This document shows, one piece after another, positions 1 to 64,000 of a DNA stretch of 64,000 nt. Where the stretch lies: assembly GCA_015067215.1 (NCBI GenBank), contig SVMW01000005.1, forward strand, positions 1 to 64,000, written 5' to 3'. Under the pieces are notes generated by a model, which saw nothing but the letters and a program-made list of their open reading frames with translations, was not told where the DNA came from and ran no database searches. Made by a program: the position numbers and the translations under genes. This stretch comes from Oscillospiraceae bacterium (lineage in GTDB: Bacteria; Bacillota; Clostridia; Oscillospirales; Ruminococcaceae). How positions within the stretch are numbered: position 1 is the stretch's first letter; every line of letters begins with the position of its first letter.

Positions 1-84
1 ATTGAAATTCTCAAAGCACAGGGTGAAGACGCATACGTTCTCGGCAGCGTAGTGGACGGCGAAGAAGGTGTAATCTTATGTTAA
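1..84 (+). CDS. purM: Phosphoribosylformylglycinamidine cyclo-ligase (AIR synthase), C-terminal fragment
   Basis: Frame 1 reads IEILKAQGEDAYVLGSVVDGEEGVILC*, typical of the PurM C-terminus; overlaps the purN start at 78. Confidence 0.75.
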   Translation: MEILKAQGEDAYVLGSVVDGEEGVILC

Positions 85-737
85 GAGTAGCAGCTTTTGT
101 TTCCGGCGGCGGCACAAACCTGCAGGCAATTATTGATGCACAGAATTCCGGCATTATACGCGATGCAAAAGTGGAACTGGTAATAAGCAATGTTGCAGGT
201 GCATACGCCCTTGAAAGAGCAGAAAAAGCAGGTATAAAAACTGCACTTATCCGCAAAAAGGATTTTGAAAACGCTGCACAGTGGGAAGAAGCCCTTGTAA
301 AAGAACTTAAGGACAATAAAATTGACCTTGTTGTGCTTGCAGGCTTTCTTTCAATTCTGTCAGAAAACTTTATAAAACAGTTCCCGAACAAAATCATCAA
401 TGTTCATCCGTCACTTATTCCAAGCTTTTGCGGTGACGGCATGTACGGTCTTAAAGTACACGAAGCAGCCCTGGCAAAGGGTGTTAAGGTTACAGGTGCA
501 ACAGTGCACTATGTAAATGAAATTGTTGACGGCGGCGAAATCATTGCGCAGAAAGCTGTTGAAGTGCTGCGCGGTGATACACCGGAGGTACTGCAGAAGC
601 GTGTTATGGAAAAGGCAGAATGGATTATCCTGCCAAGAGCAATCCAGACAATTGCGGAGGACGCAGCCCTTTCAGCAGCAGTTGAGGGTACAACCTGCAT
701 GAGAAGAAATCCTCATGCAACAGATGCATTACATTGA
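78..737 (+). CDS. purN: Phosphoribosylglycinamide formyltransferase
   Basis: VSGGGTNLQAIIDA..., VLAGFLSILSENFI, INVHPSLIPSF, GATVHYVNEIVDGGEII motifs; purine operon context. Confidence 0.95.
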   Translation: MLRVAAFVSGGGTNLQAIIDAQNSGIIRDAKVELVISNVAGAYALERAEKAGIKTALIRKKDFENAAQWEEALVKELKDNKIDLVVLAGFLSILSENFIKQFPNKIINVHPSLIPSFCGDGMYGLKVHEAALAKGVKVTGATVHYVNEIVDGGEIIAQKAVEVLRGDTPEVLQKRVMEKAEWIILPRAIQTIAEDAALSAAVEGTTCMRRNPHATDALH

Positions 738-790
738 TTTTAATTAAAATAATTTAACCGTTTTACATTTAAGAAAAGGATTTGATTATT

Positions 791-1483
791 ATGAAAATAG
801 CAGAATATTTGCAGAGCAAAGAATACCCGGGCAGAGGCATTATGGTTGGCAAAACAGCTACAGACATCGTGATGGCATATTTCATCATGGGCCGCAGCGT
901 AAACAGCCAGAACAGAATTTTTGAAGAAACAGAAGACGGTATCCGCACAAAAGCTTTTGACGAAAGCAAAATGGTGGACCCAAGCCTTATCATCTATCAC
1001 CCTGTAAGAAAAGTTGGCGATGTAACAGTTGTTACAAACGGTGACCAGACAGATACAATCCGTGATTTCATGGTTAAAGGCGACAGCTTTGAAAACGCTC
1101 TCAGAACAAGAGAATTTGAACCTGACGGTCCAAACTGGACACCAAGAATTTCTGCCGCAGTAAATGCAGACGGTTCCTTCAAAATGTCCATTCTCAAATC
1201 CGACAAAGGCAACGAAAACCAGTGTCTGAGATATTTCTACGAATATGCAGCACCAATTGAAGGCGAAGCAAGAATTATCCACACATACAACGATAACGGC
1301 AACCCAATTCCATCTTTTGAAGGCGAGCCAAAAACAGTAACAGGTTTTGAAGGCACAATTGACGAAGTTACAGATATGCTGTGGAACAGCCTTAACGAAA
1401 CAAACAAGGTTAGCCTTTTTGTGCGTTTTGTAAACAGAACAACAGGCGAAACAACAACAAAAATTGTAAACAAAAACGTTTAA
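791..1483 (+). CDS. purO: IMP cyclohydrolase, PurO-like family
   Basis: MKIAEYLQSKEYPGRGIMVGKTATDIVMAYFIMGRSVNSQNRIF resembles the PurO-like IMP cyclohydrolase family; sits between purN and the AICARFT gene. ATG at 791 preferred over the ORF-track TTG at 782. Confidence 0.8.
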   Translation: MKIAEYLQSKEYPGRGIMVGKTATDIVMAYFIMGRSVNSQNRIFEETEDGIRTKAFDESKMVDPSLIIYHPVRKVGDVTVVTNGDQTDTIRDFMVKGDSFENALRTREFEPDGPNWTPRISAAVNADGSFKMSILKSDKGNENQCLRYFYEYAAPIEGEARIIHTYNDNGNPIPSFEGEPKTVTGFEGTIDEVTDMLWNSLNETNKVSLFVRFVNRTTGETTTKIVNKNV

Positions 1484-1506
1484 TAATACATAAAGGAGTT
1501 TGCACA

Positions 1507-2679
1507 ATGACAGAACTTGAACTTAAATATGGCTGTAACCCTAACCAGAAACCTTCCCGTATCTTTATGAAAGAAGGCGAACTTCCAATCGAAGTTCTCA
1601 ACGGCAGACCGGGCTACATCAACTTTATGGACGCTCTCAACGGCTGGCAGCTTGTAAAAGAACTTAAAGCTGCAACAGGCCTGCCTGCAGCAACAAGCTT
1701 TAAACACGTTAGCCCTGCAGGTGCAGCTGTAGCTCAGCCACTTACAGATACACTCAAAAAAATCTACTTTGTAGAAGGTATGGAACTTACACCACTTGCT
1801 TCTGCTTATGCAAGAGCACGCGGCGCTGACAGAATGTCATCTTTTGGTGATTTTATTGCACTCAGCGATGTTTGTGATGCTGCAACAGCAAAAATCATTG
1901 CAAAAGAAGTTTCCGACGGCGTTATTGCTCCGGGCTACACAGATGAAGCTCTGGAAATCCTCAAAGGCAAACGCAAAGGCGGTTACAATGTAATCAAAAT
2001 TGACGAAAATTACGTTCCTGCACCTGTAGAAACAAAAGATATTTTTGGTATCACATTTGAACAGGGCAGAAACGAACTTAAAATCGACAAAGAATACTTC
2101 AACAACATCGTTACAGAAAACAAAGAACTTACAGATGCTGCAAAACGTGACCTTGCTATCGCAATGATCACACTTAAATACACACAGTCCAACAGTGTTT
2201 GCTATGTAAAAGACGGTCAGGCAATCGGTATCGGCGCAGGCCAGCAGTCCCGCGTACACTGCACACGTCTTGCAGGCCAGAAAGCTGACAACTGGTGGAT
2301 GCGCCAGCATGAAAAAGTGCTTAGCCTCCAGTTTGTTGAAGGCATCAGCCGTGCAAACCGCGACAACGCAATTGATGTTTACATCGGCGATGAATGTGAC
2401 GACGTTCTCCGTGACGGCACATGGGAAACAATCTTTGCAGTAAAACCTGAAAGACTTACAGCAGAAGAAAAACGTGCATGGCTTGACCAGATGAGCGGCG
2501 TTGCACTTGGCTCTGACGCATTCTTCCCATTTGGTGACAACATTGAAAGAGCTAAAAAATCCGGTGTTCAGTACATTGCTGAACCAGGCGGATCCATCCG
2601 TGATGACCAGGTTATCGAAACATGCAACAAATATGATATGGTTATGAGCTTTACAGGCATCAGACTGTTCCACCATTAA
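1507..2679 (+). CDS. purH: Standalone AICAR formyltransferase (PurH C-terminal domain only)
   Basis: LKYGCNPNQKPSRIF, SFKHVSPAGAAVA, GAGQQSRVHCTRLAG, SDAFFPFGDNIERA motifs; no N-terminal IMPCH domain. Confidence 0.9.
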   Translation: MTELELKYGCNPNQKPSRIFMKEGELPIEVLNGRPGYINFMDALNGWQLVKELKAATGLPAATSFKHVSPAGAAVAQPLTDTLKKIYFVEGMELTPLASAYARARGADRMSSFGDFIALSDVCDAATAKIIAKEVSDGVIAPGYTDEALEILKGKRKGGYNVIKIDENYVPAPVETKDIFGITFEQGRNELKIDKEYFNNIVTENKELTDAAKRDLAIAMITLKYTQSNSVCYVKDGQAIGIGAGQQSRVHCTRLAGQKADNWWMRQHEKVLSLQFVEGISRANRDNAIDVYIGDECDDVLRDGTWETIFAVKPERLTAEEKRAWLDQMSGVALGSDAFFPFGDNIERAKKSGVQYIAEPGGSIRDDQVIETCNKYDMVMSFTGIRLFHH

Positions 2680-2680
2680 G

Positions 2681-2801
2681 TCGCTTTGCTCCTCATAGGG
2701 GGCTTATCCCCCTTCATGACGCATTTTTTCTCGACAAAGCGAGAAAAAATTTGCTGTCACCCCCTTAGATGAAATCGGTATATGCCATACGGCATACCGA
2801 T
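2681..2801. repeat. Intergenic element with three consecutive hairpins
   Basis: AGGGGG-CTTAT-CCCCCT-type stem (2697-2713); ATTTTTTCTCG-ACAAAG-CGAGAAAAAAT (2723-2750); ATCGGTATATGCC-ATAC-GGCATACCGAT with a 2-nt bulge (2774-2801); also TCGCTTTG (2681) / CAAAGCGA (2735). Confidence 0.6.
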
Positions 2802-2895
2802 TGTATAAACTGTTAAAGTTACTGAATAACAACGGGCAGATAATATCCGCCCCTGTAACAAAAATTGTTACCATCCCACAAGGAGATAATAAATT

Positions 2896-4158
2896 ATGAA
2901 AATTTTAGTTGTTGGCGGCGGCGGCAGAGAACACGCAACAGTAAAAAGCCTTGCAAAAGAAGGCCGCGAACTGTTCTGTGCCCCTGGCAATGCAGGCATT
3001 GCAAACCTTGCAACCTGTGTTGACATAAAAACAAACGATATTGACGGCATTGTAAAATTTGCTGTTGAAAACAAAATAGACCTTGCAGTAGTAAGTCAGG
3101 ACGAACCGCTGGTGCTCGGCATGGTTGATGCTTTGCAGGCAGCAGGCATCCGTGCATTTGGTCCTAACAAGGCAGCTGCAATTATCGAAGGCAGCAAGGC
3201 TTTCTCTAAAGACCTTATGAAAAAATATGGTATTCCAACTGCTGCATACGAAAAATTTACAGAAGTTGAGCCTGCAATAGCTTATCTTGAAAAACAGAAC
3301 AGCTATCCTGCAGTTATCAAGGCAAGCGGTCTTGCACTTGGCAAAGGCGTTATCATTGCCGAAAACTTTGAAGATGCAAAAGCAGCTGTTGTCGAAATGC
3401 TGGAAGGCGGCAAATTCGGCGAAAGCGGCAGCGAAATTGTTATCGAAGAATTCCTCACAGGTACAGAGGTTTCGGTGCTTGCATTTACAGACGGCAAATG
3501 CGTAAAACCAATGATTTCCTCCAAAGACCACAAACGCGCATTTGATGACGACAAAGGTCTCAACACAGGTGGCATGGGTGTTATTGCACCAAACCCTGTT
3601 TATACAAAAGAAGTTGAAAAAGTTGCTTTCGAAAAAATCTTTATCCCTACAATGAATGCTATGAACGCTGAAGGCAGAACCTTTAAAGGGGTATTGTATT
3701 TTGGCCTTATCGTAACAGAGCAGGGACCAAAGGTTATCGAATACAACTGCCGTCTGGGCGACCCTGAAGCACAGGTTTGTCTGTCATTGCTTGAAACAGA
3801 CCTGCTTGAAATTATGAACGCTGTTATTGACGGCACACTGGAAAACGTTGAGTTCTCAAACAAAGAGGGCGGCGCAATCGTTGTTATGATGTGTTCCGGC
3901 GGATATCCTGAAGCTTATGCAAAGGGCAAGGAAATCACAGGCCTTAAAGCAGACGGACAGAATGACAGTTTCCACTACATCTTCCACTCCGGCACAGCTT
4001 TTAAAGATGGCAAATATGTATCAAACGGCGGCCGTGTGCTTGGCTTTGTATGCCTTGGTGACGATGTAAAAGACGCACAGGACAAGGTTTATGCAAACAT
4101 TGATAAGGTAAGCTTTGAAAACAGCTTCTACAGACATGATATAGGAGGTAAAAGATAA
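2896..4158 (+). CDS. purD: Phosphoribosylamine-glycine ligase
   Basis: MKILVVGGGGREHA, FGPNKAAAIIEGSKAFSKDLM, LNTGGMGVIAPNP, YNCRLGDPEAQ motifs. Confidence 0.97.
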   Translation: MKILVVGGGGREHATVKSLAKEGRELFCAPGNAGIANLATCVDIKTNDIDGIVKFAVENKIDLAVVSQDEPLVLGMVDALQAAGIRAFGPNKAAAIIEGSKAFSKDLMKKYGIPTAAYEKFTEVEPAIAYLEKQNSYPAVIKASGLALGKGVIIAENFEDAKAAVVEMLEGGKFGESGSEIVIEEFLTGTEVSVLAFTDGKCVKPMISSKDHKRAFDDDKGLNTGGMGVIAPNPVYTKEVEKVAFEKIFIPTMNAMNAEGRTFKGVLYFGLIVTEQGPKVIEYNCRLGDPEAQVCLSLLETDLLEIMNAVIDGTLENVEFSNKEGGAIVVMMCSGGYPEAYAKGKEITGLKADGQNDSFHYIFHSGTAFKDGKYVSNGGRVLGFVCLGDDVKDAQDKVYANIDKVSFENSFYRHDIGGKR

Positions 4159-7100
4159 TGGTATATCGTGTTTATGTTTCAAAAAAAGAAGGCTACAACA
4201 ACGAAGATAAAGGCGTTCTTGCTGATCTTCGCAACAACCTTGGTATCACAAGTGTAAAAAAGGTAAAAATCTTTAACAGATATGATGTGGAAAACATTGA
4301 AAAAGATGTTTTTGACAGCGCAGTTAAAAGCATTTTCTCCGAAATGCAGGTTGACGATACTTTCGATAAAATCAAACTTACAGACAGAACTTTTGCGGTA
4401 GAACTTCTCCCAGGTCAGTTTGACCAGCGTGCAGACTCTGCTCAGCAGTGTGTTCAGTTTGTAACAGCAGGTATGCGCCCTACAGTTAAATATGCTAAAG
4501 TTTACAAGCTGACAGGTGATATTTCTGCCGAAGAATTTGAAAGAATCAAAAAATACCTTGTTAACCCAGTGGAAAGCCGTGAAGCTTCCATGGAAAAACC
4601 AAAAACACTTAAAGAAGTATATCCTGTGCCTGAAAAAACACCTGTTTTTGAAGGCTTTATCGATATGACAGCAGCTGATTTTGAAGGCTTTGTAAAAGAA
4701 AACGGTCTTGCAATGGATGCAGACGACCTCCGTTTCTGTCACGAATATTTCAAAAATACAGAAAAGAGAAACCCAACACTGACAGAAATCAAGATGATTG
4801 ATACATACTGGTCAGACCACTGCCGTCATACAACATTTATGACACAGCTTAATGATATCGTTATTGAAGACGAAAATATCAAGGCAAGCTGGGATAAATA
4901 TCTTGAAATCAAAAACGAACTTTATCCTGCAGGCAACCGCCCTGTAACACTGATGGATCTCGCAACAATCGGTGCAAAATATTTAAAACGCACAGGCAAA
5001 CTTAAAAGCCTTGACGAAAGTGAAGAAATTAATGCCTGCAGTGTAAAAATTGATGTTACAATTGATGACCGCAAGGAAAAATGGCTGCTGATGTTCAAAA
5101 ATGAAACTCACAACCATCCAACAGAAATCGAACCATTCGGCGGTGCAGCAACCTGTCTTGGCGGTGCTATCCGTGACCCGCTCTCCGGCAGAAGCTATGT
5201 ATATCAGGCAATGAGATTTACAGGTGCAGGTGACCCTACAGTGCCTGTAAGTGCAACAATTGAAGGCAAACTGCCACAGATTAAAATCTGTCAGACAGCT
5301 GCAAGCGGCTATGCATCCTACGGCAACCAGATTGGTCTTGCTGCAGGTCATATTGAAGAATGCTACCACCCTGGCTTTGTTGCAAAACGTATGGAAGTTG
5401 GTGCTGTTGTAGGTGCTGCTCCTGCTAAAAATGTTGTTCGTAAGGAACCTGCAAACACAGACGTAGTTATTCTTCTTGGCGGCGCAACAGGCCGTGACGG
5501 CTGCGGCGGTGCAACAGGCTCCTCCAAAGCACACGATGTTTCTTCCCTTACCGAATGCGGTGCTGAAGTTCAGAAAGGCAACGCACCTGAAGAAAGAAAA
5601 ATCCAGAGACTGTTCCGTGACGGTACAGTGACAAGAATGATCAAACGCTGCAACGACTTTGGTGCAGGCGGTGTTTCTGTTGCTATCGGTGAACTTGCAG
5701 ACAGCCTGCTTATCAACCTTGACAAGGTGCCTAAGAAATACGAAGGTCTTACAGCAACAGAACTTGCAATCAGCGAAAGCCAGGAACGTATGGCTTGTGT
5801 AGTTGCTGCAAAAGACGCTAAAAAGTTTATTAAAGCGGCAGAAAAAGAAAATCTCTCTGCAGTTATCGTTGCGGAAGTTACAGATACAAACCGTCTGCAG
5901 ATGCTCAGCGAAGGCGAAATGATAGTTGACCTTGACCGCAACTTCCTTAACAGTGCAGGTGCAACAAAATATGCACAGGCAGCAATCACAAAACAGGGCC
6001 TTGTTGAAGAACCTGTTACAGAAGATGTATATGAAAAATGGGAAAAAATGGTAAGCGACCTCAACGTTTGTTCCCAGCGCGGTCTTGTGGAACGCTTTGA
6101 CTCCACAGTTGGCGGCGGTACAGTGCTTATGCCATTCGGCGGTGCACGTCAGCTTACACCTGCACAGGCAATGGCAGCACTTATCAACAGTCCAAAAGGC
6201 GAAGTGCACACAGCTTCCATTCTGGCACACGGTTTTGACCCATACCTTGCAACACAGAGCCCATACTATTCTGCATACTATGCAGTAATCCACTCTGCAG
6301 CAAAACTTGTTGCAGCAGGCGGCGATATCGGCAAAGCATGGATGAGTTTCCAGGAATACTTTGAAAAACTGCGTAAGGAACCTGTACGCTGGGGCAAACC
6401 TCTGGCAGCGCTCCTCGGCGGTCTTGAAGCACAGCTTGCCCTTGGCATTGGTGCAATCGGCGGTAAGGACAGTATGTCCGGTTCCTTTGAATCCATAGAT
6501 GTTCCGCCATCACTTATCAGCTTTGCCTGCGGTGTAGCAGAGGCAGAAAACATTATTTCTCCAGAGTTTAAATGTGTTGGCACATCCCTTTACCTTGTAG
6601 AACCTGAAAAGGATGCAAATGGCCTTTACAACCCTGAAAGCCTTGTAAAAACATATAAAGCACTGCAGAAAGCAATCAAAGACAAGAGAGTTATCTCTGC
6701 ATGGGCAGTTGGTTTTGGCGGTATTGCAGAAGCAGTAACAAAAATGAGCTTTGGTAATGCAATCGGTGCAAAACTTGATTCCAGACTTACAGCAGAAGAA
6801 CTGTTCAGCAAAAAATACGGTGCATTTGTGGTGGAAACAGACGGTCTGCTCCGTTTTGGCAGAAAAATCGGTACTACAATTGATAAGTATGTAATCGTAT
6901 ACAACCGCAGACATATCAAGCTTGACAAGCTGGAAAAAGCATGGGAAGCAAAACTTGAAGGCGTTTACCCAAGCAATACAGCTTTGCAGCCGGCAAAAGC
7001 AGTGGAAAACATCTGCTATGACTTTAAAGGCACAAGACCAAGCCCACTTATCAAAGTGGCTTCTCCAAAGGTTCTTATCCCTGTATTCCCGGGCACAAAC

Positions 7101-7862
7101 TGCGAATTTGACGTGGCAAGAGCATTTGACCGTGCAGGTGCAGACACAGAAATTTTTGTTGTTCGCAACAGAAAACCTGAAGAAGTTATGGAATCTGCAA
7201 AAGAACTTGCAAAACTTATCAAAACTGCAAACATCCTTGCAATTCCAGGCGGTTTCAGTGGCGGTGACGAACCTGACGGCAGTGCTAAATTTATCGTTTC
7301 ACTGTTCCGCAACCCACTTGTACAGGAACAGGTGCACGAACTGCTTAATAACCGTGACGGTCTTATGACAGGTATCTGCAATGGTTTCCAGGCAATTGTA
7401 AAACTTGGCCTTGTACCATATGGTAAAATTGTTGAACCAAGTGCTGATATCCCAACACTTACATTCAACTCCATTGCAAGACATCAGTCCCGCCTTACAC
7501 ACACACGCGTGGCATCCAATAAATCTCCTTGGCTTATGTACCACGAAGTTGGCGACTGTGTGACAGCAGCAACAAGCCACGGTGAAGGCAGATTTATTGC
7601 TCCAAAAGAAGTTGTTGACCAGCTTATTGCAAACGGTCAGGTTGCAACACAGTATGTTGATTTGAGCGGCAACGCAACAAGTGACATTATGTTCAACCCT
7701 AACAACTCTGTAATGGCTATTGAAGGTATCACAAGCCCTGACGGACGTGTATTCGGCAAAATGCTCCACGACGAACGCTGGTGCGACCGCAACTACAAGA
7801 ATGTTCCAAACAGCCGTGGTCTGGAAATGTTCCGCGGTGCAGTGGATTACTTCAAAAAATAA
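4158..7862 (+). CDS. purL: Phosphoribosylformylglycinamidine synthase, large single-chain form
   Basis: 1234 aa; FKNETHNHPTEIEPFGGAATCLGGAIRDPLSGRSYVYQAMR; C-terminal glutaminase domain with PVFPGTNCEFDVARAF and GICNGFQAIVKLGLVP. Confidence 0.97.
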   Translation: MVYRVYVSKKEGYNNEDKGVLADLRNNLGITSVKKVKIFNRYDVENIEKDVFDSAVKSIFSEMQVDDTFDKIKLTDRTFAVELLPGQFDQRADSAQQCVQFVTAGMRPTVKYAKVYKLTGDISAEEFERIKKYLVNPVESREASMEKPKTLKEVYPVPEKTPVFEGFIDMTAADFEGFVKENGLAMDADDLRFCHEYFKNTEKRNPTLTEIKMIDTYWSDHCRHTTFMTQLNDIVIEDENIKASWDKYLEIKNELYPAGNRPVTLMDLATIGAKYLKRTGKLKSLDESEEINACSVKIDVTIDDRKEKWLLMFKNETHNHPTEIEPFGGAATCLGGAIRDPLSGRSYVYQAMRFTGAGDPTVPVSATIEGKLPQIKICQTAASGYASYGNQIGLAAGHIEECYHPGFVAKRMEVGAVVGAAPAKNVVRKEPANTDVVILLGGATGRDGCGGATGSSKAHDVSSLTECGAEVQKGNAPEERKIQRLFRDGTVTRMIKRCNDFGAGGVSVAIGELADSLLINLDKVPKKYEGLTATELAISESQERMACVVAAKDAKKFIKAAEKENLSAVIVAEVTDTNRLQMLSEGEMIVDLDRNFLNSAGATKYAQAAITKQGLVEEPVTEDVYEKWEKMVSDLNVCSQRGLVERFDSTVGGGTVLMPFGGARQLTPAQAMAALINSPKGEVHTASILAHGFDPYLATQSPYYSAYYAVIHSAAKLVAAGGDIGKAWMSFQEYFEKLRKEPVRWGKPLAALLGGLEAQLALGIGAIGGKDSMSGSFESIDVPPSLISFACGVAEAENIISPEFKCVGTSLYLVEPEKDANGLYNPESLVKTYKALQKAIKDKRVISAWAVGFGGIAEAVTKMSFGNAIGAKLDSRLTAEELFSKKYGAFVVETDGLLRFGRKIGTTIDKYVIVYNRRHIKLDKLEKAWEAKLEGVYPSNTALQPAKAVENICYDFKGTRPSPLIKVASPKVLIPVFPGTNCEFDVARAFDRAGADTEIFVVRNRKPEEVMESAKELAKLIKTANILAIPGGFSGGDEPDGSAKFIVSLFRNPLVQEQVHELLNNRDGLMTGICNGFQAIVKLGLVPYGKIVEPSADIPTLTFNSIARHQSRLTHTRVASNKSPWLMYHEVGDCVTAATSHGEGRFIAPKEVVDQLIANGQVATQYVDLSGNATSDIMFNPNNSVMAIEGITSPDGRVFGKMLHDERWCDRNYKNVPNSRGLEMFRGAVDYFKK

Positions 7863-7892
7863 TCAGAGCAATCTGCTGACCTGACTAAACAT

Positions 7893-7930
7893 AAAAAAGC
7901 CCCTTCACAGAAAACTGTGAAGGGGCTTTT
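7893..7930 (+). terminator. Rho-independent terminator of the purine operon
   Basis: AAAAAAGCCCCTTCACAG-AAAA-CTGTGAAGGGGCTTTT perfect stem. Confidence 0.9.
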
Positions 7931-7973
7931 GTGCGTAGAAAAATACCGTTGGTTTACCTGATGGTGTTTTTGT

Positions 7974-8973
7974 TTAAGATTTTGACCATTTGTTCTGTGT
8001 GGTGAAACTTACAATATAGAGCACACATTCCACAAGGATTTTTGCAAGGAATGCAGGAACGTGCAGGAAATCCACCAGCAGAGCCATAAGTGCCATGTTT
8101 GCAACCAGAATAAATACAGCAAGCTTGTAGTAGTTTATAATATTGTATTTTTCGCTGCTGCTTTTGAAAACAAGTTTTTTGTTGAGGGTGAAGTTGAACA
8201 GACTGCTTGCAACCCTTGCGGCAACAGTTGAAACAGCTGTGTTGCCGAGTAGAACATAGTAAAGCAGATTAAACAGCAGATAGTCAATAACAAAGCTTGC
8301 CACCGAAACCATCATAAAGGAAGGCAGGTTGGAGAAAAGAACGGAATAAATTTTAAGTCCGTCTTTTACAGGGTTAAAGTGGGACCCGCTGTTGTTGTCT
8401 ATGTATATGGTTTTTATAGGTTCTTCAATTATGCTGCTGAACAGTTTGCCTGAATAGATAAGCATTTCCATTTCGTACTCGTATCTGTCGCCCTTAAGCT
8501 GCAGCAGCTCTCTGCTGAGAGGAATACCTCTGAGACCTGTTCTGTGTATCCTGCAGGTCAATGGAATACATTATTTTGAACAGTTTGCGTGTAATGCTGT
8601 TGCCTGTCTTTGATTTAGGAGGCATCTGTGCAACATCGCGCATACCCATAATAAGACTTTCAGGGTTGGCGTTGAGTTTTTCTATAATGTTGCAGATGTC
8701 CTCAGGGCTGTGCTGCCCGTCGCTGTCAGCAGTAACAGCGGCATCATAGCCATTTTCAAGCATATATGCAAAGCCTGTCTTAAGGGCGGCACCTTTGCCT
8801 TTGTTTATTTCGTGGTGAAGCACAGTGCAGTTTAAACTGTCAAATATACCGGTGTTTTCTGTGCTGCCGTCATCAACCACAATAATATCAAGCTGATTGG
8901 AAACAAGTTTTTCTATAAGGGCTGTCAGCTTTTCGTCAGGCTGATAGCTTGGGATCAATACTCCGATTTTCAT
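7974..8973 (-). pseudogene. Frameshifted GT2/GtrA bifunctional glycosyltransferase
   Basis: ORF 8494-8973 has the GT2 domain (VVDDGSTENTG, VTADSDGQHSPEDI) and breaks at ...LQDTQ; ORF 7974-8561 resumes in another frame as TGLRGIPLSRELL plus a GtrA-like 4-TM domain. One extra base near 8540 separates the frames. Confidence 0.8.
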
Positions 8974-9006
8974 ATTTTTTCTCTCTGATTTTATTGGTTG
9001 TATAGT

Positions 9007-10860
9007 TTATTGTAAAAGTTCAACAACGGTAAGATTCCCGTTGGTTTTGTCTACTTTATAAAGCCCTTCGGTTATTATATCTGTACAGAACAGTTCCCTG
9101 TAATCTTCCACAAATTCAGGCAGTGCCTTGTGGAGAAATACATAGTCGCAGTTTTCTTTAAGATGCTGGCGTATTTCCTGTACGGTGTAAGGCAGCGGCC
9201 CTGCGGAATCTTCATAATACATTTCTCCGTCAGGGGAGAAGTTGTAAGGATAAAGAATTGAAACCGGTGTAAAGGCATACTGTGCATGAAGGCGGACAAG
9301 GTCTGCGGAACCGGGGGCCATATACAGCATTGTGCTGTCTGCAGGGCAATGTTTTGCAACAAGCTGGTTTTCCCAGTCGTAAATACCGCGGAAACTGTTT
9401 GCCCAGCCATTCATTTCGTTGTAATATGCAGCGTTATCCATAACGGCGGCAGGGCTTATGGCAATGCACAGGGCAACTACGGCAGGGACTGCCGCTTTAA
9501 AGCCTGATTTTGCAAGAAAATCATAAAGGAAGTATGCCATCACTATGGCTGCGCCTGCAGCAATGGTTGTAAGGTATCTGCCGAAGGAAGCAAGGGACAC
9601 TGCTTCGTACTGTGTAAAAGAGAACAGGTAGGAGAACAGCAGCCCGAAAGTGTATATAACCGATACGGTAAGCAATGTAACAGCTGCACCGAAAGAGGTT
9701 TTGTATCTGTCCTTTGCAGAAAGATAAACTGCTGTCAGAACAACAAAAGGAACAATAATTATAAGTAAAGGAGTTATGTTTATATGCAGTGAAAACACGC
9801 TGCTGCCGGTCAGGGCATCTGCAAAATTTGCAAGAGTCTGCTGACGATACTGCGGTGCTGTGCCGTTAAACAGAGCCATAACAGAATCAAAGGTTACTGA
9901 GTTGAACTGGAATTTTTCTTCCAGATGATGCAGTTTAACAAAAGCCGACCAGGAAAATTTTGAGGCAAGCAAAGCTGCAAAAGGCAGCAAAAGCTGTTTT
10001 ATAGCCGGTATAACAGGCTGATTTTCCCTGTGTGCAGACACAAACTGATACACAGCAAATATTATTGCAGAGCCTATGGCAAGGCCGAAGCCGGAGGCTT
10101 TAACAAGGGTTATAACCGCAAGGGCAAGTGAAAGTGAAACTGTGCTGAATATATCTTTTTCCGTGTCAAAGAATGTAATTATTATATAACCCCATATTAC
10201 ACCGACAAGCATATCCACATATGTGGAACGGAACACGCCGTTGTTTATGTAAAACATCAGTGAAAGGGAAAGCACAGTGCCTGCGCAAAGACCAAAAATG
10301 TTTCTGGCTTTTCTGAATGCAGGAAGAATAAAAGCAACAAGAAAAACGTTGGTTGCAAGAATCATGCGGCTTTCGTTGTAGCTGCGGCATATTTTAAGGA
10401 AAAAATATTCAAACAGACCCTGTGCAGGAGGATAGGTAAGAAAGGTTGCGGTGGTAGGTGCAAGATTGCCGAAATTGTTGTATAAAAACATGTTTTTTAC
10501 AACAAGTGCCCAATGGCTGAATTCGTCATATTCATAAATCATACTGCCGCGGCCTATGTACCAGAAATATGCAAAAACAGCTGCAAATACAAACATACCG
10601 CCAATGTTTGCAGGGGAAAGATTGAGTTTTCCTCTGCGGACGATAACTATGGCAGCAAAAGAGGCAAATGGCAGCGCCATAAGCAAATATGCGGCAATGT
10701 TCATTGCACCTGCAAAACCTGATATGTACAGCACAAGCACAATTATGCTTACAGCACAGGGCAATCCTTCCAGAAAAGACTTTTTAAAAAGTTCTGAAAC
10801 TGAAAAGGAAAGCAGAAATATTATTGAAAAGGTAAGAACAATACTCATTTCAAACCTCAT
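9007..10860 (-). CDS. Polytopic membrane protein, possible GT-C/glycosyltransferase 39-like
   Basis: 617 aa with many TM segments; YDEFSHWALVVKNMFLYNNFGNL and YPPAQGLFEYFFLK. Confidence 0.6.
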   Translation of the reverse strand: MRFEMSIVLTFSIIFLLSFSVSELFKKSFLEGLPCAVSIIVLVLYISGFAGAMNIAAYLLMALPFASFAAIVIVRRGKLNLSPANIGGMFVFAAVFAYFWYIGRGSMIYEYDEFSHWALVVKNMFLYNNFGNLAPTTATFLTYPPAQGLFEYFFLKICRSYNESRMILATNVFLVAFILPAFRKARNIFGLCAGTVLSLSLMFYINNGVFRSTYVDMLVGVIWGYIIITFFDTEKDIFSTVSLSLALAVITLVKASGFGLAIGSAIIFAVYQFVSAHRENQPVIPAIKQLLLPFAALLASKFSWSAFVKLHHLEEKFQFNSVTFDSVMALFNGTAPQYRQQTLANFADALTGSSVFSLHINITPLLIIIVPFVVLTAVYLSAKDRYKTSFGAAVTLLTVSVIYTFGLLFSYLFSFTQYEAVSLASFGRYLTTIAAGAAIVMAYFLYDFLAKSGFKAAVPAVVALCIAISPAAVMDNAAYYNEMNGWANSFRGIYDWENQLVAKHCPADSTMLYMAPGSADLVRLHAQYAFTPVSILYPYNFSPDGEMYYEDSAGPLPYTVQEIRQHLKENCDYVFLHKALPEFVEDYRELFCTDIITEGLYKVDKTNGNLTVVELLQ

Positions 10861-10948
10861 TGAATTTTATATGCATAAAATGATATATAAATGGGGGACA
10901 GGTTAAAATGTTTTACCTGAAACGACAGACTGACATTATAAGAACAAA

Positions 10949-10980
10949 TTCAGCTGTCAAAAATTGTCTTGACAGCTGAA
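10949..10980 (-). terminator. Terminator of the radical SAM gene
   Basis: TTCAGCTGTCAA-AAATTGTC-TTGACAGCTGAA, perfect 12-bp arms, T-rich on the minus strand after the stem. Confidence 0.75.
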
Positions 10981-11017
10981 AGAATCGGACTTAATGATGA
11001 TACATTATTTTTAAAGG

Positions 11018-12001
11018 CTATTTAACCTTGAACAATGACTGTCTTGCCCCGTGGTTTGCTTCACGGTTATGTAATGTGTCGTCAACAGCATCCATACGCA
11101 GACCTGCGTCGATAAAGTCGCAGTATTTGCAGAAACTGTGGTTGCTGCGGGTGTCTCTGATAGCATGGCGCAGTGCACGGTATTCTTCGCTGTTCCATGC
11201 ATCGCGGAATGATGTTTTGGTAAGATCTCCCAGAGTGGTTGATTCAAAGTTGTCACAGCAACAAATGCCCATTCTGCCGTCAGGGAAAATAAACACGTCT
11301 GTGTATGGCATAAGGCAGGTTTCTTTAATTACTTTTTTAGCACTCTTTTTGTTAGGTGCACTGCCTGCACGGTTGGAAAGCACCGCTTTTGCATAACGCA
11401 TCTGAACAAGAAGTTCCACGTTTGCAAATTCGTCTTCGTGTGCTTTTGCGTATTCGTATATTTCCTTTACATTAGGGTGCAGTTTCATATCATCGCAGTA
11501 GTTGTTGATGATAAACTGGTTGATGTAAGGAATAATTTCCTTTACCTTTTCAAGTGTCAGCACAATGCCGTTGCTGGACAGGAAGATAAAGCAGTCCGGC
11601 AGTTTTTCACGGCAGTATTTGTGAAATTCCACAATGCGGTTGTCAAGGAAAGGTTCGTTGTTGCCGTAAAGGGTAAGATGTCCTTTGTAGCCCATTTCTG
11701 CAAGCTGGTCAATTATGCTGTAAAACAGCTCGCTGTCCATTTTCTGATAAGGGCGTTTTTCTGCATTTTTGTTTGCGGAACAGAAAGAGCAAGTTCCGTT
11801 GCAGCGGTTTATTGTCTCGAGGTTTACAACCAACGGCATAGGTGGCTGTTCGTCTCTCATAAAATAATCTATATATTCTTTCTGCAGTTTGTTTCTGCCG
11901 GTACGCTGTAATTTAAGGTAAGCGTCTGATGCAAGCATAGGGAAATATTTCTGCAGGTTCCAACCAATAATGCCACCGAAGTTATGATATCTAACTGACA
12001 T
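11018..12001 (-). CDS. Radical SAM protein with SPASM-like C-terminal cysteine cluster
   Basis: NRCNGTCSFCSANKN (CxxxCxxC); C-terminal IFPDGRMGICCCDN and FCKYCDF cysteines. Confidence 0.85.
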   Translation of the reverse strand: MSVRYHNFGGIIGWNLQKYFPMLASDAYLKLQRTGRNKLQKEYIDYFMRDEQPPMPLVVNLETINRCNGTCSFCSANKNAEKRPYQKMDSELFYSIIDQLAEMGYKGHLTLYGNNEPFLDNRIVEFHKYCREKLPDCFIFLSSNGIVLTLEKVKEIIPYINQFIINNYCDDMKLHPNVKEIYEYAKAHEDEFANVELLVQMRYAKAVLSNRAGSAPNKKSAKKVIKETCLMPYTDVFIFPDGRMGICCCDNFESTTLGDLTKTSFRDAWNSEEYRALRHAIRDTRSNHSFCKYCDFIDAGLRMDAVDDTLHNREANHGARQSLFKVK

Positions 12002-12231
12002 ATTGTCCTCCTGAAATTTCGTTTTAAATAATTATACCATCTTATTCAGTTTGTGACAATAGTTTACATTATCCATTGTTTTACGCACAGACAGTAAGTT
12101 TTCCGTGATAAAGTGAAAGATGTATACTGTGTTTGCATATGTTTCAGAAGCGGAGGAGGGAATAAAGGAAATGACTGCACAGACTGTCTCGCAGAAATAG
12201 AGATAATTGATGTTATAAGCCAAACATACTG

Positions 12232-12259
12232 TTGATTTGAGGCGAAAATGATGTATAAT
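12232..12259 (+). promoter_or_regulatory. Sigma-A-like promoter for the GT87-like gene
   Basis: TTGATT (12232-12237), 16-bp spacer, TATAAT (12254-12259). Confidence 0.5.
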
Positions 12260-12343
12260 ATAATTGTGGTAATCTGTAAAAAAATTAATATCTTTTTTAA
12301 AATAGATTACTGTACTTGTAATAAAACAGCAAAGGGGAATAGG

Positions 12344-13579
12344 ATGAAAAAAACAGACCTGAAAAATCAGCTGACACAAAATGTCAGTTACTATTCCTTG
12401 TTTATTATCATAGAGTCCTGCATAGCAATATGGTTTGTAATGTTCAACCTTGCAAACAACGGTGTACCGCTGAATACACTTATGCTTGACCCTCCTGCCC
12501 AGCTTAACGACTATTTTATGCATTTCGGCTATGCATCGGCACCATTGGGGTCCAACATATATGAAATTTCCAACAATACAGTGTTTCCACCGTTTTCCTA
12601 CCTTATGTACGGCATTCTGGCAAGAATGACAGGTTATACTGCTGAAGACCCTGCAAATATACGTTCCCATTATAGAGTGGGCAACAACCTTACAATTTAT
12701 TTTATATTTACAATAATCTGCATATTCCTTATGGCTTATGCAATCAGCCTGTATATAAAGAAAAAAGGTTTTGTAAGTCAGGTGGTTTTTCCATGTGTGC
12801 TTATAGTTTCCTACCCGTTTGCTTTTTCCACCATTCAGCGGGGTAACTCGGTGCTTGTGGTGGCGGTTCTGTTAAGTATTGCTCTTGTGTGGCGCAATGA
12901 TGAATCGAAACTGAAACGGGAACTGGCTATGGTGCTTATAGCGGTCTGTGCAGGTTTGAAAATTTATCCTGCGCTGTTCGGACTGCTGTATATAAAGGAA
13001 AAAAGAATACCGGAAGCAATAAGACTGGTGTTTTATGGTGCGTTTGTGTTCTTTGCTCCGTTTGTGTTCTGGGGCGGTATAGACGGTTTTAAAATGTTTT
13101 TAAGCAGAGCGTTTACATTGAACACGGAAGTTCACCGCTGCACCTTCAGTGGGGTGTTCAATGCTGCGGTGGAAAAACTTGGGGGAACAGTAAACCCTGC
13201 AGTTACAAACATTGTCCTGCAGGCGTTCCTTGTTTTGTCGGTTGCAGCATTTTTCGTATGCAAGGAAAAATGGGGAGGCGTGCTGCTGCTTGCAAGCCTT
13301 ATGGCGGTTTATGTTTCTTCAGGCTGGATGTATACCTGCATATACATTCTGCCGGCATTGCTTATGTTCTTTGCCGAAACCAGCGGCAGGGAAGAAAAAA
13401 GCCTTGTTGACAGACTGACGGATATACTGGTGTTTGTTCTGTTTATTGTGGTGTTTTCCATACCATACAAGCTGGATTATATGTTTATATATGACACAAT
13501 TGTTTTTATTGACTGCATCTATATTGTAAAGTCAATAACAATGTTTGTTTATAGTTTTTTTCAGAAAAATAAAGCTTGA
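12344..13579 (+). CDS. GT87/DUF2029-like polyprenol-linked mannosyltransferase family membrane protein
   Basis: Polytopic; AVCAGLKIYPALFGLLYIKEKR motif. ATG at 12344 preferred over the ORF-track start at 12248. Confidence 0.65.
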   Translation: MKKTDLKNQLTQNVSYYSLFIIIESCIAIWFVMFNLANNGVPLNTLMLDPPAQLNDYFMHFGYASAPLGSNIYEISNNTVFPPFSYLMYGILARMTGYTAEDPANIRSHYRVGNNLTIYFIFTIICIFLMAYAISLYIKKKGFVSQVVFPCVLIVSYPFAFSTIQRGNSVLVVAVLLSIALVWRNDESKLKRELAMVLIAVCAGLKIYPALFGLLYIKEKRIPEAIRLVFYGAFVFFAPFVFWGGIDGFKMFLSRAFTLNTEVHRCTFSGVFNAAVEKLGGTVNPAVTNIVLQAFLVLSVAAFFVCKEKWGGVLLLASLMAVYVSSGWMYTCIYILPALLMFFAETSGREEKSLVDRLTDILVFVLFIVVFSIPYKLDYMFIYDTIVFIDCIYIVKSITMFVYSFFQKNKA

Positions 13580-13644
13580 TTTACTTCTGATGATGTTACA
13601 AAAATAGGAAGAGAGGAAAACAGGGAAACCTGTTGAGAAAAAGT

Positions 13645-15201
13645 ATGAAAAAAGTTTTGATTATAGGGGCAGGCCCTGCAGGGCTTACTGCGGCATACGA
13701 ACTGCTTGACAAATCTGATGAATTTGAAGTTGTTGTGTTTGAAGAAAGCGAACATTTTGGCGGTATTTCAAAAACAGTCAACTACAAAGGCAACCGTATG
13801 GATATGGGCGGTCACCGTTTCTTCTCAAAAGTGCCGGAAGTAAATGAATGGTGGGAAAAAATGCTGCCTACACAGGGCAGCCTGCCATATGATGATATTA
13901 TTCTTAACAGAGTTTCCAATGTTTCTGAAGGCGGCCCTGACCCTGAAAAAACAGACAGAGTAATGCTGAGAAGAAACCGTCTGTCAAGAATTTTCTTCAA
14001 CAATAAATTCTTTGATTACCCAATCTCTTTCAAACCTGAAACTTTTATCAATATGGGTCTTGGCACAACTATGGTTGTGGGTTTCAGCTATCTCAAGACA
14101 ATATTCTTTAAAAGAGAAGAAAAATCTCTTGAAGATTTCTACATAAACCGTTTTGGCAAAAAACTGTACTCCATGTTTTTTGAAAATTACACAGAAAACC
14201 TGTGGGGCCGTCACCCAAGCGAAATTTCTCCTGAATGGGGTGCACAGAGGGTTAAGGGCCTTTCCATAATGGCAATTCTCAAGGACATTTTTGGCAAGAT
14301 GTTCAAAAAGAAAAACCGTAAAGTTGAAACTTCTCTGATTGAAGAATTTGCATACCCTAAACTTGGCCCGGGCCAGCTGTGGGATGTTACTGCTGCAGAA
14401 TTTGAAAAAATGGGCGGCAAAATTATTAAAAATGCAAAGGTTGTAAACCTTATCAAGGACGAAAACAACAACCTTACAGGTATTGTATACGAAAAAGACG
14501 GCGAAAATGTAACAGTATGCGGCGATTATGTTATCTCCTCCATGCCTGTTAAAGACCTTGTTGAAGGCATGAACGATGTACCTGAAAACTGTGTGGAAAT
14601 TGCAAAAGGTCTGCCATACCGCGATTATATGACTGTTGGTGTGCTTGTGCCTAAACTCAACCTTGAAAACAAGACAAAAATTAAAACAATCGGCAATATT
14701 GTTCCTGACAACTGGGTTTATGTGCACGAAAGAAAGGTAAAAATGGGGCGTTTCCAGATTTACAATAACTGGTCACCATATATGGTTAAAGACATTCACA
14801 ACAATGTATGGGTTGGTCTTGAATATTTCTGTAACGAAGGTGACAGCCTGTGGTCAATGACAGATGATGAATTTGCAGCACTGGGCGTGAAGGAAATGGT
14901 TACACTTGGCCTCATCAGCGACACAGAATGTGTAATGGATTTCCATGTTGAAAGAGTTAAAAAAGCATATCCTGCTTATTTTGATACATATGACCGCATT
15001 GATGAGCTGAGAGAATACCTGGATACAATTCCAAACCTGTTCTGTGTAGGCCGCAACGGTCAGCACCGTTACAACAATATCGACCACAGTATGTGTACAT
15101 CCTTTGAAGCTGTAAAGAACATCATTTCAGGCGAAACAAGAAAAGACAATCTCTGGAATGTAAACACAGAAAAGGAATATCACGAAACATCAAACAAATA
15201 A
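13645..15201 (+). CDS. NAD(P)/FAD-dependent oxidoreductase, UDP-galactopyranose mutase / amine oxidase-like
   Basis: [21 protein letters not shown] Rossmann motif; [24 protein letters not shown]; typical of polysaccharide loci. Confidence 0.8.
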
Positions 15202-15215
15202 TATGCAAAAAATTA

Positions 15216-15247
15216 TCCCACCTGATGGAAATCAGGTGGGATTTTTG
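15216..15247 (+). terminator. Rho-independent terminator
   Basis: TCCCACCTGA-TGGAAA-TCAGGTGGGA-TTTTT. Confidence 0.85.
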
Positions 15248-15272
15248 TTGTGATTAAATTGTACCGCTTGGA

Positions 15273-16532
15273 TTATCCGATAATATCAAGCAGATTTTTT
15301 GCAACATTTTCAGGGATATTGCCGCTGTAAATTTCACTTACCTTGTCCCAGCTTACAGTCTGTGAAAGGTTGTTTTTTATAAAACTGTAAAGTTTTTCAG
15401 CAGTGGCATCACTGCTTTCTTCAAAGCAGAACGCCAGCGGGTATTTCTCCATATATTCAAGACAGGAACAGTCGCTTACAAGCTGTTGGTGAATTATCGG
15501 TTTGCCTGTTGCAAAATATTCAAAAATTTTGCTTGGAACCTGCAGCTTAAAGGTGTTGCCCATGTTGAGCAGGAAATCTGCTTTGTCAAGTACTGAAGGC
15601 ACCAGAGAGGCGTTGATGGAAGGAAAAATTCTGATATTGTCGGGGTAAAGTGCTGCAAAACTGTCCAGTGTTGCACTGGTGTGGGGACCTATAAAGGTTG
15701 CAACAATGTTTTTGTCCTTTTCCAGAATTTTGCCCAGACATTCAAGGAAGCATTTAGGACTGCGGTAGTTGTCATGGGTTGAACCGCAGAACACTATGTT
15801 TGTTTTTTCACTGTCAAAGGGCACCGGCAGGCTGCTGTGTGCGGCATCACCTTTTACAAGGGTAGGAAAAGGCGAAACAAAAATTTTATCGCAGAATTTT
15901 TTGTAATCATCGTGACAGGAGTATACACGTTTTAAGATATCGGTTGTGAAAATGCCGTCTGCTTTTGCGAAAAATTCAATTTCGTTATATTCGGGCGGAA
16001 TTGTCTCGTGCAGACCATAGGGGTCCAGCTGATAGATGTATTTTTTACACTGTGCCTTGGTGCCAAACACGCTGACAACCGAAATAAACGGGAATGTCAT
16101 GGCAACAGCGGCATCAACAGCATTTGCCTTACAGTAATCATCCACTGCCTTTATGGCGTAATTTTCAGGTATATCGTACTTATAAAGTTTTGAATAGCTG
16201 TATTTTATAACTGCTGCAGAAAAGGGGTGCATAAGCATAAAACGCATAACAGCAGCACCTCTTGGCATATCCGGATGGCTTTGAACATACTGTTCAAGGC
16301 GGTCACGGTGACGGTGCACAAAAGGCGGCGGGGTTATAAGTGCAATTTTATAATTTCCGTCTTCAGCTGTTTTTACAACGGTGCCTTGCGGGGCTGTGTT
16401 GACATGGATTGCAGCAAGGGTTACATTGTGCCCCTGCTTTGCAACCTCTCTGCACAGCCTTTTTGCAATGTTCACATTGGCATCGGTTGTTTTTCTGTCG
16501 TCTATATAACCACAAAAAATTAAAATATTCAT
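15273..16532 (-). CDS. GT-B fold glycosyltransferase (GT4-like)
   Basis: NIVFCGSTHDNYRSPKCFLECLGKI...; NMGNTFKLQVPSKIFEYFATGKPI. Confidence 0.75.
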   Translation of the reverse strand: MNILIFCGYIDDRKTTDANVNIAKRLCREVAKQGHNVTLAAIHVNTAPQGTVVKTAEDGNYKIALITPPPFVHRHRDRLEQYVQSHPDMPRGAAVMRFMLMHPFSAAVIKYSYSKLYKYDIPENYAIKAVDDYCKANAVDAAVAMTFPFISVVSVFGTKAQCKKYIYQLDPYGLHETIPPEYNEIEFFAKADGIFTTDILKRVYSCHDDYKKFCDKIFVSPFPTLVKGDAAHSSLPVPFDSEKTNIVFCGSTHDNYRSPKCFLECLGKILEKDKNIVATFIGPHTSATLDSFAALYPDNIRIFPSINASLVPSVLDKADFLLNMGNTFKLQVPSKIFEYFATGKPIIHQQLVSDCSCLEYMEKYPLAFCFEESSDATAEKLYSFIKNNLSQTVSWDKVSEIYSGNIPENVAKNLLDIIG

Positions 16533-16585
16533 AAAAATACCTTTGAGTAACAGGTGGGTAAAACCACAGCCTGAAAATTTATATT

Positions 16586-17623
16586 TTAAATCATATCCCA
16601 GGTGAGAATGGTGTCTTCAGCAAGGTCTGTAAGAACTTTTCTGCCAATAACAATATCGATGTATCTTGGGTTGATGCCTGTGCCGGGACGTTTTGGCATA
16701 AGGTCTTTTTCGGTGATAACTTCGCCAGCTTTCATATCTCTTGTAAGCACAAGTGAGCGGCGTGCTTCTCTTCTTGGTGTCATTTCGCAAGGGAAAACAG
16801 TTTTTTCGCTGCTGCCCAAAGCTGCCATAAGCACATTGACATTGTCGCAGAATTTGCGGAAGTCGGCAGGGTCACCGGCATGGTAGTGGTCGTTGCCTGT
16901 AAGGTTTTTGTTGAGGGTAAAGTGTTTTTCGATAACATCTGCACCAAGCATCCATGCTGCTGTAAGAATTGCCATATTGTCATCAGGCATTGTGTGGTCA
17001 GAATAGCCTATCTGAATGTCAGGGAACACCTTTTTAAGTGTTTCAATTACACGCAGGTTTGCATTTTCGTTGATTGTAGGATAGGACAGAACACAGTGAA
17101 GCACACAGATGTTGTTGTTGCCTTCGCTTTTGATAAGGCGCACAGCTTCTTCAACTTCAGAAAGGTAAGCTGCACCTGCAGAGATATAGATTGGTTTGCC
17201 TTTTTTTGCAATGTGGCGGATAAAAGGTGTGTTGGAAAGGTCGGAAGAAGAAATTTTGTAGATATCCACCATGCTGTCAAGATAGTCAGCGGAATCGTAG
17301 TCGAAAGGTGTGGACATAAAATCTATGCCGATTTCTTTGCAGTAGTCACAGAGTTCCTGATAATCTTCCTTGTTGAAATGATCATGTTTTAAAAACAGAG
17401 CGTGCTGTGTTGGTGTTGGTTCCTTGGTTGTGTCCCAGTAAGCAGGTGAGTTTTTGGAAACAATAGTGTTTGCTTTGTAGGACTGGAATTTTGCTGCGTC
17501 ACAGCCCGATTCCTTTGCTGCTTTAACGTACATTTTAGCAGCTTCCATTGGGCTGATGCCAAGTTCTTTGGCTGTATCGTAAAAGTTTACGCCGATTTCG
17601 GCAATAAGATATGGTTTTTTCAT
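16586..17623 (-). CDS. N-acetylneuraminate (nonulosonate) synthase family, NeuB/SpsE-like, with SAF domain
   Basis: MKKPYLIAEIGVNF...GCDAAKFQSYKA; DFMSTPFDYDSADYL; IGYSDHTMPDD; VIEKHFTLN; C-terminal SAF-like ARRSLVLTRDMKAGEVITEKDL. Confidence 0.92.
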   Translation of the reverse strand: MKKPYLIAEIGVNFYDTAKELGISPMEAAKMYVKAAKESGCDAAKFQSYKANTIVSKNSPAYWDTTKEPTPTQHALFLKHDHFNKEDYQELCDYCKEIGIDFMSTPFDYDSADYLDSMVDIYKISSSDLSNTPFIRHIAKKGKPIYISAGAAYLSEVEEAVRLIKSEGNNNICVLHCVLSYPTINENANLRVIETLKKVFPDIQIGYSDHTMPDDNMAILTAAWMLGADVIEKHFTLNKNLTGNDHYHAGDPADFRKFCDNVNVLMAALGSSEKTVFPCEMTPRREARRSLVLTRDMKAGEVITEKDLMPKRPGTGINPRYIDIVIGRKVLTDLAEDTILTWDMI

Positions 17624-17677
17624 ATTGAAATCCTTTCTTTGTAACTTTGTTGACAGGGATGTTGTATTATAAACAGG

Positions 17678-18730
17678 TTAATTATTTATTACACCTTTTG
17701 ATTTAAGATAACTGTGCCACAATGAAATGGTGTTTTTTATGCCGATAATGCGGAACATAAGGCAGATTATGCCGCTTGCACCCTTTGGCAAAGGCAGTTT
17801 TTTAATTTTGCTGCCTGCAAGTTTTTCCACCATTTCAGCGGTGCGGAGAATTTCTTCCCTGCTTTTGCCGCTTTCGATAAGGTCAAAAAGGAAATTGCGG
17901 TAAAGGGAGTAAATCTCGGTTTTTTTGCTTTCGGCAAGAGCACGATATTTGTCGGAAAGATTCCAGAATTCAAGGTTGTTGTAGAAATCGTCATAATGAC
18001 AGATAATGCTCTTTATTGTCTTGTATGAGAAAACTGTGGAGATGGAGCCTTCCCTTGGCAGATAATACACAAAAGCGGAAACAGGCAGAATTGAAACTGT
18101 TTTTGCCTTTCGCAAAAGACGGAAAGCAAAATCGGCGTCTTCTCTGGCATAATAAACTGCCTGATAGGTGATGCCGTTGCGGGATATGAATTCATTTTTA
18201 ATGAATTTTGAGGAAGCTTCTGCCCTTACTTTGTTGTCAACCCACATCTGAATAGCGTATTCATCGTTTGTCAGCGGAGGATTGGCATATTCTGCAGGGG
18301 TAAAAGGTGCCTGAGGCATCCAGTCGTAAACGGTTCTGTTGCCTTTGAAGGTGTGGTCTTTGGTAAGTCCCATCTGAAGAATGTCAGGGTAATTATCTTC
18401 CACAATTTTAGCATATGCCTGCGGCAGCACGTTTTCGCACATTGTGTCATCACTGTCGATAAGATAGATGTATTTGCCCTGTGCGGCTTTTAAAAGTGCA
18501 TTTCTTGCGCTGGACGGACCGTCGTTTTCGCGTGTAATAACGGATATGCGGCTGTCCTTTGCAGCATAGGCGTTGAGAATGTCAACACTGTTGTCGGTGC
18601 TGCCGTCATCGACACAGATAAGTTCAAAGTCGTCAAAATTCTGTGCCAGAATGCTGTCAATGCAGTCACCTACCCACTTTGCTGTGTTGTAGACAGGTAT
18701 GCCTATTGAAAAGAAAGGTTGTTTGTTCAT
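17678..18730 (-). CDS. Family 2 glycosyltransferase
   Basis: FSIGIPVYNTAKWVGDCIDSIL, CVDDGSTDNSV, YLIDSDD. Confidence 0.9.
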   Translation of the reverse strand: MNKQPFFSIGIPVYNTAKWVGDCIDSILAQNFDDFELICVDDGSTDNSVDILNAYAAKDSRISVITRENDGPSSARNALLKAAQGKYIYLIDSDDTMCENVLPQAYAKIVEDNYPDILQMGLTKDHTFKGNRTVYDWMPQAPFTPAEYANPPLTNDEYAIQMWVDNKVRAEASSKFIKNEFISRNGITYQAVYYAREDADFAFRLLRKAKTVSILPVSAFVYYLPREGSISTVFSYKTIKSIICHYDDFYNNLEFWNLSDKYRALAESKKTEIYSLYRNFLFDLIESGKSREEILRTAEMVEKLAGSKIKKLPLPKGASGIICLMFRIIGIKNTISLWHSYLKSKGVINN

Positions 18731-18814
18731 AAAAATCTCCGTAATGAAGGATTATTTACAGCAGGATATAAATTTGCTGCTCATAGTGCAGCAGTCATGG
18801 TGCTGAAATGGGTT

Positions 18815-19840
18815 TTATATAACACCTTTAAGTTTAAGATAATGGTAAAGCAGAACTGATGTTCGCTGCATTCCGATTATTCTGAAAAGCATGTGGAACA
18901 CACCGTTTACACCTTTTTCGGCAGGTAACTGTTTAATCTGCCTGCCAAACAGTTCTTCAATTATTCCAACGGCTTCAAGGGCTTCATCCTTTGAAAGTTC
19001 CCTGAAAACGGTAAGCGGATAATCGCGGTACTGTCTGTAAAATTCAGTTTCCCTGTCCTTTACTTTGTCCCGGATATTGTCGGAAAGTGCCCAGAACTGA
19101 ATGTTGTAATAGAAGTTTTTCCACTGTGTAAGCATGCTGCGGAAATATTTTGCACTCCACTTTGCAGAGGCAGAACCTTCCCTTGGCAGATAGTAGATAA
19201 AGGACTGAATGTCAGTGTAAACTATGCTGTCAATTTTGCGGTACAGCTGAAATGAAAAATCGCTGTCTTCAAAAGCAGTATATTCGTGACTGAATGTCAC
19301 ACCGCTGCGGTGCAGAAATTCTCTGCGGATAAATTTTGTGGCACTGAAGATGGAAAAACCGCGGTTGAGCCACATCATAACCACGCGCTCGTCTTTGGTG
19401 AGGGATTCATCAAAACATTCATCCCCCGGGTATGTCCAGCTGTACGGGAAAAATTCTCCGTTGGTTTTGCGGGCACAGCAGGTGTGCAGCACATCAGGAA
19501 AGTTGTTTTTGCACAAAATGTCGTATACCTGCGGCAACACGTTTTCGCACATGGTATCGTCACTGTCGATAACATATATGTATCTGCCCTGTGCGTTGTA
19601 AAAGATAGTGTTTCTTGCGCGGGATACACCGCCGTTTTCGCGGGAGATAACCCTGATGCGGTTGTCTTTGGAGGCATAACCGTTCAGCACTTCAAGACTG
19701 TTGTCGGTGCTGCCGTCATCCACACAGATAATTTCCATATCTTCAAACCCCTGACTTAAAATGCTGTCAAGGCAGTCTCCAACCCATTTTGCAGTGTTGT
19801 ATACGGGAAGGCCTATGGTGAAAAAAGGCTGGTTACTCAT
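18815..19840 (-). CDS. Family 2 glycosyltransferase (tandem paralogue)
   Basis: FTIGLPVYNTAKWVGDCLDSIL, CVDDGSTDNSL, YVIDSDD; internal ATG at 19840 preferred, overlapping the stop of the neighbouring gene. Confidence 0.9.
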   Translation of the reverse strand: MSNQPFFTIGLPVYNTAKWVGDCLDSILSQGFEDMEIICVDDGSTDNSLEVLNGYASKDNRIRVISRENGGVSRARNTIFYNAQGRYIYVIDSDDTMCENVLPQVYDILCKNNFPDVLHTCCARKTNGEFFPYSWTYPGDECFDESLTKDERVVMMWLNRGFSIFSATKFIRREFLHRSGVTFSHEYTAFEDSDFSFQLYRKIDSIVYTDIQSFIYYLPREGSASAKWSAKYFRSMLTQWKNFYYNIQFWALSDNIRDKVKDRETEFYRQYRDYPLTVFRELSKDEALEAVGIIEELFGRQIKQLPAEKGVNGVFHMLFRIIGMQRTSVLLYHYLKLKGVI

Positions 19841-20870
19841 CTGTGATGACTCCTTTTGATTTAAGATAACCATACATAAAGGATACGGTTTTTGTTATGC
19901 CGAAAATTCGGCACATAAGGTAAAGAATGGCGTTTCTGTTTAAAGGCAGAGGCACTTCTTTTATATAAGGGGTGATAAACTGTGCTATAACAGCACTTCT
20001 TTCCAGTGCAAATTCTCTGGTAATATCACCTTTAAGCTGTTCAAAACAGTAGTTGAGTTTATCTTTTATAAATTCTATACGTTTCTGTTCCACGCGTTTA
20101 CGGGTGGCGTCAGATAAATTCCAGAACTGTGTGTCTCTGAAAAGTTCCGATTCGTGGCACAGTGCAGTGTAGTAGGATTTGTGGGAAATATTGCTGGTTA
20201 TTGAACCTTCTCTGGGGTTAAAGTAGGTTATGGCACTGAAACTGCCGTAAGCCACGCTGTCAAGACAGCGGTAGCATCTCAGTGAAAAGTCAAAATCCTC
20301 ACTGATAATGTAACGGGTGTCAAAGGAAAGTCCGTTGGCGGTGATAAAGCTGTTTTTAAAAAACTTGCGGCATACAGACGGCATCAGTTTGCCGTTAAGC
20401 CACATAAGCACAGCGCGCTCATCCTTTGATATGTCTGCACCTAAAATTTCAGGGGCAGGGGAGGAATGGGGATATTCCTTGATTTCATCAAAGCGTTTTA
20501 CAGTGATGCCGACTTCCAGCATATCGGGATTGTTGTTTTTTATAATTGTATCGTAAGCATTCTGCAGTACATCGGTGTTCATGGTGTCATCACTGTCGAT
20601 AAAAAACAGATATTCACCATCTGCTGCATGCAGAACGGCATTGCGTGCGGTGGCAGGACCACCGTTTGCACGGGATATAACTTTTATTCTTGCATCTTTT
20701 GCAGCATAGCTGTTAAGTATACAGAGGCTTTTATCCTTTGAACCGTCATCTACGCAGATTATTTCAAAATTGTCAAAACCCTGACAGAGAATGCTGTCGA
20801 TGCATTCTCCAACCCATTTTTCGGTGTTGTAAACGGGAATACCCACTGTAAAAAATGGTTTGTTTTTCAT
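19833..20870 (-). CDS. Family 2 glycosyltransferase (tandem paralogue)
   Basis: FTVGIPVYNTEKWVGECIDSIL, CVDDGSKDKSL, FFIDSDD. Confidence 0.9.
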   Translation of the reverse strand: MKNKPFFTVGIPVYNTEKWVGECIDSILCQGFDNFEIICVDDGSKDKSLCILNSYAAKDARIKVISRANGGPATARNAVLHAADGEYLFFIDSDDTMNTDVLQNAYDTIIKNNNPDMLEVGITVKRFDEIKEYPHSSPAPEILGADISKDERAVLMWLNGKLMPSVCRKFFKNSFITANGLSFDTRYIISEDFDFSLRCYRCLDSVAYGSFSAITYFNPREGSITSNISHKSYYTALCHESELFRDTQFWNLSDATRKRVEQKRIEFIKDKLNYCFEQLKGDITREFALERSAVIAQFITPYIKEVPLPLNRNAILYLMCRIFGITKTVSFMYGYLKSKGVITDE

Positions 20871-20911
20871 TTTTACCTCCCGGAAGTACCTGCTGGAATT
20901 TTTTGAAAGGA

Positions 20912-21949
20912 TTACTGTTTAAGCACAGCACCTTTCTTTTCAAGATAGGCATAAAGCCATCTGTAGGTTCTTTTAAGACCAAAGATGCGGTAAAGACGGA
21001 AGATAATTCCGTTGATGCCGCCTTCGGTTACAGGCAGGGAACATATATCTCTGCCAAAATATCCGTCCAACATATCAATCAGTCTGAAGCATTCTTCTTT
21101 AGGACGCTGCATTGCCATGCCCAATGTGCCGCTGCGCAGCTGACGCAGCAGGTCAAGGCGTTCTTTTTCAAGCTGCTGACGGGACCAGTCGGATATATCG
21201 TAAAATTCTATGTCATAATAAAATTCTGACCAACGGGACAAAACCCCTGCAACCGCTTTGTAGGACCAGTCTGTGGAAATGGATTTTTTGCGGTTTTTGT
21301 AGTAACGGAAGGCATAAAAATCTGCATATGCCATTGTGTCGGCCTTGCGGCAGAGGTTAAATGTGAAATCACTGTCTTCCTGTGCAAAAAGGCGTGGCAG
21401 AAATACAATGCCGTTATTGACAATAAGTTCGCGCTTTATGAACTTTGTCATAACCTGGTCAACGGTTTTTTTGCTAAGCCACATTCTTATCCAGCGTTCA
21501 TCCTTTGAAAAATCAGGGTTAAAGTATTCATCCCCGGGATAAACTGCAGGGCACAGGGTTTCCACACCATCTACCACACGGATAAAGCCTGTGTGCAGAA
21601 GGTCAGGAAAATTGTTTTTTTCAAGTTCTGCATATGCTTTTGCCAGAACTTCCTCACACATTGCATCATCGCTGTCCAAAACATAGATGTACCTGCCTTT
21701 AGCGGTGTAAAACATGGCATTTCTTGCGCTGGACGGGCCGTCGTTAGGGCGTGTGATGACGGTTATTCTGTCATCCTTTGCAGCGTATTCCCTTAAAACT
21801 TCAAGGCTGTTGTCGCTGCTGCCGTCATCTACAAAGATAATTTCAAAATCGGTAAAGCTCTGACTGTATATGCTGTCCATACATCTTTTGAGGTATGGAG
21901 AGGTGTTGTATACAGGAATACCAATACTGAAAAAAGGCTGTTTTTCCAT
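20912..21949 (-). CDS. Family 2 glycosyltransferase (tandem paralogue)
   Basis: FSIGIPVYNTSPYLKRCMDSIY, FVDDGSSDNSL, YVLDSDD. Confidence 0.9.
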   Translation of the reverse strand: MEKQPFFSIGIPVYNTSPYLKRCMDSIYSQSFTDFEIIFVDDGSSDNSLEVLREYAAKDDRITVITRPNDGPSSARNAMFYTAKGRYIYVLDSDDAMCEEVLAKAYAELEKNNFPDLLHTGFIRVVDGVETLCPAVYPGDEYFNPDFSKDERWIRMWLSKKTVDQVMTKFIKRELIVNNGIVFLPRLFAQEDSDFTFNLCRKADTMAYADFYAFRYYKNRKKSISTDWSYKAVAGVLSRWSEFYYDIEFYDISDWSRQQLEKERLDLLRQLRSGTLGMAMQRPKEECFRLIDMLDGYFGRDICSLPVTEGGINGIIFRLYRIFGLKRTYRWLYAYLEKKGAVLKQ

Positions 21950-22049
21950 AATAATCCTCTGAAATACATCAAGACAGGGGGCAGACAGAGAATAACAAAT
22001 GCCTGCGCAGCTGAATTGAATGTACTTTTGGTAATAAAACTAATAAAAA

Positions 22050-23654
22050 TTACAGATTGTTGATAAGACCTGTAACACGGCGTCTGCCACCGCGGAGGTC
22101 GTTTTTGATAAGTGTCTTGTGGTAATATTCTCGGCTTTCCTTATCCATTTCTGCAAGCATATTCAGGTTGGAGCGGATAATGCTGTCGGTTGGGTTTAAA
22201 CCAAGGTAGATAAAGCCGTTTTCGTGATTGATAAAGCCGTGGGCTTCTTCGCGCTGGTTTTGTGCCATTACCATACTTGGAATACCAAGCAAAGCAAGTT
22301 CATAGGCTGTTCTGCCGCGGCTTGTAACACCTACATCGCAGGAAGCCATAAGTTTTGGCATATTGCTTACGTCGTAGTAAACAGAGATGTGAGGATAGCT
22401 GTTGTATTCCATAAGCTGTTCCACATTCTGTTTTGCACGGCCCAGAACTACAGTGAAGTTGTATTTTTCGTATTCAGGTGCTTTGATGATATCGAGAATT
22501 CTGTCGGTGTAGTTCTGTGGGTCTGCACCGCCAAAACTGATAAATACATTTTTCACCTGGTCGTTGATTTCAATAGGGTCATACAGCATAAACATTTTTG
22601 CGGCAATGAAATATTTTTCACCGTTGTGGAAATGTTTGCTGGCAGGGTTATCGTTGAAAAGTGCATTGAACACAAGGTCGGCGTGGTATGCACCTTCGCC
22701 GTCATCTTCAAAGTTGACAATCTTTGCATCAGGCATTGCAGCACGCAAAGCTATCATATAGTCTATGGAAGTTGTAAGGATATCGTTGATAAAGATATCA
22801 TACTGTTTTTCCTTAAGGATGGTAAAAAGTTCGCCTATGCCGTTTACAGGGATAAGGTTGTGTGTGGTAGTGCCGAAAATTTCAGGGGAAGTCTGGTTGA
22901 TATCATAGTAGATGTCAGGCTTTGAATAAAATTCGTCACTCAGTTCCAGCGCTCTGTAAACATGGCCTGTTCCGCGTTTGTTGTTGCCGTTAACATAAAA
23001 ACCAATCTTTGTGCGTTTGAGCAGGAATTCGGCTGTTCTCAGGTCCTGAAAAGTGTCGATGTCAACTGCTTCATCTTCGCCGATTTCGAAAACCTCAACC
23101 TTTGCACCTATGCGGCTGTCTTCTTTAAGAGCACGTCTGTTTGTAACAACAAAGGCGCCTGTTTCGAGAAAGTTTGCAGGCAGATACTGACGGTTAAGGC
23201 GTTTTTCGTAGTTAGGCTTAACCTTGCCGTTTTCGTCAAGTCCCCAGGAAAGGTGTGGGGCATTGATGGCGGAAATAACAGTGTCCAGGTCGTTTTTTAT
23301 TGCGTGTTCAATGGCGTTGTCCAGAGTTTCCACCTTTAAAGTTGGGCTGGTTGGCTGCATTGTAACAATGTAATCAAACTCTCTGCCAAGAGAAGCGTCG
23401 TAGATAACACCGTCAAGAGTTGCCTTGCTGTCGCACAGGTGTGCTGCACGGTGATGGACGGTAACACCCATCTGTTCAGCGACAATTTCAACCTGAGGAG
23501 AGTCGGTTGTAACAACGATGTCGGTGATGTACTTTGAATTTTTTGCATTGGCAATAGCATAGGAAATAAGCGGTTTGCCATTGATAAGACGAATGTTTTT
23601 GTTTGGAATACCAACACTGCCTGCACGGGCAGGAATAACGGCTAAAATTTTCAT
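22050..23654 (-). CDS. NeuA-like CMP-nonulosonate cytidylyltransferase fused to a PseG/SpsG-like domain
   Basis: N-terminus MKILAVIPARAGSVGIPNKNIRLINGKPLISYAI; C-terminus GNNKRGTGHVYRALEL, VFISFGGADPQNYTDRIL, DVGVTSRGRTAYELALLGIPSMVMAQN. Confidence 0.88.
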   Translation of the reverse strand: MKILAVIPARAGSVGIPNKNIRLINGKPLISYAIANAKNSKYITDIVVTTDSPQVEIVAEQMGVTVHHRAAHLCDSKATLDGVIYDASLGREFDYIVTMQPTSPTLKVETLDNAIEHAIKNDLDTVISAINAPHLSWGLDENGKVKPNYEKRLNRQYLPANFLETGAFVVTNRRALKEDSRIGAKVEVFEIGEDEAVDIDTFQDLRTAEFLLKRTKIGFYVNGNNKRGTGHVYRALELSDEFYSKPDIYYDINQTSPEIFGTTTHNLIPVNGIGELFTILKEKQYDIFINDILTTSIDYMIALRAAMPDAKIVNFEDDGEGAYHADLVFNALFNDNPASKHFHNGEKYFIAAKMFMLYDPIEINDQVKNVFISFGGADPQNYTDRILDIIKAPEYEKYNFTVVLGRAKQNVEQLMEYNSYPHISVYYDVSNMPKLMASCDVGVTSRGRTAYELALLGIPSMVMAQNQREEAHGFINHENGFIYLGLNPTDSIIRSNLNMLAEMDKESREYYHKTLIKNDLRGGRRRVTGLINNL

Positions 23655-23677
23655 AAATTAACTTCCTTTCGGAAAAT

Positions 23678-25048
23678 TTATCCTATAATAGTGCGGAATT
23701 TTGCAATAAGGGCGTCGATTTCTTCCTGGGAGGAAGCGTTTGTTTTTGTGCGGCCCTCGTAATATTTTTTAAGCTTTGCAAGGTTTTTGCGGTCAGGAAT
23801 TTCCTTGTCTCTGCGGTTGTTGAGCAGAGGGAAGTTCCAGGTGGTTGCCTTTGCAAGTTTTACAAGAAGAATGTTGGGGTAAGAGTTCCAGAATTTTATA
23901 TAGTTGTTTTCAAAAGCTCTTTCCTTTGCACAGTTGGTAGGGAAATAGTTTTTGCAGCTGTAGCTTGTGCTGTGGAAAGTTTCTTCCAGAACATCGCAGA
24001 GATTTTTATAAACAGGTGTTTCGCTCTGCATATAACATTCTGCGAATTTTGTTGTATCCAGCGGCTGATTAGGAGTATTTAAATCCATTTCAACAGTTGT
24101 TTTGAACTGGTCATAGGTTTTAACAGTTTCGCCGCCTTCAAAGAACGGATATGTCACGCGGTGATCAACAGGGACAGGTTCGAGAATAAATGCCTGCTTG
24201 CCTGCAGCATAAACTTCTGCTGCGGAGGTGCTTGTCCAGTTGTAAATTTTATCACAGTTGCTTATCCAGTGTTTTACAGGATATTTGGAGATGTAATAAA
24301 AGTTAGGGATTTCTTCGGCAAGTTTAAGCAGCACAGGGTTATCTGATTCGGACGGATGTGCGCGATAGATAAACTGATGGTCAGGATATTCCCTGCAGGC
24401 TGCACCAAACCAGTCAAGCACAGCTTTCTGACTGTCGATGGTGTTTTTTACAAACACATCGTTGAAATCTCCCGGTGCGGTGCCCATATTTTCCTTTGGC
24501 ATTGTTGCAATTGCAAAGGAGGATATGAACAGGCTGGTGGTTTTGTTTGTATCAAGCCCGAACTCACTGAAAAGTTCATCCCTGGTTTTTATAAATGGTC
24601 TGAACTCGTCACGGTAGAAGTCAAGGGAAATATAGCCGCATACTTTAAGAAATTCATCAGCTACATTATATTTTGCCATAAGGCGGTTTTTGGTGTTTTC
24701 TCCCCAGCAGATATGGCGTGTAACAAGGGCATCGCCGGCAAAATCCCAGCTGGTTGCGCCGTCAGCTTCGGCATAGCCGTTGCGCAGCACCTGTTCCCAC
24801 TGCAGGTTTACCACCTTGCGGAAACGGGAAGCGTGACGTGTAAAGAATTTGTAGGTGTCGGTTGTGTAACATGCAGAAACCACCAGCACCTCGGCGTCAT
24901 AGTCTTCAAAAGGGTTGTTAAGACAGGCCCAGGTGTTTAAAAATGCAACAGAAAAACCTCTGCGCTGGAGCTCTGCAGCAAGGAGAGTGATGTTTTCCAG
25001 TTCTCTGTTTTTAACTTCGTATACGAATAAAAAATCTGTTTTAATCAT
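23678..25048 (-). CDS. Surface carbohydrate biosynthesis protein, possibly a CDP-glycerol glycerophosphotransferase or capsule-type transferase
   Basis: FIYRAHPSE, KIYNWTSTSAAEVYAAGKQAFILEPVP; locus context. Confidence 0.55.
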   Translation of the reverse strand: MIKTDFLFVYEVKNRELENITLLAAELQRRGFSVAFLNTWACLNNPFEDYDAEVLVVSACYTTDTYKFFTRHASRFRKVVNLQWEQVLRNGYAEADGATSWDFAGDALVTRHICWGENTKNRLMAKYNVADEFLKVCGYISLDFYRDEFRPFIKTRDELFSEFGLDTNKTTSLFISSFAIATMPKENMGTAPGDFNDVFVKNTIDSQKAVLDWFGAACREYPDHQFIYRAHPSESDNPVLLKLAEEIPNFYYISKYPVKHWISNCDKIYNWTSTSAAEVYAAGKQAFILEPVPVDHRVTYPFFEGGETVKTYDQFKTTVEMDLNTPNQPLDTTKFAECYMQSETPVYKNLCDVLEETFHSTSYSCKNYFPTNCAKERAFENNYIKFWNSYPNILLVKLAKATTWNFPLLNNRRDKEIPDRKNLAKLKKYYEGRTKTNASSQEEIDALIAKFRTIIG

Positions 25049-25051
25049 AAA

Positions 25052-26323
25052 TTATTTAACCTGTACAATGTGAATAGGTTCCAGAACACTGTAGCCCCAG
25101 GAACCAGGGAACCATTTGATTGTCTGCTGGTTTTTGTTTTCTTCCACCTCAAAGCCGAAAGCATTGATAACATCATCGTGGTAAAGGTAACGTTCGGTAT
25201 CAACAAAACCCATGGATAAGTCGCCCATATATTTGCCCGGTGTGATGGTGGAAAGGTCAATTTCTATATCAACATGGCAGTTGTCGCCTTTGGTGATTTT
25301 AAACGGTTCAGAAAAGTATGTGCCGGTAAAGTTTACACCGGCATATTTCAGTGTGCAGCGGATAACCTCTTTGTCATAATCCTCAAAACAGTTGTAATGG
25401 ATACGCATTTTAAGCTTGTCAGGCACTGTGAAAACAAGGTTGTCGCGGTCAAGAATTTCGTAACCCAGCATTTTTGCTGTGTGTGTTGCAGCAGGGCTGC
25501 CGTTGGAAATTTCAGGGAATTTTCCGCCCATAGTCATGGAAATTGTTTCGTCGGAATAAACCTTGATAGCTTCTTCAACGTTGCCGTCATAGATGATTTT
25601 GCCCTCTTTGAGAACTATACATCTGGAGCAGAGCTGACGGATTGTTGCCATGTTGTGGCTTACATACAGAACTGTTTTGCCCTCTGTGTGAGCAGCTTCG
25701 TACATTTTTGTAAGACATTTTTTCTGGAATTTGATATCGCCAACAGCCAGAACTTCGTCCATAATCATAATGTCACTGTCAAGGTGTGCAGCAACGGAGA
25801 ATGCAAGTTTTACATACATACCGCTGGAATATCTTTTAACAGGTGTGTCAATAAAGTCGCGGCATTCGCTGAACTCGATAATCTGGTCCATTTTGGCATC
25901 AATTTCTTCCTTTTTCATGCCGAGGATAGTTCCGTTCATATATACATTTTCTCGGCCTGTGAGTTCAGGGTTGAAGCCGGTGCCAACCTCCAGCATACAG
26001 GCGATTTTGCCGCGGAGGGTAATGGAACCTTCGCTTGGCGCGGTGATGCGGGAGATAAGCTTGAGCATTGTGGATTTGCCTGCGCCGTTAACGCCGATAA
26101 CACCAACTGCTTCGCCCGGCATAACTGTAAGGTTTATGCCGTTGAGTGCCATAAAGGTCTGACCTTTGAGACGTTCTTCGCCAATGATGGAGTTAGGGTC
26201 TTCCTTGCCCTGAACTTTAGCCCAGAAGCTCTGCCAGTCAGCACGGAGAGTTGTGCCGCCTATAACACCCATACGATAGCGTTTTTTAAGATTTTTTATT
26301 TCAATAATAGGTTTTTGTTCCAT
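25052..26323 (-). CDS. Polysaccharide ABC transporter ATP-binding protein with Wzt-like C-terminal domain
   Basis: GVNGAGKSTMLKLI Walker A, MNGTILGM, YSSGMYVKLAFSVAAHLDSDIMIMDEVLAVGD; about 170-aa C-terminal extension. Confidence 0.93.
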   Translation of the reverse strand: MEQKPIIEIKNLKKRYRMGVIGGTTLRADWQSFWAKVQGKEDPNSIIGEERLKGQTFMALNGINLTVMPGEAVGVIGVNGAGKSTMLKLISRITAPSEGSITLRGKIACMLEVGTGFNPELTGRENVYMNGTILGMKKEEIDAKMDQIIEFSECRDFIDTPVKRYSSGMYVKLAFSVAAHLDSDIMIMDEVLAVGDIKFQKKCLTKMYEAAHTEGKTVLYVSHNMATIRQLCSRCIVLKEGKIIYDGNVEEAIKVYSDETISMTMGGKFPEISNGSPAATHTAKMLGYEILDRDNLVFTVPDKLKMRIHYNCFEDYDKEVIRCTLKYAGVNFTGTYFSEPFKITKGDNCHVDIEIDLSTITPGKYMGDLSMGFVDTERYLYHDDVINAFGFEVEENKNQQTIKWFPGSWGYSVLEPIHIVQVK

Positions 26324-26347
26324 TTTGTTTCCTCTTTTTGAGATGTA

Positions 26348-27187
26348 TTAAACTGTATCGATAAAGGTTTTTTCTACTTTGCTGAAAAGAACAAGGCCGA
26401 TAAAGGCAATAACCAGTGTCAGCACAATGGAGAAAATCCAGCTTTCCAGCATAAAGTGGCCGGAACCGAGAAATGCCCATTTGAAGTTGTTCATAACAGG
26501 TGTCATAGGGTTAATTGTAAGAAGTTTGTACATAAGGCCGTTTGTTGTGTCCATTGTGTAAACAACAGGTGTTACATACATCCACAGCTGTACTGCAAGA
26601 GGAAGCACATAAACAAAGTCACGGTATTTTGCACAAAGTGCAGAGGACACAAGCCCGATTGCCAGTGAAAGTATTGCTGTATGAAGAATAAACACAGGTG
26701 CAAGCAGCATTCTTGCAGAGAATGCAACATCTCCTTTTAATGCATATATGCCGAAAATCAGGATAAGAGCAACAAACTGGATAAGGAAGTTGATTACAGA
26801 ACTGATTGTCTGGGAGATAGGCACTGTAAGGCGGGGGAAGTAAATTTTGCCGTAAACAGCAGCGTTTGCACCAAAAATGTTGGAGTTGTTTGTGGTGTTG
26901 GTGCTGCAGAGATTCCACAGTGTGTTACCAGCCATATAAAACAGGAACTGAGGCACACCGTCGGTGGAAAGGCCTGCAAACTGACCAAAGATAAAGGTGA
27001 AGATGATACTTGTCACAAGCGGGTTGAGAACAAGCCATACAGGACCGAGAATAGTCTGCTTGTAAGCAATTTTAAAGTTTCTTGTTACAAAGTTTACAAT
27101 AAGGTCCTTGTATTCCAGGGTTTCCTTAAGGTCGAAATCAAGCCACTTGTTGCTGGCGGTGATAACAACTTCTTTTTTGTTTTCCAT
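26348..27187 (-). CDS. Polysaccharide ABC transporter permease (Wzm/TagG-like)
   Basis: FVTRNFKIAYKQTILGPVWLVLNPL; 6-TM pattern; adjacent to the ATPase gene. Confidence 0.93.
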   Translation of the reverse strand: MENKKEVVITASNKWLDFDLKETLEYKDLIVNFVTRNFKIAYKQTILGPVWLVLNPLVTSIIFTFIFGQFAGLSTDGVPQFLFYMAGNTLWNLCSTNTTNNSNIFGANAAVYGKIYFPRLTVPISQTISSVINFLIQFVALILIFGIYALKGDVAFSARMLLAPVFILHTAILSLAIGLVSSALCAKYRDFVYVLPLAVQLWMYVTPVVYTMDTTNGLMYKLLTINPMTPVMNNFKWAFLGSGHFMLESWIFSIVLTLVIAFIGLVLFSKVEKTFIDTV

Positions 27188-27237
27188 ATTTTTTCTCCGT
27201 TGATTTTTATATGTTTAATTTAAGTTTATTTTCATAA

Positions 27238-28512
27238 TTATATCTTATCAATTATATCACAGAATACATCTGTTGCATAGTTGAGTGTGCAGTTGTAAAA
27301 CAGCTTTTCAACCTCTTCAAAGGCTGTATGACTGCCTTTGCAATCTGCAAGGAACTGACAGAGAGCTGACGTGCTGTCACAGCTGCTGTTCCATTCTTCC
27401 AGGGTGACAGAACAGGGATATCGGCTGATGTATTCCCTTGCGGGACAGTTGTGGATTTTTTCCACATTGATAATCGGCTTGCCAAAAGCAAAGTAGTCGA
27501 AAATTTTGCTTGGCACCTGATTGTCATAAGTATTGCCGATGTTTATAAGCACATCGGCCTGTTCCATTGTGGCAAAGGCTTTTTCAAGAGGCACATTACC
27601 GTGGTGTACAACCCAGTCGTTTTCAGTCATAAAACGTCTGAGACTGTCGCTTTCGTTGCTGCCGAGAAAATGCAGTTTAAAACGGTCGCAGCCGCTTTTG
27701 CGCACAGCTGAAAGACTGTCCAGCAAAAACTGAGGGTTGCGGTAATCATCGTGAACAATGCCGCAGAACAGCAGATTTACAATGTCTTTATCAAAGCTGA
27801 ACACACAGTCCTGAGGGTTGTGTTCAGGCAGTTTTTTTACGTTAGGGAAATCCAGCGGCACCATTTTGTCAAGATATCTGCTGTATGACGGATGCTGGGA
27901 ATATTGCCTGTACAGAACAGGTGTGGTGATTATCTGCCGGCATTTTTCAAACAGGGAGGTTTCCTGTTCTGTATGCTGTGCGGCGAGGGGCTGCATAATG
28001 TCGGCACGGTGAAGCCCCCATGGGTCAAGCTGCCAGGCTATTACGGGGATATCCCATTTGTTCTGTGTAACAAGGGCAAAGTTTTGTATAAAAGGCATAT
28101 AGCTTACCACAATCATATCGGCTTTTTCTCTGTCGGCAAGCTGTTTAAGCTGTTTTGCATAGCTGTCGGCACAGTAAAGTTCTTTTTTGCCTATGTTGTA
28201 GCGGTAAAGCAGTGCGGCGGTGTAAACAGGGTGTGCAAAGTAAAATTTCTTTTTTGCCTGTTCCCTTGCAAGACCGCTGCTGCGTACAAAATTTTCCAGC
28301 GACAGAAAAGCCCTGTCACAGATGTGGGATGAATTTATGCGGACAAGTTTTAAACCGTCCTTGTTTTCGGTGCAGGCGTCATCAAAGTTTGAAAGGCCTG
28401 CAAAGATGCACCGGTGTCCTTTTTGGGCAAGGCTCTGTGCAACGTTGTATACAATTTTGTTGGTGGCGTGGAGCTGTTTGTCAAAATCCCCGGCCGCAAA
28501 AAGAATATTCAT
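27238..28512 (-). CDS. GT-B fold glycosyltransferase (GT4-like paralogue)
   Basis: NLLFCGIVHDDYRNPQFLLDSL; NIGNTYDNQVPSKIFDYFAFGKPI. Confidence 0.75.
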   Translation of the reverse strand: MNILFAAGDFDKQLHATNKIVYNVAQSLAQKGHRCIFAGLSNFDDACTENKDGLKLVRINSSHICDRAFLSLENFVRSSGLAREQAKKKFYFAHPVYTAALLYRYNIGKKELYCADSYAKQLKQLADREKADMIVVSYMPFIQNFALVTQNKWDIPVIAWQLDPWGLHRADIMQPLAAQHTEQETSLFEKCRQIITTPVLYRQYSQHPSYSRYLDKMVPLDFPNVKKLPEHNPQDCVFSFDKDIVNLLFCGIVHDDYRNPQFLLDSLSAVRKSGCDRFKLHFLGSNESDSLRRFMTENDWVVHHGNVPLEKAFATMEQADVLINIGNTYDNQVPSKIFDYFAFGKPIINVEKIHNCPAREYISRYPCSVTLEEWNSSCDSTSALCQFLADCKGSHTAFEEVEKLFYNCTLNYATDVFCDIIDKI

Positions 28513-28573
28513 AAAAGTTCTCCTGCAGAAACCCGCATAATATGTAAATGCTTATGCAGATGTGACAGAATAT

Positions 28574-29584
28574 TTATTTTTTGATTTTAAGGTATATCTG
28601 TGAAAGCACGCTTGGGACAACACAGTCAAAATGAGCAACATATCTGAGAGCGTTGCAGGTGATAAAAGCGTGGTTATTTGCAAATTCGGTAATGTGTTTT
28701 TTGTTTTTTACAAGTTTTTTGAGACGCTTAAGGTAGCTTATCTTTTTGGAAAGCGGCAGATTGTTGAAAAGTGCCATAACCATAAGGTCAACAAAAACAC
28801 TGTCGCGTATAATCCCGACACCTGAACAGTCAAAGCCGTTTTCGGTGGCAAATTTTTCCATGGCATCGAGATAAACAAGGTGTTCATCTATGGTTTTGTC
28901 AATCATTCGTTTGGAAATTGAGCCTTCCACCGAACGTCTCCAGCAGTAAAAGTGGCAGTTTTCAAGAATAACAGCCTTTTTGCAGACATTGGCAATGTGA
29001 AAGTTCATTTCCATATCTTCATAGATTGTGATTTTCGGGTCCAGCTCGTCTATAATCTGTTTGACAATTTCCGCCTTGTACAGCTTGTCGGTACGGCCGT
29101 AACTCCACTGGGAAGCAAACTGTCTGCCTGTGCGGAAATAATCTTTAAGAGCCTGTTGCTTAATCTGTTCTTCACTGAGTATTTCAAACTTGCGGTGAGA
29201 TGTTTTTTCTTTTCTTGAACCGTAAAAGTTAAGGTATTCGTATTCCACCAGATCAGCATCGTATTTTATAATGTTTTCCCTGAATATTTCAAAGGAATGA
29301 GGCAGGTACCAGTCATCACTGTCAAGAAATGCTATATATCTGCCGCAGGAGGCTTTTACACCGGTTATTACACCGCCGCGGGCACCGCCGCTGTTTTTCT
29401 GGTGGATAACCTTTATGCGTTCATCCTTTGATGCCCATATGTCACACAGCGTTCCGCTGTTGTCGGTAGAGCCGTCATCCACAAGAATGATTTCAAGGTT
29501 GGAATAGGTCTGGTCCACAAGACTCTGCACACATTCGTCGAGATATTCTTCCACATTGTAAACAGGGACGATAACACTGATCAT
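28574..29584 (-). CDS. Family 2 glycosyltransferase
   Basis: ISVIVPVYNVEEYLDECVQSL, LVDDGSTDNSGTLCD, FLDSDDWY. Confidence 0.9.
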   Translation of the reverse strand: MISVIVPVYNVEEYLDECVQSLVDQTYSNLEIILVDDGSTDNSGTLCDIWASKDERIKVIHQKNSGGARGGVITGVKASCGRYIAFLDSDDWYLPHSFEIFRENIIKYDADLVEYEYLNFYGSRKEKTSHRKFEILSEEQIKQQALKDYFRTGRQFASQWSYGRTDKLYKAEIVKQIIDELDPKITIYEDMEMNFHIANVCKKAVILENCHFYCWRRSVEGSISKRMIDKTIDEHLVYLDAMEKFATENGFDCSGVGIIRDSVFVDLMVMALFNNLPLSKKISYLKRLKKLVKNKKHITEFANNHAFITCNALRYVAHFDCVVPSVLSQIYLKIKK

Positions 29585-29609
29585 AGTAACAATCCTTTCG
29601 GGGCAGGGT

Positions 29610-30575
29610 TTATTCTTTAAGCAGAGCCAGCAGCATTTTCCACTGGCGGAGTTTGTAAAGATGACTTGCTGCCTTGTTTTTTACGCCCGGCAGAGAGTCG
29701 AGATACATTGAAAGAGGGACATTGTCGGCAGAGGAGGAAACAGCTTCAAGGGCGGCAAAACGCTGTGCATTGTCATCATCACTCTGTGCTGCAATAAGCA
29801 TAAGATGACGGTAAAGCAGTTTCTGGTAATTTTCGCCGATTTCGCGGGAGGCAATGCTGTAAAGGCCTTTGGACTGCACAGCATCAATAAGTTTCTGTGA
29901 ATATTCCTTGGCCTGTGCAAGATATTCTGTTGTGCCGTTTAAAGCGGAAGGCTTTGTGCTGTAAAGCAGCAGAGAAACGCAGCGGATGTGGCCTGAAGCG
30001 GTAAAATAACGGCAGTTGAAAAGCTGGTCTGCCACCAGTGGTTTTGTCACATCAAAACGAAGGCTGCGGCTGTTTATTATTTGTGCGGAAAAAACTTTAT
30101 TTGCAATGGTGTCAAAACCAAGCCCTGTGCTGATGTATCTTGCAATGGTTTCGGTGTATTCATAACGGGTATACATATTGCCGTCGATAAATATTTTTCT
30201 GTGTTCTTCACCCTCTGTTTCTATTGCACACACCAGTAAATCCGGGGAATGTGCAGCAATTTCTGCCATGCATTTTTCTGCGGCTGCACTGTCAAAAATG
30301 CTGTCAGCCTGTGCAAACACAATATAGTCGCCCGTTGCGGCATCAAGACCTGCGTTTTTTGCAGCGGCATCACAGCTGCTGTCAGCATTTACAACACAGA
30401 TGCGGCTGTCCTTTGCGGCAAGGCTGTCACAAAGGGCAGTACAGCTTTCACCGCCGCAGTTTACAAGAATAATCTGCAGTTTTGCATATGTCTGGTTTAC
30501 AAGGCTGTCAATACAGCTGCCCAGCGGTTTTTCAGTATTGTGAACGGGAATTATAACGGAAAGAGTGCTCATCAT
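29610..30575 (-). CDS. Divergent family 2 glycosyltransferase-like protein with degenerate catalytic motifs
   Basis: LSVIIPVHNTEKPLGSCIDSLVNQTY matches GT2, but VDDGSTD is replaced by VNCGGES and DSDD by AQADS. Confidence 0.75.
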   Translation of the reverse strand: MMSTLSVIIPVHNTEKPLGSCIDSLVNQTYAKLQIILVNCGGESCTALCDSLAAKDSRICVVNADSSCDAAAKNAGLDAATGDYIVFAQADSIFDSAAAEKCMAEIAAHSPDLLVCAIETEGEEHRKIFIDGNMYTRYEYTETIARYISTGLGFDTIANKVFSAQIINSRSLRFDVTKPLVADQLFNCRYFTASGHIRCVSLLLYSTKPSALNGTTEYLAQAKEYSQKLIDAVQSKGLYSIASREIGENYQKLLYRHLMLIAAQSDDDNAQRFAALEAVSSSADNVPLSMYLDSLPGVKNKAASHLYKLRQWKMLLALLKE

Positions 30576-31519
30576 TTTCTCCTTTTGTCTATTTCACATC
30601 GGAATAATCTGGCAACATAATAGGTCCACATATAAGGAATGTGGATATAGGAGTATGAAGGAACAAGGGAAAGTATTTTTTTGATATCGCCCACCCTTTT
30701 TGCAAGAATAAGTTCAAGACATGGCATAAAGCTCCAGGACGCAAAGGCGTATTTAAAGTTGAACTGAGGGAAACCATAGTCATGACAGGCATTAAGCACA
30801 TCAACCATATCTTCAAACTGTGAAACAGGGCCATGAGTAGAGGTATAACTCTGCTCTTTTTTTGTATCTCCCGCAACTCGGTAAACACTCATGACATCTC
30901 TGAGCACATACACATCTCCGTGCTTAAGTACAAGCATTGTGAGAGGAAAATCGGCAATGGAACGGTTGTGTGTTACAAAATTGTATTCCTTTTCGCCCAA
31001 GGCAGGGAAAAAGTTGCGGTGCATACAGGAGTTGTAAGGAAAAATTACACCTTTGGAAAGGTTTTTAAAGGTGACCATATCTTTCTGCGGATGCATATCG
31101 GCGGTGAAATAGTTGTATACCTTGCCGTTGTCGTCCACAATGTTTCTGCGGTGAGTAACACCTGCAAATTGGCTGTGGCTGTCAAGGAAGTCTGCCTGTT
31201 TCTGCAGCTTTTCATCGCTTATCCAGTAGTCATCGCCCTCAAGGGTTGTCACATATTCGCCTTTTGTCATGCAGAGAGCTTCGTACCAGTTGCGGCTTAT
31301 GCCAACGTTTTTGTCGCGCAGCACAAGGCGGATTCTGTCAGGGTGCTTCTGCTGATAGTCCTTTAAAATCTGCGGTGTTGTGTCCCTGCTGCAGTCATCG
31401 GAAATAATTATTTCGTAATCAAAATCAACCTTCTGGGACAACACGCTGTCCACAGCTTTTTTTATGTAGTTTTCCTGATTGTAACAGGTCATTATTACAG
31501 AAACTTTGATGTTACTCAT
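30572..31519 (-). CDS. Family 2 glycosyltransferase
   Basis: VSVIMTCYNQENYIKKAVDSVL, ISDDCSRDTTPQIL, LEGDDYW. Confidence 0.9.
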   Translation of the reverse strand: MSNIKVSVIMTCYNQENYIKKAVDSVLSQKVDFDYEIIISDDCSRDTTPQILKDYQQKHPDRIRLVLRDKNVGISRNWYEALCMTKGEYVTTLEGDDYWISDEKLQKQADFLDSHSQFAGVTHRRNIVDDNGKVYNYFTADMHPQKDMVTFKNLSKGVIFPYNSCMHRNFFPALGEKEYNFVTHNRSIADFPLTMLVLKHGDVYVLRDVMSVYRVAGDTKKEQSYTSTHGPVSQFEDMVDVLNACHDYGFPQFNFKYAFASWSFMPCLELILAKRVGDIKKILSLVPSYSYIHIPYMWTYYVARLFRCEIDKRRK

Positions 31520-31532
31520 TATGTAAAATCCT

Positions 31533-32714
31533 TTATAAGTTTATTGCATCTATAAGCTGCTGTGCCACATACTGCGGTGTGGCGTCAGCAAATTTATGCA
31601 GGATTTCCTCTTTGGAAACCTGCTTGTCACTTGCGACAAAACTGCTGAATTTTTCGATGTCGGTGCTGTCAATTTCTTTTTTTGTGTACAGGGCAAGGCT
31701 GTTGCCGTACTTTTCAAAATAAGGCAGGGACGGGCAGTTTTCTATCTGACACAGGTTAAGAACCCTCTTGCCGCTGGAAACACATTCCAGCACCTTGCTT
31801 GGCAGCATATTGTCAACAGTGTTGCCGATGTTTACAAGAATATCGGCTTCGCTTATGTATCTGCGGGCGGTGTCCTTATCCACTCTGCCTACAAGGGTTA
31901 CCTTTTCTTTTATAAAATCTGCATATTTTGCGTTGAATTCATCGCTGAACTTGCCGTAAACACCGCCTACGATGGTGATGTGAAGGTCGGGGTTCTGACT
32001 TTTTTTAACCAGTTCGTATAGATATTCAGGGCTGCGGATATCGGAATAAAGACTGCCGCAGAACAGAATGTTGGTTTTGGTTTTGTCCAGCAGCGGTGTG
32101 CTGTAAGCAGGTACATCGTCCACTATCATGCAGGGGAATTCCACAGAGGAAACATTGTCCTGAGGATAGTGGGGCTTGAGCAGTGCAGGCACGAAAATGT
32201 GGTGTGCGGCAGCAAATGCGGCCTGTTCCATCTTTTCGGTGCGGCTGTTTTTGAAGATATAATGCTTGGCGTAAGGGTCAAACATCATAATTATCTTTTT
32301 TGCTTTTATTTTTGCCTTGGCAAGGCCTTTGGCTGTGTAAAAAGGTGCAGAAAGGCTTACTGCGGCATCTATATTGTATTTTTTGCAGACAAATTCAATC
32401 TGTTTTTTATAAAAATGGCTTATAAGGTCGATATTGAACACCTTGAACACGCCGAGAAAGCTGAGAAAAGGGTGGGACAAAAGCAGCCCGAGTTTGCCTA
32501 AAGCCGATTTGCCGTTAAGTCCGAAGTAGATTTCTCTCACTTTGTCATCCCACGGATAGTAAAAGCAGAAATCGTTTGCATTTGATTTTTCAGGGTCATA
32601 GCCCAGATAAAAGATTTTGTGGTCTTTTTCAAGGCATTTCTCAAGGTTGTTTGCAAGGTTGATAATAGGGTCGCCTTTTGAATTAATCTTGTCGGCAACA
32701 AATAAAATGTTCAT
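31533..32714 (-). CDS. GT-B fold glycosyltransferase (GT4-like paralogue)
   Basis: NILFCGSLYSDIRSPEYLYELV; NIGNTVDNMLPSKVLECVSSGKRVLNL. Confidence 0.75.
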   Translation of the reverse strand: MNILFVADKINSKGDPIINLANNLEKCLEKDHKIFYLGYDPEKSNANDFCFYYPWDDKVREIYFGLNGKSALGKLGLLLSHPFLSFLGVFKVFNIDLISHFYKKQIEFVCKKYNIDAAVSLSAPFYTAKGLAKAKIKAKKIIMMFDPYAKHYIFKNSRTEKMEQAAFAAAHHIFVPALLKPHYPQDNVSSVEFPCMIVDDVPAYSTPLLDKTKTNILFCGSLYSDIRSPEYLYELVKKSQNPDLHITIVGGVYGKFSDEFNAKYADFIKEKVTLVGRVDKDTARRYISEADILVNIGNTVDNMLPSKVLECVSSGKRVLNLCQIENCPSLPYFEKYGNSLALYTKKEIDSTDIEKFSSFVASDKQVSKEEILHKFADATPQYVAQQLIDAINL

Positions 32715-32724
32715 ATTGCTTCCT

Positions 32725-33669
32725 TTACAGTTTGTTTAAAACAAATTTGAAATAAAGATACAGCACATAGGAGCAGATGCGTATGCCTGTTATTCTGCTT
32801 ACGGTGTGCACAAGTTTTACAATGCTTCCGCTGTCGTACTTAAGCAGCCACTTGTAGCTGAAAATTTTTGTGAAAACCGCTTTGTCAGCTTTTGCTATGT
32901 GTGCGTTGATAAGTACAGTGCAGTACTGGAAAGCAAGATAGCTGTTGAAAGCATCGGTGCGGTTTTCAAATTTTGAAAGCTTGTCCACAATGTACACAAG
33001 GTCATCAACGTGTTTTTTTGACACCGTTGTGGTTATGGAGTTGCTGCGAGCACGGTATACGAGGCAGGCGTCCTGATTGAAGGTGATTTTTTCTGCAAGC
33101 AGCAGAAGCCTTGCGCTGAATTCAATGTCCTCTGACAGCAGGCCTTTTTCGAAATAAAGGTCGTTTTCTGTTATGAGGGACCGCTTTATAAGCTTGGACC
33201 ATGCACTGGATGTATATATCTTGTTGTCCACCAGGTGCTGGATGGACGGGTTTGTTTCGTCTGTTGTGCACAGCGGTTCGGAATAGGTGCCGCTGGCATC
33301 GAAATATCTGCGGTAGTTGTAACACACAACATCGCTTGCAAGGCTGTGTGCCTGATTTACAAGAATTTCAATGTGGTTATCCTTTTCGTACCAGTCGTCG
33401 CTGTCAAGGTATAAAATCCATTCTCCTGTTGCGGCATTGGTACCGCAGTTGCGGGCATCGGCAAGGCCGCCGTTTGGTTTGTGGATAACCTTTATACGGC
33501 TGTCTGTACCTGCAAGTTCGTCACACAGATTGCCGCTGGAATCCTTTGAACCGTCGTCGACAAGAATGATTTCGATATCCTTATATGTCTGGTTTACAAC
33601 GCTTTCAACACATTGTCTGAGGTAGTTTTCCACATTGTAAACAGGAATTATAACAGAAACTGAAGACAT
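32725..33669 (-). CDS. Family 2 glycosyltransferase
   Basis: VSVIIPVYNVENYLRQCVESVV, LVDDGSKDSSGNLCD, YLDSDDWY. Confidence 0.9.
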   Translation of the reverse strand: MSSVSVIIPVYNVENYLRQCVESVVNQTYKDIEIILVDDGSKDSSGNLCDELAGTDSRIKVIHKPNGGLADARNCGTNAATGEWILYLDSDDWYEKDNHIEILVNQAHSLASDVVCYNYRRYFDASGTYSEPLCTTDETNPSIQHLVDNKIYTSSAWSKLIKRSLITENDLYFEKGLLSEDIEFSARLLLLAEKITFNQDACLVYRARSNSITTTVSKKHVDDLVYIVDKLSKFENRTDAFNSYLAFQYCTVLINAHIAKADKAVFTKIFSYKWLLKYDSGSIVKLVHTVSRITGIRICSYVLYLYFKFVLNKL

Positions 33670-33685
33670 GTTTTTCTCCTTATGG

Positions 33686-34048
33686 TTACTGTTTGTTGCT
33701 GTTTTGTTCGGTTTTGATTTTTTCGTTTATGGTGTTGTTGGTGATTGCCACCTGCTGTGCAAGTTCCTTCTGTTTGATGGTAAGACGACTTATTTTGAGG
33801 CTCATTGCAAACTGATTTACAATGAGGACAAAGATAATTACAACATAAACAAGGTTGATTGGTGCCTGAAAACCGAGAAACTGTGCAACGTGATATGCTG
33901 CATCAGGGAAAAGGCTGAGGATTACGAGAATTATTGTGAAGAAAATCCAGAAGAAGGTGTCTTCTATACGGACTGTGGATTTTCTTATAAGGCGCATGAT
34001 GAACAGAAAGGTAAATATGCTGCCGATTACTAACAGTATGTTAACCAT
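33686..34048 (-). CDS. DUF2304-like small membrane protein
   Basis: 120 aa, about 3 TM segments, IRKSTVRIEDTFFWIFFTIILVILSLFPD; paired with a DPM1-like GT2. Confidence 0.75.
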   Translation of the reverse strand: MVNILLVIGSIFTFLFIMRLIRKSTVRIEDTFFWIFFTIILVILSLFPDAAYHVAQFLGFQAPINLVYVVIIFVLIVNQFAMSLKISRLTIKQKELAQQVAITNNTINEKIKTEQNSNKQ

Positions 34049-34051
34049 ATA

Positions 34052-34747
34052 TTAAGACTCCTTTCTTTTTCTGAACCACTGGATGAGAATGATGGAAACA
34101 CCCATTTTGAACATATATTTTGCGGCATTGTAAGGGTTTAAATAACTTTCGCCTGCAGTTCTGTCTGCCATCTGCACCTGCACTTCGCTTATGGTAGCAC
34201 CGTTGCGCAGCAGGAAACTGATGGTGTCAGGTTCCGGAGCAAAGTTTGCATCGAGAGCAAATTCCTTTATCATCTTGCGGTTGAAAAGTCTCATGCCGCT
34301 GGTAGGGTCACATATGCGTTTGCCTGTGGTGAGTGTCATTGCCCAGCTTATAAGGTAGCTGCCCACCATTCGCATGCTTTTTGGTTTCTTTACAGTTACA
34401 AAGCGTGAACCGATAACGATATCGCTGTTTGTTTCCTTCATTTTGTCTATCATAGGCTGGATATAATCCGGCAGATGCTGGCCGTCTGCGTCAAACTGCA
34501 GCACAGCATCATAGCCATGCAGTTTTGCGTAGCGCAACCCTGTCTGGAATGCACCTGCAAGGCCAAGGTTTACAGGAAGGTCTATAAGGTTGTAGCCTCT
34601 TTCGCGGCATATGTCGGCGGTGATATCCTTTGAGCCGTCGTTAACCACAACATAGTCAAACTGAGGGTAGTTTTCGATAAGGTTGTCCACAACCCTTTCG
34701 ATATTGTCTTTTTCGTTGTAAGCAGGAATAACTATAAGTGTTTTCAT
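34052..34747 (-). CDS. Family 2 glycosyltransferase, dolichyl/polyprenyl-phosphate type
   Basis: MKTLIVIPAYNEKDNIERVVDNL, VVNDGSKDIT, LQFDADGQHLPDYI, RICDPTSGMRLFNRK. Confidence 0.9.
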   Translation of the reverse strand: MKTLIVIPAYNEKDNIERVVDNLIENYPQFDYVVVNDGSKDITADICRERGYNLIDLPVNLGLAGAFQTGLRYAKLHGYDAVLQFDADGQHLPDYIQPMIDKMKETNSDIVIGSRFVTVKKPKSMRMVGSYLISWAMTLTTGKRICDPTSGMRLFNRKMIKEFALDANFAPEPDTISFLLRNGATISEVQVQMADRTAGESYLNPYNAAKYMFKMGVSIILIQWFRKRKES

Positions 34748-34759
34748 ATTTATCCTCTT

Positions 34760-35896
34760 TTATTTTGTAAATTTATTTGCAATGTCAAGCAGGGCAGCAC
34801 AGGTGTTTGGCCATGTGAAGGTCTGCATAAGTTTTTCGTAAGCGTTACCGGTGCAGAAGCTGCGGTAGCTTTCGTAACCGATTGCTTTTGAGAGTGCAGC
34901 GGTCAGATTTTCCACCGTATTGTCACGGATAAGAATTCCGAGACTGTCATCAGAAATCATCTCTGCGGTGCCGCCTTTATCGGTTGCAATAAGCATTGTT
35001 TTGCAGGCAGCGGCTTCCAGCACTGTGGTAGGGAAGCCTTCGGGATAATCGGTGGGCAGACAGAAGATGTCGGCGGCTTTGTAAAGTCCGATAACTTCGT
35101 TGAAAGGCAAAGCACCGAGAACGCTGATTCTGTCGTTTTCTTTTTGCTTAACTTCGTCATACAAAGCGCCGGTGCCGGCTATTACAAGCTTTGCATTTGT
35201 GCCGGAGGGCAGGCTGCTGAAAGCCTCCACAAGCTTAAGCACACCTTTTTCTGCAATAAGGCGTGCAGCAAAAACCACAAGGATTTCGTCTTCAGTACAG
35301 CCGTATTTTTCCTTTGAAGAAGCGGGTATACCGCTGATGGCTTCAAGGTTTGCACAGTTGTAAAGTATGCCTGCATCGTCTATGCCGAAATGCCTGAGCC
35401 ACACGGCACACTGCTTTGAAACACCGTAAAAGCCTTTTACTCTTTTTCTGATATAATGTGCGGCAAAATGTTCGTACATATCGCCTATTCTGCCTATAAT
35501 GCCATCTCCCATAAGATGGCTTGTGGAGTGGTCGATTACTATTGCAGGCACCGAATGTTTGCGGCACAGATGTGCGGCGTAAATGCTGTTTATATAAAAG
35601 CGTGTCTGTATAACACAGAAATCAGGTTTGTTCTGTCGGAACCAGCTGTCAAAAGCGCGTTTTTCTGCCGAAGGTTTTATTACGGGAAAACGGCCGCCCA
35701 TGAGCATAAGGCAAGGCAGACGGAAAATTTCAATGCCGTCGGAATCTGTTTCTCTGAGAGGTACATTGTCGAGAGCAGAGGTGACAACGGCAACACTGTG
35801 CCCATTTTGGATAAGCTCTCTGGCGAGGGAGTTTGTATAGCGCTCAACACCGCCTACAGTAGGCAGATACTGGGCAGAAAAAATAACAAATTTCAC
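34760..35896 (-). CDS. GT4 family glycosyltransferase
   Basis: SAQYLPTVGGVERYTNSLA; VVFAARLIAEKGVLKLVEAF; DIFCLPTDYPEGFPTTVLEAAACKT. Confidence 0.9.
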   Translation of the reverse strand: MKFVIFSAQYLPTVGGVERYTNSLARELIQNGHSVAVVTSALDNVPLRETDSDGIEIFRLPCLMLMGGRFPVIKPSAEKRAFDSWFRQNKPDFCVIQTRFYINSIYAAHLCRKHSVPAIVIDHSTSHLMGDGIIGRIGDMYEHFAAHYIRKRVKGFYGVSKQCAVWLRHFGIDDAGILYNCANLEAISGIPASSKEKYGCTEDEILVVFAARLIAEKGVLKLVEAFSSLPSGTNAKLVIAGTGALYDEVKQKENDRISVLGALPFNEVIGLYKAADIFCLPTDYPEGFPTTVLEAAACKTMLIATDKGGTAEMISDDSLGILIRDNTVENLTAALSKAIGYESYRSFCTGNAYEKLMQTFTWPNTCAALLDIANKFTK

Positions 35897-36001
35897 TTTA
35901 AAACCTCCCTTAAGACACAGAAGACATAATTTTACATATTAAATCATCTTATTATAGCATAAAAAGTACAGCATTGTCTATAAATATAAAGAATTAATAA
36001 A

Positions 36002-36043
36002 AGCATAGGCTGTACTTCTGAATGTGCAAGTACAGCCTATGCT
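36002..36043 (-). terminator. Perfect 16-bp inverted repeat, terminator of the ArpU-like gene
   Basis: AGCATAGGCTGTACTT-CTGAATGTGC-AAGTACAGCCTATGCT; minus strand continues TTTTATT. Confidence 0.7.
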
Positions 36044-36052
36044 ATGAGGTAT

Positions 36053-36475
36053 TTATATGTCTTTATGAACACCGTAACAGGTGTATATGTATTTTTCCAG
36101 CGCTTTCTGTGCACGGCGGTAAAGGCAGGAGCGGTCGGTATAGGTTTTTCTTGCAAGATTGTTTACTGTGTTGCGCTGACGGGCAACATAAAAACTGATA
36201 AGAATGTCCTTGTCTGCAGCGGTCAGGCTGTTGAGTGCGTTTTCTGTGCATAGGATTCTGAAGGTGACAAGGTTAAATTCCTTCTGCAAAACGGCAAGAC
36301 GGGAATAATGGTCGCTGTTGGCCTGTTCAAAAACTCGGTCAAATATTTCCACTGACTGTACATCCATCTCTGTCAGCATATTAATTTGACGTTTAAGATT
36401 TTCGGCACGGGCCTTTAAATGCGGTAAATTGCGTAAGTCATCTGCAGCCTGTTTTTTATAATCTTCAAATGCCAT
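36053..36475 (-). CDS. Phage ArpU/RinA-like or sigma-region-4-like late regulator
   Basis: MAFEDYKKQAADDLRNLPHLKARAENLKRQI...LTAADKDILISFYVARQRNTVNNLARKTYTDRSCLYRRAQKALEKY, typical HTH C-terminal pattern. Confidence 0.6.
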   Translation of the reverse strand: MAFEDYKKQAADDLRNLPHLKARAENLKRQINMLTEMDVQSVEIFDRVFEQANSDHYSRLAVLQKEFNLVTFRILCTENALNSLTAADKDILISFYVARQRNTVNNLARKTYTDRSCLYRRAQKALEKYIYTCYGVHKDI

Positions 36476-36612
36476 AGGAGCCTCCTTTTTATTGGTCACA
36501 GCCAGTGTGTTGACCTGTGTATTAGGGTATAAAGAGTTTTGGTTGAGAATATTTGCGAACTGTCGGTGTGAGGTGTTTGTTTAGCAAAAGTTTCGTTTAC
36601 GCAATTTATAAT

Positions 36613-36659
36613 ACCACCTATGGTTGTGTAAGTCAATAGAAAATACAACCGATAGTTGT
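36613..36659. promoter_or_regulatory. Candidate repressor operators
   Basis: ACCACCTATGGTTGT (36613-36627) and ACAACCGATAGTTGT (36645-36659), 32 bp apart, upstream of the repressor. Confidence 0.45.
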
Positions 36660-36762
36660 CGAATTATGTAAAATAGGGATTGAAAGTTTCGTATAAGTAA
36701 TATTTATATTGTACTTAGCGAATATATGTTGTAATATAAAAGCATAGAGATGAGGTTCTGAT

Positions 36763-37362
36763 ATGAATGAAATGATTAAAAAACGAAGACGTGAACTTGA
36801 CATAACCCTTGAAGAAGTAGGGGATTATGTGGGGGTTTCCAAAACAACGGTGCAGCGCTGGGAAAGCGGAAATATTTCCAACATGCGGCGTGACAGGATA
36901 AAAAAGCTCAGCGAAATACTGCAGCTTGACCCTGATGTGCTGATTGGAATAAGCAGCGATAAAGAAAACGGCTTCAGCAAAATACCTGTTCTGGGCAGCG
37001 TGGCGGCTGGCCTGCCTGTTACTGCACAGGAGGATATTCTGGGGTACGAAGAAGTGCCTGCCCAATGGACAAAAAACGACGTGCTGTTTGCATTGAAAAT
37101 AAAAGGTGACAGTATGGAACCAAGAATTGTACAGGATGATGTTGTGGTGGTGCGCCAGCAAAACGATGTGGCAAGCGGTGAAACGGCTGTGGTTATGGTG
37201 GGGGATGAAGCCACCTGCAAAAAGGTTATAAAGCACAGCGAAGGAATTGCACTTGTGGCAAACAACCCGAAATATGAACCTATGTACTTTACACATGCTG
37301 AAACTGAACAGTTGCCTGTAAAAATACTGGGCAAGGTTATTGAACTCAGGGCAAAGTTTTAG
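36763..37362 (+). CDS. CI/LexA-like repressor (HTH-XRE plus S24 peptidase)
   Basis: VSKTTVQRWESGNISNM HTH; GSVAAGLPV cleavage region; IKGDSMEPRI catalytic Ser; ATCKKV catalytic Lys. Confidence 0.93.
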   Translation: MNEMIKKRRRELDITLEEVGDYVGVSKTTVQRWESGNISNMRRDRIKKLSEILQLDPDVLIGISSDKENGFSKIPVLGSVAAGLPVTAQEDILGYEEVPAQWTKNDVLFALKIKGDSMEPRIVQDDVVVVRQQNDVASGETAVVMVGDEATCKKVIKHSEGIALVANNPKYEPMYFTHAETEQLPVKILGKVIELRAKF

Positions 37363-37383
37363 AGTAATCACAAATATATAAAC

Positions 37384-37421
37384 AAGGACACTTGTGGTGT
37401 AAAAACCGCAGGTGTCCTTTT
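37384..37421 (+). terminator. Terminator after the repressor gene
   Basis: AAGGACAC...GTGTCCTT followed by TTGCTTTTG. Confidence 0.65.
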
Positions 37422-37560
37422 GCTTTTGAGGTATACGACGGGGTGCAGCTGCTGCATCAGCTGTGCAACATAACTGCATCATAAATGCGAACTTGTTGCA
37501 ACCCCACTGCAATACTTTTGGTGTTATGCTTTAACCGTACCGAAGAGGAGGAAAACAAGA

Positions 37561-37823
37561 TGAAAACAGCAGACAGAAAAAGCATTGGTTATGTGATGGA
37601 CAAGGCACTGAAGTCGCCGGTTACACAGCAGGTCAGGGATGAGATTGCCTCGGTGCTGGACGTGAACACCGACAGAATGACCGCACGGCAGGCAATTGTG
37701 TATGCACAGATTGCAAAGGCAATCAGGGGTGACAAGGCAGCCTTTGAAGCGGTAAGCAGTGTGGCGGCAGAGGCAACAGCTGCCGACAAAAGTTTTTGTG
37801 TGGAGGTGAAGGTAGTGGAATAA
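37561..37823 (+). CDS. Small phage protein immediately upstream of terL, candidate small terminase or packaging protein
   Basis: MKTADRKSIGYVMDKALKSPVTQQVRDEIASVL...; SD AGAGGAGG; position only supports TerS. Confidence 0.45.
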
Positions 37824-37844
37824 AGAAAAAGGGAGGTATGACAA

Positions 37845-39158
37845 ATACAGATAGAGATAACAAAAAAACAGCAGGAATTTATTGAAAGCACTGCAGATGA
37901 AGTGCTGTTCGGCGGCGCGGCAGGCGGCGGAAAAAGTTATGCACAGCTTATTGATGCCTTTCTGTATGCGGTGAAATATCCTTTTTCAAAACAGCTGATA
38001 CTGCGAAGAACACTGCCTGAACTTGAAAAAAGTTTAATACGTGTGTCACTGGGGCTGTTTGACAGCAGAATTTACAGGTACAATGCCTCAAAGCACACAG
38101 GCACATTTGCCAACGGAAGCATAATTGATTTCGGTTACTGCGACAGGGAAAACGATGTTTTCAGGTATCAGTCTGCGGAATATGATGTTATCCGTTTTGA
38201 CGAACTGACACATTTTACCGAGGATATGTATGTTTATCTTATAAGCCGTATACGAGGGGTAAATGACTATCCCAAGCAGATTAAAAGCTCCACAAATCCG
38301 GGAGGGGTGGGACACAGCTGGGTGAAGGCGAGGTTTATTGATGTTTGCAGCGGCGGTTTTTACAGTGACGAAAACGGAACCCGGCAGTTTATACCTGCAA
38401 AGGTAGGGGACAACAGTTTTCTGATGAAAAATGACAAAGGATACCTCAAAAGGCTTAAACGCCTGGGAGAAAAGGACCGCAGGGCACTTCTGTATGGCGA
38501 CTGGGATATTTTTGACGGACAGTATTTCGGCGAATTCCGCCGCAGCATACATGTGATAAAACCTTTTATAATTCCCGGCCACTGGAAAAGATATTTCACT
38601 ATGGACTACGGGCTGGACATGTTTGCAGGCTATTTTATTGCGGTGGACACCTTTGGCAAGGCGTATGTCTACAGAGAAATATACAAACCCAACCTGATTA
38701 TCAGCAAAGCGGCAAAGGAGATTATTGATGCGTCAGAAAAGGATGTATCGGTTTATTATGCACCGCCTGACCTGTATAACCGCAGGCAGGATACAGGCAA
38801 AAGTGTGGCGGAGATTTTTTCGGAATACGGAATTCTGCTGACCAAAAGTGAGAACAACCGCGTACAGGGATGGTACAACCTTAAGGAGTGGCTTATGCCT
38901 TATGAGGACGAAACCGGCGCCGTCACCGCGAACCTTGTGATTTTTGAAAACTGCACAAATCTTATCAGGACACTGCCTGCTCTGACGTATGACAGCACAA
39001 ATCCGAATGATGTGGCTGTAACCCCGCACGAAATAACCCATGCACCTGATGCACTGCGGTATTTTGTTGCAGGAAGGCCTGCACCTGCGGCTAAAGCTCA
39101 GCTGCAGGAAGACGAGGAAAACTACGACAGACAGCTGGAGAATTTTATTAATTTTTAA
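37845..39158 (+). CDS. terL: Phage terminase large subunit
   Basis: VLFGGAAGGGKSYA Walker A, RFDELTHF Walker B-like, SSTNPGGVGHSWVKARFID; the first canonical start (GTG 37902) is only two codons before Walker A, so the start is placed at AUA 37845. Confidence 0.88.
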   Translation: MQIEITKKQQEFIESTADEVLFGGAAGGGKSYAQLIDAFLYAVKYPFSKQLILRRTLPELEKSLIRVSLGLFDSRIYRYNASKHTGTFANGSIIDFGYCDRENDVFRYQSAEYDVIRFDELTHFTEDMYVYLISRIRGVNDYPKQIKSSTNPGGVGHSWVKARFIDVCSGGFYSDENGTRQFIPAKVGDNSFLMKNDKGYLKRLKRLGEKDRRALLYGDWDIFDGQYFGEFRRSIHVIKPFIIPGHWKRYFTMDYGLDMFAGYFIAVDTFGKAYVYREIYKPNLIISKAAKEIIDASEKDVSVYYAPPDLYNRRQDTGKSVAEIFSEYGILLTKSENNRVQGWYNLKEWLMPYEDETGAVTANLVIFENCTNLIRTLPALTYDSTNPNDVAVTPHEITHAPDALRYFVAGRPAPAAKAQLQEDEENYDRQLENFINF

Positions 39159-39168
39159 AGGAGGAAAC

Positions 39169-39741
39169 ATGCTTTACAGATATCCTAAACAACAGGAAAA
39201 AACAGCGTATGAAACTATTGAAGGAAACAGAAGATATGATAATTATACAGGGGCAGACCTTCCGCCTGTACCGTATATTTATTCAGGGCAGGGCAGCACT
39301 GCGAAGCAGACAGCGGGCTCGTCAGGCAAGGTGAAAGCTGCAGTGAATACGGCAGCACAGCCTTCAGCGGAGGATGCTGCACAGGCAGCAAGACAGCAGA
39401 AGATTGACAGCATTAACACCCTGAAAAGCAGGGAGAAAAAATATCTCGGCAACAGCTATAATGCACAGCGTCTTGAGGCACAGAGCAACAATGACGATGC
39501 CATGAGAAGCCTGTATATCGCATATATGCAGGGAATAAAAAATATGCCACAGCAGACAGCTTTGTGGGGTGCGGGCGGCGAAATTGAAAGCCTTAAAACA
39601 CAGCACCGCCTCAATTATGAAGACAACCGTGCAAAACAGATAAGGGAATATAACGGGATACTGAGCGATATTCAGCAGCGTTATGACCGCGACCTGTGGG
39701 AGCTGGAGCAGAAATATCTGAAACAGCTTCTGAACCTTTAA
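39169..39741 (+). CDS. Phage structural or internal protein, unknown
   Basis: MLYRYPKQQEKTAYETIEGNRRY...; SD AAAGGAGG; between terL and portal. Confidence 0.55.
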   Translation: MLYRYPKQQEKTAYETIEGNRRYDNYTGADLPPVPYIYSGQGSTAKQTAGSSGKVKAAVNTAAQPSAEDAAQAARQQKIDSINTLKSREKKYLGNSYNAQRLEAQSNNDDAMRSLYIAYMQGIKNMPQQTALWGAGGEIESLKTQHRLNYEDNRAKQIREYNGILSDIQQRYDRDLWELEQKYLKQLLNL

Positions 39742-39753
39742 GGAGGTGAGTGT

Positions 39754-39924
39754 ATGGTTTTCTTTGCTGGAATTATAGTCGGCGCAGTAATAGGAGCCGT
39801 GTGCTACCGATATTTTTATACCCTTGAATGCAGCCGCAGTGAAGTTATATGCAACAGTGCAGAAAAAGACAGGGAAATGCACAAACAGCTGGAGAGACTT
39901 ATACGCTACGGCAATGATATGTAA
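39754..39924 (+). CDS. Small phage membrane protein (56 aa)
   Basis: MVFFAGIIVGAVIGAVCYRYFYTLECSRSEVICNSAEKDREMHKQLERLIRYGNDM*; SD AAGGAGG; not in the ORF track (too short). Confidence 0.6.
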   Translation: MVFFAGIIVGAVIGAVCYRYFYTLECSRSEVICNSAEKDREMHKQLERLIRYGNDM

Positions 39925-39933
39925 GGAGGAAAA

Positions 39934-41403
39934 ATGAAAAACAGAAAACCTGACTGCCACAGCATATGGCAGGAATATCAGACAGACCTGGCGTACAAGA
40001 ATTCGCTGGATCTGTTTGAAAAAACAAAACAGCAGCAGAACTTTTTTCTGGGCAGGCAGTGGGAAGGGCTTAATGCTCCTGACCTGGAAAAACCTGTGCT
40101 CAACTTTGTGAAAAGGGTGGTCAACTATCTTATCAGTGTGCTTATGGTGAACGATGTTGCCATATCGCTTAAAGGCAGTTTCAGCGACGATATCACTGTA
40201 AGAGCAGTGGAAAAAGAGGTTGAGCAGATAAACGAAAACACAAAGTTTAAAGCCAAGCTTAAAAATATTATCAAGAACACCGCAATTGACGGTGACAGCG
40301 CAGTTTATGTAAGGTATGACCCTGACAAAAAGGCAGCGGTGAGTGAAATTATCTGCAACACCAATATTGTTTTCGGTGACAGAACCACCAACGAAGTGGA
40401 AAAACAGCCATATATCATTCTGGTAAAGCATATTGCAAGAACAGTGTTTGAAGATATGTACCCTGATACAGATGAAAGAGGAATTTACCATTTCGGCACA
40501 GCAGATGACACTGTTACGGTGCTTATCCGCTTTTACCGCAAAAATGGCACGGTGCATTTTATGCAGACAACTGAACACAATGTGCTGACGGACGAAACTG
40601 ACACAGGACAGAAACTGTACCCTGTTGCTTTTATGAACTGGGAGACAGTGAGGGATTCCTACCACGGCATAGGTGCGGTGGAAACCATTATCCCAAACCA
40701 GATTGCCGTCAACAAACTGTGGGCAATGGCGCTGTTGTATCAGAAGAACAATGCATTCCCGAAAGTGTTTATTGACAAGACAAAGCTGGATAAGTGGAAC
40801 TCTTCTCCCGGTGCGGTTATGGGGGTTATCGGCAACCCGAACGAGGTGGTTGCAACCAGCTTCAAGGCAAATGATATGTCGGCACAGCTGATGGGAATTG
40901 TGGAAAAAACTATAAGTTATACAAAGGATTTCATGGGAGCAAATGACGCCGCCCTGGGCAATGTAAACCCTACAAATACATCTGCGATTGTGGCACTGCA
41001 GAAAACCGCAGTTGCACCGCTGGAACTTCAGCGTATGTCGCTGTATCAGTTTGTGGAGGATTATGCCCGCATTGTGTATGACATTATTCGCACCCATTAC
41101 GGCATAAGAAAAACTGTAATTGATGATGAGGCGATTTATGTGGACTACCGCAATATAAACGATGATGCAACGCTGACAGTGAATATAGGGCCTTCGGAAT
41201 ACTGGAGTGAATCGGCACAGATACAGACACTGGACAACCTGTTTACAAAGGGCATTATTGACGACGCGGTGGTTTACCTTGAGAATCTGCCGGGCAGAGT
41301 GCTGCCAAACAAAAACAAGATTATTTCAGAAATCAAAGCGGCAAGATATCAGCTTGCGGGAAGAGATTTTTCGGAGGAGGTGACGGAGTATGAAACTTTG
41401 TAG
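39934..41403 (+). CDS. Phage portal protein
   Basis: 489 aa, QNFFLGRQWEGLNAPDLEKPVLNFVKRVVNYLISVLM; SYTKDFMGANDAALGNVNPTNTSAIVALQ; position after terL. Confidence 0.85.
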   Translation: MKNRKPDCHSIWQEYQTDLAYKNSLDLFEKTKQQQNFFLGRQWEGLNAPDLEKPVLNFVKRVVNYLISVLMVNDVAISLKGSFSDDITVRAVEKEVEQINENTKFKAKLKNIIKNTAIDGDSAVYVRYDPDKKAAVSEIICNTNIVFGDRTTNEVEKQPYIILVKHIARTVFEDMYPDTDERGIYHFGTADDTVTVLIRFYRKNGTVHFMQTTEHNVLTDETDTGQKLYPVAFMNWETVRDSYHGIGAVETIIPNQIAVNKLWAMALLYQKNNAFPKVFIDKTKLDKWNSSPGAVMGVIGNPNEVVATSFKANDMSAQLMGIVEKTISYTKDFMGANDAALGNVNPTNTSAIVALQKTAVAPLELQRMSLYQFVEDYARIVYDIIRTHYGIRKTVIDDEAIYVDYRNINDDATLTVNIGPSEYWSESAQIQTLDNLFTKGIIDDAVVYLENLPGRVLPNKNKIISEIKAARYQLAGRDFSEEVTEYETL

Positions 41404-41581
41404 CTGTTCGGAACGGCCTCTTGGCATTGTTGACAGCAGGGTGGTTATGAAGGAAAACAAACCTTATCAGCTGCTGAGATTTGGATGCACTAACAAAAAG
41501 TGTGCCAAATATCACAATATTGTTGCAGAAAAGTATGTGAATCTGCTTGATAACACCGATACTTTTACGCTGGAAATTTAA
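41390..41581 (+). CDS. Small cysteine-rich (putative zinc-binding) phage protein
   Basis: MKLCSCSERPLGIVDSR...GCTNKKCAKYHN, two Cys pairs; overlaps the portal 3' end. Confidence 0.55.
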   Translation: MKLCSCSERPLGIVDSRVVMKENKPYQLLRFGCTNKKCAKYHNIVAEKYVNLLDNTDTFTLEI

Positions 41582-41618
41582 GACAAAAAATACATTTTAA
41601 ACTGAATAAATATGCAGG

Positions 41619-41650
41619 TTTTGCCCGTTTTGAAGGGCAAAGCATTTTTT
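41619..41650 (+). terminator. Terminator-like hairpin inside the late operon
   Basis: TTTGCCC-GTTTTGAA-GGGCAAA-GCA-TTTTTT. Confidence 0.6.
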
Positions 41651-41681
41651 GCACCATTTTTGGTGGGAAAGGAAATTTTTT

Positions 41682-42521
41682 ATGATAGAAAATACCATTT
41701 CTATAGATAACAGCAGCGACACTGAAGCAGAAAAAGTAAATGCATTATTGTTGCAGCACAACAAAGAAACTGCACAGCAGGACATAGGTGAAAACGAAGA
41801 AAGCGCAGTTGAAAAGGACTGCACAGACAACGGAAAAACACTGCCTGCCGGGCAGGAACCCGCAGAAGACGAACAGGAAAAACCATCCGAGGAAACTGTG
41901 GAACTTACGCTGTACGGAGAAAAGGTACAGCTGGCAAAAAGCCAGGCACTTGCAGCTGCCCAGAAGGGCATGGCTTTTGAACATATCAAAGGTCAGCTTT
42001 CGGCTGCAAAAAATGATGTAAGACTTAAAACGCTGGAGAATATTGCCGCGATGAAAGGGCAGACCATAGCTGCTTTTATCGGTGATTTGCAGCACAGGGC
42101 AATGGCGGATGACATTGCTGCAAAATACGGCGGCATTGAAAATGCCCCTACACAGGTGCTGAGTGAAGCGGTGAGAACACTGGAGCAGAGCCGGATTTCC
42201 CTTGAACAAAGGGAAGCACAGGCAAGACAGCACCATGTAAATCTTCAGCTTATGGAATTTCTGGAAAAAAACCCGGGTGTAAAAGAAATTCCGCAGGAGG
42301 TTATGCAGCTGGCAGAAAAAGGTGAAAATATTGCCCTTGCATACAGCCGTTTCAATGAAAACAGACTGGCGAAGGAACTGAGTGAAGCTAAAAGGGAGCT
42401 GGAAATGATTAAAAGCGAAGAAAAGGCAAAACGCAGCAGCACGCCGACAGCTATGAACTCAGGTGCCGCAAACGAAAGCAGAGAAAACGAATTTTTAAAA
42501 CTTATGAAAAGCACATGGTAA
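41682..42521 (+). CDS. Phage scaffold-like protein
   Basis: Charged, coiled-coil-rich protein directly upstream of the capsid gene; ATG at 41682. Confidence 0.55.
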   Translation: MIENTISIDNSSDTEAEKVNALLLQHNKETAQQDIGENEESAVEKDCTDNGKTLPAGQEPAEDEQEKPSEETVELTLYGEKVQLAKSQALAAAQKGMAFEHIKGQLSAAKNDVRLKTLENIAAMKGQTIAAFIGDLQHRAMADDIAAKYGGIENAPTQVLSEAVRTLEQSRISLEQREAQARQHHVNLQLMEFLEKNPGVKEIPQEVMQLAEKGENIALAYSRFNENRLAKELSEAKRELEMIKSEEKAKRSSTPTAMNSGAANESRENEFLKLMKSTW

Positions 42522-42585
42522 AAAATGTGCAGAAAAACGTTGTTCCGTTTACATACAACGAAAAAAGAAAAGGAGAATTTGAAAT

Positions 42586-43635
42586 ATGTCAGAAACATAT
42601 AACATTAAATTTGATAAGGACCTCAGGGAAGGTTATCTCACAACCAGCCTTGTTGCTCCTCACCTTACAAACGAATACAGCTTTACAGGTGCAAAAACGG
42701 TAAAAATTTCCGCCCCTGTAACAGTGCCTATGAACGACTATGTGCGCAATGGCGCAAACCGTTACGGTGAACCTGTTGAACTTAAGGATGCTGTGCAGGA
42801 GATGACACTCACACAGGATAAAAGCTTTGCACTTACAATTGACAAAGGCAACAGCAGCGACAAAAACGACACAGAAAGCTTTGCAAAGAAAATGCTTGGC
42901 CTTCAGCTGGCAGAACGCGCTATTCCGGAATTTGACCGTTATGCCCTTGAAAAACTCAGCCACAAGGCAGGCAAAATTGCAGGCAACAGCGAAAAACTGA
43001 CAAAAGCCAATATTGTGGACAGAATTACAGACGGCACGGTTTACCTTGACGATGCAGAGGTTGCGCAGAATTCCCGCACATTGTTTGTCAATGCGGCAGG
43101 CTATAAATTGCTTAAACTTGCAGAAGAATTTACAAATATCGACCGTGTGGCAGAAAAATCTCTCACAAAAGGCGTGGTTGGCAAGTTTGACAATATGACG
43201 GTTGTAAAGGTGCCTAAAGGCCGCTGGCCACAGGGCGTAAACTTTATTATTGTGCAGAAAAACGCCGCAACAGCACCTACAAACATTCACGATGCAAAGG
43301 TGCACAAGGACCCTCCGGGCATCAGCGGCAACCTGCTTGAAGGCCGTAACTATTACGACTGTTTTGTAATTGCATCCCGCGCAAACGGTGTTTATGCGGA
43401 AATTGACACATCTGAAGCGGAAATCTGTGCAGCACCTGAAATTTCTGCTGCAGGTGCAATCACAAGTGCAACAGATAATGCACAGTTTAAATATACACTT
43501 GACGGCAGCGACCCGAGATATTCCACAACAGCAATTCAGGGCCAGCCTGAAAACGTGGCAGCAGGTACAGTTATCCGTGCCTATGCTTACAAAAGCGGTA
43601 TGTTTGATTCTGCTGTAAGTGAAAAGGCAATCTGA
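42586..43635 (+). CDS. Major capsid protein with C-terminal chitobiase-like Ig domain
   Basis: Abundant-protein style codon use, position after scaffold; FALTIDKGNSSDKND, NIVDRITDGTVYLDDAEV; C-terminal FKYTLDGSDPRYSTTA...GTVIRAYAYKSGMFDSAVSEKAI. Confidence 0.75.
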   Translation: MSETYNIKFDKDLREGYLTTSLVAPHLTNEYSFTGAKTVKISAPVTVPMNDYVRNGANRYGEPVELKDAVQEMTLTQDKSFALTIDKGNSSDKNDTESFAKKMLGLQLAERAIPEFDRYALEKLSHKAGKIAGNSEKLTKANIVDRITDGTVYLDDAEVAQNSRTLFVNAAGYKLLKLAEEFTNIDRVAEKSLTKGVVGKFDNMTVVKVPKGRWPQGVNFIIVQKNAATAPTNIHDAKVHKDPPGISGNLLEGRNYYDCFVIASRANGVYAEIDTSEAEICAAPEISAAGAITSATDNAQFKYTLDGSDPRYSTTAIQGQPENVAAGTVIRAYAYKSGMFDSAVSEKAI

Positions 43636-43649
43636 TAGTTAATCCAGAC

Positions 43650-43685
43650 AAAAATCCGCTGCAACCAATGCGGCGGATTTTTAAA
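43650..43685 (+). terminator. Terminator after the capsid gene
   Basis: AAAAATCCGC-loop-GCGGATTTTT, 10-bp perfect arms. Confidence 0.8.
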
Positions 43686-43701
43686 AAAGGAGGGAGTTTA
43701 T

Positions 43702-44061
43702 TTGACGGCAAAAGAAATTTACGAAAACGCGCTGGCACTCAGCCTGTCCCATATTGATGAGGAAGACGACCTGAGCTTTTTTGCAGTCAGACTTTTCAAC
43801 ATTATGCTGGCGGAACTGTTTGAAAACAACAACAGTCTGAGGATAAAAAAAGGTGAAAAACCACTGGTTCAGCCTGCAAAAATTGCATCGCTGGAGGAAG
43901 AAGTGAATTACGAAATACAGCTTTATGCACCTATGAGTTACGCTCTTGCATCAAAGCTGCTGCAGGCACAGGAAGAAACCAATCTTGCAGCAATTTACAA
44001 CAACCAGTATGTAACACTGCTCAGCATGGTTACACCTGCAGTGGAAATGGAGGTTGTGTAG
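43702..44061 (+). CDS. Head-tail connector/adaptor-like phage protein
   Basis: MTAKEIYENALALSLSHIDEEDDLSFFAVRLFNIMLAELFE...; TTG start preceded by GGAGGGAG. Confidence 0.5.
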   Translation: MTAKEIYENALALSLSHIDEEDDLSFFAVRLFNIMLAELFENNNSLRIKKGEKPLVQPAKIASLEEEVNYEIQLYAPMSYALASKLLQAQEETNLAAIYNNQYVTLLSMVTPAVEMEVV

Positions 44062-45924
44062 ATGGCAAGTCTCAACAAACTGATAATATCCACCTATGAA
44101 AATCTTAAAGGAGTGGATTTTTCCACACCTGAATCTCTGGTGGATAAAAACCGTTCTCCTTACTGCCTTAATCTTATGCCGGATGCAAGCGGAAACCCTG
44201 TGAAACGTCCGGGATGGAAGATGGCTTACAAATACAGCGAAAAAATCAACGGATTGTGGAGATGTACAGTTAACGGACAGAAGTACACCATCTGTCACTG
44301 TGCAGACAAAATCTATCATGTGGAAAAAAACAATCTGATGATAAGGGGGGTGGCTGACAGCAGAAGTTGTGGGTTTTATGCATTTGACGGGGAAAAGGAC
44401 CTGTTTTATATCCTTACATCGTCGGAATATCTGTGCTTTGACGGAAAATCCGTCACAAAGGTCAGCGACAATGCATATGTACCGCTGATTTCCATTGCAA
44501 AGTCGCCTGAAGGCGGCGGGGAAAGCTATGAAAGCATTAACTTTCTTACATCACGCAGGAGAGAAAACTTTATAGGCACCGACACGGCACTGGTATATCA
44601 GCTGGGTGCTGATGAAATAGAAGAGGTAATAAAAATTGAGGTGCTGCAGGCTGATGCAAGCAGAAAAACTCTGGAGGCAGATGTTGATTATACAGTGGAT
44701 AATGCACTGGGCAGAATCACCTTTGTTTCGGCACATCCTGCAGTTATCACAGGGCAGGACAACATTTTTGTAACCTATTCAAAACCTGTAGAGGGATACA
44801 GGGAAAAAATTGAAGGCTGTACTGTATGTACAATGTATGGCCTTGGGGGTGAAAACAGGGTGTTTATGAGCGGCAATCCGCTTTGTCCGCAGAAAGACTT
44901 CTGGAGTGATGTGTACAACCCGTTTTATTTCCCGGATCTTAACTATTCGGTTATAGGCAGCGGACAGACTGCCATTATGGGATATCTAAAACTGGGGGAT
45001 CAGCTGGGCATTGTAAAGGAAGGCAACGGACAGGATATTTCGCTGTATCTGCGCAGTGCATCGCTGGACGATGAGGGCAAAGCGGTTTTTACCGTACAGG
45101 GCGGCATAAGCGGCACAGGGGCAATATCGAAAAACTGTTTTGCACTTATAAATGATGAACCGCTGTATCTTTCGTCTACGGGAGTAATGGGGGTTGTAAA
45201 CAACACAATTACCTCTCAGCGTGTGGTGGTCAACCGTTCAGGGCAGATTGATGCAAGACTGCTTGCTGAGGAGAACCTGAGTGACGCGACAGGCTGTGTA
45301 TGGAAGGATTTTTACATAATTGCAGTCAACGGAAACTGTTATGTGCTGGATTCCCGCCAGATGGTTACACCGAAAGACGGAGACAGAAACTCCGGTTATG
45401 AGGCGTATTTCTGGAACAATGTGCCGGCAACATGTTTTGAGGTGGACAGGGATACCTTGTGGTTCGGCACTGCAGACGGACGCATATGCTTTTTCAAGGA
45501 TGAAGTTCTGGGCAGTGAGTGTTATTCCGATGACGGGCAGCCAATACACGCTGTGTGGAAAACACCTGTTGAAGACGAGGGCAGAATTGACCGTTTCAAA
45601 ACTTTGCAGAGAAAGGGCTGTCTTGTTACGCTGAGACCTTTTGCGGCGTCCAGCTGCAGTGTGTATATGAGCGTTGACGGCGGGGCAAAAAAACATGTGC
45701 AGAGCAAAACCCTGGATATTACGCCTATGTTTTCCAACGTGGATTTTGAAAGACTTACCTTTAACAACAATGCCAACCCGCAGGAAATATATTTTTATAC
45801 AAAAATGAAAAGGTATAAACGCATTCAGCTGATATTTGAAAACAATGTGGCAGGAGAAGGCTTTGGTATACAGAAAATCACCAAGCTTTACAAACTTGAA
45901 AACTACAGCAAAAACAGGAGGTAA
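44062..45924 (+). CDS. Phage tail nozzle/stopper-like structural protein (podovirus type)
   Basis: 620 aa, SRSPYCLNLMPDASGNPVKRPGWK-type N-terminus, beta-rich; follows the connector. Confidence 0.5.
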   Translation: MASLNKLIISTYENLKGVDFSTPESLVDKNRSPYCLNLMPDASGNPVKRPGWKMAYKYSEKINGLWRCTVNGQKYTICHCADKIYHVEKNNLMIRGVADSRSCGFYAFDGEKDLFYILTSSEYLCFDGKSVTKVSDNAYVPLISIAKSPEGGGESYESINFLTSRRRENFIGTDTALVYQLGADEIEEVIKIEVLQADASRKTLEADVDYTVDNALGRITFVSAHPAVITGQDNIFVTYSKPVEGYREKIEGCTVCTMYGLGGENRVFMSGNPLCPQKDFWSDVYNPFYFPDLNYSVIGSGQTAIMGYLKLGDQLGIVKEGNGQDISLYLRSASLDDEGKAVFTVQGGISGTGAISKNCFALINDEPLYLSSTGVMGVVNNTITSQRVVVNRSGQIDARLLAEENLSDATGCVWKDFYIIAVNGNCYVLDSRQMVTPKDGDRNSGYEAYFWNNVPATCFEVDRDTLWFGTADGRICFFKDEVLGSECYSDDGQPIHAVWKTPVEDEGRIDRFKTLQRKGCLVTLRPFAASSCSVYMSVDGGAKKHVQSKTLDITPMFSNVDFERLTFNNNANPQEIYFYTKMKRYKRIQLIFENNVAGEGFGIQKITKLYKLENYSKNRR

Positions 45925-45927
45925 ATT

Positions 45928-46296
45928 ATGAAAATAACAGATGTTGAAATTGAAGCCCGCAATGTTAAAAGTGCACCTGACAAGCTTGCGGCAGAAGGTG
46001 AAATTTCCACAAGGGATATTAAACATATTTTTGATAATCTGCCTGAGTACATTGCAGAAAAACACAACGAACTGGTGAATTATCTGCTTAAAAACTACTA
46101 TGTCAAAAGTCAGGTAGAGGAGGTTGTGGACAAAAAGGCAGATGCTTTCAGCAAAGGTACAATGATAAAGGACGATTATGACACCAATGACAACGGCAGT
46201 GTGGACAACGCCGATAAGGTAAACGGTTTCTGGTTCAGTTTTACCGATGCTCTTGGCAACCCTACCTCTGAACCATATATTCACTGGTACGAATAA
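45928..46296 (+). CDS. Phage tail-associated protein with an EF-hand-like loop
   Basis: DYDTNDNGSVDNADKVNGF motif. Confidence 0.45.
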   Translation: MKITDVEIEARNVKSAPDKLAAEGEISTRDIKHIFDNLPEYIAEKHNELVNYLLKNYYVKSQVEEVVDKKADAFSKGTMIKDDYDTNDNGSVDNADKVNGFWFSFTDALGNPTSEPYIHWYE

Positions 46297-46313
46297 TGTA
46301 AAGAGGTGATTAT

Positions 46314-46493
46314 ATGGCAGCGGTACATAAAGCAATGCCTTTGGGTGCGGTTACAACAGGGGAAGGCAGCTGCGGCTGTGTAACTGTTGACGTGGTGGAA
46401 GAAAACAACCTGAGCCCTGTTCAGTCAGGGGCGGTGTATGCCCACGTTGCCGCACAGGTAGGCAATATTGAAATATTACTTGAAACGATATAA
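46314..46493 (+). CDS. Small phage tail protein (59 aa)
   Basis: MAAVHKAMPLGAVTTGEGSCGCVTVDVVEENNLSPVQSGAVYAHVAAQVGNIEILLETI*; SD AAGAGGTGA; not in the ORF track. Confidence 0.5.
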   Translation: MAAVHKAMPLGAVTTGEGSCGCVTVDVVEENNLSPVQSGAVYAHVAAQVGNIEILLETI

Positions 46494-46506
46494 AGGAGAA
46501 GGATAA

Positions 46507-47748
46507 ATGAGTGTATCAACACAGATAGAACGCCTGCAGGCGGACAGAAACACCATCAGAACCAAACTGATTGAACTTGGGCTTGTGCAGACGGGCGCCA
46601 ACCTGACTGCCTGTGCTGCAGCTATTGAAGGCGTGGTTAAACGTGGTGCTGTTGACGTTGAAATAAAAGAAGGTACAAGCTACACCATCCCTGCGGGGTA
46701 CCATAACGGCAGCGGTGTTGTAAAAGCAATAACCGATACTGCAGGCGAAGCGGAAAAATATAAAACACAGGCAAAAGGCCCGATTACACCAACCAAAAAG
46801 CAGCAAAGTATTACACCTGACGAAGGATATTATGCATTAAGTGCAGTTACCGTTGATGCAATCCCTGCAGAATATCAGGATGTATCCAGTGTTACTGCCA
46901 CAAAGGATGATGTGCTTGTAGGGAAAATTTTTGTAGACAGCCTTGGCAATATCATCACAGGTGAAATGTCAAACAATGGTGCAGCGGGAAAAACACTTGA
47001 TGTGACTACAATTTCCTACACCATTCCAAAAGGTTATCACAGCGGCACGGGCAAGGTTAACATTGTACTTGAGGAAAAAACTGTGGTGCCTAAAAAAACG
47101 GTGCAGACGATTACGCCGGCTGACGGCAAGGTTTTAAGCAAGGTGACGGTGAGTGCAATCCCTGATGAATACATCACCACCAATGATGCGGATGCGGTGG
47201 CGGCAGATATTCTTGCAGGCAAGACGGCATATGTGAATGGTGTGAAGGTAACCGGTGAAATGCTAAACAATGGCGCAGTTAACGAAAAGATAAGCAACCC
47301 TGGTTCATCACAGTTGCTTAATGGCGTAACATTTTCATACGCAATTCCAAAAGGCTACCATGACGGCAATGGTAAAGTTGAGGTTGTGGCGGAAACAGCA
47401 AGAATCACACCTGTAAAAGACCCTGACGGAAACAGCACAGTGTTGTTTCCAACAACTACTAATGGAGTAGGTGCCTTCTTTGACAAGGTAGTAGTAGAGT
47501 CTATCCCGCCTGAATACATCACCACCGATGATGCCGATGCAGTGGCAGCAAACCTGCTTAAAGACAAAACAGCCTATGTGGACGGCGTAAAGGTGACAGG
47601 CAGTATGCCGAACAACGGCAAGGTAACAGCAGCCATTGAAGGCCTTACAGCTGCCACATCAAGCTACACTATTCCTGCAGGTTATCACAACGGCAGCGGC
47701 ACAGTAAGCCTTACAGGTGATATTGAAGAAGCACTTGCGGCAATTTAA
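46507..47748 (+). CDS. Phage tail fibre protein with repeated domains
   Basis: Repeats of SYTIPxGYHxGxGxV and (A)DAVAAxILxGKTAYVxGVKVTGxMxNNG. Confidence 0.75.
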   Translation: MSVSTQIERLQADRNTIRTKLIELGLVQTGANLTACAAAIEGVVKRGAVDVEIKEGTSYTIPAGYHNGSGVVKAITDTAGEAEKYKTQAKGPITPTKKQQSITPDEGYYALSAVTVDAIPAEYQDVSSVTATKDDVLVGKIFVDSLGNIITGEMSNNGAAGKTLDVTTISYTIPKGYHSGTGKVNIVLEEKTVVPKKTVQTITPADGKVLSKVTVSAIPDEYITTNDADAVAADILAGKTAYVNGVKVTGEMLNNGAVNEKISNPGSSQLLNGVTFSYAIPKGYHDGNGKVEVVAETARITPVKDPDGNSTVLFPTTTNGVGAFFDKVVVESIPPEYITTDDADAVAANLLKDKTAYVDGVKVTGSMPNNGKVTAAIEGLTAATSSYTIPAGYHNGSGTVSLTGDIEEALAAI

Positions 47749-47760
47749 GGCGGTGATGCT

Positions 47761-50118
47761 ATGAGTATTCAGAGCGAAATCAACAGAATAAACAGCAATA
47801 TTGCCAGCACCTATTCCGCTTTGGAACAGCAGGGTGCGGCAATGCCTGCTGCCCTTAACAGCGATAACCTTGCGGCAACGGTGGCAACGCTCAGCAACGG
47901 CACAAAGGTTTATTATGTGGAAGGCACAGGCACAACAGCAGGTGTGTGGACAGGCTCAATTGACGGGCTGACAGCTTACTATGACGGCTTGGCTATCCTG
48001 TATAAAATCAACATTGCAGGGGCAACTGCAACAACACTTAATATCAATGGTTTGGGTGCAATCACCTGTCGCAGAAATGCAGGTGCTTTGACAACCCATG
48101 TTCCTGTAAACAGTGTAATTCTGCTGACATATACAACCATTGACGGAACAGGTTATTTCACCTGGGCAGACTATGACAGCAACACAAAGGTAACACAGGC
48201 TGCAGCAATCACAACAGCAGGTGAATATCCTGTAATGCTTGGTTACAGCACAGCCACAACAGCAGTTACCAATACACTGAAAAAGACAACAACATTAAAG
48301 TACAACCCAAGCACAAAGGTGCTGACAGCACCGACTGTTAAGGGTAACCTGACAGGCAATGCCGACACAGCAACAAAAGCCTCACAGGATGCAAATGGCA
48401 ACAATATTGCCGCAACCTATGCCACAAAAGCAGAAGTTGCAGAAAAAGCTGTGCCTGACTATGTTGTAACCGAAGCGGAAAGACTTGCCGCCCTTGTGCA
48501 GACAAGACAGGGTGAAAACACAATGACAATGATGTTCGGCAGTGATGTTCACCTGTCACTGACCAATGCAAACTCTGCACAGATGGTGGAAAGCGTAACC
48601 CATGCAGGACAGGCTATGGATATCCTTAAAAAGTCGGTTCATATTGACTTTTCGGCAATACTTGGCGACCTGATATGGGACGGGGACACAAACGAAGTGG
48701 GCACACAGACCATGAGAAAGGTACACAGCCTGCTGGGTGAACACGATTTCTGGACAGAGGGCAACCACGACTGTCAGTACAACGGTGAAACTATAACAAG
48801 ACAGCAGAAGTTTGCAAACACAGGCAAATGGAACGAAGGTGCGGTATATGACGGCGCAAACAGACTTGGCGGTTACTGCTACAGGGACTACAGCGCATAT
48901 AAAGTGAGGGTGATATGCCTTAACACCTGTGAGGATACAACAGGCGATATGACCATAAGCACGGCACAGCTTAACTGGCTTGCAGCGGCAATCAGCACAA
49001 TGGCTGACGGCTGGAAATGTATTCTTCTGTCACATCATCCCCTTAACTGGCTGGGTAACAGCACGGCTGTTATGAACACAGTTGCCACATATAAGGATAA
49101 AGTTCTGTGCAATATTCACGGGCACGCTCACTGTTACCTTGTGGCAGAACTTGGCACAACAGGGGTAAAGCGTATAACAATACCAAATATCAACTTTTAC
49201 CGCAACAACGAGTACGGCACAAATGGTGCAACGGAATACGGCGGTGTTGAAAATGGTGAAAGCACCACATACAACAAAACAGCAGACAGTGCAAATGACA
49301 CAGCTTTCTGTGTGCTTACCCTTGACCTTGACAATATGATTATCTACGCTGACCGCTACGGAGCAGGGTATGACAGGGTGATAAGTCTCGAAGCAGAACT
49401 TGAAACATTTACTGTTACAAATTCTCTCACAAAAACAAGCACCAGCAACAGTGCAACAACTGCAGTTGAAGGTTCGGGTTATACAGCTACACTTACTGCA
49501 GACAGCGGTTATGAATTAAGCACAGTTAAGGTAACAATGGGCGGTACAGATGTAACAAGCAGTGTATACAGCAATGGGAAAATCACTATTTCTTCCGTTA
49601 CAGGCGATATCGTTATTACAGCGGTATCTACCGAAGCAGTTGTGACACCAACATATACAAACCTTGTACCGACAAGCCTTGCTTCAGGCGGAGGCAGCGT
49701 TTACAACAGTACAGGTTATAAAAACGGTTACCGTCTGAACTCCAGTGGTACAGAAACGGCGCTGACTGGTGCAGCTTGTACAGGGTTTATACCATATAAC
49801 GACCAGGTTATCCGACTGTTCGGTTCAAAATCCAAATATCTGAGCGACACAGGCTGGTATATTCAGTGTTACGACAGTTCATTTGCACATAGTGGCGGTG
49901 TGGCAGGTTCGGGTATATCAGCTGACACCACATTTGCTGTGCACCCGATATTAAAAACAGCAGACGGCAGCAATGCGTATATGTGGACTATCGACCCGAA
50001 CAGTATTAGCAACGCAACAATCAAGAACTATCTGCTCAATGCTGTATATATCCGTATATCAGCACCAAGCTGTGCAGGCAGCGATATGATTGTTACATTT
50101 GACGAACCGATAGAATAA
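47761..50118 (+). CDS. Phage tail protein with embedded calcineurin-like metallophosphoesterase domain
   Basis: FGSDVH, GDLIWDGD, EGNHD, LLSHHPL, IHGHAH motifs in order; fibre-like N-terminus. Confidence 0.85.
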   Translation: MSIQSEINRINSNIASTYSALEQQGAAMPAALNSDNLAATVATLSNGTKVYYVEGTGTTAGVWTGSIDGLTAYYDGLAILYKINIAGATATTLNINGLGAITCRRNAGALTTHVPVNSVILLTYTTIDGTGYFTWADYDSNTKVTQAAAITTAGEYPVMLGYSTATTAVTNTLKKTTTLKYNPSTKVLTAPTVKGNLTGNADTATKASQDANGNNIAATYATKAEVAEKAVPDYVVTEAERLAALVQTRQGENTMTMMFGSDVHLSLTNANSAQMVESVTHAGQAMDILKKSVHIDFSAILGDLIWDGDTNEVGTQTMRKVHSLLGEHDFWTEGNHDCQYNGETITRQQKFANTGKWNEGAVYDGANRLGGYCYRDYSAYKVRVICLNTCEDTTGDMTISTAQLNWLAAAISTMADGWKCILLSHHPLNWLGNSTAVMNTVATYKDKVLCNIHGHAHCYLVAELGTTGVKRITIPNINFYRNNEYGTNGATEYGGVENGESTTYNKTADSANDTAFCVLTLDLDNMIIYADRYGAGYDRVISLEAELETFTVTNSLTKTSTSNSATTAVEGSGYTATLTADSGYELSTVKVTMGGTDVTSSVYSNGKITISSVTGDIVITAVSTEAVVTPTYTNLVPTSLASGGGSVYNSTGYKNGYRLNSSGTETALTGAACTGFIPYNDQVIRLFGSKSKYLSDTGWYIQCYDSSFAHSGGVAGSGISADTTFAVHPILKTADGSNAYMWTIDPNSISNATIKNYLLNAVYIRISAPSCAGSDMIVTFDEPIE

Positions 50119-50129
50119 GGAGGGATATT

Positions 50130-50543
50130 ATGGCAGAACATAAAGCAAGCAGACTGGGTATGGACCTTAAAACACAGCTTAAAATAAATGACGCATACAC
50201 AAGAGGTATGCGTCTTGTATGGGAAAACCCGTTTCCTGAACAACAGTTCAGCGCACTGACAGTTGGATGTGACACCACAGAAAACGACCTTGTTGCGGTA
50301 AAATATAAAACAGCATCCACCTATACAGGCGGGAATGCATATTATGTATTCGGCAGAACAGGGGATAAGCTGGAAATGACAGCCTTTGCAGCAAAGCTGA
50401 GAAAAAGAACGGTTGAATTTGCAATAGGCGGTGTTATTTTTTCGAACGGCGGTTACTCATCATTTGGCAGTGAAGCCATAACAGCGGACAACAACATGAT
50501 ATGTCCTCTTGCGGTATATGTTTACAAAGATTTTTTCAAGTAA
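50130..50543 (+). CDS. Phage protein of unknown function
   Basis: 137 aa, MAEHKASRLGMDLKTQLKINDAYTRGM..., between fibre and endolysin. Confidence 0.5.
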   Translation: MAEHKASRLGMDLKTQLKINDAYTRGMRLVWENPFPEQQFSALTVGCDTTENDLVAVKYKTASTYTGGNAYYVFGRTGDKLEMTAFAAKLRKRTVEFAIGGVIFSNGGYSSFGSEAITADNNMICPLAVYVYKDFFK

Positions 50544-50555
50544 TGGGGAGGTACA

Positions 50556-51293
50556 ATGAATCTGAAGATTATTGATATATCCCGATATCAGCCGTCGGTT
50601 GATTATGCTCAGACGGTGCAGGACTGTGACGGGGTAATACTCCGCGCGGGACTTACATACTGGGGTGCACAGAATATGGGCAGGGACTCTTGCTTTGAAA
50701 AACATTATGAAGGTTTCAAGACTGTGGGATGTCCTGTAGGCGCATATTATTATTCTGCAGCAGACACTGTGCAGATGGCGGAAAAGGAAGCGGAATATTT
50801 TATATCTCTGCTTAAAGGAAAACAGTTTGAACTGCCTGTTTACTTTGATGTGGAAAACAACCAGCGTCAGGGCAGCCTGACAAAGGAACAGCTTACACAG
50901 ATTGTGGACGCATTCTGTTCGAGGATGGAAAAGGCAGGGTATTTTGTGGGGATATATGCTTCAACCAGCTGGCTTAAAAACAAAATGGACAGCGGTTATC
51001 TTGGCAAAAAATACACCTTGTGGAAAGCGGACTATCGTCTGCTGTATGACAAAAAAATCCCATGTCATATGCATCAGTACACATCATCAGGGGCGGTAAA
51101 AGGGATAAGCGGAAATGTGGATATTTCCCATTGTTATATGGATTTTGCATCGGTAATAACCGCAAAGGGATTTAATGGCTTTACGGGACAGACCGGGCTT
51201 AAAACTTTCACCGTCAAAGCACCGCAGAAGGAAATTTCCGCGTTTGTTGCAAAGGCAGAGGAAATGGAAATTAAAAATTATACAGTGACATAA
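50556..51293 (+). CDS. GH25 muramidase endolysin
   Basis: LKIIDISRYQPSVDYAQT, GAYYYSAADT, LPVYFDVENN, AGYFVGIYAS motifs; adjacent to holin. Confidence 0.9.
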   Translation: MNLKIIDISRYQPSVDYAQTVQDCDGVILRAGLTYWGAQNMGRDSCFEKHYEGFKTVGCPVGAYYYSAADTVQMAEKEAEYFISLLKGKQFELPVYFDVENNQRQGSLTKEQLTQIVDAFCSRMEKAGYFVGIYASTSWLKNKMDSGYLGKKYTLWKADYRLLYDKKIPCHMHQYTSSGAVKGISGNVDISHCYMDFASVITAKGFNGFTGQTGLKTFTVKAPQKEISAFVAKAEEMEIKNYTVT

Positions 51294-51302
51294 ATTTGCA
51301 AC

Positions 51303-51330
51303 AGGGAGGCAAAGCCTGCCTCCCTTCTTT
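51303..51330 (+). terminator. Terminator-like hairpin between endolysin and holin
   Basis: AGGGAGGCA-AAGCC-TGCCTCCCT-TCTTT. Confidence 0.6.
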
Positions 51331-51347
51331 AAAAGAAAGGAGGTACA

Positions 51348-51803
51348 ATGAAAGATATTGACAGAATAAAAATTGTGTTTATCACAGTGTTCACAGCGGT
51401 AAACACCGCCCTGGGCAGCCTTGCAGTACCTTTTTATCTGCTTGTTGTGACAAATATTATCGACTACGGTACAGGAATATGTGCATCTGTGTGCATGGGA
51501 GAAAAAATTTCCAGCGCAAAAGGGTTTAAGGGCATTGCAAAAAAAGTGTGCATGTGGCTGCTGGTACTTGTAGGTGCAATTGTGGATTATATGATGCTTG
51601 AGCTGTCTCATACACTGCATATTGAAACAGGCTTCGGCAGTCTGGTGGCTGTTGCGGTGGTGTTCTGGCTGCTTGCCAACGAACTTATTTCCATTCTGGA
51701 AAACATAGGGGACATAGGAGTACCGTTGCCTGCATTTTTAATGAAAATTCTGGAGATGATAAAAGAAAAAACCGAATATACTGCGGAAAATGAGCAGGAA
51801 TGA
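51348..51803 (+). CDS. Phage holin (toxin secretion/phage lysis holin family)
   Basis: VTNIIDYGTGICASVCMGEKISSAKGFKGIAKKVCMWLLVLVGAIVDYMM. Confidence 0.85.
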   Translation: MKDIDRIKIVFITVFTAVNTALGSLAVPFYLLVVTNIIDYGTGICASVCMGEKISSAKGFKGIAKKVCMWLLVLVGAIVDYMMLELSHTLHIETGFGSLVAVAVVFWLLANELISILENIGDIGVPLPAFLMKILEMIKEKTEYTAENEQE

Positions 51804-51987
51804 CGGAATAAAGTGTGAAAAGATATTTATATTTTATAAACTGTCAGTCCGATTTTGCGGGATGCAGCGAATGCTCTTGTTCATACTGTTGTTTTTTATT
51901 GAACCAAAAAGAAAGATCAATCTTCTGTTTTTATTTGTATAAACATTTAATATGAACTGAATAAAATCTGTTTTATGGCAAATACTA

Positions 51988-52006
51988 TCTGCAGATATAC
52001 TGCAGA
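51988..52006. promoter_or_regulatory. Perfect 19-bp palindrome just upstream of mazF
   Basis: TCTGCAG-ATATA-CTGCAGA, 15 nt before the ATG at 52022. Confidence 0.5.
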
Positions 52007-52021
52007 AAGGATTTGAAAAAT

Positions 52022-52369
52022 ATGGATATAAACCGTGGTGAAGTTTACTATGCTGATTTAAGCCCTGTAGTCGGCTGTGAACAGGGTGGTACACGCCCTG
52101 TGGTAATTGTGCAGAACAATGTGGGCAACCGACATTCCCCTACCGTTATTGCAGCGGCAATAACCTCCCGGCAGGACAAAACCAGCATGCCTACACACAT
52201 CAGCGTCAAAGGTGAAAGCTGCGGACTTGCCAAAGACAGCGTTGTGCTGCTGGAGCAGATAAGAACAATTGACAAGCAGCGCCTGCGGGAAAAAACAGGC
52301 AGACTGACAAATGAAGATATAAAAAAACTTAATATTGCACTGAATATAAGTTTCGGGCTTAACGAATAA
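52022..52369 (+). CDS. mazF: MazF/PemK-family endoribonuclease toxin
   Basis: MDINRGEVYYADLSPVVGCEQGGTRPVVIVQNNVGNRHSPTVIAAAITSR..., VVLLEQIRTIDKQRL. Confidence 0.95.
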   Translation: MDINRGEVYYADLSPVVGCEQGGTRPVVIVQNNVGNRHSPTVIAAAITSRQDKTSMPTHISVKGESCGLAKDSVVLLEQIRTIDKQRLREKTGRLTNEDIKKLNIALNISFGLNE

Positions 52370-52386
52370 CTACTTAACATATTTAA

Positions 52387-52440
52387 AACAGAATTAATCC
52401 GGCGGGCTGTTGCACGGCATTGTGCAGCCCGCCGTTCTGT
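52387..52440. terminator. Terminator hairpin after mazF
   Basis: GGCGGGCTG...CAGCCCGCC with outer AACAGAA/TTCTGTT arms. Confidence 0.75.
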
Positions 52441-52485
52441 TTGCAGACAAAGAAATTATACATTGCACAAAATCTATATCATTTG

Positions 52486-52515
52486 TTGACAATGCAAATG
52501 CAAAAAGAGTATATT
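52486..52515 (+). promoter_or_regulatory. Sigma-A-like promoter for the aminopeptidase gene
   Basis: TTGACA (52486-52491), 18-bp spacer, TATATT (52510-52515). Confidence 0.6.
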
Positions 52516-52559
52516 TAAAACATATATAATTACCTTTAAAATGAGGATGTGAAACTATT

Positions 52560-53864
52560 ATGGACAACAGAGTGTCAAAAGGTCTTGTGGACTTTTTAAA
52601 TAACAGCCACAGCCATTTTCACGCAGTGGAAAATGTAAAAAAACAGCTTGTGGAAAACGGCTTTGCCGAAATCTGCGAAGGTGAAAAATGGAACGTTGAA
52701 AAGGGCGGAAAATATTTTGTAACCCGCAACGATTCTTCCCTTATTGCATTTAAAATTCCTGAAAATGAATATGTGGGCTTCAACATCGTGGCAAGCCACA
52801 GTGATTCTCCTTGCTTTAAAATCAAGGAAAAAGGGGAACTTGTGCAGGGTGAATATGTTTCCCTAAACACAGAGCGTTACGGCGGTATGATTATGTCCAC
52901 CTGGCTTGACCGCCCTTTGTCCGTTGCAGGCAGGGTCATGGTTAAAACCAAAAACGGTTTTGAATCAAAACTTGTGGATATTGACAAAAACCTGCTTATA
53001 ATACCTAACCTTGCAATACACATGGACCGCACAGCAAACGACGGCAAAAAGTTTAACCCGCAGAGCGATATGCTGCCGCTGTTTGGCGATTTGAGCCGCA
53101 AGGGTCAGTTTGAACAGGTGATTGCTGATGCTGCCGGTGTGGCAAAGGAAGATATAATTGCAAAAGATCTGTATCTTTACAATCGCGACAACGCCTGCTT
53201 TATGGGGCTTGAAGATGAGTTTATCGGCAGCGGCAGACTTGATGACCTGCAGTGTGTTTACACATCTATGGACGGCTTTATTCATGCAGGACATTCAGAT
53301 AGTATTGCGGTGCTGGCTGTGTTTGACAACGAAGAAGTTGGCAGCGAAACCAAACAGGGCGCGGCATCCACATTCCTTTTTAACACACTTACACGAATCA
53401 ACATCGTGCTTGGTTACGATGATGAAAAGTATATGATGGCACTGTGTCATTCCTTTATGATTTCTGCGGACAATGCACACTCAGTACATCCTAACAATAT
53501 GAGCATTGCGGACCCTACCAACCGTCCTTATATCAACAAAGGCGTGGTTGTTAAACACAATGCAAACCAGCGTTACACAACCGATGCAGTAAGCAATGCG
53601 GTGTTTAAACAGCTGGCAGAAAAAGCAGGTGCAGAACTGCAGCATTTTGCAAACCGCAGTGATATTCTTGGCGGCGGCACACTTGGCAATATTTCCAATA
53701 ACCGCGTGGCGCTCAACACAGTGGACATCGGTTTGCCTCAGTTTGCAATGCACTCCAGTTTTGAAACTGCAGGGGTAAAAGATACCGAAGATTTTGCAGC
53801 AATCTGCAAAGTGTTCTATGAATGTTCAGTAGTTAAAAACGGCAATAATTATACATTGAAATAA
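52560..53864 (+). CDS. M18 family aminopeptidase
   Basis: VASHSDSPCFKIK, GGMIMSTWLDRPLSVAGRV, SGRLDDLQC, DNEEVGSETKQGA, DNAHSVHPN. Confidence 0.95.
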   Translation: MDNRVSKGLVDFLNNSHSHFHAVENVKKQLVENGFAEICEGEKWNVEKGGKYFVTRNDSSLIAFKIPENEYVGFNIVASHSDSPCFKIKEKGELVQGEYVSLNTERYGGMIMSTWLDRPLSVAGRVMVKTKNGFESKLVDIDKNLLIIPNLAIHMDRTANDGKKFNPQSDMLPLFGDLSRKGQFEQVIADAAGVAKEDIIAKDLYLYNRDNACFMGLEDEFIGSGRLDDLQCVYTSMDGFIHAGHSDSIAVLAVFDNEEVGSETKQGAASTFLFNTLTRINIVLGYDDEKYMMALCHSFMISADNAHSVHPNNMSIADPTNRPYINKGVVVKHNANQRYTTDAVSNAVFKQLAEKAGAELQHFANRSDILGGGTLGNISNNRVALNTVDIGLPQFAMHSSFETAGVKDTEDFAAICKVFYECSVVKNGNNYTLK

Positions 53865-53877
53865 AGGTGGTACGATT

Positions 53878-54660
53878 ATGAAAATAGGCGTTATCGGCAC
53901 AGGTGTTATCGCTTCCGCAATGGTTACAGGTTTCTGTGACTGGGAATGTGAACACGAATTTATTCTCTCTCCAAGAAATGCAGAAAAATCTGCAGCACTT
54001 GCGGCAAAATATCCAAACTGTACAGTAGCAAAAGACAACCAGGATGTATTGGATAATTGCGAAACAGTTATCCTTGCGGTTGTTCCACAGAAAGCGGAAG
54101 AAATTCTTTCTCCGCTGACTTTCCGCAAAGATCTCAAGGTTATCAGCCTTATCCCGGTGCTCGGCCTTGAAAAAATTGCCGAAATTATCGGTGAAACAGC
54201 AATTCTTGTGGACGTATTGCCACTGCCATTTATCCGTCAGCGTATCGGACCTGTGGTTATCAATCCGCCTTGCAAGGAAATTGAAGATCTTATCAGACCA
54301 CTCGGCGATCTGATTGCCCTTGAGGACAAAACCGAAATGGCTGCAATGAGAACAATAACAGCACTTATGAGCCCGTTTTATGAACTGTGTTATGCTGTTA
54401 CCGAATGGGGCATGGAAAACTCTCTGAGCGAACCTGCTTCCAAAATGTATACAACCAGCTTTTTCAAAGCTCTCAGCATTATGGCAAGCCAGACAGAAGA
54501 AGGCAAACTGAAGGAACTTGCTGAAGAAATGACACCGGGCGGTCTCAACTGGCAGGCAACCAACTATCTTAAAGACAACGATGCTTTCCACCACTGGCAG
54601 CTTGCACTTGATGCAATAATGGAACGCGTGACAGGTGTTAAAAAAGAAGACAGAAAATAA
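53878..54660 (+). CDS. proC: Pyrroline-5-carboxylate reductase family protein
   Basis: MKIGVIGTGVIASAMVTGF; LSPRNAEKSAALAAKYP; VILAVVPQKAEEIL; TPGGLN near the C-terminus. Confidence 0.8.
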   Translation: MKIGVIGTGVIASAMVTGFCDWECEHEFILSPRNAEKSAALAAKYPNCTVAKDNQDVLDNCETVILAVVPQKAEEILSPLTFRKDLKVISLIPVLGLEKIAEIIGETAILVDVLPLPFIRQRIGPVVINPPCKEIEDLIRPLGDLIALEDKTEMAAMRTITALMSPFYELCYAVTEWGMENSLSEPASKMYTTSFFKALSIMASQTEEGKLKELAEEMTPGGLNWQATNYLKDNDAFHHWQLALDAIMERVTGVKKEDRK

Positions 54661-54675
54661 TACTTATATATGATT

Positions 54676-54711
54676 AAAACCGCTTTCAGTATAAAACTGA
54701 AAGCGGTTTTT
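54676..54711 (+). terminator. Rho-independent terminator
   Basis: AAAACCGCTTTCAGT-ATAAA-ACTGAAAGCGGTTTTT. Confidence 0.85.
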
Positions 54712-54853
54712 GATTGCGTAATATGGTGCATATAATATGTTGTTGAGTTAAAAAAGGCGTAAAACGGTCGGTATAATTCAGAAAATGTAATTCTGAGCGG
54801 CGTCAGGATTTTCTGTGTTTTATCAGACCGACGGCAGCCTATGCTTTATATAT

Positions 54854-55849
54854 TTATTTTTTGTTCATAATTACCTTTGCAACAGCTTCCACTACAGCAT
54901 ATGCTACGCCTGCAACAGGCCAGATAATCCAGGTGCGGTGCCATGCAAAGCTTGTAAAGCTTATGTACAGGTAAATTGCAGTTATACTGCACCAGTAGAT
55001 TGTTGCAATAGGGTCAAGACGGCGTTTTGTCTGTTTTTCAATGTCAGAAAACTCACCTTCCTGCAAAAGTTTCTGATAACATCCGTGAACAATACCCACT
55101 TTTACAAACAGGAATACTGCAACGGCAATAAGCAGGAGCAATATATCCACAAGAATTGTATAGATGTAGTCTTCAAAGCCAAAGCCGCTGAAAATCATAA
55201 GAGGGACAACACCTGCAATGCAAAGAGTAACACCGATAGCTATTGAATATATATAAGTTTTTTCAAAAGCAGCTTTTTTCTTTTCAACAATTCCTTTTAC
55301 GCCGTATTCAAGGGTGATGGCGCTTTTTTCAAGAAAGTCCCATTTACCGGTCTGAAGTCCGCACACAATCAGCACGGCAACACCCATTGCAACTATCAGC
55401 AGCAGTATTGCAACGCCAATGCCGCCCATAACATCTTCATAAGGTGCATATTTTGCCATTTCTGATATACCGCCGAGAAAGATGAGCGGTATTGGTGAAA
55501 TGATGCACAGTGCAACGCCGAGGCCAAAAAATCCGGCCAGCCTTTCACACAGTGACATATATGTATTTGCATCTTCTAAAGTTACAAGCACGCTTTCGTC
55601 ATAATCATAGCTTGCTGCGGTTTCTCTTGTAGGATTTACAGGGAGCTCTGTTATATCGTCTTTTAAAAGATAGTCGGTGGACACACCAAAAATGGAACTC
55701 ATTTTTATTATCTTGTCAAGGTCGGGAATGGATAAACCGCTTTCCCATTTGCTTACCGACTGTCGGCTTACTGCCAGTTTGTCTGCCAGCTGTTCCTGGC
55801 TCCAGCCCTGCTGTTTTCTTAAAGCTATTATTTTATCTGCCAATATCAT
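54854..55849 (-). CDS. XRE-family HTH protein with C-terminal membrane domain
   Basis: IIALRKQQGWSQEQLADKLAVSRQSVSKWESGLSIPDLDKIIKMS, followed by several TM segments. Confidence 0.88.
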   Translation of the reverse strand: MILADKIIALRKQQGWSQEQLADKLAVSRQSVSKWESGLSIPDLDKIIKMSSIFGVSTDYLLKDDITELPVNPTRETAASYDYDESVLVTLEDANTYMSLCERLAGFFGLGVALCIISPIPLIFLGGISEMAKYAPYEDVMGGIGVAILLLIVAMGVAVLIVCGLQTGKWDFLEKSAITLEYGVKGIVEKKKAAFEKTYIYSIAIGVTLCIAGVVPLMIFSGFGFEDYIYTILVDILLLLIAVAVFLFVKVGIVHGCYQKLLQEGEFSDIEKQTKRRLDPIATIYWCSITAIYLYISFTSFAWHRTWIIWPVAGVAYAVVEAVAKVIMNKK

Positions 55850-56120
55850 AATATCTTCCTTTCGCTTTTTACAATAAAACCAATTGCGGAATGAAAGCTT
55901 TCTTTATGCCTTAATTATACCTGCAACCACACAAAAAAGCTACCAATCAGTCTTGGAAAAATGTAAACCGACGGTTGCAGCAAAACTTTTTGCGGTTGCA
56001 AAAGCGGTTTCACCTGTTGTTTTTATATTATACATCATTTGTTCATATGTTTAACACTGTTTTACAACATTTTTTGTTTATCATAAATTATATAATATAA
56101 AATATACAGGAGGCGACAAA

Positions 56121-56789
56121 ATGAAAAACAAACCTGAAATGCCAAAGATTGAAAGCCGTCTAAGACACAATATTCTTGAAATGCCAAAATCCATATACGA
56201 AGCTTCGGGCATACTTGTGTATGGCAGACGTATCAAAAGCCTTGTTTTTACAACTGATATTGCAATTATCCGCAACTGCGATGCTGATGCTGTGCTGGCA
56301 GTTTATCCTTTTACACCTCAGCAGATTATAGGGGATGCAATTATACAGGCATCCTATGTTCCTGTTTTTTGTGGTGTTGGCGGCGGAATAACAAATGGTC
56401 AGCGTTCGGTAAACCTTGCCAAAGATGCCGAAATGCACGGTGCAATGGGGGTTGTTATGAATGCGCCGGTATCCAATGAGAATATCCGTATGGTGGCAGA
56501 GGAAATAGATGCTCCTGTAATTGTAACAGTGGTCAGCGCCGACACCGATATACAGGCACGCCTTGATGCAGGGGTGTCAATTCTCAACGTGGCAGGAGGA
56601 CCTGATACTCCTGAAATTGTGCGCAAAATCAGGGAAAAATTTCCTGATGTGCCAATTATGGCATCAGGCGGCAACACAGATGAATTTATCCGAAAAACTA
56701 TCGAGGCAGGTGCAAATGCAATTACATATACACCGCCTTCAACCAATGAATTGTTTAAAAAGCTTATGGCAAAATACAGGGAAAAATAA
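56121..56789 (+). CDS. TIM-barrel protein of unknown function (putative hydrolase/aldolase-like)
   Basis: VPVFCGVGGGITNGQRSV, VIVTVVSADTDIQARLDAGVSILNVAGG, PIMASGGNTDEFIRKTIEAGANAITY. Confidence 0.65.
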   Translation: MKNKPEMPKIESRLRHNILEMPKSIYEASGILVYGRRIKSLVFTTDIAIIRNCDADAVLAVYPFTPQQIIGDAIIQASYVPVFCGVGGGITNGQRSVNLAKDAEMHGAMGVVMNAPVSNENIRMVAEEIDAPVIVTVVSADTDIQARLDAGVSILNVAGGPDTPEIVRKIREKFPDVPIMASGGNTDEFIRKTIEAGANAITYTPPSTNELFKKLMAKYREK

Positions 56790-56980
56790 AAAAGGTTGTC
56801 ACGAATTGTTCTGCAACAAAAAAGCCCGTCTTGCCGGTAACCTTACAACAGGAAAACATAAAACCGATTGCCAACGCAAAAAGGCAGCTGCGGTGCCATA
56901 AACATTTGCATTACATAAAACAGTGCTGCGTGTTTATTACTTGTGCCGGCACTTTTTGTGCATAAACAGACAAAAATGTA

Positions 56981-57012
56981 CCCACCAAATCACTTTACGG
57001 TGTTTTGGTGGG
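56981..57012. terminator. Bidirectional terminator between the TIM-barrel gene and the nrd genes
   Basis: CCCACCAAA...TTTGGTGGG with T-runs on both sides. Confidence 0.7.
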
Positions 57013-57054
57013 CATTTTAGTTTTCTTGCCGTGATGTCGCTTGACGGGCTTTTG

Positions 57055-57213
57055 TTATTTGTTTACAGGAGCATGTTTTACTCTGTCTCTTTCTTCAGCA
57101 CGTTTGCCGTCGTTAAAGCGGTCAACTGTACCAACAAGGTAACCTGTAATGCGGCGGATTCTTTCAAATTTAACGCCTTCGCCAACCATTTTTGTTTCTG
57201 GGTTATAGTTCAT
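57055..57213 (-). CDS. Stand-alone C-terminal glycyl-radical segment of class III ribonucleotide reductase (52 aa)
   Basis: MNYNPETKMVGEGVKFERIRRITGYLVGTVDRFNDGKRAEERDRVKHAPVNK*; RxxGYL...FNxGKxxExxxRVKH matches the NrdD tail; strong SD AAGGAGG; not in the ORF track. Confidence 0.82.
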   Translation of the reverse strand: MNYNPETKMVGEGVKFERIRRITGYLVGTVDRFNDGKRAEERDRVKHAPVNK

Positions 57214-57280
57214 AATGTGCCTCCTTGTGTTATTGTCAGTTTTGTTGTATAAACCGGGATATCAACAGAACTGAAGGTAA

Positions 57281-57343
57281 GGACTGGTGCCCACATCAGT
57301 CCGGTGATGTTAAGTGATGCGGGCCGGTGTGGGCAGCGGCCCG
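57281..57343. other. Two hairpins with complementary loops, between nrdD and the glycyl-radical ORF
   Basis: GGACTG-GTGCCCACAT-CAGTCC (57281-57302) and CGGGCC-GGTGTGGGCAGC-GGCCCG (57320-57343); TGCCCACA in loop 1 is complementary to TGTGGGCA in loop 2. Confidence 0.6.
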
Positions 57344-57368
57344 TACAGAAATATATCTGAATGATTGA

Positions 57369-59687
57369 TTAAATTTTGTTAGGAATTCTGTCAGCTTCTT
57401 CAAGCTGGTTGCCGCACTGGCCAAGTGTTGCAGCATTCAGGTGTTTGTAAAGGCCAAGTCTCTGCAGTTTTTCAAGCGGAACACCTTCACCGTCACGTCT
57501 GCCGCAGCGTGGGCAAACATCACCGATAATGCCGTTGTATCCGCAGACAGGGTCGCGGTCAACAGGGTGGTTGATTGCACCGTAGCCGATGCCTGCTTCC
57601 TTCATGCATCTTACAACAGCTTCAAATGCTTCAAGGTTCTGGCTTACATCGCCGTCAAGTTCAACATATGTGATGTGACCTGCATTTGTAAGTGCGTGGT
57701 AAGGTGCTTCGATGTTGATTTTATCGTAAGCGGAAATTTCATATGCAACAGGCACATGGAAACTGTTTGTGTAGTATTCCTTGTCTGTTACACCTTTGAT
57801 TTCGCCGAAACGTTTTTTGTCAATTCTTACAAAACGGCCGGACAAGCCTTCTGCAGGTGTTGCAAGGAGGGAGAAGTTGAGTTTATATCTTTCGCTGTAT
57901 TCGTCGAGAATTCTTCTCATAAAGCCGATAATTTCAAGACCTTTTTTCTGTGCCTCTTCGCTTTCGCCGTGGTGTTTGCCGTACAGTGCAGTCAGTGTTT
58001 CTGCAAGGCCGATAAAGCCAACGGAAAGAGTGCCGTGTTTGATTACTTCGCCTACTTCGTCATCAATGCCAAGTTTATCAGAGTCAATCCAAACGCCCTG
58101 ACCCATAAGGAACGGGAAGTTTCTTACACGTTTCTTTTTCTGTATTGCAAAGCGGTCCATAAGCTGTTTTGCACACAGGTCAAGATATTTTTTAAGGTTG
58201 CGGTAGAACAGGTCTTCGTCACCTTTTGCTTCAATAGCAAGTCTTGGCAGGTTGATGGAGGTAAAGGACAGGTTGCCACGGCCGTAAGTGATTTCGTTGT
58301 TAGGGTCATATGTGTTTGCAACAACACGTGTGCGGCAGCCCATGTAACCGATTTCTGTTCTTACATCATCAGGGTTGTAGTATTTAAGGTTGTATGGAGC
58401 ATCCTGGAATGAGAAGTTAGGGAACAGACGTTTAGCACTTACCTTGATAGCAAGCTGGAACAAATCGTAGTTTCTTTCGCCAGGGTTGTAGTTGATGCCT
58501 TCTTTTACACGGAAAATCTGAATAGGGAAGATTGGTGTTTCGCCGTGGCCAAGGCCTGCATCTGTTGCAAGGAGAACGTTTTTCATAACCATTCTGCCTT
58601 CATCAGATGTGTCCATACCATAGTTGATGGATGAGAACGGTGTCTGTGCACCTGCACGGGAATGCATTGTGTTCAGGTTGTGGATAAATGCTTCCATTGC
58701 CTGATATGTAGCCTTGTCAGTTTCATCTTCTGTTCTTGTAAGTGCAAAATGCTGTGCTTTTTCGGCATTTTCCGGGTCTTTTACAAGTTTTTTAAGTGCT
58801 TCCAGTTCAAGAGCAACATAAGTTTCATCAGGTGTGATTCTTGGCATTGCACCGCATTTTTCTGTAATTTCAGCGCTTATTTCTTTCAGCTGGTCATAGC
58901 TTACGCTTTCGCCGTAAACATCAAGCACCTTTGCAATGTTTTTAAGGTACAGTTTGCGGTATGTTTTTCTTACGCCGTCTGCAAGGCCGTAGTCAAAGTT
59001 TACAATACTCTGGCCGCCGTGCTGGTCGTTCTGGTTGGACTGAATTGCAATACAGGCCAGAGCGGAATAGCTCTGGATGTCGTTTGGTTCTCTCAGGAAA
59101 CCGTGACCTGTGCTGAAACCGCCTTTGAACAGCTTGATAAGGTCAATCTGACAGCAGGTCATTGTAAGAGCATAGAAGTCAAAGTCGTGAATATGGATGT
59201 AACCGTCACGGTGAGCTTCTGCCTGGTCAGGGCTGAGAAGAAACTTGAGGAAATAATCCTTTGCACTTTCACTGCCGTATTTAAGCATTGTGCCCATTGG
59301 TGTGTCACCGTCAATGTTTGCGTTTTCACGTTTAACGTCACTGTCCAAAGCATCGCTGAATGTGATTTCGTCAAAAACCTGAACAAGCTTTGTTTTTCTT
59401 TCACGGATTGTGTTGCGGCTTGCACGGTAAAGAATATATTTCTTTGCAACGTTGTCAAGGCCGCCGGCCATGAGCTCATGTTCCACCTGGTCCTGAATTT
59501 CTTCAACGCTTGGTGTGGATTTGCTGTTCTGGTTGTTGAAATATCTTTCAACGGATTCTGTTATCTCGTCAGCTTTGTCAAAGTCTGTGTTGCCGCTGGC
59601 TTCCATAGCTTTAAGGATAGCCATTTTAATTTTGTTGCGGTCGTAGATAACAACTCTGCCGTCGCGTTTGATAATACTTGTAAGCAT
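57369..59687 (-). CDS. nrdD: Anaerobic ribonucleoside-triphosphate reductase, main catalytic chain lacking its glycyl-radical tail
   Basis: MLTSIIKRDGRVVIYDRNKIK ATP-cone, RDGYIHIHDFDFY, NFSFLATPAEGLSGRF, ends VCGYNGIIGDVCPRCGRRDGEG...ADRIPNKI* without RxxGYLG. Confidence 0.95.
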   Translation of the reverse strand: MLTSIIKRDGRVVIYDRNKIKMAILKAMEASGNTDFDKADEITESVERYFNNQNSKSTPSVEEIQDQVEHELMAGGLDNVAKKYILYRASRNTIRERKTKLVQVFDEITFSDALDSDVKRENANIDGDTPMGTMLKYGSESAKDYFLKFLLSPDQAEAHRDGYIHIHDFDFYALTMTCCQIDLIKLFKGGFSTGHGFLREPNDIQSYSALACIAIQSNQNDQHGGQSIVNFDYGLADGVRKTYRKLYLKNIAKVLDVYGESVSYDQLKEISAEITEKCGAMPRITPDETYVALELEALKKLVKDPENAEKAQHFALTRTEDETDKATYQAMEAFIHNLNTMHSRAGAQTPFSSINYGMDTSDEGRMVMKNVLLATDAGLGHGETPIFPIQIFRVKEGINYNPGERNYDLFQLAIKVSAKRLFPNFSFQDAPYNLKYYNPDDVRTEIGYMGCRTRVVANTYDPNNEITYGRGNLSFTSINLPRLAIEAKGDEDLFYRNLKKYLDLCAKQLMDRFAIQKKKRVRNFPFLMGQGVWIDSDKLGIDDEVGEVIKHGTLSVGFIGLAETLTALYGKHHGESEEAQKKGLEIIGFMRRILDEYSERYKLNFSLLATPAEGLSGRFVRIDKKRFGEIKGVTDKEYYTNSFHVPVAYEISAYDKINIEAPYHALTNAGHITYVELDGDVSQNLEAFEAVVRCMKEAGIGYGAINHPVDRDPVCGYNGIIGDVCPRCGRRDGEGVPLEKLQRLGLYKHLNAATLGQCGNQLEEADRIPNKI

Positions 59688-59752
59688 GGTTTTATGTTTC
59701 CTCTTTCCCCAAAATTTATAATTAAGATTTTTGATTGATAAGTTTAAAAATA

Positions 59753-59805
59753 CGACTAGATATTGTCGCATTAATTATTATACACTTCAATATCTTGTGT
59801 GTAAA
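59753..59805 (-). promoter_or_regulatory. nrdD promoter with tandem NrdR-like boxes
   Basis: CGACTAGATATTGTCG (59753-59768) and CTTCAATATCTTGTGT (59785-59800), start-to-start 32 bp; minus-strand -35 TTTACA, 17-bp spacer, -10 TATAAT. Confidence 0.7.
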
Positions 59806-60063
59806 GTGCGGGGATGTATAATATATATAGAATTTGACACCTTTTTTTTAGTTATTTTTCTATACAAAAAAGGCTTGACAAATTTTTATGACAAAACAAA
59901 GGGGAAAAACTTGTTTTTTTAAATTGTTACAGAAAGATTGTGAAATAAAAGCCAAACTACTAATTTGAAACAATTTGTGAATTGTGCGGCTTTTTGCTTT
60001 TATAAATATGGCGTTTATGATAATATAGATATGGTTAAAACAAATTGTTCAAGGAGTTTACAG

Positions 60064-61887
60064 ATGAAAAAATTTCTGACCTTGTTTTTTACATCGGTTA
60101 TGGTGACAGTTTTTCTGGCATTTACCGCTTATGCTGAACAGACGGCAGAAAAACCTCAGCTTACCGACAATGCAAACAGCTGGCGTTACGAAAACGGCCA
60201 GCCGATAACCGACCCGTACGGAACACTTCTGCTGGCAGAGGATGCATACCACCCGAATGCCACACTTACGGGCATTGATGTCAGCAAACATCAGGGGGTT
60301 ATCGACTGGGAAAAAGTTAAGGCAGCGGGAATAGATTTTGCAATTATCCGCTGCGGTTATGCAGAAGATAAAGCAGAATATGACGATACAAGATGGCACT
60401 ACAATGCATCTGAATGTGAAAGACTGGGTATACCTTATGGCGTTTACCTTTATTCCTATGCATTCAATGTGGCGGAAGCAGAAAGTGAGGCAGACCATGT
60501 GCTGCGCCTTGTGGAAGGATACAATCCGTCACTGCCGATATACTATGACATGGAGGACAACTCCACTTTGCCTTATGACCATGTGGCAATGGCAAATGCA
60601 TTCTGTCAGAAAATAAGTGATGCGGGATATCCTGTGGGTATCTATGCAAGCAAATACTGGTGGCTTACATATCTTAAAGATCCAAGCCTTGATAAATGGT
60701 ACAGGTGGGTTGCACAGTGGAATACCGAATGCAACTACAACGGACGATATGAAATATGGCAGTATCACAACAAGGGTCGTGTTGACGGCATAAATACCGA
60801 TGTGGATATGAACTTTCTTATCGGATACCCTGAAGACCACGGCGTTGCGGCGGGTACACAGCTTTCGGGGGCATTGGCAGAAAACGGAATGCCGAAACTC
60901 AGCTGGAATGCTGTCAGCGGTGCAGTCGGATACAAGGTTTACCGTTCAGAGCGCCGCAACAGCGGATACACTGCAGTTGACACAACAGCAGCTGTATATA
61001 CCGACACAGCGGCCGGTATGGGCAAAACATACTACTACAAGGTAAAGGCTGTGTTCCCTAACGGAAGCATGAGCGGTTCCAGCAATATTGTGGAAATAAC
61101 CACAAGACTGGACACACCCGAAGTAACTGTGAGTGCAGATGCCTCCACAGGCAAACCGAAGCTCAGGTGGAACAGTATTAACAATGCTTACGGCTATGAA
61201 ATTTACCGCAAGGCAGCTGCCGAAAGGGAATATACCCTTAACGGAACTACAAAAGATACTTTTTTCACTGATACATCTGCACAGACAGGCACAATATATT
61301 ATTATCAGGTAAGGGCAGTGTACAGTGACAGCGAAGCTAAATCTTCTTTCAGCACGGCACAGAGTGTTGTGTGCAGGCTTCCTGCTGTAAATGTAAGAAT
61401 TTCTGTGTCAGACGGTGCAAAGCTCAGCTGGGCACCTGTGGAACAGGCAACGGGATATAATGTTTACCGTGCATCGGAATGGAATGGGGAATACAAGCTG
61501 ATAAAAACAACATCTGGCAACACATTTACCGATACATCGGGTACGGATACTGATTATTACAGGGTAGAGGCTGTTTACAAAAACAGCAGCGCAAACAGTG
61601 CCCGCTCGCTTATTACAGGCAGAAACTACAATCAGCCGAAAATTACCATAAAAACTACAAGCCTGACAGCGGAAGGCACAGCGGAAATAAGCTGGCCGCA
61701 GTCTGCTGCGGCAACAAGCTATGAGGTTTACTGCTCGGCAAGCCGCTACGGAAGTTACAAACCGGTTTGTGTCACATCAGGCACAAGCTTTGTCAACAGC
61801 GGTGCCGAAAACGGAAAGACATACTATTACCGCATAAAAGCGGTTTACTGCCCGAGAGCACTCCATACAGCAGCTGCTCTGCAATAA
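60064..61887 (+). CDS. Secreted GH25 lysozyme with Fn3-like repeats
   Basis: Signal peptide MKKFLTLFFTSVMVTVFLAFTAYA; GIDVSKHQGVIDWEKVKAAGIDFAIIRCGY; repeated KLSWxxVxxAxGYxVYR...YYYxVxAVY units. Confidence 0.9.
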   Translation: MKKFLTLFFTSVMVTVFLAFTAYAEQTAEKPQLTDNANSWRYENGQPITDPYGTLLLAEDAYHPNATLTGIDVSKHQGVIDWEKVKAAGIDFAIIRCGYAEDKAEYDDTRWHYNASECERLGIPYGVYLYSYAFNVAEAESEADHVLRLVEGYNPSLPIYYDMEDNSTLPYDHVAMANAFCQKISDAGYPVGIYASKYWWLTYLKDPSLDKWYRWVAQWNTECNYNGRYEIWQYHNKGRVDGINTDVDMNFLIGYPEDHGVAAGTQLSGALAENGMPKLSWNAVSGAVGYKVYRSERRNSGYTAVDTTAAVYTDTAAGMGKTYYYKVKAVFPNGSMSGSSNIVEITTRLDTPEVTVSADASTGKPKLRWNSINNAYGYEIYRKAAAEREYTLNGTTKDTFFTDTSAQTGTIYYYQVRAVYSDSEAKSSFSTAQSVVCRLPAVNVRISVSDGAKLSWAPVEQATGYNVYRASEWNGEYKLIKTTSGNTFTDTSGTDTDYYRVEAVYKNSSANSARSLITGRNYNQPKITIKTTSLTAEGTAEISWPQSAAATSYEVYCSASRYGSYKPVCVTSGTSFVNSGAENGKTYYYRIKAVYCPRALHTAAALQ

Positions 61888-61912
61888 AGCAATATATAAA
61901 ATTTCACAAAAA

Positions 61913-61945
61913 AACTCCCGGCATATTATCTGCCGGGAGTTTTGT
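61913..61945. terminator. Convergent terminator
   Basis: AAAACTCCCGGCA-TATTATC-TGCCGGGAGTTTT. Confidence 0.85.
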
Positions 61946-61970
61946 TTTTATCAGATAAAAAATGTTATTG

Positions 61971-63200
61971 TCAGCTTATGCTGTCAAGAATATCCTTCAT
62001 TCTCTTTGCAAGACCGGTTGCCTTTTCAACAGGCAGGGAACATACAGCCACACGGATACCTTTGTTTACCTGAACGGTAAAGATGTTGTTTTCCATCAGT
62101 ATTTCGTGATATTTTTCGCGTATGGAATTGTCTACCTTTATGGTGATGAAAAATCCTTCCTTGTAAGGGTACAAAGGCAGGTTGCAGTCGGCAGATTCTT
62201 TTACAAAGATGTCGCTGCGTGCCTTTAACAGTTTTATGTACCCTTCTTTTTCTGCCATAAATTCTGCTTTGTGGTTTTTAATTAAGTTTACAAAGTTGTG
62301 CATTGCACCGTTGTTTACATTGCTCCAGAGAGCTCTGGCGGATTTTTCAAACACAATTTCAGCCTGTCTTACACTTTCAGCATCTTTTGCGGCAATTACA
62401 GCAGCACCACAGCGCATACCGTAGCTTGTCAGTGTTTTGGAACAGCTGAAAGCAATGACAACCATCACATTTTCGCTTATCTTTTCAAAGTTTTTCATAT
62501 ACGCTCTTGAATTTTCAAGGTCGTAGGAATAGTCGATGTATGCTATATCATTGAGAATAATGCAAGGTGTGGTTTTGCCAACTTCGTTTAAAAAGCTGAT
62601 AAGCTGGGCCCATTCGGCATCAGTCATTGAATAGCCTGTAGGGTTATGGCAAGGGTCGTTTATTACAATGACAATGCGGTTCTGTTTACCTTTGAGGGCG
62701 TTTACCTGTGTCTTTATGCTTTCAAGGTTAAAATTGTCGTTTTCGTCAAACATATTGTACTGTACACAGCCAAGCTGTTTGTCCTTTGCCATAATGGCAT
62801 AGCTTGTCCAGGCAATGTCAGGTACAAGCACTGTTTCGCCTGTTTCCAGAAATTCGCCTATGCCAAGGCTTACAGCCCCTGTGCCACCGGGTGTTGCAAC
62901 AACACTGCTGTGAATTTCTGTGCCTTCCAGCACCCAGTCGGTGCAAAGGGAACGAAAATCAGGGTTGCCCATAAAACCGCTGGCATAGCCCGCCTTTTGT
63001 TTGGGGGTTACTTCGTCAAAACTTTTAAATACGCTTTCCATTGCAACAAGGTTGCCGTCTTCACTGTAAAGCGAACCGAGTGTTGCATCGGTAACGTTTT
63101 CTGCACCATACTGTTCCTTGGCGGCGACAGCTTTGCGTACAATGGTGAAAACTGTATCTACTATAGGGTTTTTGTCTGCACTGTTTTTAATAAAATTCAT
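61971..63200 (-). CDS. Class I/II pyridoxal-phosphate aminotransferase
   Basis: TPGGTGAVSLGIGEFLETGETVLVPDIAWTSY, NDPCHNPTGYSMTD, IAFSCSKTLTSYGMRCG (PLP Lys). Confidence 0.92.
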   Translation of the reverse strand: MNFIKNSADKNPIVDTVFTIVRKAVAAKEQYGAENVTDATLGSLYSEDGNLVAMESVFKSFDEVTPKQKAGYASGFMGNPDFRSLCTDWVLEGTEIHSSVVATPGGTGAVSLGIGEFLETGETVLVPDIAWTSYAIMAKDKQLGCVQYNMFDENDNFNLESIKTQVNALKGKQNRIVIVINDPCHNPTGYSMTDAEWAQLISFLNEVGKTTPCIILNDIAYIDYSYDLENSRAYMKNFEKISENVMVVIAFSCSKTLTSYGMRCGAAVIAAKDAESVRQAEIVFEKSARALWSNVNNGAMHNFVNLIKNHKAEFMAEKEGYIKLLKARSDIFVKESADCNLPLYPYKEGFFITIKVDNSIREKYHEILMENNIFTVQVNKGIRVAVCSLPVEKATGLAKRMKDILDSIS

Positions 63201-63206
63201 ACTGTA

Positions 63207-63521
63207 TTACCTCCGCGGCACACTGTCAGGCGCCTGTTTTTTGCAGTTGCTGCTGTTTATAATATCCTGCTGGTACTCTTTGCTTATGCGCATCATCTGC
63301 ACAAGCATTTCCCTGTAATAAGGTTTAAGCTTTTCATCTTTTATCTTTGCAAGATTTTTTTCGATAACTTCTTTTTCCCTGTCACCGTCAAAAACAGGCA
63401 GATTGTTTTCCATTTTGAAAGCAACCACGTCTTCAACGGCGTGCATACGCTGTTCAAAATGCTGTGCAATATTTTCGTCACATACATTGATTGTCTGTCT
63501 TGCCTGCTCAAGTTTGTTCAC
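63207..63521 (-). CDS. Chorismate mutase
   Basis: NKLEQARQTINVCDENIAQHFEQRMHAVEDVVAFKMENNLPVFDGDREKEVIEKN; GTG start with SD GGGAGGT. Confidence 0.85.
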   Translation of the reverse strand: MNKLEQARQTINVCDENIAQHFEQRMHAVEDVVAFKMENNLPVFDGDREKEVIEKNLAKIKDEKLKPYYREMLVQMMRISKEYQQDIINSSNCKKQAPDSVPRR

Positions 63522-63735
63522 AACAGCACCTCCCTGCAAAAGGATAATTTATTTAAAGTATATCACAATGTTCTGTAATAACAACCGATTTTTCAAAAAA
63601 ATATGCATCGCTGCCGTTATTACTTGATTTAATATATAAAAATATAGTAAACTAAAATATTATTAAAGAATAAATTTTCATATGTTATTTACAGCAGTTT
63701 ATACGGATACAGACAGGAAAAAAAGGAGGGGGATT

Positions 63736-64000
63736 ATGGAGTTTACAGTTAAACTTGCCGATGCACAAAGCCGTGTGATTATTGAAAAAGGCTGTCATGC
63801 CCGTCTGAAAGATTACTTCAGCCACACAGGCAGGGTTATGGTTATCAGCGACGACAATATCCCCGCCGGTTTAAAGGAAACTGTTTTAAATCAGTTTGAC
63901 GGTGCAATCCTGGCCGAAGTACCTCAGGGCGAAACAGCAAAAAGCTTTGAGGTTTACGGTAACCTGCTGACAACTCTGCTGGAAAACGGTTTTTCACGCA
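63736..64000 (+). CDS. aroB: 3-dehydroquinate synthase, N-terminal part (runs off window)
   Basis: MEFTVKLADAQSRVIIEKGCHARLKDYFSHTGRVMVISDDNIPAGLKETVLNQF...VPQGETAKSFEVYGNLL; SD AAGGAGGGGG. Confidence 0.85.
   Translation, partial: MEFTVKLADAQSRVIIEKGCHARLKDYFSHTGRVMVISDDNIPAGLKETVLNQFDGAILAEVPQGETAKSFEVYGNLLTTLLENGFSR

Follow-up and report, generated by a model that had tools for sequence, protein, structure and literature searches.

A podovirus-type cluster and its metallophosphoesterase fibre

The window analysed here, a 64,000-nucleotide stretch from an Oscillospiraceae bacterium, contains a podovirus-type gene cluster of 15 kb (36.7-51.8 kb), with its genes on the forward strand. It begins with a CI/LexA-like repressor (36763..37362; HTH_3 and Peptidase_S24), followed by a candidate small terminase of 112 aa (37485..37823), assigned by position and with no recognised DNA-binding domain, and by the large terminase TerL (37842..39158, start uncertain; Terminase_3, 1.2e-10; Terminase_6N, 2.2e-8). 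The head genes comprise a P22-like portal protein (39934..41403; PF16510, 8.3e-13), a probable scaffold (41679..42521) located between portal and capsid and conserved in the type A loci described below, the major capsid protein (MCP; 42586..43635; phrog_422, 1.1e-45; CHB_HEX_C_1, 1.5e-7), and a probable head-tail adaptor (43702..44061), which was assigned by position and is conserved. Beyond the part aligned in phage relatives, the capsid protein carries an additional C-terminal chitobiase/Fn3-associated-like domain (aa 292-349), possibly a surface decoration. Downstream lie a virion structural protein that is probably the tail nozzle (44062..45924; phrog_3287, 2.1e-38), a short conserved fibre-anchor-like protein (45928..46296), and a repeat-rich fibre protein of 413 aa (46507..47748; phrog_13589, 4.6e-42; repeats). 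The gene of central interest (47761..50118) is followed by a 137-aa protein with no assigned function (50130..50543), a GH25 endolysin (50556..51293; Glyco_hydro_25, 3.1e-26), and a holin (51348..51803; Phage_holin_4_1, 1.3e-33). At the edge of the element, a small conserved ORF on the reverse strand (36053..36499) had no Pfam match and was suggested to encode an ArpU-like late regulator. We saw no integrase, replication gene, or tail tube and sheath genes in the cluster, and found no att-like direct repeats at the ends of the element.

The ORF at 47761-50118 (+) starts with ATG, runs without interruption for 785 aa, and encodes a metallophosphoesterase (MPE) tail protein. The MPE domain occupies aa 227-545 (48439..49395), as supported by Pfam, residue invariance, and an AF2 model. 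The PF00149 Metallophos profile matched aa 261-459 (E = 7.9e-9) with 36.7 bits against a curated cut-off of 21.5 bits, so the match lies well beyond chance. A complete calcineurin-type MPE with all five motifs had been read from the DNA in the preliminary description, and we found the residues at the expected places, namely D262/H264 (DVH), D303 (GDLIWDGD), N335/H336/D337 (GNHD), H425 (SHHP), and H455/H457 (GHAH), which make up the complete metal-site pattern D-x-H / G-D / G-N-H-D/E / H / G-H-x-H. The eight residues that serve as metal ligands or catalytic histidine (D262, H264, D303, N335, H336, H425, H455, and H457) did not vary in any of the 14 sequences aligned, the most distant of them at about 20-30% identity. 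The N-terminal region (aa 1-226; 47761..48438) yielded no confident family in any library (best match Hia_Tpr_ring, 0.0079, below the cut-off); what stands of its earlier designation as fibre-like is the fibre-type position of the gene between the nozzle gene and the lysin. Similarly, the Ig-like C-terminal modules described before reduce to a single Ig-like repeat (about aa 551-632; 49411..49656), which recurs in large proteins of other genus members, and the remainder is not a row of Ig domains but a different beta-rich end module of 150 aa (YTNLVPTS...GFIPY...EPIE; 49657..50115), common to other phage tail proteins and probably the glycan-binding part.

Structure prediction, the check proposed at the outset, gave a good MPE model, with a pLDDT of 83 for aa 227-785 (AlphaFold) and a pLDDT of 89.4 and pTM of 0.91 for the MPE domain alone (AF2). 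The model adopts an alpha/beta sandwich that Foldseek matched with probability 1.00 to PAP, SMPDL3A, and GpdQ. The nearest folds were SMPDL3A/acid sphingomyelinase (SMPDL3A TMq 0.57), purple acid phosphatase, and the glycerophosphodiesterase GpdQ (2dxl, TMt 0.65), well above Mre11-type nucleases; Mre11 and 5'-nucleotidases appeared among the weaker matches. SMPDL3A also ranked first in a profile search of PDB sequences (1.7e-8). Assembly of the metal site was judged by residue conservation together with the predicted fold, on which the site probably assembles. The MPE thus resembles GpdQ/SMPDL3A-type phosphodiesterases in metal-ligand pattern and nearest fold, but shares 12-16% identity with them and differs in its extra insertions and its fusion to fibre modules.

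Relatives among phage tail proteins

We found a profile match to phrog_7158, a family recorded as of unknown function (E = 2e-10, aa 187-432). As the match begins at profile position 159 and the N-terminal baseplate anchor (positions 1-158) is not covered, the window protein is a relative of the family's MPE half rather than a full-length member. The family includes gpB of Lactobacillus phage phig1e, which combines BppU_N and Metallophos and is recorded as a minor capsid protein, as well as the tail protein of Latilactobacillus phage TMW 1.1365 P2 and gp06 of Enterococcus phage IME199. In this family the MPE is carried on a tail or virion protein encoded among tail genes, as in the window, where the gene is placed in a virion gene cluster between the nozzle/fibre genes and the lysin and holin. 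However, phig1e gpB is anchored by BppU_N, whereas the window protein has a different N-terminus plus Ig-like and beta-rich C-terminal modules.

Identity of the MPE to annotated phages is low (25-33%). A tblastn search against 50,697 phages returned a single C-terminal match for the whole protein and weak MPE matches, and the plasmid matches were enterococcal metallophosphoesterases (26% identity). Direct and two-row searches of IMG/VR returned no relatives; the IMG/VR relatives came from a four-row alignment search. We obtained 15 more loci with relatives (12 from IMG/VR and 3 genome loci), mostly phage tail genes, and in most of these the MPE is joined to varying N-terminal tail modules, often with the same C-terminal modules. 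The relatives occupy phage tail-tip clusters. The protein of one relative includes a BppU_N baseplate domain, and at another locus (L057) the MPE gene comes after, in order, the genes for Dit, a tail protein, and a protein judged BppU-like by eye. The fusion of an MPE to a tail protein is a known and recurrent pairing, and there is good support for a tail-tip position. The location in a tail or fibre protein that had been proposed for the window gene is therefore well backed by gene context, both here and in the relatives, and the protein is very probably exposed on the particle. In one phage tail cluster, two metallophosphoesterase genes form a tandem pair (L055:6627-9452).

In BFVD, the search also matched a protein of Enterococcus phage Idefix whose entry is named 'Virion protein with calcineurin-like phosphoesterase domain'. 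Adsorption of Idefix requires epaX, which has been hypothesised to decorate the teichoic-acid chain of the enterococcal polysaccharide EPA (review, PMC8327497). The text of the Idefix paper does not mention the phosphoesterase domain, and no assay of a phrog_7158-type tail MPE was found in the searched literature. The publications examined on phage metallophosphatases and metallophosphoesterases concern metabolic enzymes, not tails. The GDPD fold, a TIM barrel, is unrelated to the MPE fold. GDPD (PF03009) is the tail phosphodiesterase treated in the literature examined, and the job proposed for GDPD tail depolymerases of enterococcal and other phages is a similar one, namely cutting wall phosphodiester polymers from the tail (PMC10194240).

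Distribution and inheritance of the element in the genus

We compared the element of the window (36763-51803) with the loci L033-L048 and L131-L141. The MCP, TerL, and portal genes were each present in all 16 genus genomes, nearly always in single copy, and the MCP was found in about 50 of the 294 genomes of the rest of the family. Fifteen genomes carry either of two inherited forms, here called type A (n = 6; the window genome G000, G004, G006, G010, G012, and G014) and type B (n = 9). Type A is compact, adjoins the same glycosyltransferase genes in five of the six genomes, and has PemK, M18, and ProC neighbours where the contig reaches; a common chromosomal site was found in G000, G004, G010, G012, and G014. 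In type B, TerL, a capsid-adaptor-nozzle-fibre module, and often the portal lie at separate sites amid host genes (leuS, rsfS), and these flanking genes recur between species. Each type forms one clade in the capsid genes (support 100/99 or better). The two are separate clades with poorly resolved relations, which counts against assuming one domestication event. In the type B genome G013 (L137, G013:C28, 4441-9495), about 2 kb separates TerL from orthologues of the glycosyltransferase genes flanking type A, a hint of an ancestral site shared by both types.

Among the closest pairs, the dN/dS of the element genes ranged from 0.04 to 0.16 (0.02-0.09 for LeuS). Sequence identity was correlated with LeuS identity for MCP, TerL, and portal (Spearman 0.80, 0.90, and 0.86, respectively), with the reservation that genome pairs are not independent, so the p-values of this correlation are not to be taken literally. 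Prophage-like relatives with integrase-like or replication-type genes were detected in G002 (L048/L069/L070, G002:C53) and at G015:C30 (L047/L076); the integrase-like gene belongs to the latter, and G015 also has the dispersed form. The element family thus also exists as apparently real phages, and the phage family from which it derives has apparently kept its mobility. The copy in G004 (L037, G004:C19) is damaged: a deletion fuses half of the portal to the capsid gene, the scaffold is gone, and most of the nozzle has been lost as well. At this locus PemK is preceded by 5 kb of unrelated sequence.

The fibre slot between nozzle and lysin varies by genome. G012 has a collagen-like protein of 786 aa there, G004 and G006 have small proteins, and G002 has long adhesin-like proteins. 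In the window the slot is filled by the MPE fibre, which was found in no other of the 16 genus genomes. Receptor proteins with such turnover usually track changes of the host surface.

Substrate, function, and a second MPE copy

The preliminary description had suggested cleavage of a teichoic-acid-like or phosphoglycan wall polymer, and had drawn attention to a surface-glycan ABC export locus in the same window. That locus is real, and besides its ABC exporter it encodes NeuB, a cytidylyltransferase, and numerous enzymes of the GT2 and GT1 families; its row of NeuB, cytidylyltransferase, and GT2 genes (16586-23654, -) probably makes an exported nonulosonic-acid-containing glycan. No phosphate-transferring enzyme was found among the locus genes scanned, so the locus by itself does not support a phosphodiester polymer. 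Canonical teichoic acid and phosphocholine pathways were tested in the host and their genes were not found: PF04464 (TagB/TagF-type) and LicD (PF04991) each went undetected in the host genome (83% complete) and were present in 1 of 16 genus genomes. This near absence weakens the teichoic-acid reading, and in its classical sense that substrate was not borne out. Elsewhere in its genome, however, the host encodes a protein of 604 aa (L176:1243-3057, G000:C24) that has hydrophobic segments at the N-terminus together with a sulfatase-fold domain, and whose top PDB match is the phosphoglycerol transferase GacH (2.6e-19; LtaS, 5e-7). Judged by this sequence likeness, a phosphodiester substrate is plausible, and our best guess is glycerol-phosphate decorations on a surface glycan. 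We consider the evidence about evenly balanced on whether the MPE is a phosphodiesterase acting on surface glycan; if it is, a definite class of substrates could be put to the test for phrog_7158 and its relatives.

Phage-type terminase, portal, and capsid genes were found here without integration or replication genes and with vertical inheritance and purifying selection, as seen in the presence in all 16 genomes, the dN/dS values, and the LeuS correlation. The ordinary phage first assumed as carrier does not fit a cluster that is vertically inherited and has neither integration nor replication genes, and is unlikely overall. With terminase, portal, and capsid kept in a vertically inherited element, a gene transfer agent (GTA) is the reading that fits best. 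We hold with good confidence that the element is domesticated, and lean, with less assurance, towards a GTA-type function; overall, a GTA-like element is likely, as is the tail role of the fibre, and an enzymatic role of the MPE is plausible. The product of the ORF would then be a receptor-contacting fibre or appendage on a short-tailed phage-type particle, on which the MPE would hydrolyse a phosphodiester of the target cell's surface glycan, at best guess in glycerol-phosphate decorations, and the C-terminal beta-rich module would grip the glycan. The MPE fibre would be one variable cassette in the receptor slot of a compact 15-kb particle-making cluster that, inherited vertically by the host genus, may package host DNA and free its particles by lysis. 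We infer that particles form and carry host DNA. Taken as a whole, a phosphodiesterase fibre in the receptor slot of a vertically inherited GTA-like cluster seems to us about as probable as its converse. Against it stand the MPE fibre in a single genome, the two non-tail occurrences of this MPE described below, the damaged copy in G004, the prophage-like relatives in G002 and at G015:C30, and the low dN/dS, which live phages normally show too. A further step, that a vertically inherited GTA recognises its own kind through an enzymatic MPE fibre that removes glycerol-phosphate or other phosphodiester groups from the surface glycan, its receptor specificity co-evolving with the host glycan coat, is speculative; it is drawn from the turnover of the slot between species and the glycosyltransferase neighbours in five of six type A genomes, and we regard it as rather unlikely.

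We take the G+C content of the window (about 43%) and the genome size of 1.8 Mb to be unlike those of Faecalibacterium. The FpGTA of that genus is a podovirus-type GTA with 40-nm particles that carry host DNA fragments of about 9 kb (Borodovich et al. 2026, PMC12946183). Its inventory is shared with the window element, including TerL, portal, scaffold, capsid, fibre/RBP, holin, and endolysin along with a small terminase in which no DNA-binding domain is obvious, and it likewise lacks replication genes and occurs in all examined genomes of one genus (PMC12946183). This likeness is one of gene inventory, with FpGTA taken from its description and the window element known from its genes alone. In contrast to FpGTA, the window element forms one 15-kb cluster with a repressor, and in sister species of the host the element is distributed differently, across two to three loci. 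If the GTA reading is true, this would be a second gut-bacterial genus with a podovirus-type GTA, months after the first was described, and would show how such an element can fragment and disperse through the chromosome. On that reading, moreover, an enzyme-armed, fast-changing receptor protein may decide gene-exchange partners.

The kept repressor and lysis genes, the prophage-like relatives in G002 and at G015:C30 (the latter with its integrase-like gene), and the damaged G004 copy would also suit an ordinary or recently defective podovirus prophage that carries the MPE on its receptor-binding protein by chance, with genus-wide presence reflecting frequent infection by one phage family. We consider this improbable, though to be taken seriously, given that integrase, replication gene, and flanking direct repeats were not found, that the genes are essentially single copy in 16 of 16 genomes and share a common site in five type A genomes, that the single-copy genes of type B are scattered beside leuS, rsfS, and other housekeeping genes, and that they co-diverge with LeuS. 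The MPE could also be catalytically idle or minor and act as a binding scaffold only, since phage fibres often retain enzyme folds for binding; the invariance of all eight ligand and catalytic residues, even among distant sequences, makes this somewhat less probable still. That the MPE acts on nucleotides or nucleic acid as an Mre11- or 5'-nucleotidase-like enzyme, perhaps while DNA is being delivered, is highly improbable: the superfamily is the same and there are weaker fold matches to these enzymes, but SMPDL3/ASM, GpdQ, and PAP outrank Mre11 by both fold and profile, and the MPE is fused to fibre and Ig-like modules rather than to an injected protein. Finally, the particle might be a capsid or killing device that the host has domesticated, on the model proposed for PBSX; the MPE fibre would then determine the range of targets and nothing more, and no DNA would be usefully delivered. 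A variable fibre on a conserved core is indeed typical of tailocin-like weapons as well, and the FpGTA authors leave such a role open for FpGTA (PMC12946183). TerL, portal, and capsid are nevertheless under purifying selection, needless for a tail-only weapon, and tail tube or sheath genes were not seen, so we find this alternative very doubtful.

Beyond the cluster, the genome has one more copy of the MPE domain, with 63% identity, on contig C11 (L008:13511-19825, -). It lies outside phage clusters, immediately 3' of the TGA that ends the gene for a 1783-aa surface repeat protein and in frame with that gene, an arrangement that may reflect a former fusion, read-through, or an assembly effect. 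Its position behind a host surface protein suggests that the MPE domain is exchanged between proteins of phage type and those of the host surface. Together with the MPE of L011/L061, which is a stand-alone gene, the C11 copy indicates that enzymes of this MPE subfamily are not confined to tails.
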